The translations under genes were made by a program, and so were the position numbers. Under the pieces are notes generated by a model. The model did not search any database, had not been told where the DNA came from, and saw nothing but the letters and a program-made list of their open reading frames with translations. From Pseudomonadota bacterium (GTDB taxonomy: Bacteria; Desulfobacterota; Desulfobacteria; Desulfobacterales; Desulfolunaceae): 49,736 nucleotides of DNA. Positions 1 to 49,736 of this stretch are shown in pieces (position 1 is the first letter of the stretch; the number at the start of each line of letters is the position of its first letter). The stretch is from the NCBI GenBank assembly GCA_018818835.1, contig JAHIRD010000147.1:1-49736 (forward strand). Direction: 5' to 3'.

Positions 1-2
1 AT

Positions 3-365
3 TTTCTTTCAACGGATTTCGGGATTGTGGAATTCAACGATGTGGATGAAAAGGAACGTTTCCGCCGCTACCGGCGATATGTTTATGAAGCCGGAGCCCT
101 GGCCAGAGCTGACGGGAAAAGAAGCCAGGTCATAGGAAAAGACATTGTCACCGCCGAGCGTGAAAAGGATTTCGAAATCACACGAACCGACCGATTCATG
201 AACAGAACGCGATATTTTACCGATTCCGGCATCATTGGATCAAAGGCCTTTGTGGCTGAACAATATCTGCGATTCAAACATATGTTTCAGTCAAAGCATG
301 AAAAAATACCCAAGCCCATCAAGGGCCTTGAGGGCATGTATTCCTTGAAACGGCTTTCATCCTGA
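3..365 (+). CDS. C-terminal part of a Y1 (IS200-like/REP-associated) transposase, cut by the window edge
   Basis: The frame is open to the left edge, so the GTG at 27 is only the first possible start inside the window and the true start lies upstream. The visible ~120 residues contain an Arg/Tyr-rich stretch (RFRRYRRYVYEAGAL) followed by FTDSGIIGSKAFV and a C-terminal GLEGMYSLKRL. This pattern (IIGSKxFV, then a basic tail ending near L-LKRL) is what I know from the C-terminal end of REP-associated tyrosine transposases in Deltaproteobacteria. The HUH and catalytic Tyr motifs would lie upstream and cannot be checked. It probably moves or once moved small hairpin repeats such as those at 793, 8132 and 48993. 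A domesticated or degraded copy is equally possible. Confidence 0.6.
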   Translation, partial: FLSTDFGIVEFNDVDEKERFRRYRRYVYEAGALARADGKRSQVIGKDIVTAEREKDFEITRTDRFMNRTRYFTDSGIIGSKAFVAEQYLRFKHMFQSKHEKIPKPIKGLEGMYSLKRLSS

Positions 366-760
366 CCCAAACGTTTCAAGAAATTTTTTATATCCCCTTC
401 TTTTTTGGTGTGTCATAAAAAGAACCGTAGAGCTGTTTTTCCTTTTCATTGAAAATGGATTAGCCGTGTTTTGATGAGATGCTTCCGGTTGGTCAATTCC
501 CTTTTTCCATATAAAAAGAGTTCATGGTAGGCTTTTTCTTGAGAAGCGTGTTATTTAAACTGCCTGTTTTCCATTTTTCGTTGATTGCATGCCCCAATTT
601 TTAATTTTCTGAGAACCTTCTTACCAGCCACACCAACGATGCTGGAAAAACCACCAAAATGTCATTCGCCGAAAAACAATTGAATACCCCGGTCAACCCG
701 TGCTGCGAGACTTAAGAGTTCATGCATGTAATGTCGGATGACGATTTGTATAATTGGCCT

Positions 761-786
761 GTCCCCGGATTTGGTCCCCGGATTTG
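761..786. repeat. two tandem copies of GTCCCCGGATTTG
   Basis: GTCCCCGGATTTG occurs at 761-773 and again at 774-786 without spacing, preceded by TTGGCCT. From memory, GGCCTGTCCCCGG-type motifs are common beside Y1/REP-associated transposases in Deltaproteobacteria, so this may mark the right end of the element whose transposase opens the window. That link is inference. Confidence 0.45.
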
Positions 787-792
787 ATAATA

Positions 793-817
793 AACTCCCA
801 GGCACTGCCTGGGAGTT
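793..817. repeat. REP-like perfect hairpin with one-base centre (copy A)
   Basis: Arms AACTCCCAGGCA (793-804) and TGCCTGGGAGTT (806-817) are perfectly complementary around a single C. It lies 53 bp past the aceA stop on the minus strand, so it could end or stabilise the aceBA transcript, but no T tract follows. The same design recurs at 8132-8152 and 48993-49015, which argues for a dispersed repeat. Confidence 0.6.
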
Positions 818-869
818 GTATTTCTGTTTTGTCATTAAATCGTCACCATCCTCACCCAAACAAATCGGA

Positions 870-2207
870 TCAGAACTGCTCTTCTTCGGTGGAGCCTGAG
901 AGAGCTCCCACGGAACTTTCGCCTTGGGTGACACAGGTCATCACCCGATCAAAATAACCGGCACCGACGAATTTCTGATGACTGGTGCCCATATAGCCTT
1001 CGGATTTCTCGTGTTTGAATTCCTCTTGCTGGAACCGTGAATAGGCAGCCATACCTTCGGTCTTGTAACTGTGGGCCAGGTCAAACATCCCCAGGTTCAA
1101 GGTATGAAAACCTGCCAGGGTCACAAACTGAAATTTATAGCCCATGGCTGCCAGTTCCCTTTGAAATGTTCCGATGGATGCATCATCCAGATTGGCCTTC
1201 CAGTTGAATGACGGAGAGCAGTTATAGGACAAAAGCTTGTCCGGGAATTCTTTCTTGATGCTTTCTGCAAAAACCCGCGCCTGTTTGAGATCGGGCTTGG
1301 AGGTTTCGCACCAGATCATATCCGCATAGGGTGCATAGGCCAGACCCCTTGCAATGGCAGCGTCAACACCGCCCCGAATGCGATAAAACCCCTCGGAGGT
1401 CCGGGGTTCATCGGTGATGAATGGCCGGTCACGTTCATCAATGTCGCTGGTCAACAGTTTGGCAGCGTCCGCATCGGTACGGGCCACCAGAATGGTGGGA
1501 ACGTCGCAGATATCTGCGGCCAGACGTGCTGAAACCAGTTTATTGATAAACTCCTGGGTGGGAACCAGTACTTTGCCCCCCATATGACCGCACTTCTTGG
1601 CCGAGGCCAGTTGATCTTCAAAATGAACCCCCGAGGCACCTGCATCAATCATGGCCCTCATCAGTTCAAAGGCGTTCAAGGGACCGCCAAAACCCGCTTC
1701 GGCATCGGCCACAATAGGGGCAAACCAGTAGGGACCGTTCTTCCTGCAGTCCAGAACCTGGATCTGATCGGCCCGGCGCAGGGCGTTGTTGATTTTCCGC
1801 ACCACGGCAGGGACGCTGTTGGACGGATAAAGGCTCTGGTCAGGATACATCTCCCCGGCCAGATTATTGTCGGCAGCAACCTGCCAGCCACTCACATAAA
1901 TAGATTTCAGACCGGCTTCCACTTGCTGAACAGCCTGGTTCCCTGTCAAGGCACCGAGGGCGGCAAGGAATTCTTCCGTCTTAAGCAAACGCCACAATCG
2001 CTTGGCACCCACCCGTGCAAAGGTGTAATCCACCTTGAGTGTCCCCCTTAGATTGAGGACTTCGGCAGGTTTGTAAGGCCTTACAACCCCTTTCCACCGG
2101 GGATCCTTAGCCCATCTGTCTTCCAATTCATCAATCTCTTTGAAATCAATCTGATGACAGCTGAGCTTCTTTTCCAGTTCAATTGCTTTTTCTTCGATGG
2201 TCAACAT
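870..2207 (-). CDS. aceA: isocitrate lyase AceA
   Basis: Cleaves isocitrate to glyoxylate and succinate, the first step of the glyoxylate bypass, in the cytoplasm. The 445-residue length matches the family. The active-site loop KKCGHMGGK carries the catalytic Cys206, and the metal-site stretch [10 protein letters not shown] is at about 166-175; VHFEDQ follows at 194-199. The ATG at 2207 is preceded by AGGGAG about 6-7 nt upstream. It lies 56 bp downstream of aceB on the same strand, so the two form an aceBA operon. No truncation or frameshift is visible. An assignment to methylisocitrate lyase is unlikely, because that family is shorter (about 300 residues) and the partner here is malate synthase. 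Confidence 0.97.
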
Positions 2208-2263
2208 GATGGACTCCCTTCATTTCTTAAGATACACGGTATCAAACTTGACTTATTAAGGTA

Positions 2264-3862
2264 TTAATCCAGATAATCATAAGCCCTGAGCGTTAAAAAA
2301 TCATCCAGGTTTTCATCCAGAATAATTTCTTCAAACAGACCCAGTGCTTTTTTGAATTTCCCCTTTTCAAAGGCATCACTTCCAATGTGTGAGCAGATCT
2401 TTTCATATTCATCGTTCAGAAGATCGAGGAACATTTTCCTGTCCACGGATCGCTGGTCATCAAGTTTGCCTTGGGGGTGGTGAAGCCACTGCCAGACCTG
2501 GGCACGGGAAATTTCCGCAGTGGCAGCATCCTCCATCAGGTTATTGATAGGGACACATCCATTCCCGGAAAGCCAGGATGCCAGATACTGTATGCCGACA
2601 CTGATGTTGTTCCGTAGACCTTTTTCAGTAATTTTTCCCAGGGGACATCTTAAAAGATCCTCCTGAGACACATTGACATCCTCCCTCTTTTTATCAACCT
2701 GGTTGGGCCCTGGCATCAACCGGTCAAAAACCTCCAAAGCCAGGGGGACCAAACCTGGATGGGCCACCCATGTCCCGTCATGGCCATCGGTGGCTTCCCT
2801 GGTTTTATCGTCCCTGACCTTCTGTAATGCTTTTTCATTGGCTTCGGGGTCATCTTTGATAGGAATCTGGGCTGCCATGCCGCCAATGGCATGGGCACCC
2901 CGTTTGTGACAGGTCTTTATGGATAACAGGGAATAGGAGTGCATGCAGTGGCTGGTCATGGTGATATCAGCCCGATCCGGGAAAATATAGGCAGGCACTT
3001 TCTTGAACTTTTTAATGAAACTAAAAATATAGTCCCAACGTCCGCAGTTCAGGCCTGCCATATGTTCCTTAAGTTCATAAATAATTTCATCCATCTGAAA
3101 GGATGCCAGGATGGTTTCAATAAGAACCGTTGCCTTGATGGTTCCCTGGGGGATAGTCATGTCATTCTGGGCCATTATAAAAACATCGTTCCAAAGCCGG
3201 GCTTCCAGATAACTTTCCATTTTCGGCAGATAAAAATAGGGGCCGGACCCGTTGTTCATAAGCTTCAGGGCATTGTGATAAAAGAAAAGACCAAAATCAA
3301 AGATACCAGCAGAAATGGCTTTCCCATCCACGGTGACATGTTTTTCCACCAAATGCCAGCCCCTGGGTCTTACGATTAGGGTGGCTATTTTTTCGTTCAA
3401 ATGGTATTTTTTTCCATCGTCACTGGTATGACTGATCGTGTGGTCTACAGCATCCCTTAGATTAATCTGGCCCTGAATCGTCCCATCCCAGGTGGGGGCA
3501 TGGGAATCTTCTAAATCAGCCATAAAGGTTCTGGCCCCGGAGTTAAGGGCGTTGATAACCATTTTGCGTTCCACCGGCCCTGTGATCTCCACCCGTCGAT
3601 CTTGAAGATCTGGTGGAACAGGAGAAATGGTCCAAGCGCTGTCCCTGATGGCCCGGGTTTCAGGCAAAAAATCAGGAAAAACCCCCCGGTCAATATGTGC
3701 CTGAACCTTTTTCCGATCTTCGAGAAGTGCAGATCGACGAAGTTCAAAGGCACGTGCAAGTCCGGCAACAAAAAAAAGAGCGTCTTTGGTCAAAATCTGT
3801 TGAAAAGCAGGCGTTATAGGAGCATGAACACGAACACCCTCATTGTCAAAAGATAGTTTCAT
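2264..3862 (-). CDS. aceB: malate synthase A AceB
   Basis: Condenses glyoxylate with acetyl-CoA to malate, the second enzyme of the glyoxylate bypass. The 532 residues fit the A isoform (about 530), not the 720-residue G isoform. Recognisable elements are the MADLEDS signature at 114-120 followed by HAPTW, the glyoxylate-binding VRPRGWH at 164-170 with Arg165, the CGRWDYIFSFIKKF stretch in the barrel, and the C-terminal RAQVWQWLHHP region. AAGGA lies about 8 nt before the ATG at 3862. It is the promoter-proximal gene of aceBA and is divergent from aceK; the shared upstream region holds a strong inverted repeat. Confidence 0.97.
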   Translation of the reverse strand: MKLSFDNEGVRVHAPITPAFQQILTKDALFFVAGLARAFELRRSALLEDRKKVQAHIDRGVFPDFLPETRAIRDSAWTISPVPPDLQDRRVEITGPVERKMVINALNSGARTFMADLEDSHAPTWDGTIQGQINLRDAVDHTISHTSDDGKKYHLNEKIATLIVRPRGWHLVEKHVTVDGKAISAGIFDFGLFFYHNALKLMNNGSGPYFYLPKMESYLEARLWNDVFIMAQNDMTIPQGTIKATVLIETILASFQMDEIIYELKEHMAGLNCGRWDYIFSFIKKFKKVPAYIFPDRADITMTSHCMHSYSLLSIKTCHKRGAHAIGGMAAQIPIKDDPEANEKALQKVRDDKTREATDGHDGTWVAHPGLVPLALEVFDRLMPGPNQVDKKREDVNVSQEDLLRCPLGKITEKGLRNNISVGIQYLASWLSGNGCVPINNLMEDAATAEISRAQVWQWLHHPQGKLDDQRSVDRKMFLDLLNDEYEKICSHIGSDAFEKGKFKKALGLFEEIILDENLDDFLTLRAYDYLD

Positions 3863-3941
3863 GGGCAGGTCCTTATGGTTTATTAATTTATTTATCCGTT
3901 ACAATGGCGAAATACAGGTATTGACGTCGAGTAAGAGAGGA

Positions 3942-3976
3942 ATTTGTAACCATGAAAAAAAATCATGATTACAAAT
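3942..3976. promoter_or_regulatory. candidate operator: 14-nt inverted repeat between aceBA and aceK
   Basis: Left arm ATTTGTAACCATGA (3942-3955) and right arm TCATGATTACAAAT (3963-3976) are inverted copies with 13 of 14 matches, separated by seven A residues. It lies 80 bp from the aceB start and 104 bp from the aceK start, where a regulator could act on both divergent genes. Size and symmetry fit a dimeric DNA-binding protein, but no regulator gene is adjacent. A hairpin in an untranslated leader is the alternative. Confidence 0.5.
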
Positions 3977-4079
3977 GGGAATATAACAATTCCCTTGGAC
4001 AATGTCAATGTGAAGACCGGCCCCGGATAAATGCTCGGCCTTAGTGGCAGGGCCATGGCAAACAAACAGGAAAACGAAC

Positions 4080-5822
4080 ATGATCCTTGATGTGGAACCC
4101 TATCAGCGAGCTTCAACGCTTATCCTTGATGCATTTGAGACATATCTGAATGAATTTCAGTCCATCACCCTAAAAGCCCGGGATCGATTTATTCAAAAAA
4201 ACTGGCAGGAAGGACGGAACGATGCTCTCAAACGACTGGACCTCTATTCCTTGACCGTCCGAAAAACCGTAGAGGATATGAGGGGGGCCATGGGCCCCCT
4301 GCTCAAAAAAGATCGCATCGGCAAGGAGATGAAACAGGCCTATGCCTCCATGGTGGCCCAGCGTGATGACAGTGAATTGGCGGAAACGTTTTTCAATTCC
4401 GTGACACGGAAAATATTTTCCATCGTGGGTATGATCCCGGACATTGAATTTACCACCCCGGATTTCAAAATACCCATGATTCAGGAACGGCAGTGTTTTA
4501 TCTGTCGGTCCCACCTTCTTCCGGAAAACCGCTTTTCCTTTCAGAACACCTTTGAAAAAATCCTTTGTGCGTACAAGGACGAGCTGGAGCTCCAGCACCT
4601 TGAACAGGATGCCAAAACCATCGCAAGGGTGGTTGAAACGCACCTTGAATCCACCTACAAAACCCAACGAATGGAGTATGTGGAAGTCATTGAATCCGTA
4701 TTCTATCGTCAGAAAGCCGCCTACATCATCGGGCGAATCCGGTCCAGCTCCCATATTGTTCCCCTGATCATCGCATTTCTGAACGACAATAAGGGTGTCC
4801 GGGCAGATGCTGTTCTATTGACCGAACGGTCTGCCAGCATCATTTTCGGATTCACCCGGTCTTATTTCCATGTCATGGTCACCAAGCCCAGTGAAATGAT
4901 CAATTTTTTAAAAAGCATCATTCCGAATAAGAGGGTATCCGAACTCTATACGGCCATTGGTTTTCACAAACACGGGAAATCTGAGCTGTTCCGGGAACTG
5001 ACCCGCAGTCTTGAGAAAACCCAAGATCGTTTTGAAATTGCCCAGGGAGAAAAAGGCATGGTCATGCTGGTGTTCACCCTTCCCTCCTTTGATGTAGTGT
5101 TTAAAATCATCAAAGACCGTTTTGAATATCCCAAAACCACCCATCGTCAGGCTGTCAGGGACAGCTATCGTCTGGTCTTCATCCACAATCGTGCCGGACG
5201 ACTTATTGATGCCCAGGCCTTTGAGTATCTTGAATTTGACCGGAACCGGTTTTCGGAAGAGGTCCTTGCGGAATTCAGGGAAACAGCCCAGGAAACGGTT
5301 TTCATCAGCGATGACCTTGTGACCATCCGGCATCTCTACACAGAACGCCGTCTTCGCCCCCTGGACCTGTACATCAAAGAAGAAGACGAAACGCATGCAA
5401 TGAAAGCCATCATTGATTATGGCCGTGCCATCAAGGAACTTGCCGCCTGCAATATTTTTACAGGAGACCTTTTTTTAAAAAATTTCGGAGTGACCCGCCA
5501 CGGACGTGTGGTTTTCTACGATTACGATGAGCTGTGCCTCCTTACAGACTGCCATTTCAGAAAAATCCCCAAATCCAGAGGGTATGACGATGAAATGGCC
5601 TCGGAGCCCTGGTATTTTGTAGGCGATAAAGATATTTTTCCCGAAGAATTCAGAACCTTCTTACGTATCCCCCCCAATCTGAAGCAGGCATTTGAAAAGG
5701 CCCATGGAGACCTGTTCGATGTGACATTCTGGAAAGAACTGCAGAACCGTATATCAGCCGGTGAGGTGATGCATATCTTTCCCTATAAACAAGGGAAACG
5801 GTTTATCAATATCGATATGTAG
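4080..5822 (+). CDS. aceK: isocitrate dehydrogenase kinase/phosphatase AceK
   Basis: Bifunctional enzyme that phosphorylates isocitrate dehydrogenase (inactivating it) and removes the phosphate, deciding whether isocitrate goes to the TCA cycle or to isocitrate lyase. I chose the ATG at 4080 because AGGAAAA ends a few bases upstream; an in-frame GTG at 4044 has no clear ribosome site. The 580-residue product matches the family length. The ATP-binding segment GEKGMVMLVFTLPS is at about 323-336, followed by VFKIIKDRF. The catalytic loop DLFLKNFG starts at 463 and the DYDE motif at 481. It is divergent from aceBA and upstream of aconitase. AceK is best known from Gamma- and Betaproteobacteria, so its presence here may reflect transfer. 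No isocitrate dehydrogenase gene lies in this window. Confidence 0.95.
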   Translation: MILDVEPYQRASTLILDAFETYLNEFQSITLKARDRFIQKNWQEGRNDALKRLDLYSLTVRKTVEDMRGAMGPLLKKDRIGKEMKQAYASMVAQRDDSELAETFFNSVTRKIFSIVGMIPDIEFTTPDFKIPMIQERQCFICRSHLLPENRFSFQNTFEKILCAYKDELELQHLEQDAKTIARVVETHLESTYKTQRMEYVEVIESVFYRQKAAYIIGRIRSSSHIVPLIIAFLNDNKGVRADAVLLTERSASIIFGFTRSYFHVMVTKPSEMINFLKSIIPNKRVSELYTAIGFHKHGKSELFRELTRSLEKTQDRFEIAQGEKGMVMLVFTLPSFDVVFKIIKDRFEYPKTTHRQAVRDSYRLVFIHNRAGRLIDAQAFEYLEFDRNRFSEEVLAEFRETAQETVFISDDLVTIRHLYTERRLRPLDLYIKEEDETHAMKAIIDYGRAIKELAACNIFTGDLFLKNFGVTRHGRVVFYDYDELCLLTDCHFRKIPKSRGYDDEMASEPWYFVGDKDIFPEEFRTFLRIPPNLKQAFEKAHGDLFDVTFWKELQNRISAGEVMHIFPYKQGKRFINIDM

Positions 5823-6016
5823 AGGTCATACTATTTGAACATGAACGGCTTGATTGACAGGGTGATGCTTTGTTGATAAATTGGATAAGACTTATATGAC
5901 CTATCTGTTCTAATTAACATCCAGCGTTTAAAAAGAATCATACATAAACTTTTAATTTAACTATTTTAAAATTCATTCTTTTCTTCGACGCCATCAATCT
6001 TAGCGGGAGATCTCCT

Positions 6017-7954
6017 ATGAAAAAAAACGTAACCCAGAAACTCATTGAAAGCCATCTTGTGGAAGGCACCATGAATCCCGGTGAAGAAATAGGCATCAAA
6101 ATTGATCAGACCCTGACCCAGGATGCCACCGGTACGGTGGTCATGCTGGAATTTGAAGCCATGAACATCCCCAGGATCAAAACTGAGCTATCTGCCCAGT
6201 ATGTAGATCACAATCTGCTCCAGATCGATTTTAAAAACGCCGACGACCATATTTTTTTAAGGGACGCCTGCAAAAAATTCGGACTCTGGTACAGCAGGCC
6301 TGGTAATGGAATCAGTCATCCGGTTCATATGGAGCGGTTTGGAGTTCCGGGCAAGATTCTTCTGGGTTCGGACAGCCATACGCCTTCCGGAGGCGCTCTG
6401 GGCATGCTGGCCATTGGAGCAGGAGGCCTGGACGTGGCCACAGCCATGGCCGGAGAGCCCTTTTATGTCAAAATGCCCAAGGTCTGGGGTGTAAAACTCA
6501 TCCATGCCCTTCCGGACTGGACCAGCGCCAAAGACATTATCCTTGAAATGCTTCGCCGCCACGGTGTGGATGGAGGTTTCGGGAAAATCATTGAATACTA
6601 CGGTCCGGGAGTGGACAGTCTAAGTCCCATGGACAGACATGTAATCACAAACATGGGAGCTGAATTAGGCGCAACAACCAGTGTGTTCCCCTCGGATGAC
6701 AAGGTCCGCCAATTCCTTAAAAGCCAAGGCCGTGAGGATTGCTGGGTGGAGATCAAGGCCGATGACGGTGCAGCCTATGACCTTTACGATGAAATCGATT
6801 TAAGTAAGATTGTACCCCTGATCGCCTGCCCCAGCAGTCCGGGTAATGTGGTTCCGGTCAGTGAGGTGGCAGGCAAAAAAATATACCAGTCCTATATTGG
6901 CTCCTCTGCCAATCCGGGTTTACGGGACTTTGCCATTGTGGCCCTGATCACCGAAGGGAAAAAGGTCCATGACCATGTATCCCTGGACATCAACCCCTCC
7001 ACCCGTCAGGTCATCGAAAATCTGATCCATCTGGGCCTCATGGAAAAACTGATCCAGACCGGTGCCCGGGTTCACCAGGCCGGATGCAATGGATGTATCG
7101 GCATGGGCCAGGCACCGGCAACCGGTAAAATCAGCCTGCGCACCGTACCCCGAAATTTTCCGGGACGGTCAGGAACCATAGGAGACCAGGTGTATCTGTG
7201 CAGCCCTGAAACAGCAGCTGTGTCGGCCTTGACCGGAGTTATCACCGATCCCAGGACCATGGACATGCCGTACCCGAGGTTCACAGAGCCCCAGAAACTA
7301 CAACTCAACACGGCCATGCTGATTCCACCTGATCCGAATGGCGGGAGTATCGACATTGAAAAAGGCCCCAATATCAAACCCCTGCCCGAATCGGGCCCCC
7401 TCCCTGACACGATCCAGGCACCGGTTCTTTTGAAAATGGGGGATAATATTTCCACCGACGAAATCATGCCTGCCGGAGCCCATATTCTTTCCTTTCGAAG
7501 CAATATCCCGGAAATCAGTAAATTTTCATTTTCTCGAGTGGACAAAGCGTTTTATGATAGGGCACTGGCCTTAAAGGACAAGGGTTTTATCGTTGTGGGC
7601 GGAGACAATTACGGCCAGGGATCAAGCCGGGAGCATGCGGCCCTGGGGCCACGCTACCTGGGCCTCCAGGCTGCCATTGCCAAGAGTTTCGCACGGATAC
7701 ACTGGCAAAACCTGGTGAATTTCGGAATTCTGCCTTTGACCTTTACCGATCCATCGGACTGGGAAAAAATTCAGAAGGATGATGTGCTATGCCTGTCAGA
7801 TTTAAGAGAAAAAATCAACATTTCCTCAGAGCTTGCTCTGGAAAACAAGACCCGGAATCTGACCATCACGGTCAGGCACAGCTTGAGTCCCAGGCAGGTG
7901 GACATGATTCTTGCCGGAGGAAAAATAAACTATATTAAAGGAAAGCAGGGTTGA
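6017..7954 (+). CDS. aconitate hydratase (short, about 645-residue bacterial type)
   Basis: Interconverts citrate and isocitrate with a [4Fe-4S] cluster. Likely cluster ligands are Cys271 (IACPSSP) and Cys357/Cys360 (GCNGCIG). The substrate-binding loop LLGSDSHTPSGG is near residue 115, and the swivel domain carries the active-site SSREHAAL at 536-543. At 645 residues it is shorter than AcnA or AcnB (750-890) and matches the compact aconitase subfamily common in Deltaproteobacteria. A homoaconitase or isopropylmalate isomerase fusion is less likely given the aceBA-aceK neighbours. It follows aceK by 194 bp, with room for its own promoter; GGGAGA precedes the ATG. Confidence 0.9.
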   Translation: MKKNVTQKLIESHLVEGTMNPGEEIGIKIDQTLTQDATGTVVMLEFEAMNIPRIKTELSAQYVDHNLLQIDFKNADDHIFLRDACKKFGLWYSRPGNGISHPVHMERFGVPGKILLGSDSHTPSGGALGMLAIGAGGLDVATAMAGEPFYVKMPKVWGVKLIHALPDWTSAKDIILEMLRRHGVDGGFGKIIEYYGPGVDSLSPMDRHVITNMGAELGATTSVFPSDDKVRQFLKSQGREDCWVEIKADDGAAYDLYDEIDLSKIVPLIACPSSPGNVVPVSEVAGKKIYQSYIGSSANPGLRDFAIVALITEGKKVHDHVSLDINPSTRQVIENLIHLGLMEKLIQTGARVHQAGCNGCIGMGQAPATGKISLRTVPRNFPGRSGTIGDQVYLCSPETAAVSALTGVITDPRTMDMPYPRFTEPQKLQLNTAMLIPPDPNGGSIDIEKGPNIKPLPESGPLPDTIQAPVLLKMGDNISTDEIMPAGAHILSFRSNIPEISKFSFSRVDKAFYDRALALKDKGFIVVGGDNYGQGSSREHAALGPRYLGLQAAIAKSFARIHWQNLVNFGILPLTFTDPSDWEKIQKDDVLCLSDLREKINISSELALENKTRNLTITVRHSLSPRQVDMILAGGKINYIKGKQG

Positions 7955-7972
7955 TATGTTTTTTGGCTTTTA

Positions 7973-8116
7973 TTAACCACCCGCTCCCGGTGGTTGCTGA
8001 AGGACACGAAGAGCACGAAGAAATTGCCTCCGGCGGCCAGCTTTTAAAAAGCTGGACACCGGCAGGGCCGCAAGATGCCTTTTTTGCCCTTCTTCGTGCT
8101 CGTGGTTCGTGGTTAA
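7973..8116. repeat. MITE-like palindromic element, copy 1 (144 bp)
   Basis: The element starts TTAACCAC and ends GTGGTTAA. Inside these termini are CACGAAGAGCACGAAG on the left and the roughly inverted TTCTTCGTGCTCGTGG on the right. The centre holds a hairpin CCAGCTTTT/AAAAGCTGG around one A. Much of it recurs in a longer form at 48602-48887, including GGCGGCCAGCTTTTAAAAAG. No coding capacity is seen. It occupies most of the gap between aconitase and the GIY-YIG gene. Confidence 0.65.
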
Positions 8117-8131
8117 ACTGTTTTTGACTCA

Positions 8132-8152
8132 CTCCCATGCTCAGCATGGGAG
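8132..8152. repeat. REP-like perfect hairpin with one-base centre (copy B)
   Basis: CTCCCATGCT (8132-8141) and AGCATGGGAG (8143-8152) are perfect inverted copies around a single C. It has the same design as the hairpins at 793 and 48993. It lies 15 bp right of the MITE-like element, so the two repeat types may travel together. Confidence 0.55.
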
Positions 8153-8256
8153 AGTATGTCTACTTTGTCTTTAAAGCGACATGATAAATCATCAAGGGGT
8201 GGGCCAGCTATAGGTGAGAGACAATCTCCTCTTGAATAAATACGGTTTTTTATTTT

Positions 8257-8532
8257 ATGTCTACATGGTTTCTATATATGGTCCAATGTTCTGATAAGAG
8301 CCTTTACACGGGGATAACCTGTGATCTGGACCGGCGTGTCCGTGAACACAATGGGGGCAGTGCCTCGAAATACACCCGGTGCCGACGACCTGTTTCCCTG
8401 GTTTTCTCACAGGATTTTCCGGACCGGTCCTCGGCATCCAAAGCCGAATACCGGGTAAAGCGATACTCAAAAAAAGTCAAGTTACAGCTTATCCGTGGGG
8501 GCCTTGCCTGGGATGATGTGGCGGGGTCCTGA
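8257..8532 (+). CDS. GIY-YIG domain protein, YhbQ/UPF0213-like
   Basis: A 91-residue single-domain protein. The GIY-YIG core appears as FLYMVQCSDKSLYTGIT at about 5-21, followed by DLDRRVREHNGG with the conserved Arg, then the SASKAEYRVKRYSKK helix containing the catalytic-type Glu. These small proteins form the YhbQ/UPF0213 family of putative structure-specific nucleases; their biological role is largely unknown. No strong ribosome site precedes the ATG. It converges with the megasynthase gene (36 bp between stops) and has no evident functional link to it. Confidence 0.85.
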   Translation: MSTWFLYMVQCSDKSLYTGITCDLDRRVREHNGGSASKYTRCRRPVSLVFSQDFPDRSSASKAEYRVKRYSKKVKLQLIRGGLAWDDVAGS

Positions 8533-8568
8533 ATCGTTTTAGATGGACACCCGCCTCATGACAAACCA

Positions 8569-11500
8569 TCAGATGTCCTGATATTCCGGGACATGCGAGA
8601 GATAACCCACCCTATTCAGGTAGTCCAGATAGGTATGGAACATCTGCTCATCAAGGGCAATGGGTTCAAAATCACTTCCCTTCAAAAATTCCATGAGAGT
8701 GGCGCTGGAATAGGTCTGCCGGTTCAAAGTCTGCATCTCAAAAAACGTCCGGCCCTGAGCTCCTTCCATACGGTCAAAAACAAGAGGTAAAAAGGGCAGA
8801 AGTTCACTGTCCTGACCCGCTTCTTTTTTTATCATCTCCATCCAGGTGCCCACCGGAACCATGGGCATATCATAACCGTATGATCTCACATAGCTATTCA
8901 CCTTTTCAACAGTTGTGGCCCTGGGATTTACAATATTAAATTGTTTTCCCACAGAGGCAGGGTTACTGGCAATCTCAATAATCGCTCGACTCACCTGATC
9001 CACGGCCACACCATCCATCTCAATATCCAATTGGGGCATGGCACCAATGAGGACGCAGGCCCGAATCATGCGGCAGAAGAAATCATCGGTATTCAGTTCA
9101 CCGGTGATGCTGTTTCCGTAAATGGGTCCGGGCCTGAAAATGGTCACAGGCATTCCTTTGTCCCGGTATTGGGTAACCAGTTTTTCCGCCACCCATTTAC
9201 TCTGGGCATACCCGTAATAGAGCTGATCCGCATCAGGCAACACATGGTCATCACCCACCTTCCCTTGGGTAAAGGGGATCTTTGATTCAAACACACCAAT
9301 GGTTGAAATAAAATACAAGGGTTTGATCCGTTCACAGGCGGTGAATTTGAGCACTTCAAGTGTCCCTGTGACATTGGCTTTTCTCAGCAGATCATAGGGA
9401 TAGGAGAAGTTGACCATGGCCCCGTTATGAATGACCGCATCCACAAGGCATGCCACGGAATGATAAGTTTCATCCAAAAGCCCAAATCGCTCATGTGCAA
9501 GATCTCCGGAAAGGGGAATGATGCGGTCGGTGTATTCGTCTTTCCACACACTGAATTTTTCAAGGTTGGACTTCAATCGGTTTAATCCATCCTCTCGATT
9601 TTTCGACCGGACAAGGCAGAACACAACACTTTGAGTATACTCCATCAAGTCCTTTAGAAGATAGGCCCCCAGATACCCGGTTGCGCCGGTGAGAAAGATG
9701 TTCATAAAGTCACCGTCAGGCTGGATGACCTCCAGCCTGTTTTGGATAAAACCTGTGTCAAGAATGGCATCCTCCTGCATCTTCAGAGCGGCTTCATTCG
9801 TATAAATCTCTTCCCCCCTCATGATCCGTTCCACGGTTTGAGCCAGTTTTTGAACGGTCAAATTTTCAAAAAGTTTCTGGACGGTCAATTCAATACCAAG
9901 GCGCTCGTTGATATTCACGAGAAGGTTCATGGCCTTAAGGGAGTCTCCGCCACAGTCGACAAAATCATCGGTGATCCCCAAATTTGAAATCCTAAGCACC
10001 TCTATCCACATGGGCAGAAGGAGTTTTTCCATCTCACGCACCGGGGGAATCCTGTTCTGGGGATTTTCATCATGAACCCAGTCCGGCAGTTGTTTGGCAT
10101 CAATTTTACCATTTTTATTCAGGGGCATGCGATCTATCCAGACAAAATGGACAGGAACCATCCATGACGGGAGTCGCCCCTTAAGCGTTTCCCTCAGAGA
10201 CCCTTCATCGGGATGTTTCCCCGATGGTTCCGGAACCAGCCATGATTCCAGGATTTTTCCGGAGGGTGCATCATCCCTGACCAGGACCACGGCTTCCTTT
10301 ACACCGGGAATATCTGTCAATGCCCGTTCGATTTCCTTAAGCTCAATCCGGTATCCCCTGATTTTCACTTGGCAGTCAAGACGTTCTATGTATTCCAATG
10401 CCCCATCCGGCAGCATGCGCACAAGATCACCGGTTCGGTAAATCATTTCCGGCAACGAGACAAAGGGATTTGCAATATAGCGTTCCCATGTCAGATCCGG
10501 CTGCAGATGGTAACCCTGGGTCACACCATGCCCTCCGATATAAAGCTCCCCCGGAACCCCTTTGGGTACGGAATTCATATCCGGGTCAAGAATATAAAGG
10601 CGGGTATTGGCCAAGGGATAACCGATATTGACGCCGGTACCGGTCTTAATATGGGCGGCCGTGGACCAAACCGTTGTTTCAGTGGGGCCGTATAAATTCA
10701 GCAATTGTTTCCCTTTACCGGAAAGAATGTCAGCCAGGTCCTGGGGCAGATCTTCACCCCCTGTAATCAGGGTCATGTCCGGATTGCCCCGCCATCCGGC
10801 ATACACCAAAAGTCGCCATGAGGATGGTGTGGCCTGCATCAGGGAAACCGGATTTTTTTCAAGAAAATCCCTGAGCAGATAGCCGTCCCTTGCAAGGGTC
10901 TGTGATATGATATGGATCTTTCCCCCGGTGAGCAGGGGGAGATAAAGTTCAGGTTTGACCATGTCAAAACTCAACCGAGTGATGCCCAGCATGGTATCTT
11001 CGGGTGTAAAATCGATCAACTGATTCATGCCATAGACCAAATTTACAAGGCCCTGATGCATGGCCCTCACGCCCTTGGGTTTGCCTGTGCTGCCTGAGGT
11101 ATAGATAATGTATGCCAGATCCTTTGAATCAGCGGCCCGGTCCATGGTTTCCAGGCAACGCGCATAATTTTTCTTTTTCCCCATGGCCCTGATTCTTTCG
11201 TCCTCATCTTCAAGAACAATCAGTTCCCCTTCATTGGGAGGAATGTGATGTTTAAGGCTCCGGCTACAGAGAATCAACCTCGCTCCTGTATCCGATATCA
11301 TATGAGCAAGACGTTCCCCAGGGTAATCCGGGTCAAGGGGTAGATAGGCTGCGCCGCTTTTCAAAATCCCCATGATGGACACCATCATGGTTATGGACCG
11401 CTCCACACAAAGACCCACCACATGCCCTTTGCCCACCCCTCTGTCGTGGAGGTAGACCGAAAGCATATCTGAGCGGCTGTTGAGTTCACCATAGCTTAGC

Positions 11501-14500
11501 CGGTCCTCTTCACATAAAACAGCCAAGGCCCGGGGCTGTTTTTTTGCTTGTTCTGCAAAAAGCTGATGAACACATTTCCCCAAGGGGTAATCCATCTCTG
11601 TCCGGTTCATCCCGACGATCAATTCTTCGCATTCCTTGCTATCCATCATGGTCAGGCGGGATATGGCTTTATCCCAACCCTCTTTCATACCAAAGACCAA
11701 ATTCTCCAGATGCCTTGCCATGTTCTGGATGTAATTTGAATCATACAAAGACCGATCATAAACAATTCTCCCGGAAAGACCCTGTGGAGCATTGAAAAAT
11801 TTAAAACTCAAGGGGGATCCGGATAGACGCATGTCTTTTCCGGCCATGTCTCCCCAGACAACCTGAATGGGATACGATCCCAAAGGGTCTATTCCCATGA
11901 GTTTTTCAAGAATATCCCGGGGCATATCCCGGTGTGCTCTGGCCTGGTCCAGCAAATGAGATACCTGATGAGCATGGCCACCCAGAGCTGTTTTAGACGA
12001 GCACAGGCTCCTGATAAAGCAAGGCCCCCGGAGTGTCCGGTCATTGGTGTTCCAGAGAGACAGAAGCAGATCCTCCTGACGGCTGTATCGTGAAAGAAGA
12101 ACAAACACCTGGGCCAGAACCAATGTCATGGCATCCAGATCCTTGTCACGCGCTGTCTCTTCCATCACCGTATGGGTTGCGTTATCAAAGATAAAGGCAC
12201 ATTCACCCAAAGCTTTATCGTAATGATCACGAAATCGACCCTGAAATGGGACCGATGAATGAACCGGCGCATCCTTGAGTTGATTTTCCCAGTAAGTCCT
12301 ATGACAATCAAACATTTCAGCAAAAACACCCCGGGGGATAGAGTCACTCTGTGTGAGATAGTCCATAACCGATTCAAGGACGTCTGCAGCACTTGGAATA
12401 TGTTGGATCAACTCTTTGTCAGAAAGAAACAATGCCGTCATGGCCTGGGTATTATCCACTTTCCATGATGCGTAGGCTTCGAATGCATTTGTGTCATAGC
12501 GGCTGATAAAGGGATACAAGGGATACAAAACATTCCGGGGATCTTTTTGGCAGAGTTTTTTCCAGTCTTCAAAGGGGATTCTGTGGATCTTGTGACCCCT
12601 TTTCCGAATCAAGGAAGCGAAGTCAGAGGTTGAAAAGGGCCGCCGGTTGAGCAAGTGATAGATTTTACCACTGGGCTTATCCCCATGTGCTATACTGAGC
12701 ATCATGCGGCAGAGGTAATCCACTGGAATGATATCAAAATTTGTTTCCTCCAAAGGCATACAGCCCATCTGGATGCAGCCCTTGATCAAGCGGGCTATGA
12801 AATCACTCTGTTTCATGACCCCTGAACCGGGTTTCCCCGCCACATAATCAAAGCGATAAATAGAAACGGGGACCCCCAATTTTGCAGCCTTCAAACAAAG
12901 CTGTTCAGCCACCCATTTACTCTGGCCATACCCTGCACGAATTCCCGAGGGATCCCTTACTTCTTTTTCAAACCATTCATTCTGGCCCTCGACCAAGGGA
13001 AGCACTGCCAGGGATGATATAAAATGAAGGGTTTTGATGGATTTGTGTGCTGCCATGCGGATGACTTCCCGTGTCCCGTTCACATTGGTATTTTTCAAGG
13101 CCGCATAAGGTTTTAACCAATCCACAGTGGCGCCACAATGCCATATGGTATCAATGGTATTGGAAAGTTTATTGAACTCTTTTATTCCAAGGCCCAGTCT
13201 CAATTCTCCCAAATCACCTGTGATGATATGAATCCGCTCATGGGGAAGATTTCTGCCTGACCCGAAATTTAAGGCTGCCAGCCTGACTCGTTCACGTCCC
13301 TTGGTTTCATTTTCTGCCCTGACCAGGCAATAGATCTGGGCATCGGTTTTTTCAAGTAATTCAACCAGAAGATAAGAACCCAGATAGCCGGTGCTTCCTG
13401 TGAGGAAAATCGCTTTTCCTTGTGTCCTTACCATGGGCGTTGACCGGTTAAACAAAAATTCATCCAGCTCCGTATCCCCAAGCAGATACGGCTCTTGATA
13501 TTCTTCAACCATCCCGCCCGCGACAAAACGGGCAAGACTTAAAATGGTGGTATAATCCTGAATTGATGACGGTGGCATCTCTATTCCGGCATACTGTTCA
13601 AGGCTGTGCACCAGACTGATCACGGCCATGGAATCCATACCGTAATCATTGAACTGGGTGTTCGGGTCAACCTGTCTTTCACTGACATTCACCATCTGTG
13701 ACACTTCGTGAGAGAGAAACAACACCATGTCCTCCAAGGAACATCCTTTCGGTTCCCGGTATGTCAGAGGATTCTGGCTTACCCTATCCGTCTCTGATTC
13801 GGTGATGTGTTCATGGGATTCCATGGCAAAATATCTCTGTTTCTCAAACACATAACCCGGCAAAGGAATTTTTTTAAACCCCTGTCCCTTTCGAAGTCCA
13901 TCCCAGTCAAGATCATCTCCCATGGCCCATCGCCTGGCCGCATCCTTGGGGTTCTGTTCAAAACAACGTTGCCTGGGCTCGTTCTTTTTACAAAGACCAA
14001 ACCATGCATCAGAACCTGACTCACCGGTTTGACGGAATGTTTTCATAGTCTTAATCAGGCCGTCAGCATCCCTTACAACCATGGCAAGCCTTGCATCTAA
14101 ATGGTCACGTCCCTCCCATAGGGTACAGGCGGCATCATAGAAATGATTTTTAACCATAAGATAATTTTTTGTTTCCCCAATCCAGACAAGGAAGCGGTCA
14201 ACAAGGGCGTCAAGTCCTTCCCGGGTCCGGGATGAAAACACAAACAAGTAATCTTCGTCATGACTCTCCGAAAAATGATTCTCATGGGATTCAAGGATCA
14301 TATGGGCATAGGTCCCGCCAAAGCCAAAGGAGCTGATCCCTGCCCGGCAGGGCATCTCCTTTCCGTCCCGGTCCCGGTCCCTGTTCCCGTGCCAGGCCAT
14401 GGTTTCGCCCGGAACATAAAAGGGACTTCCCTCAAGCTGGATTAGGGGGTTGAGGGTATCCACATGGCGATTGGGAGGAATAACTTTTCGTTTCAGGGCT

Positions 14501-17500
14501 TCCACCACTTTGATCACACCGGCGATTCCGGCGGCTGATTCAAGATGGCCGATGATGCTCTTGACCGAGCCCAAGGCACAGCTTGTTTTATCGAAATCAC
14601 CGTCCCCGGTTTTGTACATCTCACGAAAGGCCGTCAGAAGGCCATTGACTTCAATGGGGTCCCCCAGAATCGTACCGGTCCCGTGGGTTTCCATATAAGA
14701 AATGGTTTCGGGGCTGACCTTTGCATCAACACAGGTTTTAATGATTAATTGTGCCTGTGATAAGGCATTGGGGGCAGTCAAGGATTCACTCATCCCCCCA
14801 TGGCTCACGGACGTTCCACGGATCACCGCATGGATAAAATCACCATCCCGCCGTGCATGGTCCAACCGTTTCAATAGTACAACTCCGCATCCTTCTCCTC
14901 GCACATAGCCATCGGCCATACTGTCAAAGGTGCTGCATTGACCTCGGGAACTCAAAAATCCGGACCGGCCCAGGGACGTAAAGGTATCCGGAGAGATCAG
15001 AATATTGACTCCCCCTGCAAGGGCCATGGAACAATCTCCTTGACGAATGGCTGAAACTGCCCGGTGAATGGCTACCAGAGAACTGGAACAGGCTGTATCG
15101 ATAATTTCACTGGGACCGTGGACATTCAAAAGAAAAGACACCCGATTGGCAATCATGGTATGGGCCATACCTGTGGCGGTATATGCTTCGGGTTGTATCC
15201 CGGATTCCCTAAGCACATCGCTGTAATCAAAGGATGAAACACCTGCAAATACACCCAGATCCTTCCCACCGAGTGTTCCCGGCGCATAACCGGCATGGGC
15301 CAGGCAATGCCATACGGTTTCGAGAAAAATTCTCTGCTGGGGGTCCATCAGCTTCGCCTCTTTAGGGGATATGCTGAAATAATGAGCGTCAAAGGCATCA
15401 ATATCCTCGATAAACCCCCCTCTGCGGGAAAAGCCTCCTTTGGCCCGATTTAAAAATGGTGCTCTGGCATCCTTGGGAAAATCACTCAGACAATCATATG
15501 AGTTTTCGATGTTATTCCAGAAAGCATCTATATCTGTGGCTCCAGGAAAACGGCAGGCCATGCCAACGATGGCCATGTCCCCTGTTGCCATGCCTGTTGT
15601 TTTGAGAGCCTGGGCGCGAATCCCCAAATCCGGCTTGGACTTGCCTGATACATAATCAAACAAGCGATTGATGGTGGGATAATCATAGAACAGGGTCGGA
15701 GTACATGGCTGGCTTGTAATTGTCGAAAGTTTCTCTGTCAATTCTACGGCCTCGGATGATGTCAAGCCATAATGTCCAAAGGGCAGATCCGGATCAATAT
15801 CATGGGGTTCCAGACCCAGATACTGAGAAAAAATTAATAAAAAGGTCTCCCTTGTATTATCCAGGGGCATGGGGCCCACGGGTTCTACAAACTCACGGTC
15901 ATCGTCAGCACAATACCGCTCAATCACACTCAAGGAATCATTTTCAAAGCTCTTTCTGGAGTCATTCCGTCTAATTTTCCCACTGGTAGTCACAGGCAGA
16001 CTTTTAGGAGACACTAGAAGAACATAGTCCACATTCAGCTCATAGTCTTTTTTAACCTGCTTAACAATGGTTTTAAGGACTGTTTGGCTTTGCTCCAAGG
16101 TCCCCACATATTCGGCCAGCACGCAAAGTTTCTCATTTGAAAGAAAGGCGACTACACGCCCTGGCCGGATGCTTTTTAGGGCTTTTTCCACCGAAAGTTC
16201 GATATCCTGGGGATAATAATTCCGCCCCCGTATGATGATCAGATCTTTGATCCGTCCGGCAATATAAAGTTCGCCATGACTCAAAAAGCCCAGATCACCC
16301 GTTCTTAAAAATGGGCCTTTTCCTGAGGCTGTATAGGCCTGAAAGGTTTCCCGTGTAAGCTCATCATTGTTCCAGTAACCCCGGGCAGCACTTTTGCCCT
16401 GGAGCCATATTTCTCCCACCTGGCCCTCGGGAAGGATTTCAAAATTCGTGTGATCCACAATACAAAGGGACTGCCCCGGGGGGCAGACCCCGTTACTCAC
16501 AAGACCAAGGGTTTTGTCAGAGGTGGTCTTGGAAATCTCAATTATCCCTTTTTTGAACGCAGCTTTCATCACGTGGATTTCTTTGACTCGGTCTGTTTTG
16601 GCTGTACAGCAAGCCAGAAGTGTATTTTCAGCCAGGCCATAACAGGGTAGGAACGCATTTCGGGAAAATCCATGGGATTTATAACATTTCGCAAATCGCC
16701 GGATCGTATCGCCACGAACGGGCTCAGCCCCTGTGAATGCAAGATCCCAGGAACTTAAATCAATATTTTCGCAACGTTTTTCATCGTATCGTCGCACACA
16801 AAGGTCAAAAGCGAAATTAGGTCCACCGCTGATGGTTGCCTTATATCGGGATATCATTTCAAGCCAACACAAGGGATCAGCCATAAAGTCAAGGGGTGAG
16901 ATAAGAACCATCCGATATCCGGTATAACAGGGCTGAAGAACATTTCCTATCAGCCCCATATCATGATAAACAGGCAGCCAGCCCACACCGATGGTATTTG
17001 TGTCCTGGGAAAAACCGGATTGGATCAGGCCTTCATTCTCAAGGATGTTTGCATGGGTAACAATGACACCTTTGGGATGATTTGTGGATCCCGAGGTGTA
17101 TTGCAAAAAGGCGATATCATCGCCTGAAATACGCCCTTGGACCCAGGCCTCACCCCATTCGCTTGTAAACTCTTCATTGAAAACCAGATCAAGCGCTCCA
17201 TAATTCCAGCCCAGGCTTCGTCCGGCCTCGGCAAGGTCAAAAGACGTGATGATGGCGATTGGACCGGCATCGTGTATAACATGATCAATTTTATTGATAA
17301 AGGCCTGGGTAAACGGTGGATACAAAGGGATTGGAATTATCCCTGCATAAAGACAACCAAAAAAACTTGTGATAAAATTCTCACCCGGCTTCAATGCCAG
17401 GATAACACGTTCACCTCGGTCATATCGTACCTGGAGATATCCCGCAGCGTTTCTCGCTTGTTGATGCAATTTCCCATAGGTAACATCAATGCCGATCCCA

Positions 17501-17592
17501 TCAGAAAAAAACGTGTAAATAAGGGTGTCCTTTTTTATATCAGCACACCTCACCAGTTGATCTACCATTGAATTCACGATTTCGCTTTTCAT
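8569..17592 (-). CDS. hybrid PKS/NRPS megasynthase: FAAL-ACP-KS-ACP-reductase-partial C-A-PCP-reductase
   Basis: Assembles a lipid-amino-acid product on carrier domains. I start at the ATG at 17592 because GGAAGGA lies six bases upstream; an in-frame ATG at 17631 lacks such a site. Of 3007 residues: fatty acyl-AMP ligase about 1-570 (YTSGSTNHPKG from 165); ACP with Ser612 (GLTSS); ketosynthase about 673-1100 with Cys835 (DTACSSS), His970 (HGTGT) and His1016 (GHLES); a post-KS linker ending LPGYVFEKQRY but no acyltransferase; ACP with Ser1321 (GMDSM); thioester reductase with GSTGYLG from 1399 and Tyr1555 (YGQSK); the C-terminal half of a condensation domain from about 1767 (YWENQL) without HHxxxDG; adenylation domain about 2015-2500 (YTSGSTGKPKG from 2164, LYGPTETT, NKNGKID); PCP with Ser2551 (GGDSL); terminal reductase with GATGYLG from 2636 and Tyr2795. 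No acyltransferase, phosphopantetheinyl transferase or exporter is adjacent. The final reductase predicts release as aldehyde or alcohol. Confidence 0.93.
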   Translation of the reverse strand: MKSEIVNSMVDQLVRCADIKKDTLIYTFFSDGIGIDVTYGKLHQQARNAAGYLQVRYDRGERVILALKPGENFITSFFGCLYAGIIPIPLYPPFTQAFINKIDHVIHDAGPIAIITSFDLAEAGRSLGWNYGALDLVFNEEFTSEWGEAWVQGRISGDDIAFLQYTSGSTNHPKGVIVTHANILENEGLIQSGFSQDTNTIGVGWLPVYHDMGLIGNVLQPCYTGYRMVLISPLDFMADPLCWLEMISRYKATISGGPNFAFDLCVRRYDEKRCENIDLSSWDLAFTGAEPVRGDTIRRFAKCYKSHGFSRNAFLPCYGLAENTLLACCTAKTDRVKEIHVMKAAFKKGIIEISKTTSDKTLGLVSNGVCPPGQSLCIVDHTNFEILPEGQVGEIWLQGKSAARGYWNNDELTRETFQAYTASGKGPFLRTGDLGFLSHGELYIAGRIKDLIIIRGRNYYPQDIELSVEKALKSIRPGRVVAFLSNEKLCVLAEYVGTLEQSQTVLKTIVKQVKKDYELNVDYVLLVSPKSLPVTTSGKIRRNDSRKSFENDSLSVIERYCADDDREFVEPVGPMPLDNTRETFLLIFSQYLGLEPHDIDPDLPFGHYGLTSSEAVELTEKLSTITSQPCTPTLFYDYPTINRLFDYVSGKSKPDLGIRAQALKTTGMATGDMAIVGMACRFPGATDIDAFWNNIENSYDCLSDFPKDARAPFLNRAKGGFSRRGGFIEDIDAFDAHYFSISPKEAKLMDPQQRIFLETVWHCLAHAGYAPGTLGGKDLGVFAGVSSFDYSDVLRESGIQPEAYTATGMAHTMIANRVSFLLNVHGPSEIIDTACSSSLVAIHRAVSAIRQGDCSMALAGGVNILISPDTFTSLGRSGFLSSRGQCSTFDSMADGYVRGEGCGVVLLKRLDHARRDGDFIHAVIRGTSVSHGGMSESLTAPNALSQAQLIIKTCVDAKVSPETISYMETHGTGTILGDPIEVNGLLTAFREMYKTGDGDFDKTSCALGSVKSIIGHLESAAGIAGVIKVVEALKRKVIPPNRHVDTLNPLIQLEGSPFYVPGETMAWHGNRDRDRDGKEMPCRAGISSFGFGGTYAHMILESHENHFSESHDEDYLFVFSSRTREGLDALVDRFLVWIGETKNYLMVKNHFYDAACTLWEGRDHLDARLAMVVRDADGLIKTMKTFRQTGESGSDAWFGLCKKNEPRQRCFEQNPKDAARRWAMGDDLDWDGLRKGQGFKKIPLPGYVFEKQRYFAMESHEHITESETDRVSQNPLTYREPKGCSLEDMVLFLSHEVSQMVNVSERQVDPNTQFNDYGMDSMAVISLVHSLEQYAGIEMPPSSIQDYTTILSLARFVAGGMVEEYQEPYLLGDTELDEFLFNRSTPMVRTQGKAIFLTGSTGYLGSYLLVELLEKTDAQIYCLVRAENETKGRERVRLAALNFGSGRNLPHERIHIITGDLGELRLGLGIKEFNKLSNTIDTIWHCGATVDWLKPYAALKNTNVNGTREVIRMAAHKSIKTLHFISSLAVLPLVEGQNEWFEKEVRDPSGIRAGYGQSKWVAEQLCLKAAKLGVPVSIYRFDYVAGKPGSGVMKQSDFIARLIKGCIQMGCMPLEETNFDIIPVDYLCRMMLSIAHGDKPSGKIYHLLNRRPFSTSDFASLIRKRGHKIHRIPFEDWKKLCQKDPRNVLYPLYPFISRYDTNAFEAYASWKVDNTQAMTALFLSDKELIQHIPSAADVLESVMDYLTQSDSIPRGVFAEMFDCHRTYWENQLKDAPVHSSVPFQGRFRDHYDKALGECAFIFDNATHTVMEETARDKDLDAMTLVLAQVFVLLSRYSRQEDLLLSLWNTNDRTLRGPCFIRSLCSSKTALGGHAHQVSHLLDQARAHRDMPRDILEKLMGIDPLGSYPIQVVWGDMAGKDMRLSGSPLSFKFFNAPQGLSGRIVYDRSLYDSNYIQNMARHLENLVFGMKEGWDKAISRLTMMDSKECEELIVGMNRTEMDYPLGKCVHQLFAEQAKKQPRALAVLCEEDRLSYGELNSRSDMLSVYLHDRGVGKGHVVGLCVERSITMMVSIMGILKSGAAYLPLDPDYPGERLAHMISDTGARLILCSRSLKHHIPPNEGELIVLEDEDERIRAMGKKKNYARCLETMDRAADSKDLAYIIYTSGSTGKPKGVRAMHQGLVNLVYGMNQLIDFTPEDTMLGITRLSFDMVKPELYLPLLTGGKIHIISQTLARDGYLLRDFLEKNPVSLMQATPSSWRLLVYAGWRGNPDMTLITGGEDLPQDLADILSGKGKQLLNLYGPTETTVWSTAAHIKTGTGVNIGYPLANTRLYILDPDMNSVPKGVPGELYIGGHGVTQGYHLQPDLTWERYIANPFVSLPEMIYRTGDLVRMLPDGALEYIERLDCQVKIRGYRIELKEIERALTDIPGVKEAVVLVRDDAPSGKILESWLVPEPSGKHPDEGSLRETLKGRLPSWMVPVHFVWIDRMPLNKNGKIDAKQLPDWVHDENPQNRIPPVREMEKLLLPMWIEVLRISNLGITDDFVDCGGDSLKAMNLLVNINERLGIELTVQKLFENLTVQKLAQTVERIMRGEEIYTNEAALKMQEDAILDTGFIQNRLEVIQPDGDFMNIFLTGATGYLGAYLLKDLMEYTQSVVFCLVRSKNREDGLNRLKSNLEKFSVWKDEYTDRIIPLSGDLAHERFGLLDETYHSVACLVDAVIHNGAMVNFSYPYDLLRKANVTGTLEVLKFTACERIKPLYFISTIGVFESKIPFTQGKVGDDHVLPDADQLYYGYAQSKWVAEKLVTQYRDKGMPVTIFRPGPIYGNSITGELNTDDFFCRMIRACVLIGAMPQLDIEMDGVAVDQVSRAIIEIASNPASVGKQFNIVNPRATTVEKVNSYVRSYGYDMPMVPVGTWMEMIKKEAGQDSELLPFLPLVFDRMEGAQGRTFFEMQTLNRQTYSSATLMEFLKGSDFEPIALDEQMFHTYLDYLNRVGYLSHVPEYQDI

Positions 17593-18559
17593 AGGATGTC
17601 CTTCCATAGTGATTAGAGTTGATATGATCAAATTGCGATATTACGCATCAAATCAATGTGACAATTAACAGAATCCTGTATTCAGACATCGCGTTTATAA
17701 AAGAAGAAAATGGATATCCTTCTAAAACACCTGTTTTAAAAGACAAGTTATTCACCTGGAACATCAACACTTTCTGATTTAATTTGAAGGGATCACTACA
17801 AAAATAACGGCTTGAGACAACCTGCATCTTTGATAAAAAACAGCTAAACTCTATGATGACAATTATCACATCTAAAATGAAAAAAGCTTATGATAGAGAT
17901 ATTTCAAAGGTGATGCGAAATTAATCGCCGGTTCTATAAAAACATATATGGATGTTTAAACCGTTATGAAATGCTTATTGAAGAAATTAAATATCCTGGA
18001 ATCGGATTAAGCGTCTAACAATCTGTAAGATTTTAGCGCAATAGCCCCTAAGGGCTGAAATGATATACTAGAAGCTATCTCAAATGAGTCTTTTGGCACT
18101 CTGCGACAGGGCATTCTTTCTAATCTTCAGCAACGACCCGTATGACAGCTGTTTGAAGCACCTACGGCCTTGATTTTGAACCATATTTTTTTGAGATGTC
18201 TTCTATAAAAAAGTGTATTACTACAAACGTACTATATATTAATCTTGAAATAGATTAAAAAGCAATAAAAAAATTAATTCTCTCATAAAAAATAGTTATG
18301 ATTGACTACAATTCAAATCAATGATATTTTGAGTAAATATCATCATTGAAGAATTATTTTTATCGATTTATCTAAATATAATGGTCTTTAGTCTATTCTT
18401 ATTCAGAACATGCGATAGCAATGGTAGAATCAGGAAGAAGTAAACCACAACATCCATACGCAATGTCCATTAACAGGCGAGGTATCTTCGGGAAAAAGTG
18501 ATCCTGAGAATGTCTGTGATTCATAAAAAAGAGGGATGAGATTGGATAAGGACTGTTTT
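17593..18559. other. 967-bp AT-rich gene-free region upstream of the megasynthase
   Basis: No convincing coding sequence is present on either strand; a 73-codon minus-strand frame at 17648-17869 has no recognisable features and no convincing start. The region must hold the megasynthase promoter, but I cannot place -35/-10 boxes with confidence. It contains the inverted-repeat element at 18070-18204. Its length and AT content differ from the tighter gaps elsewhere. Confidence 0.6.
18070..18204. repeat. short inverted-repeat element, possible MITE or insertion-sequence remnant (135 bp)
   Basis: AGAAGCTATCTCAAA (18070-18084) and TTTGAGATGTCTTCT (18190-18204) are inverted copies with 13 of 15 matches. 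The 105 bp between them are moderately GC-rich, unlike the AT-rich surroundings, and encode nothing. TATA occurs just outside both ends, but this could be chance in AT-rich DNA. It resembles the paired ends of a deleted insertion sequence. Confidence 0.5.
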
Positions 18560-20164
18560 TCAAAGGCCCTTGGCTTTTTTTACATTAAGAGCTTTATCAA
18601 TTCCCCGGGCGCTTTCCATGGGACTATCTGTGAAATCTGCATTTTTGATATCAGCCCCTGTAAAATCGGTCCGGGTCATGGTGCAATTTTTAAATACAGC
18701 GTCTTTTAACAGGGCTCTCGTGAACAACGCATCTGTGAAATTCACGTGAATAAACGTCACCCCTTTCATATCCGCCAATTCCAGATTGGCTCCTTTCATC
18801 GATGTGTCTGAAATAATGCAATTTTTCATATTGACTTTTGCAAGTGCCGTTCCGGTAAAATCGCACGATATGATTTTACTGTCGGAAAAATTACAATCCG
18901 AAAGGTCAGCGCCATTCAATCTTATCTTCACAAACCTGATGTTTTTCATCTGCAGCCCTGGGAGATATGCCCCCTTCAGGTCAATCATTTCAAGAGACGC
19001 ATCATTTAAAACAATATTCGTTAACACAGCATTATCCAATCCCGTGGATTGAAGGAGGCTCCCTGTAAAATCGCTTCCCGAAAGATCCGAATTATTCATG
19101 GACGCATTTGATAAATCAGCTTTTTTAAAACTCGCTTTTGCAAGAGAACAGTTATCAAGCATGGCATCGACGAGAATGGCATCGTCAAATACCGACCCTG
19201 TAAGATCGGACCCGCTCAAATCAGAACCCCCCATATTTGACGCGCTGAAATTGGTTTCCTGGATATGTGAATTTTTTATTTCTGCATACCGAAGATCGGA
19301 TCCGCGAATGGAAGTATCCATAAACACCATATCGTTCATTCGGGCATTGCTCATATTGGAAAATGAAAAATCACAATTAACCGCTGTCATGCCACGCATA
19401 AATCCACCACTCAAATCCGATGATAAAAGTTCCACAAGTTTCAAATAGGCATAACTCAGGTTGACTTCATTGAACCGGGTGGCCATGTCCTTTTTGAATA
19501 TCACACGAACCTTCTCCAGCTTAGCGCCACTCAGATTGGCTCGTGTAAAGTCCGAGGCCAGAATGGTTGTATTGTAGATGTGCGCCCCATGGAGATCGGA
19601 ATTTCTAAAATTCACATTTTCAAAATCGGAATAAATCACAGCAAAACTTACATCAGCCCCTGAAAGATTAACACCTGTCATCCGTGTTCCCTTGAGAAGG
19701 GCGCCCTTCATTTTGACCGAATTAAGATCAGAAAGAACAATATCCCCTCCGCTAAATACGATGAAATTCATTTCCGAATGGGCCATGTCCATTTTTTCCA
19801 GATGACTTTCAAAGATTTTTGACCCATTCAGGTTTGATTTTTTCATGGAACCGTTCAAAAAATCGCATCCCATAATCAGCAAATCCTGCATCTCCACATG
19901 ATCAAGATCCACCTTCTTCATGGCCACATTATCAAATGTCATCTGACTGATAACCTGGCCATCCATCTCAAGGGCTGAAAGGGTTACATTCTCAATTATT
20001 TTACCCTTGGCAAAAAGGGATTTCACATCAACGTTGTTCAGCTCCAGTCGTTCCGCTTTCGAAGAAAAACAAGGATTCAGCAACGAGTCCATCACAAACA
20101 GACTGCCCATCATTGAAATAAATATCCAACATCTTATGGTCTTAACAAAAAAAGATTTCATCAT
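18560..20164 (-). CDS. exported or membrane-anchored pentapeptide-repeat protein
   Basis: The 534-residue protein starts with a hydrophobic segment (IFISMMGSLFVM, about 14-25) after a short basic start, which fits a signal peptide or anchor; no good lipobox follows. From about residue 40 nearly to the end it is built of A(D/N)LXX-type pentapeptides, for example NLSGAD, DLSGSDLTGS, ADLSNASMNNSDLSGSD and ADMKGV. This repeat folds as a right-handed quadrilateral beta-helix; about 480 residues would give some 24 turns. Cytoplasmic members (Qnr, MfpA) mimic DNA and protect gyrase, but an export signal argues for a surface or periplasmic scaffold. It is 66 bp downstream of the LysM-like gene and probably ends the kinase-LysM-pentapeptide operon. 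Confidence 0.85.
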   Translation of the reverse strand: MMKSFFVKTIRCWIFISMMGSLFVMDSLLNPCFSSKAERLELNNVDVKSLFAKGKIIENVTLSALEMDGQVISQMTFDNVAMKKVDLDHVEMQDLLIMGCDFLNGSMKKSNLNGSKIFESHLEKMDMAHSEMNFIVFSGGDIVLSDLNSVKMKGALLKGTRMTGVNLSGADVSFAVIYSDFENVNFRNSDLHGAHIYNTTILASDFTRANLSGAKLEKVRVIFKKDMATRFNEVNLSYAYLKLVELLSSDLSGGFMRGMTAVNCDFSFSNMSNARMNDMVFMDTSIRGSDLRYAEIKNSHIQETNFSASNMGGSDLSGSDLTGSVFDDAILVDAMLDNCSLAKASFKKADLSNASMNNSDLSGSDFTGSLLQSTGLDNAVLTNIVLNDASLEMIDLKGAYLPGLQMKNIRFVKIRLNGADLSDCNFSDSKIISCDFTGTALAKVNMKNCIISDTSMKGANLELADMKGVTFIHVNFTDALFTRALLKDAVFKNCTMTRTDFTGADIKNADFTDSPMESARGIDKALNVKKAKGL

Positions 20165-20230
20165 CGTTCATGTGCTCAATGTTACATAAATAAGGAAAAT
20201 AAAATGAAATATAAGATCACGGCTTATGGC

Positions 20231-20659
20231 TCACCGCGGGCCAAAAAGTTCAAATTTATCAGGCGACTCGATTTTTTTTTTCTCCGGCATGATCTTTACG
20301 GGCTCAGCGGGTATTTTCTTTATCGGTTTTTCCAGAGAGTTTTCTACAAATTCACGGGTCATGGGCTCACGGGTCTTGAGCAATTTCCGGGGAATGTAGA
20401 TAAGAGTCCCGACCACAAGCCTCTCAGGGTTAACCGTGGGATTGGCCTTGATCACATGCTCGGCATTCTCTTCTTTCCCGGTATACCACCTTGAGATAAG
20501 AGGCATGGATTCATTCGGCCATTCCACTGTATGCACAAAGGCATGCCGTGTCTGCTTGACCGGTTTCCACCGTTTTTCGCTCCCAAAAAAAGAACAGGAG
20601 CTACTTGTAAACAAAACAAGTAAAATAAGGATTCGTGTGTATATCAGCTCGTTTTTCAT
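20231..20659 (-). CDS. LysM-like lipoprotein
   Basis: A 142-residue exported lipoprotein. The N-terminus has a hydrophobic stretch (RILILLVLFTSSSC) ending in a lipobox-like SSSC, so Cys22 should be lipidated. Residues about 43-92 (HTVEWPNESMPLISRWY then NPERLVVGTLIYIP) match a LysM domain: an initial V/H-T-V strand, a helix around the Ile-Ser, and the terminal G-x-x-I-x-I-P strand. LysM binds peptidoglycan. The tail is rich in Pro, Lys and Glu. It sits 87 bp downstream of the Ser/Thr kinase and 66 bp upstream of the pentapeptide-repeat gene, all in the same direction. Confidence 0.75.
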   Translation of the reverse strand: MKNELIYTRILILLVLFTSSSCSFFGSEKRWKPVKQTRHAFVHTVEWPNESMPLISRWYTGKEENAEHVIKANPTVNPERLVVGTLIYIPRKLLKTREPMTREFVENSLEKPIKKIPAEPVKIMPEKKKIESPDKFELFGPR

Positions 20660-20746
20660 AGTTAAATCATATAGGAATTGTGTGTATTAATAGTGAGACA
20701 TGGTCATCTTGACACTGAATATACACCAGACTATCAGATATTCAAG

Positions 20747-22537
20747 TTATTTGTTTTGGGAAAGGTTCAGCTTCTTTAAAAATTTAGCCGCATTCCTGTT
20801 TTTCGGATTCACTTTAAGAGCCATTTTCATATTTTCAACCGCTTCATCATGACGCCCTGTTTTCTCCTGGATCAGGGCAAGATTGAAATAGGCTTGATCC
20901 AAAAACGTGGGTGCAAGGTCGATGACTGCCTTATACATATCCTTTGCCCGTCCGTAGTCATCAAGTGCCGCATAATTATAGCCCATATTAAAATAGATAT
21001 CCGGATTATTCGGATCAAGTCCGGCGGCCTTTTCATAAAATGCCACGGCCAACCTGTTTTGTTTCAAAACCGTATAGAGTTTCCCCAACAGAAAACAGGT
21101 CTCACTGTTTTCAGGGTTAAGGCCATAGGATATTTCGAGATAGGCACGGCTTTTCTTGATATCCGAGGACATCAACTCCGAGGCCAGAGATGTCAAAGCT
21201 TTGGAATAGTATGGTGAAATGCTGCTCATCGATGAAGGATTAACCTTCAAAATGGCCTCGAATATTAAGACCGCATCGTCATATCTTTTATCTTCCACAG
21301 AAGAAATTCCAGCCTGAATCGCTTCACGATCCTTGGTCATTTTCAAAACAACGCTCTTGCCTACCAGGGAGTCTATGCCCCGGTTGATCAAGACCTTACC
21401 CGAATCGCTCTGGGAATAAAAATAAAAACTCAAGGTCAAGGCAAAGGCCAGCGTGTAAAAGGCCATTCTTACAAGGGGGAAAGAGCGTTTTTGATTTTTA
21501 GCCTTCTTGTCTACCCGGGTAATGTCCCTTTCTTCCGTAATAAGGGTGCTCTCATCAGCACCTTTGAGGGATTCAGCCGTGAATGAATGCCGGATATCAC
21601 TTTCATCGCTCTCTCCATGAAAAAGAGCCTTCATATAAACTGAAAGCTCTCGTTGGCCAGCCCGCATGGACTGATCCAGCATAAACGATTCAATATCCTT
21701 GCACATGTCCTCGGCTGTCTGGTAACGGTTGGCCGGATCTTTTTCAAGTGCCTTATCAAGAATCCTGTAAATACCCTTGGGCAGCTCGCCGTTTATTTCT
21801 TTCGCAGGCTTAAAAATCCCCTCACGGGCCTTGGCCAGAATCTGGAATGTATCCCCTTCGTACATTTTTTTGGACGTTACCAGTTCATAGAGAACAATCC
21901 CCACGGAGAATAAATCGGAACGATGGTCAATCACCTCGCCATTGGCCTGTTCAGGTGACATGTAGGAGACTTTGCCCTTGATGGTCCCCACCTGGGTATT
22001 GGTATCCTGGGTTGCGGCTTTGGCAATTCCGAAATCAATAATTTTAACCTGCCCGTTATAGGTTATAAAAATATTCTGGGGACCAATATCCCGATGGATG
22101 ATACAAAGGGGCATTCCTGAGAAATCATGAAGTGTATGGGCGTAATCAAGGCCCCTTAACAACTGGGAAACAATATAAAGGGTATGCTCTAAACTGATGC
22201 TCATGCCCCGTTCAATGGACCGTTTAAGGGTAAACCTTAAATCCTTACCAAAAAGGAACTCCATGGCAATGAAGTAGGTTTCGTTCAAGCATCCAAAATC
22301 ATAAATCTGAACAATATTCGGATGGTGAAGAAAGGCCGCAAGCTTGGCCTCATCAATAAATGAACTGACCAGCTTATCCTCTGTGTTCAAGTGATGCAGA
22401 ATCTTCTTGATGGCAATCAGCTTTTCAAAACCTTCGGCACCCGTCAATTTGGCCCTGAAAAGTTCAGCCATCCCACCTGTTGCTATTCTGTCCAGGAGAT
22501 AGTATTTCCCAAATTTTACCGGAACAAAGCTATTCAT
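20747..22537 (-). CDS. membrane Ser/Thr protein kinase with C-terminal TPR repeats
   Basis: Eukaryotic-type kinase domain at about 10-285: glycine loop RIATGGMAELFRAK, Lys44 in IAIKK, catalytic loop HRDIGPQN with Asp150, DFG at 168-170, and SYMSPEQ for the APE region. The catalytic-loop Lys is replaced by Gly152; related HRDVSPQN kinases are common in myxobacteria and other Deltaproteobacteria, so it is probably active. A juxtamembrane linker leads to one transmembrane helix at about 357-375 (MAFYTLAFALTLSFYFY). The remaining ~220 residues contain several TPR motifs such as PDIYFNMGYNYAALDDYGRAKDMY, placed outside the membrane if the topology is as usual. It is first in a probable operon with the LysM-like and pentapeptide genes. 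Confidence 0.92.
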   Translation of the reverse strand: MNSFVPVKFGKYYLLDRIATGGMAELFRAKLTGAEGFEKLIAIKKILHHLNTEDKLVSSFIDEAKLAAFLHHPNIVQIYDFGCLNETYFIAMEFLFGKDLRFTLKRSIERGMSISLEHTLYIVSQLLRGLDYAHTLHDFSGMPLCIIHRDIGPQNIFITYNGQVKIIDFGIAKAATQDTNTQVGTIKGKVSYMSPEQANGEVIDHRSDLFSVGIVLYELVTSKKMYEGDTFQILAKAREGIFKPAKEINGELPKGIYRILDKALEKDPANRYQTAEDMCKDIESFMLDQSMRAGQRELSVYMKALFHGESDESDIRHSFTAESLKGADESTLITEERDITRVDKKAKNQKRSFPLVRMAFYTLAFALTLSFYFYSQSDSGKVLINRGIDSLVGKSVVLKMTKDREAIQAGISSVEDKRYDDAVLIFEAILKVNPSSMSSISPYYSKALTSLASELMSSDIKKSRAYLEISYGLNPENSETCFLLGKLYTVLKQNRLAVAFYEKAAGLDPNNPDIYFNMGYNYAALDDYGRAKDMYKAVIDLAPTFLDQAYFNLALIQEKTGRHDEAVENMKMALKVNPKNRNAAKFLKKLNLSQNK

Positions 22538-22839
22538 AGACCATCTCTGACCGATTGAGGGTTATTCAACAAGTGGCCTGTCCTTTTCTCATTGCATTTA
22601 AAAACGCCATGGGTTTATCGCCGTACCTGAAATCAGGTCATCCGCTCCGTTGATCCTCTCTATTATTGAAAAGCATGATCCTTATACCATAATGTTTGTC
22701 CGGCCTCAACCATCCTTTGCATGAAGGCACACCGTTCTTTGGCACGGCATGAATTTATCGGATTGTCATTTTTTATCTATCGTTGTATAATTGCCCTGGC
22801 AAAGAAAACTCTATCCAATTTATAAAAAGAAACCGGACA
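22538..22839. other. divergent promoter region between the kinase and the BON lipoprotein
   Basis: About 300 bp lie between the divergent starts. I see no repeats, no hairpin with a T tract and no conserved promoter I could defend. A TTTGGCACGG string at about 22738-22747 recalls a sigma-54 -24 box but lacks the TTGC -12 partner. Confidence 0.4.
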
Positions 22840-23640
22840 ATGATAAAAAAAAGCTTTATCCATTTAACGTTCATGTTTCTGGCCCTCCTTATCTCTTCGG
22901 GATGCAGCGTCCAGTCTTCCATTCGAAAAGGCATCGAAACTGTTTATAAAACAAGTGTTGACGAACGCCCTTTGCGTCATATCCTCAATGACAAAAAACT
23001 CACCGGCCTCATGATGGCAAAGCTTCTTGAGGATGACGTGACAAGGCTCATGGATGTCAGTGCCGTATGTTATTTTGGGTACCCCTTTGTGGTAGGTCAG
23101 TGTTCGACCCTTGATGAAGCCCAGAGAATCATGGACATTGCCCAGGAAGTTACCGGTAAACCTGCCGTGCCATACTTATTAAAAAAGGGTGAAGAAGAGG
23201 ATTGCAATCCTGCCATCAACCTTGAGGTTGCCTATGAAACCATGGCCAGGCTCACGGCCGATAAAAAGATTTTTGCCACAAACGTCACGGTCAAATCCGT
23301 TCAGTGCCAAGTGGTTCTTCTTGGGGTTCTGGGGTCCAAGGAATCCATATTGGCGGCCATTGAACATGCTAAAAGCGTCAGTGGCACCAAAAAAGTCCAG
23401 TCCTTTCTTGTCTCCACCGATACAGGACGATCATGGGATGCCGTTTTCGAATCCATCGGTAAAATGGCTACGGATTCAGAAAAAGAGCCCCTTATGAATG
23501 AAGGACACACACAAGACAAGCAGATCAAGCAAGACAACACGGGCAAACAGGATAACCCGGACAAACAGGACAACCCGAATAAACTGGACAACCCGGACAA
23601 ACAGGACAACCCGAATAAACAGATAATCGGGACAGAATAA
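22840..23640 (+). CDS. lipoprotein with two BON-like domains and a repetitive tail
   Basis: I start at the ATG at 22840, directly before the signal sequence MIKKSFIHLTF; upstream in-frame codons add 19 unlikely residues. The lipobox SSGC predicts an envelope lipoprotein of 266 residues. The first BON-like unit includes LTGLMMAKLLEDDVTRLMDVSA and YPFVVGQCSTLDEAQRIMDIA. The second includes ARLTADKKIFATNVTVKSV and VVLLGVLGSKESILAAIEHA. This two-BON layout resembles OsmY and DolP/YraP, which act at the outer membrane. The last 40 residues are a hydrophilic D-N-P-x-K-x repeat. The gene stands alone, convergent with the signalling pair. Confidence 0.8.
   Translation: MIKKSFIHLTFMFLALLISSGCSVQSSIRKGIETVYKTSVDERPLRHILNDKKLTGLMMAKLLEDDVTRLMDVSAVCYFGYPFVVGQCSTLDEAQRIMDIAQEVTGKPAVPYLLKKGEEEDCNPAINLEVAYETMARLTADKKIFATNVTVKSVQCQVVLLGVLGSKESILAAIEHAKSVSGTKKVQSFLVSTDTGRSWDAVFESIGKMATDSEKEPLMNEGHTQDKQIKQDNTGKQDNPDKQDNPNKLDNPDKQDNPNKQIIGTE
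23533..23622 (+). repeat. five tandem 18-bp units within the BON lipoprotein gene
   Basis: In-frame units encode D-N-T-G-K-Q, then DNPDKQ, DNPNKL, DNPDKQ and DNPNKQ. The last four form two copies of a 36-bp higher-order unit. Such in-frame repeats can change copy number by slippage, which would alter tail length without breaking the frame. Confidence 0.8.
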
Positions 23641-23744
23641 GCCTGCCCGTTCCACCTTTCATGTAACGCTAAGGATCACGTATAGTGCATCCGTTTATTG
23701 GGATTTAGTTCCTTCGATTTCGATCATCCCAACATATGGGGATT

Positions 23745-25238
23745 TTATACTTTTTTTATGGGAAGATATACGGAGAACCTGCTTCCGCAATCAGGAGCAC
23801 TGTCAACCAGTATTTCTCCTTCCATGGCGTCCACTAGGCCTTTCACAATGGATAAACCAAGACCTGTACCCACGATGTGGCGAGTCTTTTCGTTTTTTAT
23901 TCTGTAAAACTTTTCAAAAATCATTTTCTGTTGCTGCTGATCCATTCCAAATCCATTATCAGAGACTGTCACCTTGACACGATCTCCTTCAAGGGTGGTA
24001 TTGACATCAATCCGTCCTTTTTTGGGTGTGTATTTGATAGAATTGGTGATCAAATTCCCAAAGATGCTTTCGATGGCCAGGGGATCAGCCACAACCAACG
24101 GAAGTTCACGCACATCATGGACTATAGACAAAGCCTGCCCTTTGCTGACCGCCCTGCTTTTCAGAAAATCCACGATGCCGTCCAGAATCTCAGCCACCCT
24201 CACCTCTTTGGGGTTATTATAGTCATTACCCGCTTCGATCCGGGCAAGGTCAAGGAGGTTACCGATAAAAGAAATCAAGCCCTTGGTCTTCTCCTTGGCT
24301 CGAAGAAGAAGTCCCCTGTTTTCAGGGTCTGCATCAACAGGCATTTCGGATATCACCGAAGCAAGCTGTTCATGGATGGTGGCAAGGGGTGATCGCAGCT
24401 CATGGGATACCTTGGCAACAAATTCGGATTTCAGCTGATCAAAATTTTTAAGATCCGTTATATTTGTAAAAATCATCACGGCCCCAAGGCATTCATTGTC
24501 TTCCCCTAAAACAGACTGCCCCCGGGCCAGCAAATAGATTTCACTGGGAAGCGTCAATTCATAGGTGGGCACTTTATCATCATCAACATGTTTTCCTTGG
24601 GATATTTCATGGATCAAGGCGCATAGCCCCTGATCCTGGATATAGGTTTCGACCCTGTCTCCGGCGGCCCGTTCAGGCGAGATTTCGAAACGCTTTCTAA
24701 AATCAGGATTCATCAGAACCACAAGCCCTTTGGCATTCGTCACCACGATCCCATTGGGTAATGATTCGATAATCGCATGTATTCTGCTTTTTTCGGTTCC
24801 AAGGTCAGCAAGGTTTCTCAGACGTTCAAGTTCAAGAGCCCTGGCCTGTCGTCTCAATTTCAGCTTTTCCATGGCACGGCCGACAACAATCCGAAGCTGA
24901 TCCGGTTCAAAGGGCTTTGCGACAAAATCATACGCCCCTTGCTTCATGGCTTCAATGGCTGTATCAATGGTGGCAAAGCCAGTGATAATAATCACCAGCA
25001 CCTGTTCATCGATATCACGAAGCCTTCTCAGGACCTCAATCCCATCAATTCCAGGCATCTTGAGATCAGACAGAACGATGGACGGCCTGTGTTCAATAAA
25101 AATATCAATGCCCTCTTCTCCGGTGGACGCCTTAAAAACTTTACAGTTCATACGTTTGATAATCCGTTCGCATCCGTCCCTTAAATCTTTCTCATCATCG
25201 ATAACAAGAATGTTTGTCGGGTCTTCATGGTACTGCAA
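23745..25238 (-). CDS. receiver-PAS-histidine kinase hybrid (inverted-order signalling protein)
   Basis: I choose the TTG at 25238, because GGAGG lies seven bases upstream and it begins just after the stop of the preceding kinase gene; the longer frame would overlap that gene. The 497-residue product has an N-terminal receiver domain (Asp14/Asp15, phosphoacceptor Asp58 in LSDLKMPG, Lys108 in AKPF), a short coiled coil, a PAS domain at about 150-265, a HisKA domain with His279 in VSHELRSPL, and a HATPase domain with DNGFGM and GTGLGLSIV. It has no transmembrane segment, so it acts in the cytoplasm. The order receiver-then-kinase suggests it is the relay partner of the upstream kinase, 19 bp away. 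Confidence 0.92.
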   Translation of the reverse strand: MQYHEDPTNILVIDDEKDLRDGCERIIKRMNCKVFKASTGEEGIDIFIEHRPSIVLSDLKMPGIDGIEVLRRLRDIDEQVLVIIITGFATIDTAIEAMKQGAYDFVAKPFEPDQLRIVVGRAMEKLKLRRQARALELERLRNLADLGTEKSRIHAIIESLPNGIVVTNAKGLVVLMNPDFRKRFEISPERAAGDRVETYIQDQGLCALIHEISQGKHVDDDKVPTYELTLPSEIYLLARGQSVLGEDNECLGAVMIFTNITDLKNFDQLKSEFVAKVSHELRSPLATIHEQLASVISEMPVDADPENRGLLLRAKEKTKGLISFIGNLLDLARIEAGNDYNNPKEVRVAEILDGIVDFLKSRAVSKGQALSIVHDVRELPLVVADPLAIESIFGNLITNSIKYTPKKGRIDVNTTLEGDRVKVTVSDNGFGMDQQQQKMIFEKFYRIKNEKTRHIVGTGLGLSIVKGLVDAMEGEILVDSAPDCGSRFSVYLPIKKV

Positions 25239-25257
25239 TGGGCTTCCTCCGTTTTTA

Positions 25258-26709
25258 CTAATATGAAAGTTCAATCCGAAATTTGGTCCCCTCTCCCACG
25301 GTACTTTCTGCGGTGATGGTGCCCCCATGATTTTCAATGATTCCGTAAACCATACTCAAACCGAGGCCCGTGCCTTTACCTTCCTCCTTTGTCGTAAAAA
25401 AGGGTTCAAAGATATGTGGCAAGACATGTTCTGGAATACCGCTTCCAGAATCTTTAATTTCAATAAATATTTTTTTCTCATCGGTTATCCGGCCGGTTGT
25501 TAATGTCAAATGACCTGCCCCGTCCATGGCATCGGCAGCATTTAAAATAATATTCATCAATACATGGTTCAATTGTTGACTATCGGCAGGAACATGTGGA
25601 AGGGTTTCATCATAATTGCATTGAATCACAATATTATGAAACAAGGTCTGGCTTTCAAGAAGAAAAAGGGTCCTTGAAATGGACTTATTGATATCCAGGG
25701 GCAGAAGCTCCCGTTTGGTCTGCCGGGCAAACTCAAGCAGCTCCTTGACCGTATCGCTGCAACGTTGGGCATCCCTGAGGATACGGTTGATATCATCCGT
25801 CACTCCGTCGGGCAAATCATAGTCTTCCAGTATTAATTTTGCAAAAAGGATGATGCCCCCCAGGGGGTTATTTAGTTGATGAGCGACACCGGCTGCAAGC
25901 TTTCCCAAAGAAGACATTTTTTCAGCCTGGAGAAGCTGGAGTTGGGTTTTCTTCAACTTGGACTGCATTTCAAGATACTCGCGCATATCATGAAAAAAGC
26001 CGATGGTGGCAACTTCTTTTTCTTCTTCATACACGATGGCTGCATTAAGGCTGATGGGCATGACCTGTCCTTCTTGGTTCATACCATCTGCACGATAGCC
26101 TTTGAGTTTTCCTTTACCACCGTATTCCTCGCTTCTAAGAAGACGCATGACCTCTTCAGCCACTCCAGGGGCATATGTCTTTCGTATATCCAGATTTTCA
26201 ATGGCTTCGGCCACACTGTACCCGGTTATTTCAGCGGCAGCCTCATTAAATATAATAATCTTCCCCGACATATCCGCTGCAATAACACCATCCACCGCAC
26301 TGTTTATCAGGTTATGCAGAAATGCATTGGACCGTTTAAGCTGATCTTCCATTTCCCGGATGCCAGGTTCCTCATGGTCCATAACCACAGCAGCCCTAAA
26401 TACACCATTGTCCATCACCGGATAAGAGTACCGGCATCGTTCTTTTTTCCCGTGATAAAAACCTGTGTAGTCGGTGCGAATCGTGGATTTGTTCAATCGA
26501 ATGGCTTTTAAAGCAATACAATCCCTGCAAGGTTCCGAGCAATTATAGAAAAATTCATAGCAAAATCGGCCCACAATACTATCATCATCATCTTTGTCCT
26601 CATCATAGCTGGATGACAGGATTCTGTAATCATCCGAGACGATAATCAATCGGCGTTTATACCCGTCAACAGCTTTAAGCAATAAGTCCTTCTCATGTTC
26701 AGAACGCAT
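25258..26709 (-). CDS. soluble PAS-domain sensor histidine kinase with N-terminal Cys cluster
   Basis: I choose the ATG at 26709, preceded by AAAGGAGG four bases upstream, over an in-frame start 18 bp earlier. The 483-residue protein starts with a PAS-like region carrying Cys50, Cys57, Cys61 and Cys64 ([16 protein letters not shown]), which could bind a metal or cluster or respond to redox. A second PAS domain is at about 125-250, then HisKA with His277 ([12 protein letters not shown]) and a HATPase domain ([29 protein letters not shown]). There is no membrane segment. It is transcribed first in a two-gene unit with the receiver-PAS-kinase gene. Confidence 0.92.
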
Positions 26710-26940
26710 GTATCCTCCTTTGGGCAAGTCGATAGCATCGTTTTACACATGCTTGTACCACATAAAACGCGCAAACGTATACGCCTGCTCATCCCAGGAT
26801 GATGATTATTCAATAATGAGCCGTCAGCAATCCGGTCCAATGATACAACCGTTTTTTTGTTTTATGATTTATCACTCTGATAATATGCTTATTGTTAAGG
26901 TATAACATACAATAAATCAACATTCCATTACAATTGTTTC

Positions 26941-27259
26941 GCCCAGGTGGGGTGCGTCGTCTTTACGCGTCGCCTCCAGCTGTTGGTGATCCAACATAGT
27001 CGTACGCGTACTCAGCCCCGAAGGGGCGTCTCTCGTACGCGTACTCGAAAATGTGCAACATATTCGACCATGAAAAACATGATGATGGTAAACGTCTTCT
27101 TGTTCGTATCGTTTTAATGCTGGTAAAGATGTCATCAGCACCGATGCAGGTTCGCGAGAGTATCGAGTACGCGTCCGAGAACGAATAATTCGGAAGTACG
27201 TCGCCAACCAACAGCTGGAGGCGACGCATAAAACTGCGCGCTTCAGCTTGGCGTTAGGG
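26941..27259. repeat. inverted-repeat element with attC-like end
   Basis: A 21-nt sequence containing CGCCTCCAGCTGTTGG at 26967-26987 recurs as its exact inverse at 27207-27227. Between them are two copies of the palindrome GTACGCGTAC (27002-27011 and 27035-27044), a third partial copy at 27167-27174, and a GCCCC-GAA-GGGGC hairpin. The right flank runs through GCGCGCTTCAGC to TTGGCGTTAGGG at 27241-27259, which resembles the L' and GTTRRRY end of an integron attC site; the left flank is a diverged inverse of it. The matching R'' half is not evident, so this is not a complete attC. Minus-strand reading frames inside it look spurious. Confidence 0.5.
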
Positions 27260-27265
27260 AGAATG

Positions 27266-27300
27266 AAAAAAAGCCTGACATTTTAACAATATCAGGCTTT
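27266..27300 (-). terminator. intrinsic terminator of the MetF operon
   Basis: On the minus strand AAAGCCTGA and TCAGGCTTT form a 9-bp stem around a 13-nt loop, directly followed by seven T residues (complement of 27266-27272). It lies 77 bp past the metF stop, as expected for the end of the 30765-27378 operon. Confidence 0.85.
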
Positions 27301-27377
27301 TATTATATACAGCTCGATTAATCAGGACTCATGACAAGGGTCATGCCTGAATCATGCCGGTTTACTTTTTAAAAAAA

Positions 27378-28304
27378 TCAATCCATAACAGGACGAGGAA
27401 GAACCTTTGCCCGTTCTGCGATTTCAGGGACCTTGTGTTCCCATTCGATGGCCATCAGATGGATACCGGCAACGCCCTTCAACTCCTTGAACTCTTCGAT
27501 CTGCTCACAGGCAATTTTAATACCTTCTTCCGCAACCATCTTCTTATCAACACCCTGAAGGCGCTTGATAATTTCATCAGGGACTTCGATGCCCGGGACT
27601 TTACTCTGCATGTATTTGGCCATACCGATACTTTTCATGGGGGTGATCCCGGCAAGAATATAGGTTCTATCGGTAAGCCCCATATCATTGGCCATTTTAA
27701 TCCATTCGCGCATTTTTTTCATATTGTACACGCACTGTGTCTGGATAAAATCGCATCCGGCTTCCACTTTCTTCGCAAGTCGGTGGATTCGCCATTCAAA
27801 GGGGTCGGCAAAGGGGTTTGCTGCAGCACCGATAAAAAACTTGGGTGGCTCATGAATTTCCTCACCACTTAAGAATTTACCTTCATCACGCATTTTTTTG
27901 ACCATCGACACAAGCTGCATGGAATCAATATCAAAAACACCTTTGGCATTGGGATGATCACCAAACTGCTGATGGTCTCCTGTCAAACACAGAATATTTC
28001 TAAGCCCGTGTGCATAAGCACCCAGAATATCAGCCTGCATGGCAAGACGGTTTCTGTCACGGCAAACCATCTGATAATTCGGTTCAAGGCCCAGTTCTTT
28101 CACAATCATCGAAGCTGCCCAGCTTGACATCCTTACCATGGCTGTCTGATTGTCCGTAATATTGACCATGTCCACATGTCCGATAAGGTGCTGTGCTTTT
28201 TCCTTAACATGCTCAATACTGGTGCCCCGTGGAGGTCCAAGTTCTCCTGTAAATGCAAAATGTCCCGCCGTCAAAATTTTTTCTAGATTGCTTCCAGCTT
28301 TCAT
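27378..28304 (-). CDS. metF: 5,10-methylenetetrahydrofolate reductase MetF
   Basis: FAD enzyme interconverting methylene-THF and methyl-THF. I start at the ATG at 28304 (308 residues), because GAAGGAAAG precedes it; an in-frame ATG at 28322 has none. The barrel shows the Glu-containing FTGELGPPRG at the N-terminus, NITDNQTAM, the flavin loop CLTGDHQQFGDHPNA, AANPFADPF and QTQCVYN. It lacks an NAD(P)H-specific extension, in line with MetV-dependent enzymes. It is the last gene of an operon with a ferredoxin, a cytochrome b, MetV and a tetraheme cytochrome c, which suggests membrane-linked electron transfer instead of NADH as the partner, either in methyl branch carbon fixation or in acetate oxidation. 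Confidence 0.93.
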   Translation of the reverse strand: MKAGSNLEKILTAGHFAFTGELGPPRGTSIEHVKEKAQHLIGHVDMVNITDNQTAMVRMSSWAASMIVKELGLEPNYQMVCRDRNRLAMQADILGAYAHGLRNILCLTGDHQQFGDHPNAKGVFDIDSMQLVSMVKKMRDEGKFLSGEEIHEPPKFFIGAAANPFADPFEWRIHRLAKKVEAGCDFIQTQCVYNMKKMREWIKMANDMGLTDRTYILAGITPMKSIGMAKYMQSKVPGIEVPDEIIKRLQGVDKKMVAEEGIKIACEQIEEFKELKGVAGIHLMAIEWEHKVPEIAERAKVLPRPVMD

Positions 28305-28399
28305 ATCGATACTTTCCTTCATTTGAATAATTTGAGTATCTATAATATCAGATGCTATTTAAATTTGGTACACTCGCACCGTATTCAAAATTCAAATAA

Positions 28400-28783
28400 C
28401 TATTCTCTATCATATTGAGGATACACACCCTGTTCCCTGCAAATGCTGCGTGCCAGTGCGATCATTTCGGGTATATCAATGCCAAGTGGGCAATAGCAGC
28501 GGGTGCAAAGCGCACATCTTTCCCACACATTGTCTCGAATCTCGCCCAGAGTCACCTTGTCCACATTTCCCTTTGTTTTGTAAAGAAGACCGATGGAATT
28601 GATGAATTTGTATGAGGGTGTGTACTTTGGATCTTTGTCACGGGCCATATACAAAAAACAGCTTTCCGCACACAAGGTACAATGGGCGCACGCCTTAAGC
28701 GAAAGCTTCATCTTCGTCTTGTGCTCTTCAAGTCTTTCTTTGACGCGGGCTGTATCCACGCCTGCTGTATTCTTTTTAAACAT
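28400..28783 (-). CDS. two-cluster ferredoxin-like subunit (HdrC/TmcB N-terminal type)
   Basis: A 127-residue soluble iron-sulfur protein. The first motif is CAHCTLCAESC (C-x2-C-x2-C-x3-C) near 32-42. The second is CALCTRCYCPLGID, which reads C-x2-C-x2-C-x-CP, two residues shorter than the usual C-x2-C-x2-C-x3-CP spacing. The overall layout with a helical linker matches the electron-entry domain of HdrC, HdrD, DsrK and TmcB, but the CCG domains of HdrB, HdrD and DsrK are absent. GGGGAG precedes the ATG. It lies between the cytochrome b and metF genes and probably wires MetFV to the membrane subunit. Confidence 0.82.
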   Translation of the reverse strand: MFKKNTAGVDTARVKERLEEHKTKMKLSLKACAHCTLCAESCFLYMARDKDPKYTPSYKFINSIGLLYKTKGNVDKVTLGEIRDNVWERCALCTRCYCPLGIDIPEMIALARSICREQGVYPQYDRE

Positions 28784-28837
28784 TTGAATCTCCCCGATAT
28801 CATTCTAAAAAAAATTGCTACACAGCTAAAGGTCCCT

Positions 28838-29545
28838 TTACCAGGTCCTGTTTCCTTTCCCGAGGCTGTATTCACTTTCAATGGAAAAACGGAAAACAAA
28901 AAAGAACACCATGTGAACAAATTTCGTAAAAGGGACAGCCATAAGCATCAGCTCGCCCGACAGGATATGAAGTGAAATGACCAGTCTGTAATAATCCGGG
29001 AGAAGCTGGTGATAAGCCAGATATCCTGTAATAAACGGTGCGGTGGCGAGAAAGAGCATGACATAGTCATATCGTGTGGTAATCGCTCTTACCCGGGCTA
29101 CAAAGAATCTCCGCAAAAGAAAATACAGCCCACATGCCATCAGAATAAGGGTCAGATAATCTGCAAAACAATCCGAGAATGAAAACAGACTCACACCAAT
29201 AGCATCCTTTAATAGAATATTGTGGGCCAGCAGAAAAAGAGGCGCCACAACCAGACAGATGTGAAACAGTGTGGTGACTATCACCATCACGGGATTCACA
29301 CCGACAATGGAAAGCTTTGTCTTGGTAAGAAAGCGGCTGATAGTCTCTGCGTTCAGGGAAAGTTTTGGAAGTTTTGTTCTTGGCCTGGGATTGTAAACGG
29401 AATGATCAATTTTTTCAGTCATTGAAATAAATCGAAATACCTGAAAGATCAGTCCCAAAAAAAATACGATAAATGAAATCCAGACCAAAGGACCACGAAT
29501 GAAGTCGTATGCATTTGATCCTGATAATAGTGTTGAAATATCCAT
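28838..29545 (-). CDS. cytochrome b membrane subunit, NarI/DsrM/TmcC-like
   Basis: A 235-residue integral membrane protein with about five helices: 19-40, 86-109, 121-144, 160-180 and 188-218. Candidate heme b ligands are His95 and His108 in the second helix and His193 and His211 in the last; the 18-residue spacing of the last pair equals that of His187/His205 in NarI. Related subunits in nitrate reductase, Dsr, Hmc and Tmc complexes pass electrons between menaquinol and iron-sulfur subunits or periplasmic cytochromes. Here it is located 54 bp upstream of the ferredoxin gene and 81 bp downstream of metV. It is the probable membrane anchor of a MetFV electron-transfer complex. Confidence 0.82.
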   Translation of the reverse strand: MDISTLLSGSNAYDFIRGPLVWISFIVFFLGLIFQVFRFISMTEKIDHSVYNPRPRTKLPKLSLNAETISRFLTKTKLSIVGVNPVMVIVTTLFHICLVVAPLFLLAHNILLKDAIGVSLFSFSDCFADYLTLILMACGLYFLLRRFFVARVRAITTRYDYVMLFLATAPFITGYLAYHQLLPDYYRLVISLHILSGELMLMAVPFTKFVHMVFFFVFRFSIESEYSLGKGNRTW

Positions 29546-29626
29546 ATGAGTCTTCTTTCTTTATCTTTTATCTTAATCTTTTATGATATAGAGTTTAAGA
29601 ATTCACACAACAAGGCAAATACCAAT

Positions 29627-30298
29627 CTATTTGTAATACCTTCTTGCATAGGGTTCCTGCACAGTGGTCCGTTGGACCTGATTTTGCCACTGCATGGGAG
29701 CCTGAAGTTTCATAATATCATCGAGTCTGTTCTGGCCCTTTAGACGTTCAAAAATATCAAGCCATGCACAGGGAATATCCTGACTGATTTCACATTTCCC
29801 ACGGTTTGTTCCACCACATGGCCCATTGAAAACACCTTTGGCACATCGTGTGACTGGGCAGATTCCACCGGTATATGCAAGAACACATTCACCGCAGGCA
29901 CGGCATTTTTCTTCATACATGCCGATTTCACGATCAACACCGATTGAAACCGTATTCACTGCCGGAAAGACGGGAAGAGTCGGATATCGTTCGGCCATCA
30001 GCTGAACACCGGCTCCGCAGGCCATGGACACAAGGCAATCATAGTCTTTGACTTTTTCATCAAGTTCAACAAGGAACTGCATATTACATTGGCGTTCCAC
30101 AGTATAGCTGCCAAGTTTCTTTGTCTTTTTTTCCGATTTGAAAAGAAGACCCAGTTCTGCGTTCAATGCGTTGACTTCACGCTGACCTCCCGCAAGACAA
30201 ACGGAGGCACACCCTCCACAGCCAACGGTTAGAATTTTATCGAAATCAGCAATGGAATTTTGTATTTCCTCTACAGGTTTTCTTTTTGATTTAACCAC
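29627..30298 (-). CDS. metV: MetV, zinc/iron-sulfur subunit of methylene-THF reductase
   Basis: A 223-residue protein of the MTHFR C-terminal-domain family (MetV). The N-terminal part has CGGCASVC (Cys27, Cys30, Cys34) within TVGCGGCASVCLAGGQ. The C-terminal part has CRACGECVLAYTGGICPVTRC and FNGPCGG, typical of the MetV cluster/zinc region. In acetogens MetV forms a complex with MetF and passes electrons to its flavin. It begins with GTG at 30298, five bases after AGGAGG, and is 14 bp downstream of the cytochrome c gene, so translation is closely coupled. The separation of metV and metF by two electron-transfer genes is unusual. Confidence 0.88.
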   Translation of the reverse strand: MVKSKRKPVEEIQNSIADFDKILTVGCGGCASVCLAGGQREVNALNAELGLLFKSEKKTKKLGSYTVERQCNMQFLVELDEKVKDYDCLVSMACGAGVQLMAERYPTLPVFPAVNTVSIGVDREIGMYEEKCRACGECVLAYTGGICPVTRCAKGVFNGPCGGTNRGKCEISQDIPCAWLDIFERLKGQNRLDDIMKLQAPMQWQNQVQRTTVQEPYARRYYK

Positions 30299-30312
30299 GT
30301 TATCCTCCTGTT

Positions 30313-30765
30313 TTATTCGTCAGCAGATGCCTGATTTGAGCGGATATGACATTCACCACAAAGCACTGGACCGGTCGACAGCTTATCATGACACCCGATG
30401 CACTGACGATGAAATGCTTCCCGACTATCTATTTTTGCTTTATCTTTATTTTTAGTATGGCATGACGCACACTTAACATTACTGAGTTCGTCCGTGGAAA
30501 TGACATTAAGCATAATGGTTTCATCCGGTTCAACATCAGTCAACTCATCTTCGTCAAGAACATTTTCCCCGTCTTCATAGCGATGATGGCATACGAGGCA
30601 TTCATATTGCCCCATATGGGTATCATGGGTAAATGCAACGGGAGGTCTTTGTTTCATGACCGTTTTAGATGAGTCAGTTTCAGCAGATACGACCGATAGT
30701 GTCAGGATAACAAAAAGAGAAAAAATTCCGGATAATAATAAGGTTTTCTTTTTTGAACTCATCAT
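30313..30765 (-). CDS. periplasmic tetraheme class III cytochrome c
   Basis: I choose the ATG at 30765; a GTG 12 bp upstream overlaps the AAGGAG site. The N-terminus is a Sec signal (KKKTLLLSGIFSLFVILTL, cleavage after SVVSA). Four heme motifs follow: CLVCH, CASCH, CIGCH and CGECH. The first is preceded by FTHDTHMGQYE and followed by a second His (CLVCHH), the bis-His pattern of class III cytochromes such as TpI-c3 and TmcA. The acidic insert EDELTDVEPDE between hemes 1 and 2 recalls TmcA, the acidic type II form. It is the first gene of the metV-cytochrome b-ferredoxin-metF operon and should be its periplasmic electron donor or acceptor. Confidence 0.92.
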   Translation of the reverse strand: MMSSKKKTLLLSGIFSLFVILTLSVVSAETDSSKTVMKQRPPVAFTHDTHMGQYECLVCHHRYEDGENVLDEDELTDVEPDETIMLNVISTDELSNVKCASCHTKNKDKAKIDSREAFHRQCIGCHDKLSTGPVLCGECHIRSNQASADE

Positions 30766-31260
30766 TTTCAGGCTCACTCCTTAACCAGCATTTTTTTTAA
30801 ATCAAACGGAAGAAACACGATTGATAACGGATAATAAAAATTGAACATCTTTCATGAATCAAACCACTGTTCCGCGATCAATTCTCTTGTATATTTTACA
30901 AGATTAATGAAAAGAACTTCTTATTTTATTAGTTCGGATATGTCAAGAAACTATATGAACAGTGAATAAATATTTTAAAATAACAAGGTCCCATGGAATG
31001 AAAATAAATGGTTTACGAGAGCCTGCGTTTCTTCGAAACACTTATGAAATAGTAAAAAGTCGACGAATGACTACGGAGAAAGGGTCATATTCGACACCAT
31101 CAAACGCTGTTCGTTTGTATTATACTGCTGCCCGGAGTTCTTTCCATTGACACCTCCATCACCCTCTTCTATAATACCAACCAATCAGTTATTAGAAAAA
31201 AAATCACGCAATCACAGTATTTTTTCATATATTACGTTTTCACATATTCAAGGAGATTTT
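30766..31260. other. divergent promoter region between the MetF operon and the STAS-like gene
   Basis: About 495 bp, AT-rich, with no repeat or strong hairpin. A 62-codon plus-strand frame at 30962-31150 shows no ribosome site and no recognisable protein features. Both flanking operons must start here. Confidence 0.5.
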
Positions 31261-31626
31261 ATGTTTAAGGTCGATTCTGACAAAATTAAAAACAGACTGT
31301 TTATAACCCTCAAAGACCTCACCCCTGAGGATGTCACGCCTATTCTTGAAGCTCTGACAAAAAACATATCAAATCTTAAGCCGGGTTTTACCTGCCTTGT
31401 GGATATCCGTTCCATGGAACTGGACTCCGGAGCAAAAGGAGAGGCATATATTGAAATCATCCAGGGGGCCTTGGCTGACTCGGGTATGGGGAAGGTTGTT
31501 CGTGTCGCGGACAAAAAAAATGTGGCGTTCCACCACCATATGGAAGAATCCAGTCTTGCACTGGGGTACACAGCCACATTGGCCTACACCTATGATGAGG
31601 CTGAAAAAATACTTGATGGAAAATGA
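31261..31626 (+). CDS. small STAS/SpoIIAA-like protein
   Basis: The ATG at 31261 follows AAGGAG and gives 121 residues; the longer upstream frame has no such site. The pattern fits a STAS/SpoIIAA fold: strands RLFITLKDL and FTCLVDIRSM, then a helix (KGEAYIEIIQGALADSG), a strand (KVVRVAD) and a final helix (TYDEAEKILD). Proteins of this type act as regulatory partners or lipid/ligand-binding modules; no specific role can be read here. The conserved Ser of anti-sigma antagonists is not clear. It is followed by a stem-loop at 31664 and then a PilZ gene. Confidence 0.6.
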   Translation: MFKVDSDKIKNRLFITLKDLTPEDVTPILEALTKNISNLKPGFTCLVDIRSMELDSGAKGEAYIEIIQGALADSGMGKVVRVADKKNVAFHHHMEESSLALGYTATLAYTYDEAEKILDGK

Positions 31627-31663
31627 CGTACATTAAACGTCTATAAATCCAACCTGAATCTCC

Positions 31664-31694
31664 GTCAAAGCCGCCCCATGCAGGTGGCTTTGAC
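31664..31694. terminator. stem-loop after the STAS-like gene
   Basis: GTCAAAGCCGCC (31664-31675) and GGTGGCTTTGAC (31683-31694) pair in 11 of 12 positions around a 7-nt loop. No T tract follows, so termination would need Rho or the stem may only protect the mRNA end. It lies 38 bp past the stop. Confidence 0.45.
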
Positions 31695-31965
31695 CGATAG
31701 ACCAAGCCAATTCACCATCCCCTCAATTTTTTCCATGCATCGATTAAAAAGATAGTATTGAATTCAGAGGCAAATCGTTTTATAATATACTTAAAGATTA
31801 AATAATTTAACACGATCATCATTCTGTATTTATTTTTGTTTTGATATATCATGGATTATACATGACCAGACCACTTCCTTCTTGAATCCTATTTCCGATG
31901 CATCATGGACGATAAACTTACAACCATCTTTTATTGCACATTCAATGATAAGAAAGGATAAAACC

Positions 31966-32292
31966 ATGTCAGACGTTTCATCCGCAAATCAAAGAAAATA
32001 TCCCAGGAAACCCTGTCCCGGGGTCATGGTTCTATATTCAAATGGCAACCATTTTTATTCAGACTACATATATGACATCAGTGAAAATGGTATTTTCATC
32101 AATTCAAACGCCCCCATTCAAGCAGGAAGCAAAATCAGCATGAGCTTTCTGTCATTTCATAAAAGGGGGCCGATTAAGATCAGCGGCGATGTCATACGAT
32201 CTCTACCCAGAGGAATTGGTGTTGAGTTCAAAGCCCAGAATGACATCCAAAAAAATGCCCTGAACTCATTTATTGAGGGATTTCTTTCCTGA
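31966..32292 (+). CDS. PilZ-domain protein (putative cyclic di-GMP receptor)
   Basis: The ATG at 31966, 8 nt after AAAGGA, gives a 108-residue single PilZ domain. The cyclic di-GMP site is readable: RKYPRKPC near the N-terminus (RxxxR type) and DISENGIFI (DxSxxG type), followed by strands KISMSFLSF, KISGDVIRS and GIGVEF. PilZ proteins switch motility, secretion or polysaccharide production when cyclic di-GMP binds. No effector domain is fused and the neighbours do not point to a target. Confidence 0.85.
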   Translation: MSDVSSANQRKYPRKPCPGVMVLYSNGNHFYSDYIYDISENGIFINSNAPIQAGSKISMSFLSFHKRGPIKISGDVIRSLPRGIGVEFKAQNDIQKNALNSFIEGFLS

Positions 32293-32501
32293 TGAGTCGG
32301 AAATACTCACTTTATCCATAGGGAAGCCACCTCATGACCCGAGAAATCAACGGGCATATTTAATATAATTTAACAATATATTCAGCAAATTACCATTTTA
32401 TATTCTGCCATTCCCACTTTACTTTTCTATTGACAATCAAACGCTTAATTACCTATAATCCTTCATGTAAATGGGGGGGAATCATTCTTACAAACTTTTT
32501 C

Positions 32502-32607
32502 ATGGCGCTTTTTTGAAATATTTCACATTCTCAGACACATTATGCAAGTTTGTCTTACTTTTCCTTGCATCGCTCTGTCTGTATGATTGTATAAAAAAGA
32601 GCGCCAT
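32502..32607. repeat. inverted repeat upstream of lpoB within a 374-bp gene-free stretch
   Basis: ATGGCGCTTTTTT (from 32502) and AAAAAAGAGCGCCAT (to 32607) are inverse copies apart from a two-base bulge, and enclose about 75 bp. It ends 60 bp before the lpoB start, so it may be a leader structure or a small repeat element. The rest of 32293-32666 shows only AT-rich sequence and an AAGGAG site for lpoB. Confidence 0.45.
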
Positions 32608-32666
32608 AGAATTTTTTAAGTCTGTTTAACAAAAAACTAACACCAAATGAAGGAGATAGTTCAATT

Positions 32667-33272
32667 ATGACGAAGAAAAGCATCATTTTGATGACAGTAT
32701 GCCTTGCATTGATCACGGTGGGTTGCCAGACAATGTCCACACAACGCGTGGAAACAGATCAGGTAACGGATGTGGGGGATAAATGGAATGACACCGATTC
32801 TAAGCTTGTTGCCGATGAAATGATTCAGGACGTGCTTGAACGCCCATGGCTGAAACAGTTCGTCAAGAAAAACAATGGGAAAAATCCCACCGTCATCATC
32901 GGCTCCGTTAAGAACAGAAGTCATGAGCATATTAATGTCAAAACCTTTGTCAGGGACCTTGAACGCGCCTTGTTAAATTCCGGTGAAGTTGAATTTGTGG
33001 CCAGCAAAGAGGAGAGAGAAGATATCAGAGATGAGCGTCTTGACCAGGCATCCAATGCCTCGGAAGACACTGCCAAATTTGATGGAGAAGAAATCGGTGC
33101 AGATTTCATGCTCAAGGGAGAACTGAACAGCATTGTCAATAAGGATGGCGGCAAATCCGTAAAATTCTATCAGGTCAATTTGACGCTTATTGAGATGGAA
33201 AAAAACAAAAAAGTCTGGATCGGCGAAAAAAAAATCAAAAAGCTTCTCAAGCAAAGCCGTTTTGGCCTGTAA
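32667..33272 (+). CDS. lpoB: LpoB-like penicillin-binding protein activator lipoprotein
   Basis: The 201-residue protein has a signal sequence ending in the lipobox TVGC. The mature part contains a disordered stretch followed by an LpoB/TolB-N-like domain: NPTVIIGSVKNRSHEHINVKTF, then FVRDLERALLNSGEVEFVASKEER, then IGADFMLKGELNSIV. In E. coli LpoB is an outer-membrane lipoprotein that activates the synthase PBP1B through the wall. AAGGAG precedes the ATG. It is the first gene of a run of envelope lipoproteins, with the COG3014-like gene 102 bp downstream, a pairing I recall from other Proteobacteria. Confidence 0.87.
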   Translation: MTKKSIILMTVCLALITVGCQTMSTQRVETDQVTDVGDKWNDTDSKLVADEMIQDVLERPWLKQFVKKNNGKNPTVIIGSVKNRSHEHINVKTFVRDLERALLNSGEVEFVASKEEREDIRDERLDQASNASEDTAKFDGEEIGADFMLKGELNSIVNKDGGKSVKFYQVNLTLIEMEKNKKVWIGEKKIKKLLKQSRFGL

Positions 33273-33291
33273 TTCCATTGTTCCTTTATCA

Positions 33292-33328
33292 AAGGCCGGG
33301 CATCTTTCTTTCTGCCGAGCCCGGCCTT
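33292..33328. terminator. GC-rich stem-loop between lpoB and the next gene
   Basis: AAGGCCGGGC (33292-33301) and GCCCGGCCTT (33319-33328) pair perfectly around a 17-nt loop, 20 bp after the lpoB stop. No T tract follows, so it may attenuate or stabilise the lpoB part of a shared transcript. Confidence 0.5.
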
Positions 33329-33374
33329 GATCACGCATACAAATCTTAAAAACCGTGGGGGGGGAAGAGATTCG

Positions 33375-34676
33375 ATGAAAAAAACAATCATCGTCATTTT
33401 TTCATTTTTGATCTGCAGCTGCGCTCCAAAATTCAACTACACATCACTTCAGAGTTCCATGGCAACGGGGAATTGCCCTGGATCCATCGAAATTTTAAAA
33501 AATTCAAAAGCAGCTTATGGCAACAAAGCTCAACTGCTTCATCTGCTGGATTCGGGTATGATCCAATTCCAATGCAATAATCCCCAGACAGCCAGTAAAT
33601 TTTTTACGGATGCGGATGAGCTGGCCCAGTCACTCTGGACAACAAGCGTGACCAAAGAAGCGGCATCCTATATCACCAACGATCTGGTCATTCCATACAA
33701 GGGTGAAGATTACGAACGAGCCCTGATCAATCTGTTCTCGGCATTCAGCTATATAAAGCTGGGCGAATATGAAGAAGCCATGGCCGATTGCAGGCGACTG
33801 GATACAGTGCTCACCGAGTATAACAGTAAATACGAAACGAAAAATGTTTATAAGGAAGATGCATTGGGGCGGTATATCAGTGGCCTGCTCAGTGAATCGG
33901 AAAAGGAATACAGTGAGGCATACATTTATTATTATGAGGCCTACAAAGCGTTTCAGAGTTACAATGAAAGTTATGGGACCGTCACCCCCCTTTGCCTGTT
34001 TGAGGACATCCTCCGTGTTGCGTCCCCTGCGGATAAACGACGTGAAGCCCTATCAATCATTCCCAATGCCAAAGCCATCAAGTACATCAGCCACAAAGCG
34101 GCCAAAAAAATGGGTAAAGTGGTCCTGATACACATGAGCGGTAAGGCCCCGGTCAAAATCGAGAACAAATTTACGGTCGCCACCGCTACGGGGCCCATCA
34201 GCATTGCTTTTCCTGCATACACAACATCACCACCTTCCTGCCATTTCAGCAAGCTGATTCTGAAATCGGACGCAAATACCATTGAACAGAATGCGGTTCT
34301 GTTCGAAGACATCAACGGCATCGCTGTTAAAGATCTTGATGACAGGAAAGTCAGAATTACGGCCAAGGCCATTGCCCGTGCTGTAGCCAAACAGGCGATT
34401 GTCCATGCAAGTTCAAAGGAAGTTGAAAAACGCTACGGAGCCATGGCTGGCTTAGCAGCAAAAATTGCCGGCAATATCGCGGCCAGTGCGCTGGAAAAAG
34501 CCGATACACGCTCCTGGAGAACCCTTCCCGGTGAAATTTATATTGCAAGGGCCTTTGTTCCCGAAGGAAACTATCAGGTCATGGTTGAAGATTGTTACGG
34601 AAATCAAAAAGCCGTGGATTCCATAACCGTCAAGTCCGGGGAATCAAAATTCGTGTTCCATGACACAATCTATTGA
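33375..34676 (+). CDS. COG3014-like lipoprotein with TPR-type helical repeats
   Basis: I choose the ATG at 33375, directly after a purine-rich GGGGGAAGAGA, at the start of the signal sequence MKKTIIVIFSFLICSC; the lipobox Cys follows. The 433-residue protein has TPR-like helices (YERALINLFSAFSYIKLGEYEEAMADC; EYSEAYIYYYEAYKAFQSY) in its first half and a beta-rich C-terminal half ending FVPEGNYQVMVEDCYGN, reminiscent of a PEGA-like strand set. This layout matches the uncharacterised family COG3014, often found beside LpoB. Its function is unknown; context suggests a role in peptidoglycan synthase regulation at the outer membrane. Confidence 0.75.
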   Translation: MKKTIIVIFSFLICSCAPKFNYTSLQSSMATGNCPGSIEILKNSKAAYGNKAQLLHLLDSGMIQFQCNNPQTASKFFTDADELAQSLWTTSVTKEAASYITNDLVIPYKGEDYERALINLFSAFSYIKLGEYEEAMADCRRLDTVLTEYNSKYETKNVYKEDALGRYISGLLSESEKEYSEAYIYYYEAYKAFQSYNESYGTVTPLCLFEDILRVASPADKRREALSIIPNAKAIKYISHKAAKKMGKVVLIHMSGKAPVKIENKFTVATATGPISIAFPAYTTSPPSCHFSKLILKSDANTIEQNAVLFEDINGIAVKDLDDRKVRITAKAIARAVAKQAIVHASSKEVEKRYGAMAGLAAKIAGNIAASALEKADTRSWRTLPGEIYIARAFVPEGNYQVMVEDCYGNQKAVDSITVKSGESKFVFHDTIY

Positions 34677-34788
34677 TTATGAGCTTGAATTCTGGCATTG
34701 TTTGAGCCTACCTCTCTTTGCTTAAAACGACAAAGAGCCAAAACATGGCCGGAATTTATTCTTACAAAGACATTGAGTGGAGTGAACC

Positions 34789-35913
34789 ATGAAAAATCGT
34801 TTTATCATCCTATGTATCTTGACTATTTTTATCTCTGCGTGCATCAGCGCCCCTCCCGCAAAAAACTCTCGAAGCGTGAAGAGCCAGCATGACCGGGCGC
34901 AATCAGCCTTTGATGAACTTGAAGACCGACCGTCATCACCGGTGACTTCCGAAAAGCCATCACGGGTCGCAAGCCCCCCAGAGCCCGAGCCTGTTTTGAC
35001 AAAACCCACAGCTCCTATCCAGGTGTCAGCACCTGATTTCAGCTCCTCCCGTTATTTGACTGCCAAGGGTTATGGCCAGTCAAAGCCCGAATCCATTCGC
35101 CAGGCAAAAGCCGAGTTATCCAATATTTTTGAAGCCAGAATTTCCAGTGATGTAACATCTCGGGTCCAGCAGATTACCGATTCCGTTAAAGGGGATTCCT
35201 TCAACAAGTCCCTCCAATCACAAATCAGGGTTGTCTCGGATATCCAATTAGAGGGAGTCCAGATAGGCGATACGGAAAGGGACAATGGGGAATATATGAC
35301 CCTGGCAGCGCTGGATAAATACAATGCACGTGACAAATGGATGGGTGACATTGGCAAAGTGGATACCCAGATTGATGTGCTTCTCAGCAAATCGAACAGT
35401 GCAAAAAGTAAAATCCTTAAATTGCTGCCCCTTAAAAAGATTCTGGAGCTATGGGTTCAAAGGGAAGTCGCCCTAAGCCGCTTGAGGGTCATCGGTTTTG
35501 CATCAGAAATCGAGCAAAAGGATCTGAAAAGTATCCTTATGAAAATATCTGAAATCAAATCATCCATGCTTATTGATATTGATGTATCCGGGAAACAAGG
35601 CACGGCTGTAAGGGACACCGTCGCGGAGATATTGACGGACAACGGATTCAAAGTGGGAGATTTCGAGTCCAAATCCGATGTCCTGATCTCAGGATCTGTC
35701 AAAATCGATGCGGTCAGAAACAACAACCCCCGTTTCAAGTTTTCCCGGGCAACGGTCTCACTGAATGTCATTGATACCCCTTCCAAAAACCAGGTGGGAC
35801 AGGTTTCGGAAAATGAACGGGGTGCAGGATTGAATGATGATGAAGCCGCCCATAACGCGGTAAAGAAAGTATCTGAAAAAGTATCCGATAAACTGGTTGA
35901 ATATTTCAATTGA
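34789..35913 (+). CDS. LPP20-family lipoprotein, long form
   Basis: A 374-residue lipoprotein: signal ILCILTIFISAC with Cys18, then a Pro/Ser-rich linker to about residue 85, then an LPP20-like domain starting YLTAKGYGQSKPESIRQAKAELSNIFEARISSDV. The last third forms a second domain (IDIDVSGKQGTAVRDTVAEILTDNG and VLISGSVKIDAVRNNNPRFKFSRATVSL), resembling the N-terminal fold of TolB/LpoB proteins. The LPP20 family is named after a Helicobacter outer-membrane lipoprotein; its molecular role is unclear. GGAG precedes the ATG. The gene ends 18 bp before a strong bidirectional terminator. Confidence 0.8.
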   Translation: MKNRFIILCILTIFISACISAPPAKNSRSVKSQHDRAQSAFDELEDRPSSPVTSEKPSRVASPPEPEPVLTKPTAPIQVSAPDFSSSRYLTAKGYGQSKPESIRQAKAELSNIFEARISSDVTSRVQQITDSVKGDSFNKSLQSQIRVVSDIQLEGVQIGDTERDNGEYMTLAALDKYNARDKWMGDIGKVDTQIDVLLSKSNSAKSKILKLLPLKKILELWVQREVALSRLRVIGFASEIEQKDLKSILMKISEIKSSMLIDIDVSGKQGTAVRDTVAEILTDNGFKVGDFESKSDVLISGSVKIDAVRNNNPRFKFSRATVSLNVIDTPSKNQVGQVSENERGAGLNDDEAAHNAVKKVSEKVSDKLVEYFN

Positions 35914-35930
35914 TACCTGATTGAGTTAAC

Positions 35931-35973
35931 AAAAAAAGAGCATTCAGGCCATGGCCTGAATGCTCTTTTTTTT
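35931..35973. terminator. bidirectional intrinsic terminator
   Basis: A perfect 42-bp palindrome: AAAAAAAGAGCATTCAGGCC and its inverse meet at 35951/35952, giving a GC-containing stem with a T tract on either strand. It ends the plus-strand lipoprotein genes and could also stop the minus-strand transcript of the CsgG-like gene. Confidence 0.9.
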
Positions 35974-35975
35974 GT

Positions 35976-36025
35976 TATAGGTCCCCATAAGTCCCATGGG
36001 AGCGATAAGACCTATAGGACTTATG
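35976..36025. repeat. compact interleaved inverted repeats
   Basis: TATAGGTC (35976-35983) pairs with GACCTATA (36009-36016), and CATAAGTCC (35986-35994) pairs with GGACTTATG (36017-36025). The two pairings are interleaved, so both stems together would form a pseudoknot. It may be a small palindromic repeat inserted beside the terminator. Confidence 0.45.
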
Positions 36026-36043
36026 CCATTATAATTTCAGAAT

Positions 36044-36676
36044 TTATTTATCCTCTTTTTTAGCCGACAGCTTAACGATCTTTTTAACAACGTCGCTGGC
36101 TGCCTTCGTGGCATACTTCAGCACATCACAATCACAACTGTAAAGAAAGTCTTCCTTGTAACCCGTAGACTGGGTAAGGGAACCTGTCCAGAGGATTTCG
36201 CCGGTTTCAATATGAACCGCTTTGGTATAAAAACTGATCGTTGTGCATTTGGAGGGTTTATCGGGTTTGTCTTTTCTCTCATATAAGGCATTCTGGAAGG
36301 CCCTTAATTTTCCAATGATCATGACATCGGAATTGGTCAACTTTCCAATCTGTTTTCGCTGCTCAGGGTCCACATCACCCTGATATGAAAATTTCAATTC
36401 ATCCAGAGCACTTTGGATATTCCTGCGATCAACCACCGTAAAACCCGCACCGATAAGTTCCGTCTCGAATGCGTCAGTCATGGCATCCACAGCATTGTAA
36501 CCCAATTTATTGGCCGTCAGTTTATTCCGATTGTCAATAAAGGGAAGAATGGCAAAACTCCCGCAATCGATACCTGTATAGCTTTTCCCGATTGTCACCT
36601 TATTGGTTCGTCCCAGAAAAATACATCCGGAGAGACATGCTACCAGAGCCATTAAAACAATTAATCGTTTTCCCAT
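36044..36676 (-). CDS. CsgG-like outer-membrane lipoprotein
   Basis: A 210-residue lipoprotein with lipobox LSGC (Cys18). The mature part follows the CsgG/LpoB-like fold: FAILPFIDNRNKLTANKLG, then AVDAMTDAFETELIGAGFTVVDRRNIQSALDEL, then GKLTNSDVMIIGKLRAF, and a late strand ETGEILWTGSLTQSTG. CsgG itself is a secretion pore; short relatives of about 200 residues are common lipoproteins of unknown role. Cys residues in YSCDCD near the C-terminus are unusual. It lies on the minus strand, 78 bp downstream of the lytic transglycosylase gene. Confidence 0.8.
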   Translation of the reverse strand: MGKRLIVLMALVACLSGCIFLGRTNKVTIGKSYTGIDCGSFAILPFIDNRNKLTANKLGYNAVDAMTDAFETELIGAGFTVVDRRNIQSALDELKFSYQGDVDPEQRKQIGKLTNSDVMIIGKLRAFQNALYERKDKPDKPSKCTTISFYTKAVHIETGEILWTGSLTQSTGYKEDFLYSCDCDVLKYATKAASDVVKKIVKLSAKKEDK

Positions 36677-36754
36677 TCTCTTTCCTTATCTTAGGCCATC
36701 AGTAAAAAGGGACAATCATTTCAAAGCGTATTGCATCCTTGATTTAACGAATCG

Positions 36755-37993
36755 CTATTTGTAAAGGTCCATCCGTTTTGAAACATTCTTTACATAATTT
36801 TTCGTTTCATCATGGGGAAGCTGTTTTATGAGTTTATTATACACCTGATCCGGTGTCATTTGATTGATCTTTACAGCTGCCTTATTAATATTCGTCTTTC
36901 CGGTAAAGGCACGTGCCACATTTCCAGCGCCGGTATTGTATGCAGCAATCACGCAGTAAAGACGGCTCTGATCATTTTTAATTGATTTTAAATACCTGTC
37001 GTTGAGGATGTACAGATAAGCTGATCCCATTACAATATTATTTTCTCCATCATAGAGATAGGACGGTGAAAGCAGTTTTTCCTCTCCGAAAACCAGCTTG
37101 GAGGCATCAAGCCCTGCACTTTTCGGAACAATCTGCATCAAGCCATAGGCCGGGACATAGGATCTGGCCATGGGATTGAATGCGCTTTCTGTCTGCATGA
37201 CTGCAAAAATCAGGGACGGATCAATCTTCCGTTTCGAAGCATTTGCTTTAACCGGTTCAATGTATGAATGGGCTTTTTTGCTCACCGCATCCTTGGGGAG
37301 CTTGATCGTCACGGTCACGACATCAGAGCCTTTGACCTTTGATGATGGCTGGGTTGTAATCTTAGCGTCCTTTTTCAAATCCTGAACAGCCTTTTCAACT
37401 TGTTTCACGGTTGGTGCTGCCGTTCCGATCACAATATCAGTAATCACAGGGACTTTTTTCACAACGGCTGTTTTTACATTTTTTGATGCTTTGACAATCC
37501 GGTTTTCAACATTCTGGGCAAAGGTATCACGTTTAAAGGCCTTGGCACTGTCTTCGGTCACGAGATCTTCAAGTTTTTTTGTAATATCCTTCTGAATATC
37601 CGAATCCTTGGTCCCTTTGGGCGTGATGACACTTATCTCAATCTGGCCTTTTTCAAAATCCACAACCTTTTTGCTTTTCATGTCCGGTGAATACTCGACA
37701 AATATTTTCTTATCGGTCATCTCCGGTTTGTCCCAGTACTTCAAGACCTCATCGCGATATTTTGTAAATTCCTGATCCACAATTTTTTTATACGTTTCGA
37801 ATTCATCGTTGATTTCTTTTCGATACGCATCAAAATCATTCATTTCATTTTGAACGCCTTCCATGTCTGCGGTCATATCCGCTTTCATGTCTTCAAATTC
37901 ATCAGACCGGACAGGAGAAGAAACCAGACTGAAAGCCATGATCAGAACAAGTAATAAAAACCGAATCTGAATACCAAGGTTATTTGTTTTCAT
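36755..37993 (-). CDS. mltC: MltC-like lytic murein transglycosylase
   Basis: Cleaves the glycan strand of peptidoglycan with formation of 1,6-anhydro ends. The 412-residue protein has a signal sequence (FLLLVLIMAFSLVSS), an N-terminal domain with a coiled, acidic segment at 54-87 and the DUF3393 region, and a C-terminal SLT domain from about 245. The catalytic Glu269 is in MQTESAFNP, followed by GLMQIVP, GSAYLYIL and AAYNTGAGNVARAF. No lipobox Cys is visible, unlike E. coli MltC. Its ATG overlaps the stop of the upstream LPP20-like gene (ATGA), so the two are translationally coupled. Confidence 0.88.
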   Translation of the reverse strand: MKTNNLGIQIRFLLLVLIMAFSLVSSPVRSDEFEDMKADMTADMEGVQNEMNDFDAYRKEINDEFETYKKIVDQEFTKYRDEVLKYWDKPEMTDKKIFVEYSPDMKSKKVVDFEKGQIEISVITPKGTKDSDIQKDITKKLEDLVTEDSAKAFKRDTFAQNVENRIVKASKNVKTAVVKKVPVITDIVIGTAAPTVKQVEKAVQDLKKDAKITTQPSSKVKGSDVVTVTIKLPKDAVSKKAHSYIEPVKANASKRKIDPSLIFAVMQTESAFNPMARSYVPAYGLMQIVPKSAGLDASKLVFGEEKLLSPSYLYDGENNIVMGSAYLYILNDRYLKSIKNDQSRLYCVIAAYNTGAGNVARAFTGKTNINKAAVKINQMTPDQVYNKLIKQLPHDETKNYVKNVSKRMDLYK

Positions 37994-38385
37994 TCAGTCA
38001 CCATCCATATGTATATTTCGTCGCTTTGGGGATCTTTCCAGGTTTCCCGGATCACAGCTTTAACCACATTTCCATCAACGGTTTGAAAGCTGTAGCTTTC
38101 AACCGTGGTATTTGACCCGGATGAACTTGCTTTAGTCCCTATAAGTGCAACGTTGTTAACCTTGACCCCCATCTGGAGGGCAATTTCATCGATGGCTCGT
38201 TTAATGGCAAGTGATCTCTGGGCGTTTTGTCCGTTCACATGGGTGCCGCAAATCCCGATACCCGCAACCTTTCCATTAACCCCTGAATTCAATATCCAGC
38301 CGGGCCGGCTAGTTTTCTGAACGGAAACGCAGGAAACAACACACATGCACAGGATTAAAATAATGCTTATTGATCGTGTTCTCAC
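37990..38385 (-). CDS. small LPP20-like lipoprotein
   Basis: I choose the GTG at 38385 because GGGAGG precedes it; upstream ATG codons in the frame have no such site. The 131-residue product has a signal (IILILCMCVVSC) with a lipobox Cys. The mature part is a minimal LPP20-like domain: PGWILNSGVNGKVAGIGICG, then NAQRSLAIKRAIDEIALQMGVKV, then VVKAVIRETWKDPQSDEIYIWMV. Its stop overlaps the start of the lytic transglycosylase gene by the ATGA arrangement, so the two probably act together at the envelope. Confidence 0.75.
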   Translation of the reverse strand: MRTRSISIILILCMCVVSCVSVQKTSRPGWILNSGVNGKVAGIGICGTHVNGQNAQRSLAIKRAIDEIALQMGVKVNNVALIGTKASSSGSNTTVESYSFQTVDGNVVKAVIRETWKDPQSDEIYIWMVTE

Positions 38386-38408
38386 TCGGACCTCCCACAT
38401 GTGAACAA

Positions 38409-38445
38409 ATAAAAAACAGTCAGGGCGGTAAAAAACCACCCTGAC
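38409..38445 (-). terminator. intrinsic terminator of the upstream LPP20 gene
   Basis: On the minus strand GTCAGGGTGG and CCGCCCTGAC form a 10-bp stem (38419-38445, one G-T type mismatch) followed by TGTTTTTTATT. It ends transcription from the gene at 39062-38487 and overlaps the leader of the next gene. Confidence 0.8.
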
Positions 38446-38486
38446 CTGTCAAAAGACATTATTGGAATCGTAAATTGATGGAATCG

Positions 38487-39062
38487 TTATTCGGCGCTGG
38501 GTGAACCAAATTCTTTTTCAATTTCTTTTTCAAGCTCTTCATGACCTTTTTTGGCCTGGAATTTCTGCCACAGTGCCTGATCATTCTTAAAGCTTGTTAT
38601 CGCTGCCTGTTTCATGGCTTCCGATGCCTGGGCAACCGCTTCGGGGTTTACCGCAACCAGAACGTAAAGTTCGTTGTTGTCCTGATCAACATGGGCTTTT
38701 TTGATCTGGGAACCGGTCAGGTCAACTTTTGAAACTTGTTTGGATACATTGGTAAACACTTTATCAACGGTCTGGGCATCACCGATTCCTGTGGTCTCGG
38801 TAAAGTTTTTGATCATATTTTTAACTCTGACATTCAACGTACGTGCAATTTCATCCCGTGCATTTGCGGCAGCTTCGATTCTGGCAGTCTGCATTCCGGC
38901 AGGTCCTATTTTTGCTGACCCCACACCACTGATACCGCCTTCAGGAGGAACCAATGCCCATGCTGGAAGGTTTGACGGAGGTTGTTTGTCTGCGGATTTA
39001 CAGCCGACAACCATCACACAAGCAATTGCCATAACAGCCATAATTACCATAAATTTTCTCAT
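38487..39062 (-). CDS. LPP20-family lipoprotein
   Basis: A 191-residue lipoprotein with signal VIMAVMAIACVMVVGC. The LPP20-type domain starts with PAWALVPPEGGISGVGSAKIG and continues with MQTARIEAAANARDEIARTLNVRVKN, ELYVLVAVNPEAV and a charged C-terminal helix (KKGHEELEKEIEKEF). AAGGAG precedes the ATG. The PAW-G-G motif and helix are the family hallmarks shared with the gene at 37990. It lies between two other envelope genes and ends at a clear intrinsic terminator. Confidence 0.85.
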   Translation of the reverse strand: MRKFMVIMAVMAIACVMVVGCKSADKQPPSNLPAWALVPPEGGISGVGSAKIGPAGMQTARIEAAANARDEIARTLNVRVKNMIKNFTETTGIGDAQTVDKVFTNVSKQVSKVDLTGSQIKKAHVDQDNNELYVLVAVNPEAVAQASEAMKQAAITSFKNDQALWQKFQAKKGHEELEKEIEKEFGSPSAE

Positions 39063-39192
39063 GCCGAATTTCTCCTTTATGTTTGATTAATATTCTGCAA
39101 AGTTAAAGCTTTGCATAAACCAACTCCAGCAACCTGAACCATTTGATCAGCTCCTGCAGTGTGTAACACGCAATTTTCATCTTAAAAATAAT

Positions 39193-40665
39193 TTACAAAT
39201 TATCAATTTTAATAATCTCAGGTTTAACATTCTTAAACTGAGGCATAGCCATCCCCAGGCGAGCATTGATATATGTGGGATCACATATCATGTATTTTTT
39301 ATTATTTCTGACCACATAGTCCCCGGGCAGATTATCTGTAAATTTCACTGCCGTGGAGATGTGCCCCGGATAATCAAGGCCTACCACGTCAAGGTTCAAT
39401 AGCTTTTTCACCAGATAGGCAAAGAAGAAGGACCGGTCTTCACAATCGGAATAGGGATAAAAAACCGTTTCTTCGGGGAGCATGTATTTTTCATGGCCGA
39501 ATTGTCCGTCATCGGTTTTGTAACTGAACGATTTCTGGACAAAACGCAAAAGAGTATTGACGGCCTCGACTTCTGTCTTGCCCTCAACCATGGGTTTCAA
39601 TGATTTTAAAAGTGTGTACTCCAGCTCAGGGGAGACTAAGGCGTCAAAATAGACCTTAATATTCGTCTGGGGATAGTACTTGAAAAAATCAACAAGATTT
39701 TTATTATACTGTGCTTTAACATCGAGGTTGTTTTGTTTGTAATCAAAGGCCAGGTTTTTCTCCCGAATAATTTTGGAAATTTCCGGGGAATCCAGTATTC
39801 TGTAGTCCATCAGTTTATCAGCGTCAGGATAGCTGCCCTTGTATGTAAACAGAGATTTGAACTTTTCGGGTTGCTCATCAAAAAACAGTGAATAATACTT
39901 GTTGCCGTTCAGGGTCAAAAAGGGAACGCTGTACAACCTGTTTCGGGAAGGCATCAGCAGGAACACCTGGCTGTTGTTATACCCGATACGTGATTCATAA
40001 CCTGATTTTGAAGACATATACCAGACAAATAAATTTGCCATGTTCTTATTGGATGAATACTGCTCCATTCCTATACGGTAAAGGATATAGTGGTACCCCC
40101 AATCATTAAGCTTCAACTGCTTTTGATAGACCTGAACCTGGGATATAATGGAATCATAATCAAGCTGGCTCATTTTATCCCAAAAAGACGTGATAACTTC
40201 TTTGTTTATGGGCCCTGTCGATCCATTTGGGAAATTATATTTCCCATAGATGGATATGGGGGTCATGAAAAAATCAATTTTCAGTGCCAGGGGTTTTCCA
40301 GGGTCTTTGACAGGTGGTACGACTATCTTCTCTTCGGGCTTGTAGGGGGGCACAACAATGGGCTCAACGACTTTTATTTTTTCAGCAATAACCGGTTCGG
40401 CTCTCTGGGGTTCAGCCACAGGTAAAGCCGGAGGTTTTGGTTTATCGTCCCGTGTCAGGCCTTTATGGACCTTGAATTCCTGCCATTGTTCTTTCAAAAA
40501 ACCGATGAATTCAGCATCCCTTGAATCTTTATACGTTTGAAAAGACTCCTTCTGTGATTTCAGATACTCCGAATACTCATCGGATACGGCATATCCGTCA
40601 AAGCTTATGGCAAGAAAAAGTATTGCCAAAGATAATTTCAATATCGTCATACCCTTGATCTTCAT
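39193..40665 (-). CDS. exported transglutaminase-like protein
   Basis: The ATG at 40665 has AGGAGG four bases upstream and gives 490 residues. After a signal peptide (ILKLSLAILFLAISFDGYA) come an acidic coiled segment at 31-66, a Pro/Val-rich linker, a long middle domain of unknown fold, and a C-terminal transglutaminase-like domain with the triad Cys408 (DCEDRS), His435 (GHIST) and Asp462 (CDPTY). The fold includes both proteases and cross-linking enzymes, so the reaction is not certain. The coiled segment resembles the one at the start of the nearby MltC-like protein, which suggests that both bind a common partner in the envelope. Confidence 0.82.
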   Translation of the reverse strand: MKIKGMTILKLSLAILFLAISFDGYAVSDEYSEYLKSQKESFQTYKDSRDAEFIGFLKEQWQEFKVHKGLTRDDKPKPPALPVAEPQRAEPVIAEKIKVVEPIVVPPYKPEEKIVVPPVKDPGKPLALKIDFFMTPISIYGKYNFPNGSTGPINKEVITSFWDKMSQLDYDSIISQVQVYQKQLKLNDWGYHYILYRIGMEQYSSNKNMANLFVWYMSSKSGYESRIGYNNSQVFLLMPSRNRLYSVPFLTLNGNKYYSLFFDEQPEKFKSLFTYKGSYPDADKLMDYRILDSPEISKIIREKNLAFDYKQNNLDVKAQYNKNLVDFFKYYPQTNIKVYFDALVSPELEYTLLKSLKPMVEGKTEVEAVNTLLRFVQKSFSYKTDDGQFGHEKYMLPEETVFYPYSDCEDRSFFFAYLVKKLLNLDVVGLDYPGHISTAVKFTDNLPGDYVVRNNKKYMICDPTYINARLGMAMPQFKNVKPEIIKIDNL

Positions 40666-41041
40666 AACGCCTCCTGATGGTCGCTGCATCTGAACGTTTG
40701 AATCATTACATGACCAGGGACCGGGTCGATATACCCAGTCATCCCAGGTTAAATGACATCGATTGTTTTAACTCCATATTCGTTAACAGCATTGTGCAGA
40801 CTAAGAAGTAACTTCGATTATTTTCTCCAGCACTTGGCGATTATGCATCCCCGAAGAGTGGTGAAGCATCATTAAAATTGTCACAATAATCTACCACAAT
40901 CGAATATTTAATCCAATAATAAATATAGATGTCTCCTATTTGCTTAAAATGGACTAAGGATATGTCCATTTCAATTGGTGATCTCACAATAGCCCAAACA
41001 AACGACGATGTATGTGAAACACATCACAGAGGTCTCTTTTT
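40666..41041. other. gene-free stretch with one hairpin
   Basis: About 376 bp lie between the transglutaminase start and the acyltransferase stop. AAATGGAC (40947-40954) and GTCCATTT (40964-40971) form a short stem, without a T tract close by. Otherwise I see only AT-rich sequence, which must hold the promoter of the transglutaminase gene. Confidence 0.45.
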
Positions 41042-41962
41042 TTATGTCTTTATATCTCCAGGTTTCTTTTTCCATCGCCTGTGCATCCAGATCCACTGTT
41101 CAGGATGGGCTCGTATCACTTTCTCATAAACATCCGAACAGATCTGGGTATGGGTAACCACATCCTTTTCCTCATCACCGGTTGATACAAAAACAAGTTT
41201 CTCAAAACAGGTGATCACATAATTGTAGTCCTTTGTGAGCCTTATAAACATGGGTACAATGGGGACATTGAGTTTGGTGGAAAGCAATACGGGAATGGTG
41301 GCTGTATGGGCGGGTTGACCAAAAAAATCAACAAACACACCTTTGACTTTGGTATCAAGGTCAAAAAGAAGACCAAATGTTTCACCGTTCATCAATCCTT
41401 CAACAACACCCTTTACAGCGTTACCCCTGGCTGTGTTGGCATATCCTGCTTCATTCCTGTAACCCACAATCAACTTATCAAGCCGTGGATCATATGATTT
41501 TTTGGCCACCACCTTCACCGGATAACCATGACGCACCACCCAGGTCCCCATAAGTTCCCAATTTGCATAATGGCCTGTCATAATGATGACCCCTTTGCCT
41601 TTTTGTACTTCATCGGTAAAGTAATGAAAATTTTCAAGACTCACCAGTTTATCAATGGTACCGTCCTTGACCAGAAGGGGAAGGCGGATTGCATCGGCCA
41701 CACAGGTTGCAATATTGAGAAAGACGGATTTGGCAAGATCATGGATTTCCGCATGCGTTTTTTCAAAGCCATAGGCACGGGTCAGATGAATGATGGTATT
41801 CTTCCGCTCATGGACAGCAAACATAAAGGCCAAACGCCCCATATAACGCATAAACGCAATGGACGTCATGCGATCCATGGCCCTCAGAAATTTGATTATC
41901 AACCAAATACCGATATATATTGCTGTATTTTTGATTTTTTTTATTTTTGGTTTCAAATTCAT
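41042..41962 (-). CDS. LpxL/HtrB-type lysophospholipid (lipid A) acyltransferase
   Basis: Transfers an acyl chain, usually from acyl-ACP, to a lipid A precursor at the inner membrane. The 306-residue protein has an N-terminal hydrophobic helix (TAIYIGIWLIIKFL), the catalytic H-x4-E motif at His131/Glu136 (GHYANWE), DLDTKVKGVFVDFFG, and the C-terminal WIWMHRRWKKKP typical of the LpxL/LpxM family. Which position it acylates cannot be told. AAGGAG precedes the ATG. It stands alone, with no other lipid A genes nearby. Confidence 0.9.
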   Translation of the reverse strand: MNLKPKIKKIKNTAIYIGIWLIIKFLRAMDRMTSIAFMRYMGRLAFMFAVHERKNTIIHLTRAYGFEKTHAEIHDLAKSVFLNIATCVADAIRLPLLVKDGTIDKLVSLENFHYFTDEVQKGKGVIIMTGHYANWELMGTWVVRHGYPVKVVAKKSYDPRLDKLIVGYRNEAGYANTARGNAVKGVVEGLMNGETFGLLFDLDTKVKGVFVDFFGQPAHTATIPVLLSTKLNVPIVPMFIRLTKDYNYVITCFEKLVFVSTGDEEKDVVTHTQICSDVYEKVIRAHPEQWIWMHRRWKKKPGDIKT

Positions 41963-42274
41963 TGCACTCCTTAAACTTTCTTTTTTGTAAACATATAATT
42001 CAGACAGAAGGCATTAAAACCGAATCAGCCCGGGTCCGAAATCATATCACTGTAAGAATACAATTCAAGGTCCCGTCGCACGTGGAACGGATTGCTACTG
42101 ATGCCTTTCGCTATATCATTAATATCCCACGTATCAAAGAAACATATGGTGTTATTCATCAAAAGAATATAAAATAAAAAATTCAAGGTCAGTTTTTATG
42201 CCCTTCTTGACGAATCTCCGTGTTGTTTCATGACGTCATTGAGCCATTAACCATTTTATCAGGGACCATAAGAT
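41963..42274. other. 312-bp gene-free region
   Basis: Divergent starts flank this stretch, so it holds promoters for the acyltransferase and the Cys-rich small protein. A plus-strand frame at 41947-42177 has no ribosome site or recognisable domain. No repeats were seen. Confidence 0.4.
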
Positions 42275-42505
42275 ATGACACGCCAAAGCATATGTGAACG
42301 ATTGAATACCTGCAGTTTTTTTATCGATGAGATGAAGGTGGAATCCATTGCAAACCGATTTAAGTCACGATACTGTCTATCATGTAAGGAAGCATGTGCC
42401 ATTTATATGGTTTATTCATCCATGGGGACAGGGGCCACCCCAAGGGACCTTTACCCCAATGAATACGACCGCGCCCTTGCTATCCTTGCACAAAAACCAG
42501 CATAG
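42275..42505 (+). CDS. small Cys-rich protein of a deltaproteobacterial family
   Basis: A 76-residue protein with Cys7, Cys13, Cys34, Cys37 and Cys41 (CLSCKEAC), followed by MVYSSMGTGATPRDLYPNEYDRALAILAQ. I recall similar short proteins in Deltaproteobacteria, with a Cys pair before a hydrophobic stretch and a conserved P-x-D-L-(Y/F)-P-N ending near RA-x-x-I-L. No function is known to me. The Cys pattern could bind zinc or an iron-sulfur cluster. Confidence 0.6.
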   Translation: MTRQSICERLNTCSFFIDEMKVESIANRFKSRYCLSCKEACAIYMVYSSMGTGATPRDLYPNEYDRALAILAQKPA

Positions 42506-42542
42506 CATTGTCATAAAACAACGCCATAGACGTTGTGCTTTT

Positions 42543-44459
42543 CTATGGAAATGATCTGTGGATTTCACCGCTTATCAAATGGGAAAATACAATCTTTGAA
42601 GGCAGTGCCCGAGTCCTGAAATACAATTCCCCCCGGGTTTCCTCTCCTGGCATAAGCTTGGTTTTGAACCGTCTTCCTATGTCATTGTACGTGTATCTCT
42701 TTTTATCCTTTCCGATCATGGTAAAAAACTGAACATTGATGTAGACGGTATCCTGACTGATATTCTTCAGCCACAGGGTCATTCGTCTCTGCCCCGAATA
42801 GAGTTTCTTTCCCATACCGTCATCCCGCACAGCCATGACAATATTTCCATTACCCTTATAATATAGAAGATTTTCAGTGAGCAGATTTTTTTTGAGCTTT
42901 ATAAAATTTTTTGAATCCGGGTAAAGCTCCAGGGCCTTGTTGACTGCTGCCAAGGCTTTATCAAGATCCGTGATGTTTTTATTTTTTCCTTGTGCATAGG
43001 CTGCTGCAAGACTGTACTCACTGTTGGCAAGCTTTTGTCGGTAAAACTCCTTCTTGGCCTGATAAAGCTGGCTGTCAGGATTCAGTTTCAGAAGATCCGA
43101 AAAGGCATTGTAATTCTGTTCAAATTCCACAGCTGGTATGGTCTTTGCCTTTTCGAACATACGAATTTCCTTGAGGTAGTTGTTCAAAGGAACAAGTTCG
43201 TCCTGGAGTGAGGGAATATCATACAAAGCAATTTCTTTTTCAGCACTTTCAAAAAGCCTATTTGAAATAATCAGCTTGATTTTCCGGGTAATCTCATCCT
43301 TGTTGTTCAAAAAATCGACTCGGATACTTTCAAGTTTTTCCGAATGCTCTCTTTGCAGCCGCTCAATTTTAGCATTTTTGTAATAAGAAATCACAAAAGG
43401 CGTTGACAGGGCCAGAACAATTGCAATGGCAAGTATCGAAAACACCTTGATGCTTTTCCTTTTGTTCAAAGCCAGTTGATCAACTTTTGCTTTTCCTCTG
43501 ACAAGGACCACATGTGACCATGCCGATGCCTTTTCAAAGGCAGCCTTACATTTTTTACGAAACACATTGTAACCGGATACCCCGCCCGAAATTGGACGAA
43601 TTCTGGGACTGAAGGTTTTGAGATCTATAATTTCTGTCTGTTCATTCGCCCCGGGGATTTCAGGTCTGTCCGGCGATTCAGGTTGAAGCGTGAGGGTCTC
43701 GGCCATGCTCCGGTCGTCAGAGATTGTCGGAGCTCCTTGGAAGGAAAATCTCTGGGATTGTACGGCCTCTCCTCCCAAAGCCGCCGGTACGTCTTTCACC
43801 ATACGATCAGATGGAGATTCGGCACCATTCGGGCCTGCCGAAGACTCCATTTCCAAAACAAGCTCTTCCGGCTGTTCCGTTTTCTCAGGTTCTTCCCTTT
43901 TCTCTGGTTCTTCCGTTTTTTCAGGTTCAATCTCGTCATGGCCCATCATTTTAAGATCAGCCAGATCGATTTCGTCAGTCTTGTCTTCAGGCCGTATGAC
44001 CCCATTCCCATCGGAAACATCCGTGTGAATTGCTGGCTGAGATTTGAAAGCATGAGCCACGGGTGACGACGTGGCTTCCACCGGAACCGGTTTAGTAGGA
44101 ATCTGAGTATGAACTCCATTGACATGGATATTCATTTTTTCAAATATCACCCCACACCGAAGGCATTCAACGGCATCCGGATGCCTTTCAGCACCGCACT
44201 TGGGGCATGAGGGATTTTTCTTAAACGTATCCTCAAGGCTGGCCCCGTTCCGGTTGCTCAGCTGGTTTTCCTCTTCATCGGAAATCAGACCCAGTTCCTT
44301 CTTAAATTCAAGGTCGTATTTCTCTTTTCTTTCAGCCGCCTCAAGACTCCTGATACGTTCTTTTTCCTTATTATCCTTTGCTGAGGCAATGTCAATGCCG
44401 CAGGCAAGACATTCCACATCATCCGGGAGGCATTCAAAACCGCACTCAGGACACTTCAT
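42543..44459 (-). CDS. membrane protein with two N-terminal zinc ribbons
   Basis: A 638-residue protein. Zinc ribbon 1 has Cys3, Cys6, Cys17 and Cys20 (CPECG/CLACG); zinc ribbon 2 is at about 84-103 (CPKCG/CLRCG). A charged low-complexity region with repeats of EPEKTEE/EPEKREE is at about 185-205. One transmembrane helix follows (VFSILAIAIVLALSTPFVISYY). The C-terminal half contains helical TPR-like segments (LDKALAAVNKALELYPDSKNF) and a final beta domain (MTLWLKNISQDTVYINVQFFTM, MPGEETRGELYFRTR). The zinc ribbons would lie in the cytoplasm, the rest outside. AGAGGAG precedes the ATG. It is probably a regulatory or scaffold protein; no family name is certain. Confidence 0.75.
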   Translation of the reverse strand: MKCPECGFECLPDDVECLACGIDIASAKDNKEKERIRSLEAAERKEKYDLEFKKELGLISDEEENQLSNRNGASLEDTFKKNPSCPKCGAERHPDAVECLRCGVIFEKMNIHVNGVHTQIPTKPVPVEATSSPVAHAFKSQPAIHTDVSDGNGVIRPEDKTDEIDLADLKMMGHDEIEPEKTEEPEKREEPEKTEQPEELVLEMESSAGPNGAESPSDRMVKDVPAALGGEAVQSQRFSFQGAPTISDDRSMAETLTLQPESPDRPEIPGANEQTEIIDLKTFSPRIRPISGGVSGYNVFRKKCKAAFEKASAWSHVVLVRGKAKVDQLALNKRKSIKVFSILAIAIVLALSTPFVISYYKNAKIERLQREHSEKLESIRVDFLNNKDEITRKIKLIISNRLFESAEKEIALYDIPSLQDELVPLNNYLKEIRMFEKAKTIPAVEFEQNYNAFSDLLKLNPDSQLYQAKKEFYRQKLANSEYSLAAAYAQGKNKNITDLDKALAAVNKALELYPDSKNFIKLKKNLLTENLLYYKGNGNIVMAVRDDGMGKKLYSGQRRMTLWLKNISQDTVYINVQFFTMIGKDKKRYTYNDIGRRFKTKLMPGEETRGELYFRTRALPSKIVFSHLISGEIHRSFP

Positions 44460-44680
44460 TTAACACTCCTCTAATCGTTTAACAAAACGGAAAAACAACA
44501 TTCAATGGTATTTTTTGAAATCTTTATCGGCATGATACAGTAGATTAAAAATTAGTATACAACCCATGAAAAGTCAAAGAAAATACAGATAAATCAACGA
44601 TAAAAAAACAACCTACACCCACGTTTTGAAAGTCTGTGTTGCCTGACAGTTCAACGATGATTCCTTGTGGAAGGTCCGAG

Positions 44681-45982
44681 TCAATCCGGCAATAGATTGT
44701 AATAATATCTCATGGCGTCGGTCCGGGTAAGAATCCCGATGATTTCTCCGTCCTGAATCACGGGGACCCGTCCGATATCGTGTTTGATCATGAGCCTGAC
44801 GGCTTCAAGGGGACTTTTTTGGGAATCGACACATAAAATGTCCTTACTCATATAGGCCTTGACCGGGGACTTCATGTGTTCTTCCTTTCTCATCTTTTTA
44901 AAATCACGCCGTGAAATCACACCCACAAGCTTTTGATTTTCCACCACGGGAAGACCTGAAAAGCCTTTTTCCCTGAGAAGCTGTGCCACATCCGCCATGG
45001 TTTTATCCGAGGTCACCGTATGCACCGGATAGGACATGAGATCACTTAACTGCACCGATGAACGCTGATTTCCATCGATCAATTCGGAAATCATTTCAAT
45101 GACTGCACCGGGATTGAGGAATTCTGAAGCGATCAGGGCCGAGCCTGCTCCGGGATGACCTCCTCCCCCAAGGTTTCTCATAAGTTTCCCTATATCAAGG
45201 CTTTCAACAGAACTTCTCCCGATCACGATGCATTTATGTTTATCTTCCTCCAGAAAAAGCCCAAAGGCGGCATCAACATTTTCAAGATCACGGTACATGC
45301 TCACAACCACGGACAAATTCCCGATGTGCCCATCCAGAACGACTTTGCAGAATGCGATTTTATACCCTCGTATTTTTCGCCTCTGGGTCGTGTTCATCAT
45401 ATTAAACAGAATATTTTTCTGTTTTTCACCATAGGCTGGTCTTAAAAAAGAATTCAACACGGTCAGGTCTGCATTTCGGTCCAGCAGAAAGGCGCAAGCC
45501 GAGGCATCCTCTGATGTGGTAGATGAAAAGGTCAGGTTCCCCGTATCTTCGTAAATACCCATGAGCATCAAGGTTGCGATCATGGGTGTCAGCAGAATTC
45601 TTTTTTCCTTGATTTCCCTGACAAGAAGGGTGACCGTTGCCCCTTTGGATTCCTGACACATCCACAGAGGGTTCATGTCTCCCCCTTGATGATGATCCCA
45701 CAGGATAATATCCAGGTCTTTTTTTCCTTTTAGTTTCCTCAAGCCGTCCAAACGATCCCAGCTACACGCATCCACGACAATCAGAGTGCTGACCTCATCC
45801 AAAGAAATGTCATTGGCCTGCTTGAATGGAAATAACTCTTTGTGGATGGATAAAAAGGCTTTGACATTGGGATTCATGGTTTTAGGAAGAACCGGAATTG
45901 AACCGGGATACACAAGACTGGCTGCAATGACCGAAGCCAGGGCATCGAAATCAGCACTTTTATGGGTTGTGATAATTTTCAT
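44681..45982 (-). CDS. DHH/DHHA1 phosphoesterase with tandem CBS domains
   Basis: The ATG at 45982 follows a GGAG site; a TTG one codon earlier is also in frame. Of 433 residues, the DHH domain has the metal ligands His7, Asp11 and Asp13 (THKSADFDA), Asp71 (VVDAC) and the signature Asp96-His97-His98. The DHHA1 domain carries GGGGHPGAGSA at about 272. Two CBS domains follow, about 310-430 (MSYPVHTVTSDKTM; MSKDILCVDSQKSP), which usually bind adenine nucleotides. In many Deltaproteobacteria the same DHH-CBS module is fused to a tRNA nucleotidyltransferase domain; that part is missing here. Likely a nucleotide or oligonucleotide phosphoesterase regulated by nucleotides. Confidence 0.88.
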   Translation of the reverse strand: MKIITTHKSADFDALASVIAASLVYPGSIPVLPKTMNPNVKAFLSIHKELFPFKQANDISLDEVSTLIVVDACSWDRLDGLRKLKGKKDLDIILWDHHQGGDMNPLWMCQESKGATVTLLVREIKEKRILLTPMIATLMLMGIYEDTGNLTFSSTTSEDASACAFLLDRNADLTVLNSFLRPAYGEKQKNILFNMMNTTQRRKIRGYKIAFCKVVLDGHIGNLSVVVSMYRDLENVDAAFGLFLEEDKHKCIVIGRSSVESLDIGKLMRNLGGGGHPGAGSALIASEFLNPGAVIEMISELIDGNQRSSVQLSDLMSYPVHTVTSDKTMADVAQLLREKGFSGLPVVENQKLVGVISRRDFKKMRKEEHMKSPVKAYMSKDILCVDSQKSPLEAVRLMIKHDIGRVPVIQDGEIIGILTRTDAMRYYYNLLPD

Positions 45983-46004
45983 CAATCAAACTCCATTATA
46001 AATC

Positions 46005-46147
46005 GTGCCCATCCATAAATGGCATCTCACGGTCCATACCGGCGTTCTCAGGTTTTCGAAATCCTCAACGTAGCGCTGCTACGCCTGCGGTTTCGAAAAC
46101 CTTGCGGCCTTGGTCTGAACCGCGATCTACCATTTCTGGATGGACAC
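46005..46147. repeat. 143-bp palindromic element (MITE-like)
   Basis: The left arm (46005-46061) and right arm (46091-46147) are 57-nt inverse copies with roughly two thirds identity overall, perfect over the inner GGTTTTCGAAA. The centre holds CGTAGC-GCT-GCTACG (46069-46083). The outer ends are GTGCCCATCCA and TGGATGGACAC. It encodes nothing and occupies most of the divergent promoter region between the DHH-CBS gene and the ACT gene. As RNA or single-stranded DNA it would fold into one long hairpin. Confidence 0.75.
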
Positions 46148-46234
46148 TAAATCGTTTATGATTCAAATTCATAAAGACTTATGTTATCATAATCGCTAAA
46201 TTTTTTATAAATATCAAACGTTTTTGAGGTTCAG

Positions 46235-46786
46235 ATGAAAAAAATCATTATCACCATCATCGGCCCGGATAAACCGGGCATTATCGCATCGGTTTCCGAT
46301 ACCTTGTTTAAAAAAGGCTGTAACATTGAAAATGTCAGCCAGACAACCCTGCAATCCGAATTTGCCGGAATCTGTGTGGTCTCAATCCCGGAAGATCTCA
46401 CCATTGAAACGCTCCGGGAGTCCATGAACAAAGACCTTGAGGGAAAGGGTCTTCATGTTCATATCAAAGCCCTTGAGGACGCTGAGCCAGCCTTGAAAGA
46501 ATCTGCAGAATCCTTTATCATCAGCACCTGCGGTCCTGATAAAAAAGGGCTTGTGGCCAGAATATCCAAAGTCATCGCCGAGGCAGGAGTAAACATAAGC
46601 AACCTCAAGGCGGTTTTTGAAGGTGGGACCAACCCGGACAGAAATATCATGATTTTCGAGGTGGATGTGCCCGGATGGGTCGATGTCCAGGCCTTGTCTG
46701 TCACGCTCAAACATCTGGCGTCTGAACTGAATCTCGATTTGACCCTCCAACACAAGAATATTTTTGACGCCGTCAACCGAATATAA
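46235..46786 (+). CDS. double ACT-domain protein paired with UPF0210
   Basis: A 183-residue protein made of two ACT domains: the first begins IIITIIGPDKPGIIASVSDTLFKKGCNIENV and the second FIISTCGPDKKGLVARISKVIAEAGVNISNL, both with the G-P-D-K-x-G pattern. ACT domains bind amino acids and regulate enzymes; the layout also recalls GcvR. The gene is 11 bp upstream of the UPF0210 gene, and ACT (UPF0237) and UPF0210 genes are commonly adjacent in bacteria, so they probably work as a sensor-enzyme pair. The ligand is unknown. Confidence 0.85.
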   Translation: MKKIIITIIGPDKPGIIASVSDTLFKKGCNIENVSQTTLQSEFAGICVVSIPEDLTIETLRESMNKDLEGKGLHVHIKALEDAEPALKESAESFIISTCGPDKKGLVARISKVIAEAGVNISNLKAVFEGGTNPDRNIMIFEVDVPGWVDVQALSVTLKHLASELNLDLTLQHKNIFDAVNRI

Positions 46787-46797
46787 GGAATACCATC

Positions 46798-48171
46798 ATG
46801 TTTAACGACAGAGAATTCATATCCACACTGGAAATGTTGAAATACGAACACCTGGACGTAAGGGCCGTCACCCTGGGAATCAATCTTGCCGATTGCGCCA
46901 GTCATGATATTGGAGTCTTCACATCCAACATCAGAAAAAAAATCGGCCACCTGGCCCGAAACCTTGTCACTGTGTGCAACCAGGTTGGAGACAAATACGG
47001 CATAGAGGTGGTCAATAAGCGCATTTCCATCAGCCCTGTGGCTGTGGTTGCTGCACCTTTTTCATCTGTGCAGATGGTGGGTATTGCAAAAACCCTGGAT
47101 GAGATTGCAGCCGAGGTGAGCGTGGATTTCATCGGCGGTTTTTCAGCCCTGGTCGAAAAAGGCATGGCCAATGGTGACCGGGCTCTGATCGAAGCCATTC
47201 CCGAAGCCCTGTCCCAGACCGGGCGAATCTGCTCGTCGGTCAATGTGGCATCCACCCGTGCAGGCATCAATATGGATGCGGTTCTCCAGATGGCCCAGGC
47301 CATTAAAAAAGCCGCTGAACTGACCCGTGACAGCGACGGCTTGGCCTGCGCCAAGCTCTGTGTGTTCTGCAATATCCCCGAAGATGTCCCTTTTATGGCC
47401 GGTGCCTATCTGGGAATCGGTGAGGCCGATGCCGTTATCAATGTGGGTGTCAGTGGCCCGGGTGTGGTTAAAAAAGCCATTGACAGACTGGTGGCCAGTG
47501 AAACCAGGCCTGATCTGGGCCAGATTGCCGAAATGATAAAACGAACCGCCTGCAAGGTCACCCGGGTCGGTGAACTTATCGGTCGTGAAGTGGCCCAGAG
47601 CCTGGGCATTCCCTTTGGCGTGGTGGATCTTTCCCTGGCCCCCACCCCCACGGTGGGTGACAGCGTTGGCGAAATTTTCCAGAGCCTCGGCCTTTTGAGT
47701 ATTGGAGTCCCCGGAAGCACGGCAGCCCTGGCCATGCTCAACGATGCCGTCAAAAAAGGGGGCGCCTTTGCCAGTTCCTATGTGGGGGGCCTGAGCGGCG
47801 CCTTTATCCCGGTCAGCGAAGACCTCAACATCGAAGAAGCGGCACGAAGTGGTATTCTGAACATTGAAAAACTGGAAGCCATGACCAGTGTCTGTTCTGT
47901 GGGGCTTGATATGGTGGCCATTCCCGGAAACACCTCCGAAGACACCCTGGCCGGAATCATTGCTGACGAAATGGCCATCGGCATGATCAATTCAAAAACA
48001 ACCGCCACACGACTGATTCCCGTTCCCGGCAAAAAAGCCGGTGACAAAGCCCATTTCGGAGGTCTTCTGGGCCAAGCCACTATCATTGATGTGAAAAACG
48101 CCAGCGGCACCAACGCCTTTATCCGCCATGGTGGACGCATTCCTGCGCCGATTCACAGCTTGAAAAATTAG
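46798..48171 (+). CDS. UPF0210/DUF711 family protein (PFL-like fold)
   Basis: A 457-residue protein of the UPF0210 family. Conserved segments include LDVRAVTLGINL at the N-terminus, DFIGGFSALVEKGM, CSSVNVASTRAGINMDAV, GEADAVINVGVSGPGVV, VDLSLAPTPTVGDSVG and the C-terminal GGLSGAFIPVSED and KKAGDKAHFGGLLG. The structure is related to glycyl radical (pyruvate formate-lyase-like) enzymes, but the activity is unknown to me; no glycyl-radical signature RVxGY is visible. It follows the ACT gene by 11 bp, suggesting allosteric control by a small metabolite. A 13-bp hairpin follows the stop. Confidence 0.88.
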   Translation: MFNDREFISTLEMLKYEHLDVRAVTLGINLADCASHDIGVFTSNIRKKIGHLARNLVTVCNQVGDKYGIEVVNKRISISPVAVVAAPFSSVQMVGIAKTLDEIAAEVSVDFIGGFSALVEKGMANGDRALIEAIPEALSQTGRICSSVNVASTRAGINMDAVLQMAQAIKKAAELTRDSDGLACAKLCVFCNIPEDVPFMAGAYLGIGEADAVINVGVSGPGVVKKAIDRLVASETRPDLGQIAEMIKRTACKVTRVGELIGREVAQSLGIPFGVVDLSLAPTPTVGDSVGEIFQSLGLLSIGVPGSTAALAMLNDAVKKGGAFASSYVGGLSGAFIPVSEDLNIEEAARSGILNIEKLEAMTSVCSVGLDMVAIPGNTSEDTLAGIIADEMAIGMINSKTTATRLIPVPGKKAGDKAHFGGLLGQATIIDVKNASGTNAFIRHGGRIPAPIHSLKN

Positions 48172-48177
48172 GACCAT

Positions 48178-48206
48178 CATCCAGGTGGCCGTAGGCCACT
48201 TGGATG
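48178..48206. terminator. stem-loop after the UPF0210 gene
   Basis: CATCCAGGTGGCC (48178-48190) and GGCCACTTGGATG (48194-48206) pair in 12 of 13 positions plus one G-T, with a 3-nt loop, 6 bp after the stop. No T tract follows. The tail GATGCCATCTC resembles part of the palindromic element at 46005, so a repeat origin is possible. Confidence 0.55.
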
Positions 48207-48601
48207 CCATCTCTAAAATCATACCAAATACTAAAACGCAGTAGATGAATAATTTTTACAATACCATCCGTGTTGGACATTAGAACCTTTAGATTTCACC
48301 TCTAATTTGTATTCCAAAATTCAAATTTTTTTATTAATTTATTTTCGCCTTTAGCCCGTCTTCTATCCATAAATCATCATCCATATGCCACCTCACACAT
48401 TCCCTTTACAGTATCATTTATTATTGCGAAATTATTTCTTTTAAGTTAAAAGGTTCATAAACATGAATAAACACAGAGTGCCTGATTGTTGCGTTTTATG
48501 GTAATCCAAAAAAACAACGCCGACAAGCAATTCCAGGACATGCCTGGGTGTCAGTCAAAAAGAGTTTAACATGAAGGGCATGAAGAAAAACAATTAAATT
48601 G
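48207..48601. other. AT-rich gene-free stretch
   Basis: About 395 bp with no coding pattern, no strong hairpin and no recognised repeat. A short AGGACATGCCTGGGTGTCAG segment near 48535 may be the remnant of a repeat. Confidence 0.4.
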
Positions 48602-48887
48602 TTTACCACCCGCTCCTGTTGGTCGCTTACAAGCACATGAAGAAATATGCCTCTGGCGGCCAGCTTTTAAAAAGCCGGGCAAATGGGTTGGTAAGGCCGG
48701 ACTCTTGAGGCAGCAACGATTAAGCGTTCAAAGCCGCGGCATGACGTGACTGTAAAAAACCTGTTTGGCAACCTTTTTAAAAGAGCCTGCCCCAGCGAAG
48801 GCTGGGGTTGGCCCCCGGCAGGGATAATCTTTTGCCCTTCTTCGTGCTCTTCGTGTTCTTCAGTGAGCTACGCGAACGGGTGGTGAA
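48602..48887. repeat. MITE-like element, copy 2 (286 bp)
   Basis: Ends are TTTACCACCCG (left) and CGGGTGGTGAA (right). It shares with the copy at 7973 the start ACCACCCGCTCC, the segment GGCGGCCAGCTTTTAAAAAG and the end TTTTGCCCTTCTTCGTGCTC. About 140 bp of extra sequence are inserted in the middle, including a CCCCAGC-GAAG-GCTGGGG hairpin at 48790-48807. No coding capacity was seen. Confidence 0.6.
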
Positions 48888-48902
48888 TAAAAAACAAAAA
48901 AA

Positions 48903-48992
48903 GATTTTTACCACGAGCATGAGTTCATGAAGAAAAGAAAACAGCTCCACCCCAAACTTCATGTCCTTCATGACCTTCATGGTGAGGATAAA
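48903..48992. repeat. short related inverted-repeat element
   Basis: The left end TTTTTACCACGAGCATGAG and the right part TTCATGACCTTCATGGTGAGG are loosely inverse and carry the same CATGAAG/CTTCATG series as the MITE-like copies. It is probably a degenerate relative of the element at 48602, lying 15 bp to its right. Confidence 0.4.
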
Positions 48993-49015
48993 AATCCCAG
49001 GCTTAGCCTGGGATT
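48993..49015. repeat. REP-like perfect hairpin with one-base centre (copy C)
   Basis: AATCCCAGGCT (48993-49003) and AGCCTGGGATT (49005-49015) are perfect inverse copies around a single T. It has the same core, CCCAGGC/GCCTGGG, as the hairpin at 793. It lies 50 bp before the start of the PAAR-like gene. Confidence 0.6.
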
Positions 49016-49065
49016 ATAAAATGCTTTCTCATGGCCTTCACGGTGAATAAAACAGGAGGAATATT

Positions 49066-49650
49066 ATGGCAGCAACCGTAGCAGTCAACAAACGAACCGT
49101 GGTTCATAAAAAAAGCGATGGCACATCCGTGGCCTTTCCGGATATCTGCCTGACCCAGTGTGGCCCGCCCGTGGTCCCCATCCCTTATCCCAACATCGGA
49201 AAATCCTCGGACCTTGATAACGGAGCCAGCACAGTCACAGCCGATGGTCAGCCCATGGGTCATGAGAAATCCTTTTTCAGCAAAACCACCGGTGACGAGG
49301 CCGGAGACAAAAAAGGCGTTGCCTCGGGAACCACAGCGGCCAAGGCAGAATTTGTAAGTTTTTCCTTTGATGTCTTTGTGGAAGGGAAAAGTGTGGTCAG
49401 GGCCAATGACCTGATGATCCACAACAACAAAAACACCCCGCCCACGCCCTTGATGCAGCCGCCCCTTGTTCAGCAAATCGTTGATGAAACACCGGAGATA
49501 CCTGAGCAGGGGAAGATCGAGGTCGAGTTTATCGATCCGTTTGGTGAGAAGATGAGTGGCGTTGAATTTGAGACTGAAATCAATGGTGAAAAACAATGCA
49601 CGGCATCTGTTCAAAGAAAAATCGGATTTTCAGAGCTCAACAACAAATGA
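49066..49650 (+). CDS. PAAR-like (DUF4150) protein, possible type VI secretion tip or effector carrier
   Basis: A 194-residue protein. Residues about 1-130 match the DUF4150/PAAR-like family: FPDICLTQCGPPVVPIPYPNIGKSSDLDNGAST, then SFFSKTTGDEAGDKKGVASG, then FSFDVFVEGKSVVRANDLMIHNN. PAAR-like proteins cap the VgrG spike of type VI secretion and carry toxins or adaptors. The C-terminal 50 residues (IEVEFIDPFGEKMSGVEFETEI) look like the start of a beta-sandwich linker that in relatives leads to a toxin domain, but it ends after GFSELNNK. AGGAGG precedes the ATG. Other secretion genes would lie beyond the window. Confidence 0.8.
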   Translation: MAATVAVNKRTVVHKKSDGTSVAFPDICLTQCGPPVVPIPYPNIGKSSDLDNGASTVTADGQPMGHEKSFFSKTTGDEAGDKKGVASGTTAAKAEFVSFSFDVFVEGKSVVRANDLMIHNNKNTPPTPLMQPPLVQQIVDETPEIPEQGKIEVEFIDPFGEKMSGVEFETEINGEKQCTASVQRKIGFSELNNK

Positions 49651-49736
49651 ATCAGGGATAACAGAAACAAGCGAATCATATCAGCCCTTTCCCATAAAAA
49701 ATTATTCAATTTATAAAGCCTGGGTCAGTCAGAAAA

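Follow-up and report, generated by a model that had tools for sequence, protein, structure and literature searches.

A one-protein FAAL, polyketide synthase and NRPS hybrid with two thioester reductases and half a condensation domain, possibly joining lipid and amino acid by aldehyde chemistry

As a rule, neighbouring units in a biosynthetic assembly line are joined via an amide by a condensation domain. How, then, might a fatty chain and an amino acid be joined by a protein in which only one lobe of this domain is left, behind a thioester reductase? The question is raised by a single gene in the window (the whole stretch of 49,736 nucleotides analysed here, which is one contig) of a bacterium that is probably a sulfate reducer, as inferred from a relative. 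An initial annotation, made from the letters alone, had read its product as FAAL-ACP-KS-ACP-TR-(partial C)-A-PCP-TR, 3007 residues long and with its motifs intact, a reading that Pfam, NCBIfam and motif analysis confirm (Table 1). We call the protein the megasynthase, its internal reductase TR1 and its terminal one TR2.

Table 1. Positions in the window of the megasynthase gene, its domains and three neighbouring genes
Feature	Position	Strand	Basis
Megasynthase gene, 3,007 aa, FAAL-ACP-KS-ACP-TR1-halfC-A-PCP-TR2	8569..17592	minus	Open reading frame, Pfam, motifs
FAAL domain, residues 1-557	15922..17592	minus	Pfam AMP-binding and PF23024; PDB matches
ACP1, residues 585-655, carrier Ser612 in GLTS	15628..15840	minus	Pfam, motif
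Ketosynthase (KS) and following linker, residues 668-1256, no AT behind	13825..15591	minus	Pfam, PDB matches, motifs
ACP2, residues 1285-1360, carrier Ser1321 in GMDS	13513..13740	minus	Pfam, motif
Internal thioester reductase TR1, residues 1385-1745	12358..13440	minus	Pfam, NCBIfam, PDB matches, motifs, tree
Half condensation domain (half-C), C-lobe only, residues 1755-1995	11608..12330	minus	Pfam, profile alignment, motif absence, control comparison
Amino-acid adenylation (A) domain, residues 2005-2505	10078..11580	minus	Pfam, NCBIfam, motifs; pocket DMPQIGLVW by eye
PCP, residues 2515-2592, carrier Ser2551 in GGDS	9817..10050	minus	Pfam, motif
Terminal thioester reductase TR2, residues 2630-2998	8599..9705	minus	Pfam, NCBIfam, PDB matches, motifs, tree
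Pentapeptide-repeat protein, 534 aa, hydrophobic N-terminal stretch	18560..20164	minus	Kept in G001, 37% identity
142-aa protein, lipoprotein-like start (SSCSFF), no Pfam match	20231..20659	minus	Kept in G001, 42%
Ser/Thr protein kinase with TPR repeats, 596 aa	20747..22537	minus	Kept in G001, 56%

An intact and rare family

The megasynthase frame runs on the minus strand from an ATG at 17592, shortly 5' of which lies GGAAGGA, to a stop that ends at 8569; a TTG at 17631 is also found upstream in the same frame. Pfam detects two AMP-binding, three PP-binding, one KS and two NAD_binding_4 (TR) stretches. The NCBIfam thioester reductase model TIGR01746 likewise matches two stretches, with 599.8 bits summed for a cut-off of 213.35, while the NCBIfam FAAL models match the FAAL domain with scores under their protein-wide cut-offs, and TIGR03443 and NF041592 stay under cut-off in the megasynthase. 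Scans of the window for Rfam families (gathering thresholds) and for tRNAs gave no match.

Four further genomes from the window's taxonomic order encode full-length relatives; we name them G001 (53% identical to the window protein), G025, G007 and G271 (38% each). The frames measure 3,007 (window), 3,012 (G001), 3,019 (G025, where the contig end cuts the frame), 2,990 (G007) and 3,022 residues (G271); all five are open, share an identical domain order and come from genomes that span three families. Carrier serines, KS residues and TR motifs are intact in the window protein and in each of the four relatives: DTACSSS, HGTGT and GH, hence the Cys-His-His triad, in every KS, and GxxGxxG together with YxxxK in both reductases of every member. 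Given the E-values and four relatives with the same domain order, the architecture is not a chance arrangement of matches. Since five assemblies agree on it, an assembly artefact is rejected as well. The initial annotation had proposed a search for the same domain order across genomes and had considered a relic, disrupted in related strains; the search returned these four relatives, whose copies are open and motif-complete.

The family is thinly spread. In overlapping samples, which include the window's own genome wherever it was sampled, full-length matches occur in 4 of 58 relatives, and members in 4 of 242 genomes of the order sample (a fifth match, in G132, belongs to a 1,027-residue frame), in 4 of 340 genomes of the class sample and in 1 of 345 of the phylum sample. 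At the level of families, the megasynthase is present in three of the eight genomes of the window's family, in one of 30 in that of G271, and in the one genome sampled from that of G025. Among the 80 loci listed by a pattern scan of named genomes there was no additional member, and a plasmid search with ACP2-TR1 returned 166 records, all below 60% identity, the five listed being at 30-34%. Such a patchy distribution fits loss or transfer. The megasynthase is thus a real, intact, rare and conserved family.

Half a condensation domain behind a well-conserved reductase

In the window, the Pfam Condensation match covers model positions 192-274 of 456 only, and in the five members the spacing from TR1 to the A domain is about 260-286 residues. 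A profile of the five half-Cs, aligned with 17 complete C domains, covers columns 199-479 of 493 (E 1.9e-32). The lobe that carries HHxxxDG precedes this region, and the motif is found in none of the five megasynthase proteins. The 'partial C' of the initial annotation was therefore correct, and the profile alignment refines it to the C-lobe alone. This lobe has itself changed: its G.F.NT motif, which 15 of the 16 control C domains possess, is absent from all five members.

The controls were 16 complete C-A modules from the collected loci, forming 120 pairs, of which we used the eight with an A-domain identity of 38-43%. In these, the C-lobes are 35.6 +/- 8.4% identical, versus 14-24% in eight family pairs with an A-domain identity of 35-43%; four of the family pairs lie at or below 38%, under which there is no control pair, and the pairs are not independent. 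The two closer family pairs fall inside the control range (34% for the window and G001, 27% for G025 and G271). A phmmer search with the half-C alone matched no solved structure, and the structures predicted from a two-row alignment (window and L026) were too poor for use, with a mean pLDDT of 37.3 for the half-C and 39.8 for TR1 plus half-C.

Because the N-lobe is lost, C-lobe identity is low and G.F.NT is gone, amide formation by the half-C is unlikely, though the scaffold is retained. The half-C is nevertheless kept in all five members, whereas a pure relic need not be. It might be, then, that a C domain reduced to one lobe still works, or that a condensation enzyme acting in trans makes the amide. 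The product would in that case be a beta-ketoacyl-amino aldehyde or alcohol, and TR1 a side exit or an idle domain. Besides the retention of the half-C, a gene pair of the cyanobacterium Stenomitos frigidus (L096) speaks for such a scheme, with FAAL-ACP-KS-AT-ACP followed by a complete C-A-PCP-TR; the loss of both condensation motifs from every member speaks against it, and so does TR1 itself, as the following comparison indicates.

Between members, identity is 43-67% for TR1, 45-56% for KS, 36-57% for FAAL, 35-57% for A, 37-52% for TR2, 29-59% for PCP and 16-34% for the half-C, the least conserved. TR1 is the most conserved of these seven domains in 7 of the 10 pairs and KS in the other three, the margin of TR1 over KS, the next domain, being mostly a few points. 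With complete motifs and this degree of conservation, TR1 is not expected to be idle; judged by its sequence, the internal reductase is no remnant. We consequently consider the scheme with an amide bond and a dispensable TR1 rather unlikely.

The origin of the two reductases was addressed with a tree of 42 domains, retained from 92 after near-copies were dropped, in which the bootstrap is not fully settled. The five TR1s form one group (99/100) and the five TR2s another (100/99), and therefore both reductases were present in the common ancestor. Within one protein, TR1 and TR2 are 33-35% identical, less than TR1s are among themselves, and on this ground we rejected a recent duplication of one reductase from the other. 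An old duplication, preceding the family ancestor, is compatible with the tree test: uniting all ten domains in a single clade lowers the fit by 0.91 log units (p-AU 0.459). The best two solved-structure matches are the same for TR1 and TR2, namely MxaA (PDB 4u7w) and a type I PKS (8v1x). At what we take to be the catalytic Ser/Thr position of the reductase, TR2 and MxaA show ST, whereas SSLAVLP is found in each of the five TR1s.

A possible route and its product

We propose, with somewhat less than even confidence, that the megasynthase is a one-protein hybrid of FAAL, AT-less PKS and NRPS parts in which lipid and amino acid are linked by aldehyde chemistry and not by an amide. FAAL domains load fatty acids, and the first step would be the loading of such an acid onto ACP1. 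The KS would then condense the chain with a malonyl unit on ACP2, to give a beta-ketoacyl-ACP2. No acyltransferase (PF00698) match was found in the megasynthase or anywhere on its contig, so the malonyl unit would have to come from an AT in trans; PF00698 is present in the G041, G020 and Stenomitos proteins compared. In addition to ATs within larger frames, all five genomes contain one of 319-330 aa, which is presumably the size of FabD, and such an enzyme encoded elsewhere in the genome could serve the megasynthase. A phosphopantetheinyl transferase match also exists in each of the five. Another contig of the window's own genome, G000 (contig C210; loci L119 and L120), bears a large polyketide synthase cluster, whose KS matches lie in open frames as long as 5,843 codons, together with an AT match and, near the contig end, a phosphopantetheinyl transferase match.

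TR1, whose motifs are intact, would next turn the beta-ketoacyl thioester into a beta-keto aldehyde, although over-reduction to the alcohol could also occur. Meanwhile the A domain would place a small amino acid on the PCP, a tentative assignment based on pockets read by eye from alignments, at what we take to be the GrsA positions. Those of the window (Table 1), G001 (DMPQIGCVW) and G007 (DIAQIGVIW) resemble DILQLGLIW, which we take to be the glycine code; that of G007 also resembles the second A domain of LgrA, presumably specific for glycine. A glycine-like substrate may thus be loaded in three of the five members. The pockets of G025 (DAIQLGGLC) and G271 (about DALILGGVC) differ and likely accept another amino acid, and a single glycine-derived pyrrole can therefore not be the product of all five.

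The PCP-bound amine would capture this aldehyde to give an enaminone, at or close to the half-C scaffold, and with the catalytic lobe lost no amide would form. TR2 would finally reduce the aminoacyl thioester to a second aldehyde, which may close on the enaminone carbon to form a 3-acylpyrrole, or else be reduced to an alcohol. For the window, G001 and G007, with their glycine-like A domains, a 3-acylpyrrole lipid is a possible final product. The stronger version of this proposal, in which an internal TR has replaced the catalytic C lobe, with aldehyde-amine joining and ring closure by the second TR leading to fatty 3-acylpyrroles or similar N-heterocyclic lipids, is possible, but we hold it doubtful. 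The initial annotation had envisaged a malonyl-extended fatty acid combined with one amino acid and ending in a reduced terminus. The domains agree with the start, extension, amino acid module and release so described; 'combined' in its usual sense finds no counterpart in a C domain that lacks both its HHxxxDG lobe and G.F.NT in all members.

Need the two halves cooperate at all? Each is a complete loading-carrier-reductase unit, and smaller proteins of either kind exist (FAAL-ACP-TR in L027; A-PCP-TR in L110, a 1,027-residue frame). The PKS half might accordingly release a beta-keto aldehyde or alcohol, with an amino aldehyde or alcohol coming from the NRPS half, the two halves being fused for other reasons. 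Yet the fusion is maintained in five genomes of three families, and a free amino aldehyde, being reactive, is improbable as an end product. For these reasons we find two independent products unlikely.

The neighbourhood offers hints on where the product might go. The initial annotation's view of an orphan single gene was half right: it does not hold in G001, where the kinase-TPR, lipoprotein-like, pentapeptide and megasynthase genes follow one another in the same order as in the window (Table 1). HRD and DFG motifs are present in the kinase. In G271 there is just a distant relative of the kinase (30%), downstream of the megasynthase; the neighbours in G007 include a histidine kinase and a sulfatase; and in G025 the upstream side lies past the contig end. 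Of the four members open to this comparison, two thus have the cassette. No other shared biosynthetic gene was seen in the neighbourhoods compared. Upstream of the megasynthase, positions 17593-18559 form an AT-rich gap (967 bases, 32% G+C) without a clear gene; it has no gene in common with the 608-base gap of G001, the best DNA match between them being 41 bases (E 5e-4). Promoter-like sites are at chance level (18 versus 16.8 expected) and terminator-like sites number 18 versus 12.3 expected (sd 4.9); neither were used. On the other side of the gene, an isocitrate lyase, malate synthase A, AceK (isocitrate dehydrogenase kinase/phosphatase) and aconitase lie adjacent at 873-7951, a glyoxylate-bypass set that is odd company for a presumed strict anaerobe.

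The product would be a lipid and, to guess from these neighbours, one that may be destined for the cell envelope. A further alternative builds on the same hint: the TR1 aldehyde would go to another amine or lipid acceptor, and A-PCP-TR2 would supply an amino-alcohol head group for a membrane amino-lipid. The adjoining lipoprotein-like and pentapeptide proteins, with their hydrophobic starts, point to the envelope in two members, but they are not kept in G271 or G007, and we regard such an amino-lipid as very improbable.

Comparison with known systems

The N-terminal FAAL with its adjoining ACP is what characterises FAAL-initiated PKS-NRPS lipopeptide synthetases; the complete condensation domain expected of these is lacking, only the C-lobe without HHxxxDG being present in the five members. 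Of the FAAL-initiated PKS-NRPS hybrids that end in a TR, the Stenomitos pair shares the FAAL-ACP-KS start and the A-PCP-TR end, and differs in having an AT, a complete C domain and one TR in two genes, where the megasynthase has no AT, half a C domain and two TRs in one gene. In a protein of G020 (L122:2952-9665), which has FAAL, ACP, KS, AT and aminotransferase, this start module is fused in another way. FAAL-ACP-TR proteins occur in L027 and L079 (cyanobacteria), with the same neighbours in L042 and L094, and a FAAL-TR protein in L056; by their domains, these look like converters of fatty acids to aldehydes or alcohols. Carboxylic acid and aminoadipate reductases are stand-alone A-PCP-TR proteins, an arrangement to which only the C-terminal third of the megasynthase corresponds.

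The KS with its linker (about residues 672-1255) matches PDB 4na1 (PksJ, whose ketosynthase we take to be AT-less) and 4qyr ('AT-less polyketide synthase'), and the module lacks an AT as in trans-AT polyketide synthases. In contrast to these, it is a single module, fused to FAAL and NRPS parts, and no dedicated trans-AT gene lies on the contig. The MxaA and 8v1x reductases are, we assume, terminal domains, and TR1 differs from them in being internal.

For the chemistry itself, precedents are partial. In SfmC, which acts in saframycin synthesis, the amine that is joined sits on a PCP. According to the available portion of the account (PMC6274189), the SfmC reductase domain acts three times and its C domain performs Pictet-Spengler reactions, so that, as in our proposal, an aldehyde made by a reductase is joined to an amine. 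SfmC has one reductase, however, as opposed to two in the megasynthase, and a complete Pictet-Spengler C domain where the megasynthase has a half-C without HHxxxDG. Fungal SwnK (swainsonine) combines A, KS and thioester reductase in one protein, as does the megasynthase, and iminium cyclisation has been proposed for it; it has another domain set, with an AT, and no FAAL is named in the part of the text at hand (PMC5473758). SwnK was rejected as a precedent for two TRs, its reductases being, in that same part, one beta-ketoacyl reductase and one thioester reductase (PMC5473758). In tambjamine synthesis, as far as the excerpt describes it, TamA and TamH release an ACP-loaded fatty acid as an aldehyde that is then aminated (PMC9594044). 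The fatty acid on an ACP, the aldehyde release and the joining of an amine recall our scheme; the amination is by a transaminase, the reductase resembles acyl-ACP reductases with a cysteine, and two proteins are involved (PMC9594044, same excerpt). On the synthetic side, diacylpyrroles have been obtained by zirconium catalysis from N-acyl alpha-aminoaldehydes and 1,3-dicarbonyls, in the part of the report consulted (PMC10337043). By analogy, this reaction and SfmC may be regarded as partial precedents for the proposed mechanism.

Searches of the open-access literature for combinations of FAAL, TR and KS, for two or internal TRs, for partial C domains and for pyrrole chemistry found no such architecture, and hence no known family with an assigned product, the outcome that the initial annotation had said would overturn its view. 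The main text of a 2025 review of FAALs (PMC11837247) contains no word starting with 'reductase' and no 'trans-AT'.

We place the megasynthase among the FAAL-PKS-NRPS-TR hybrids, with a coupling logic that is possibly new. If the proposal is true, the rule that neighbouring units are joined via an amide would be broken by a family without the catalytic half of its condensation domain and with a well-conserved reductase in front of it. The prediction of products from such genes would then change, and lipid aldehydes or N-heterocyclic lipids could become accessible by a compact route that needs a single gene.
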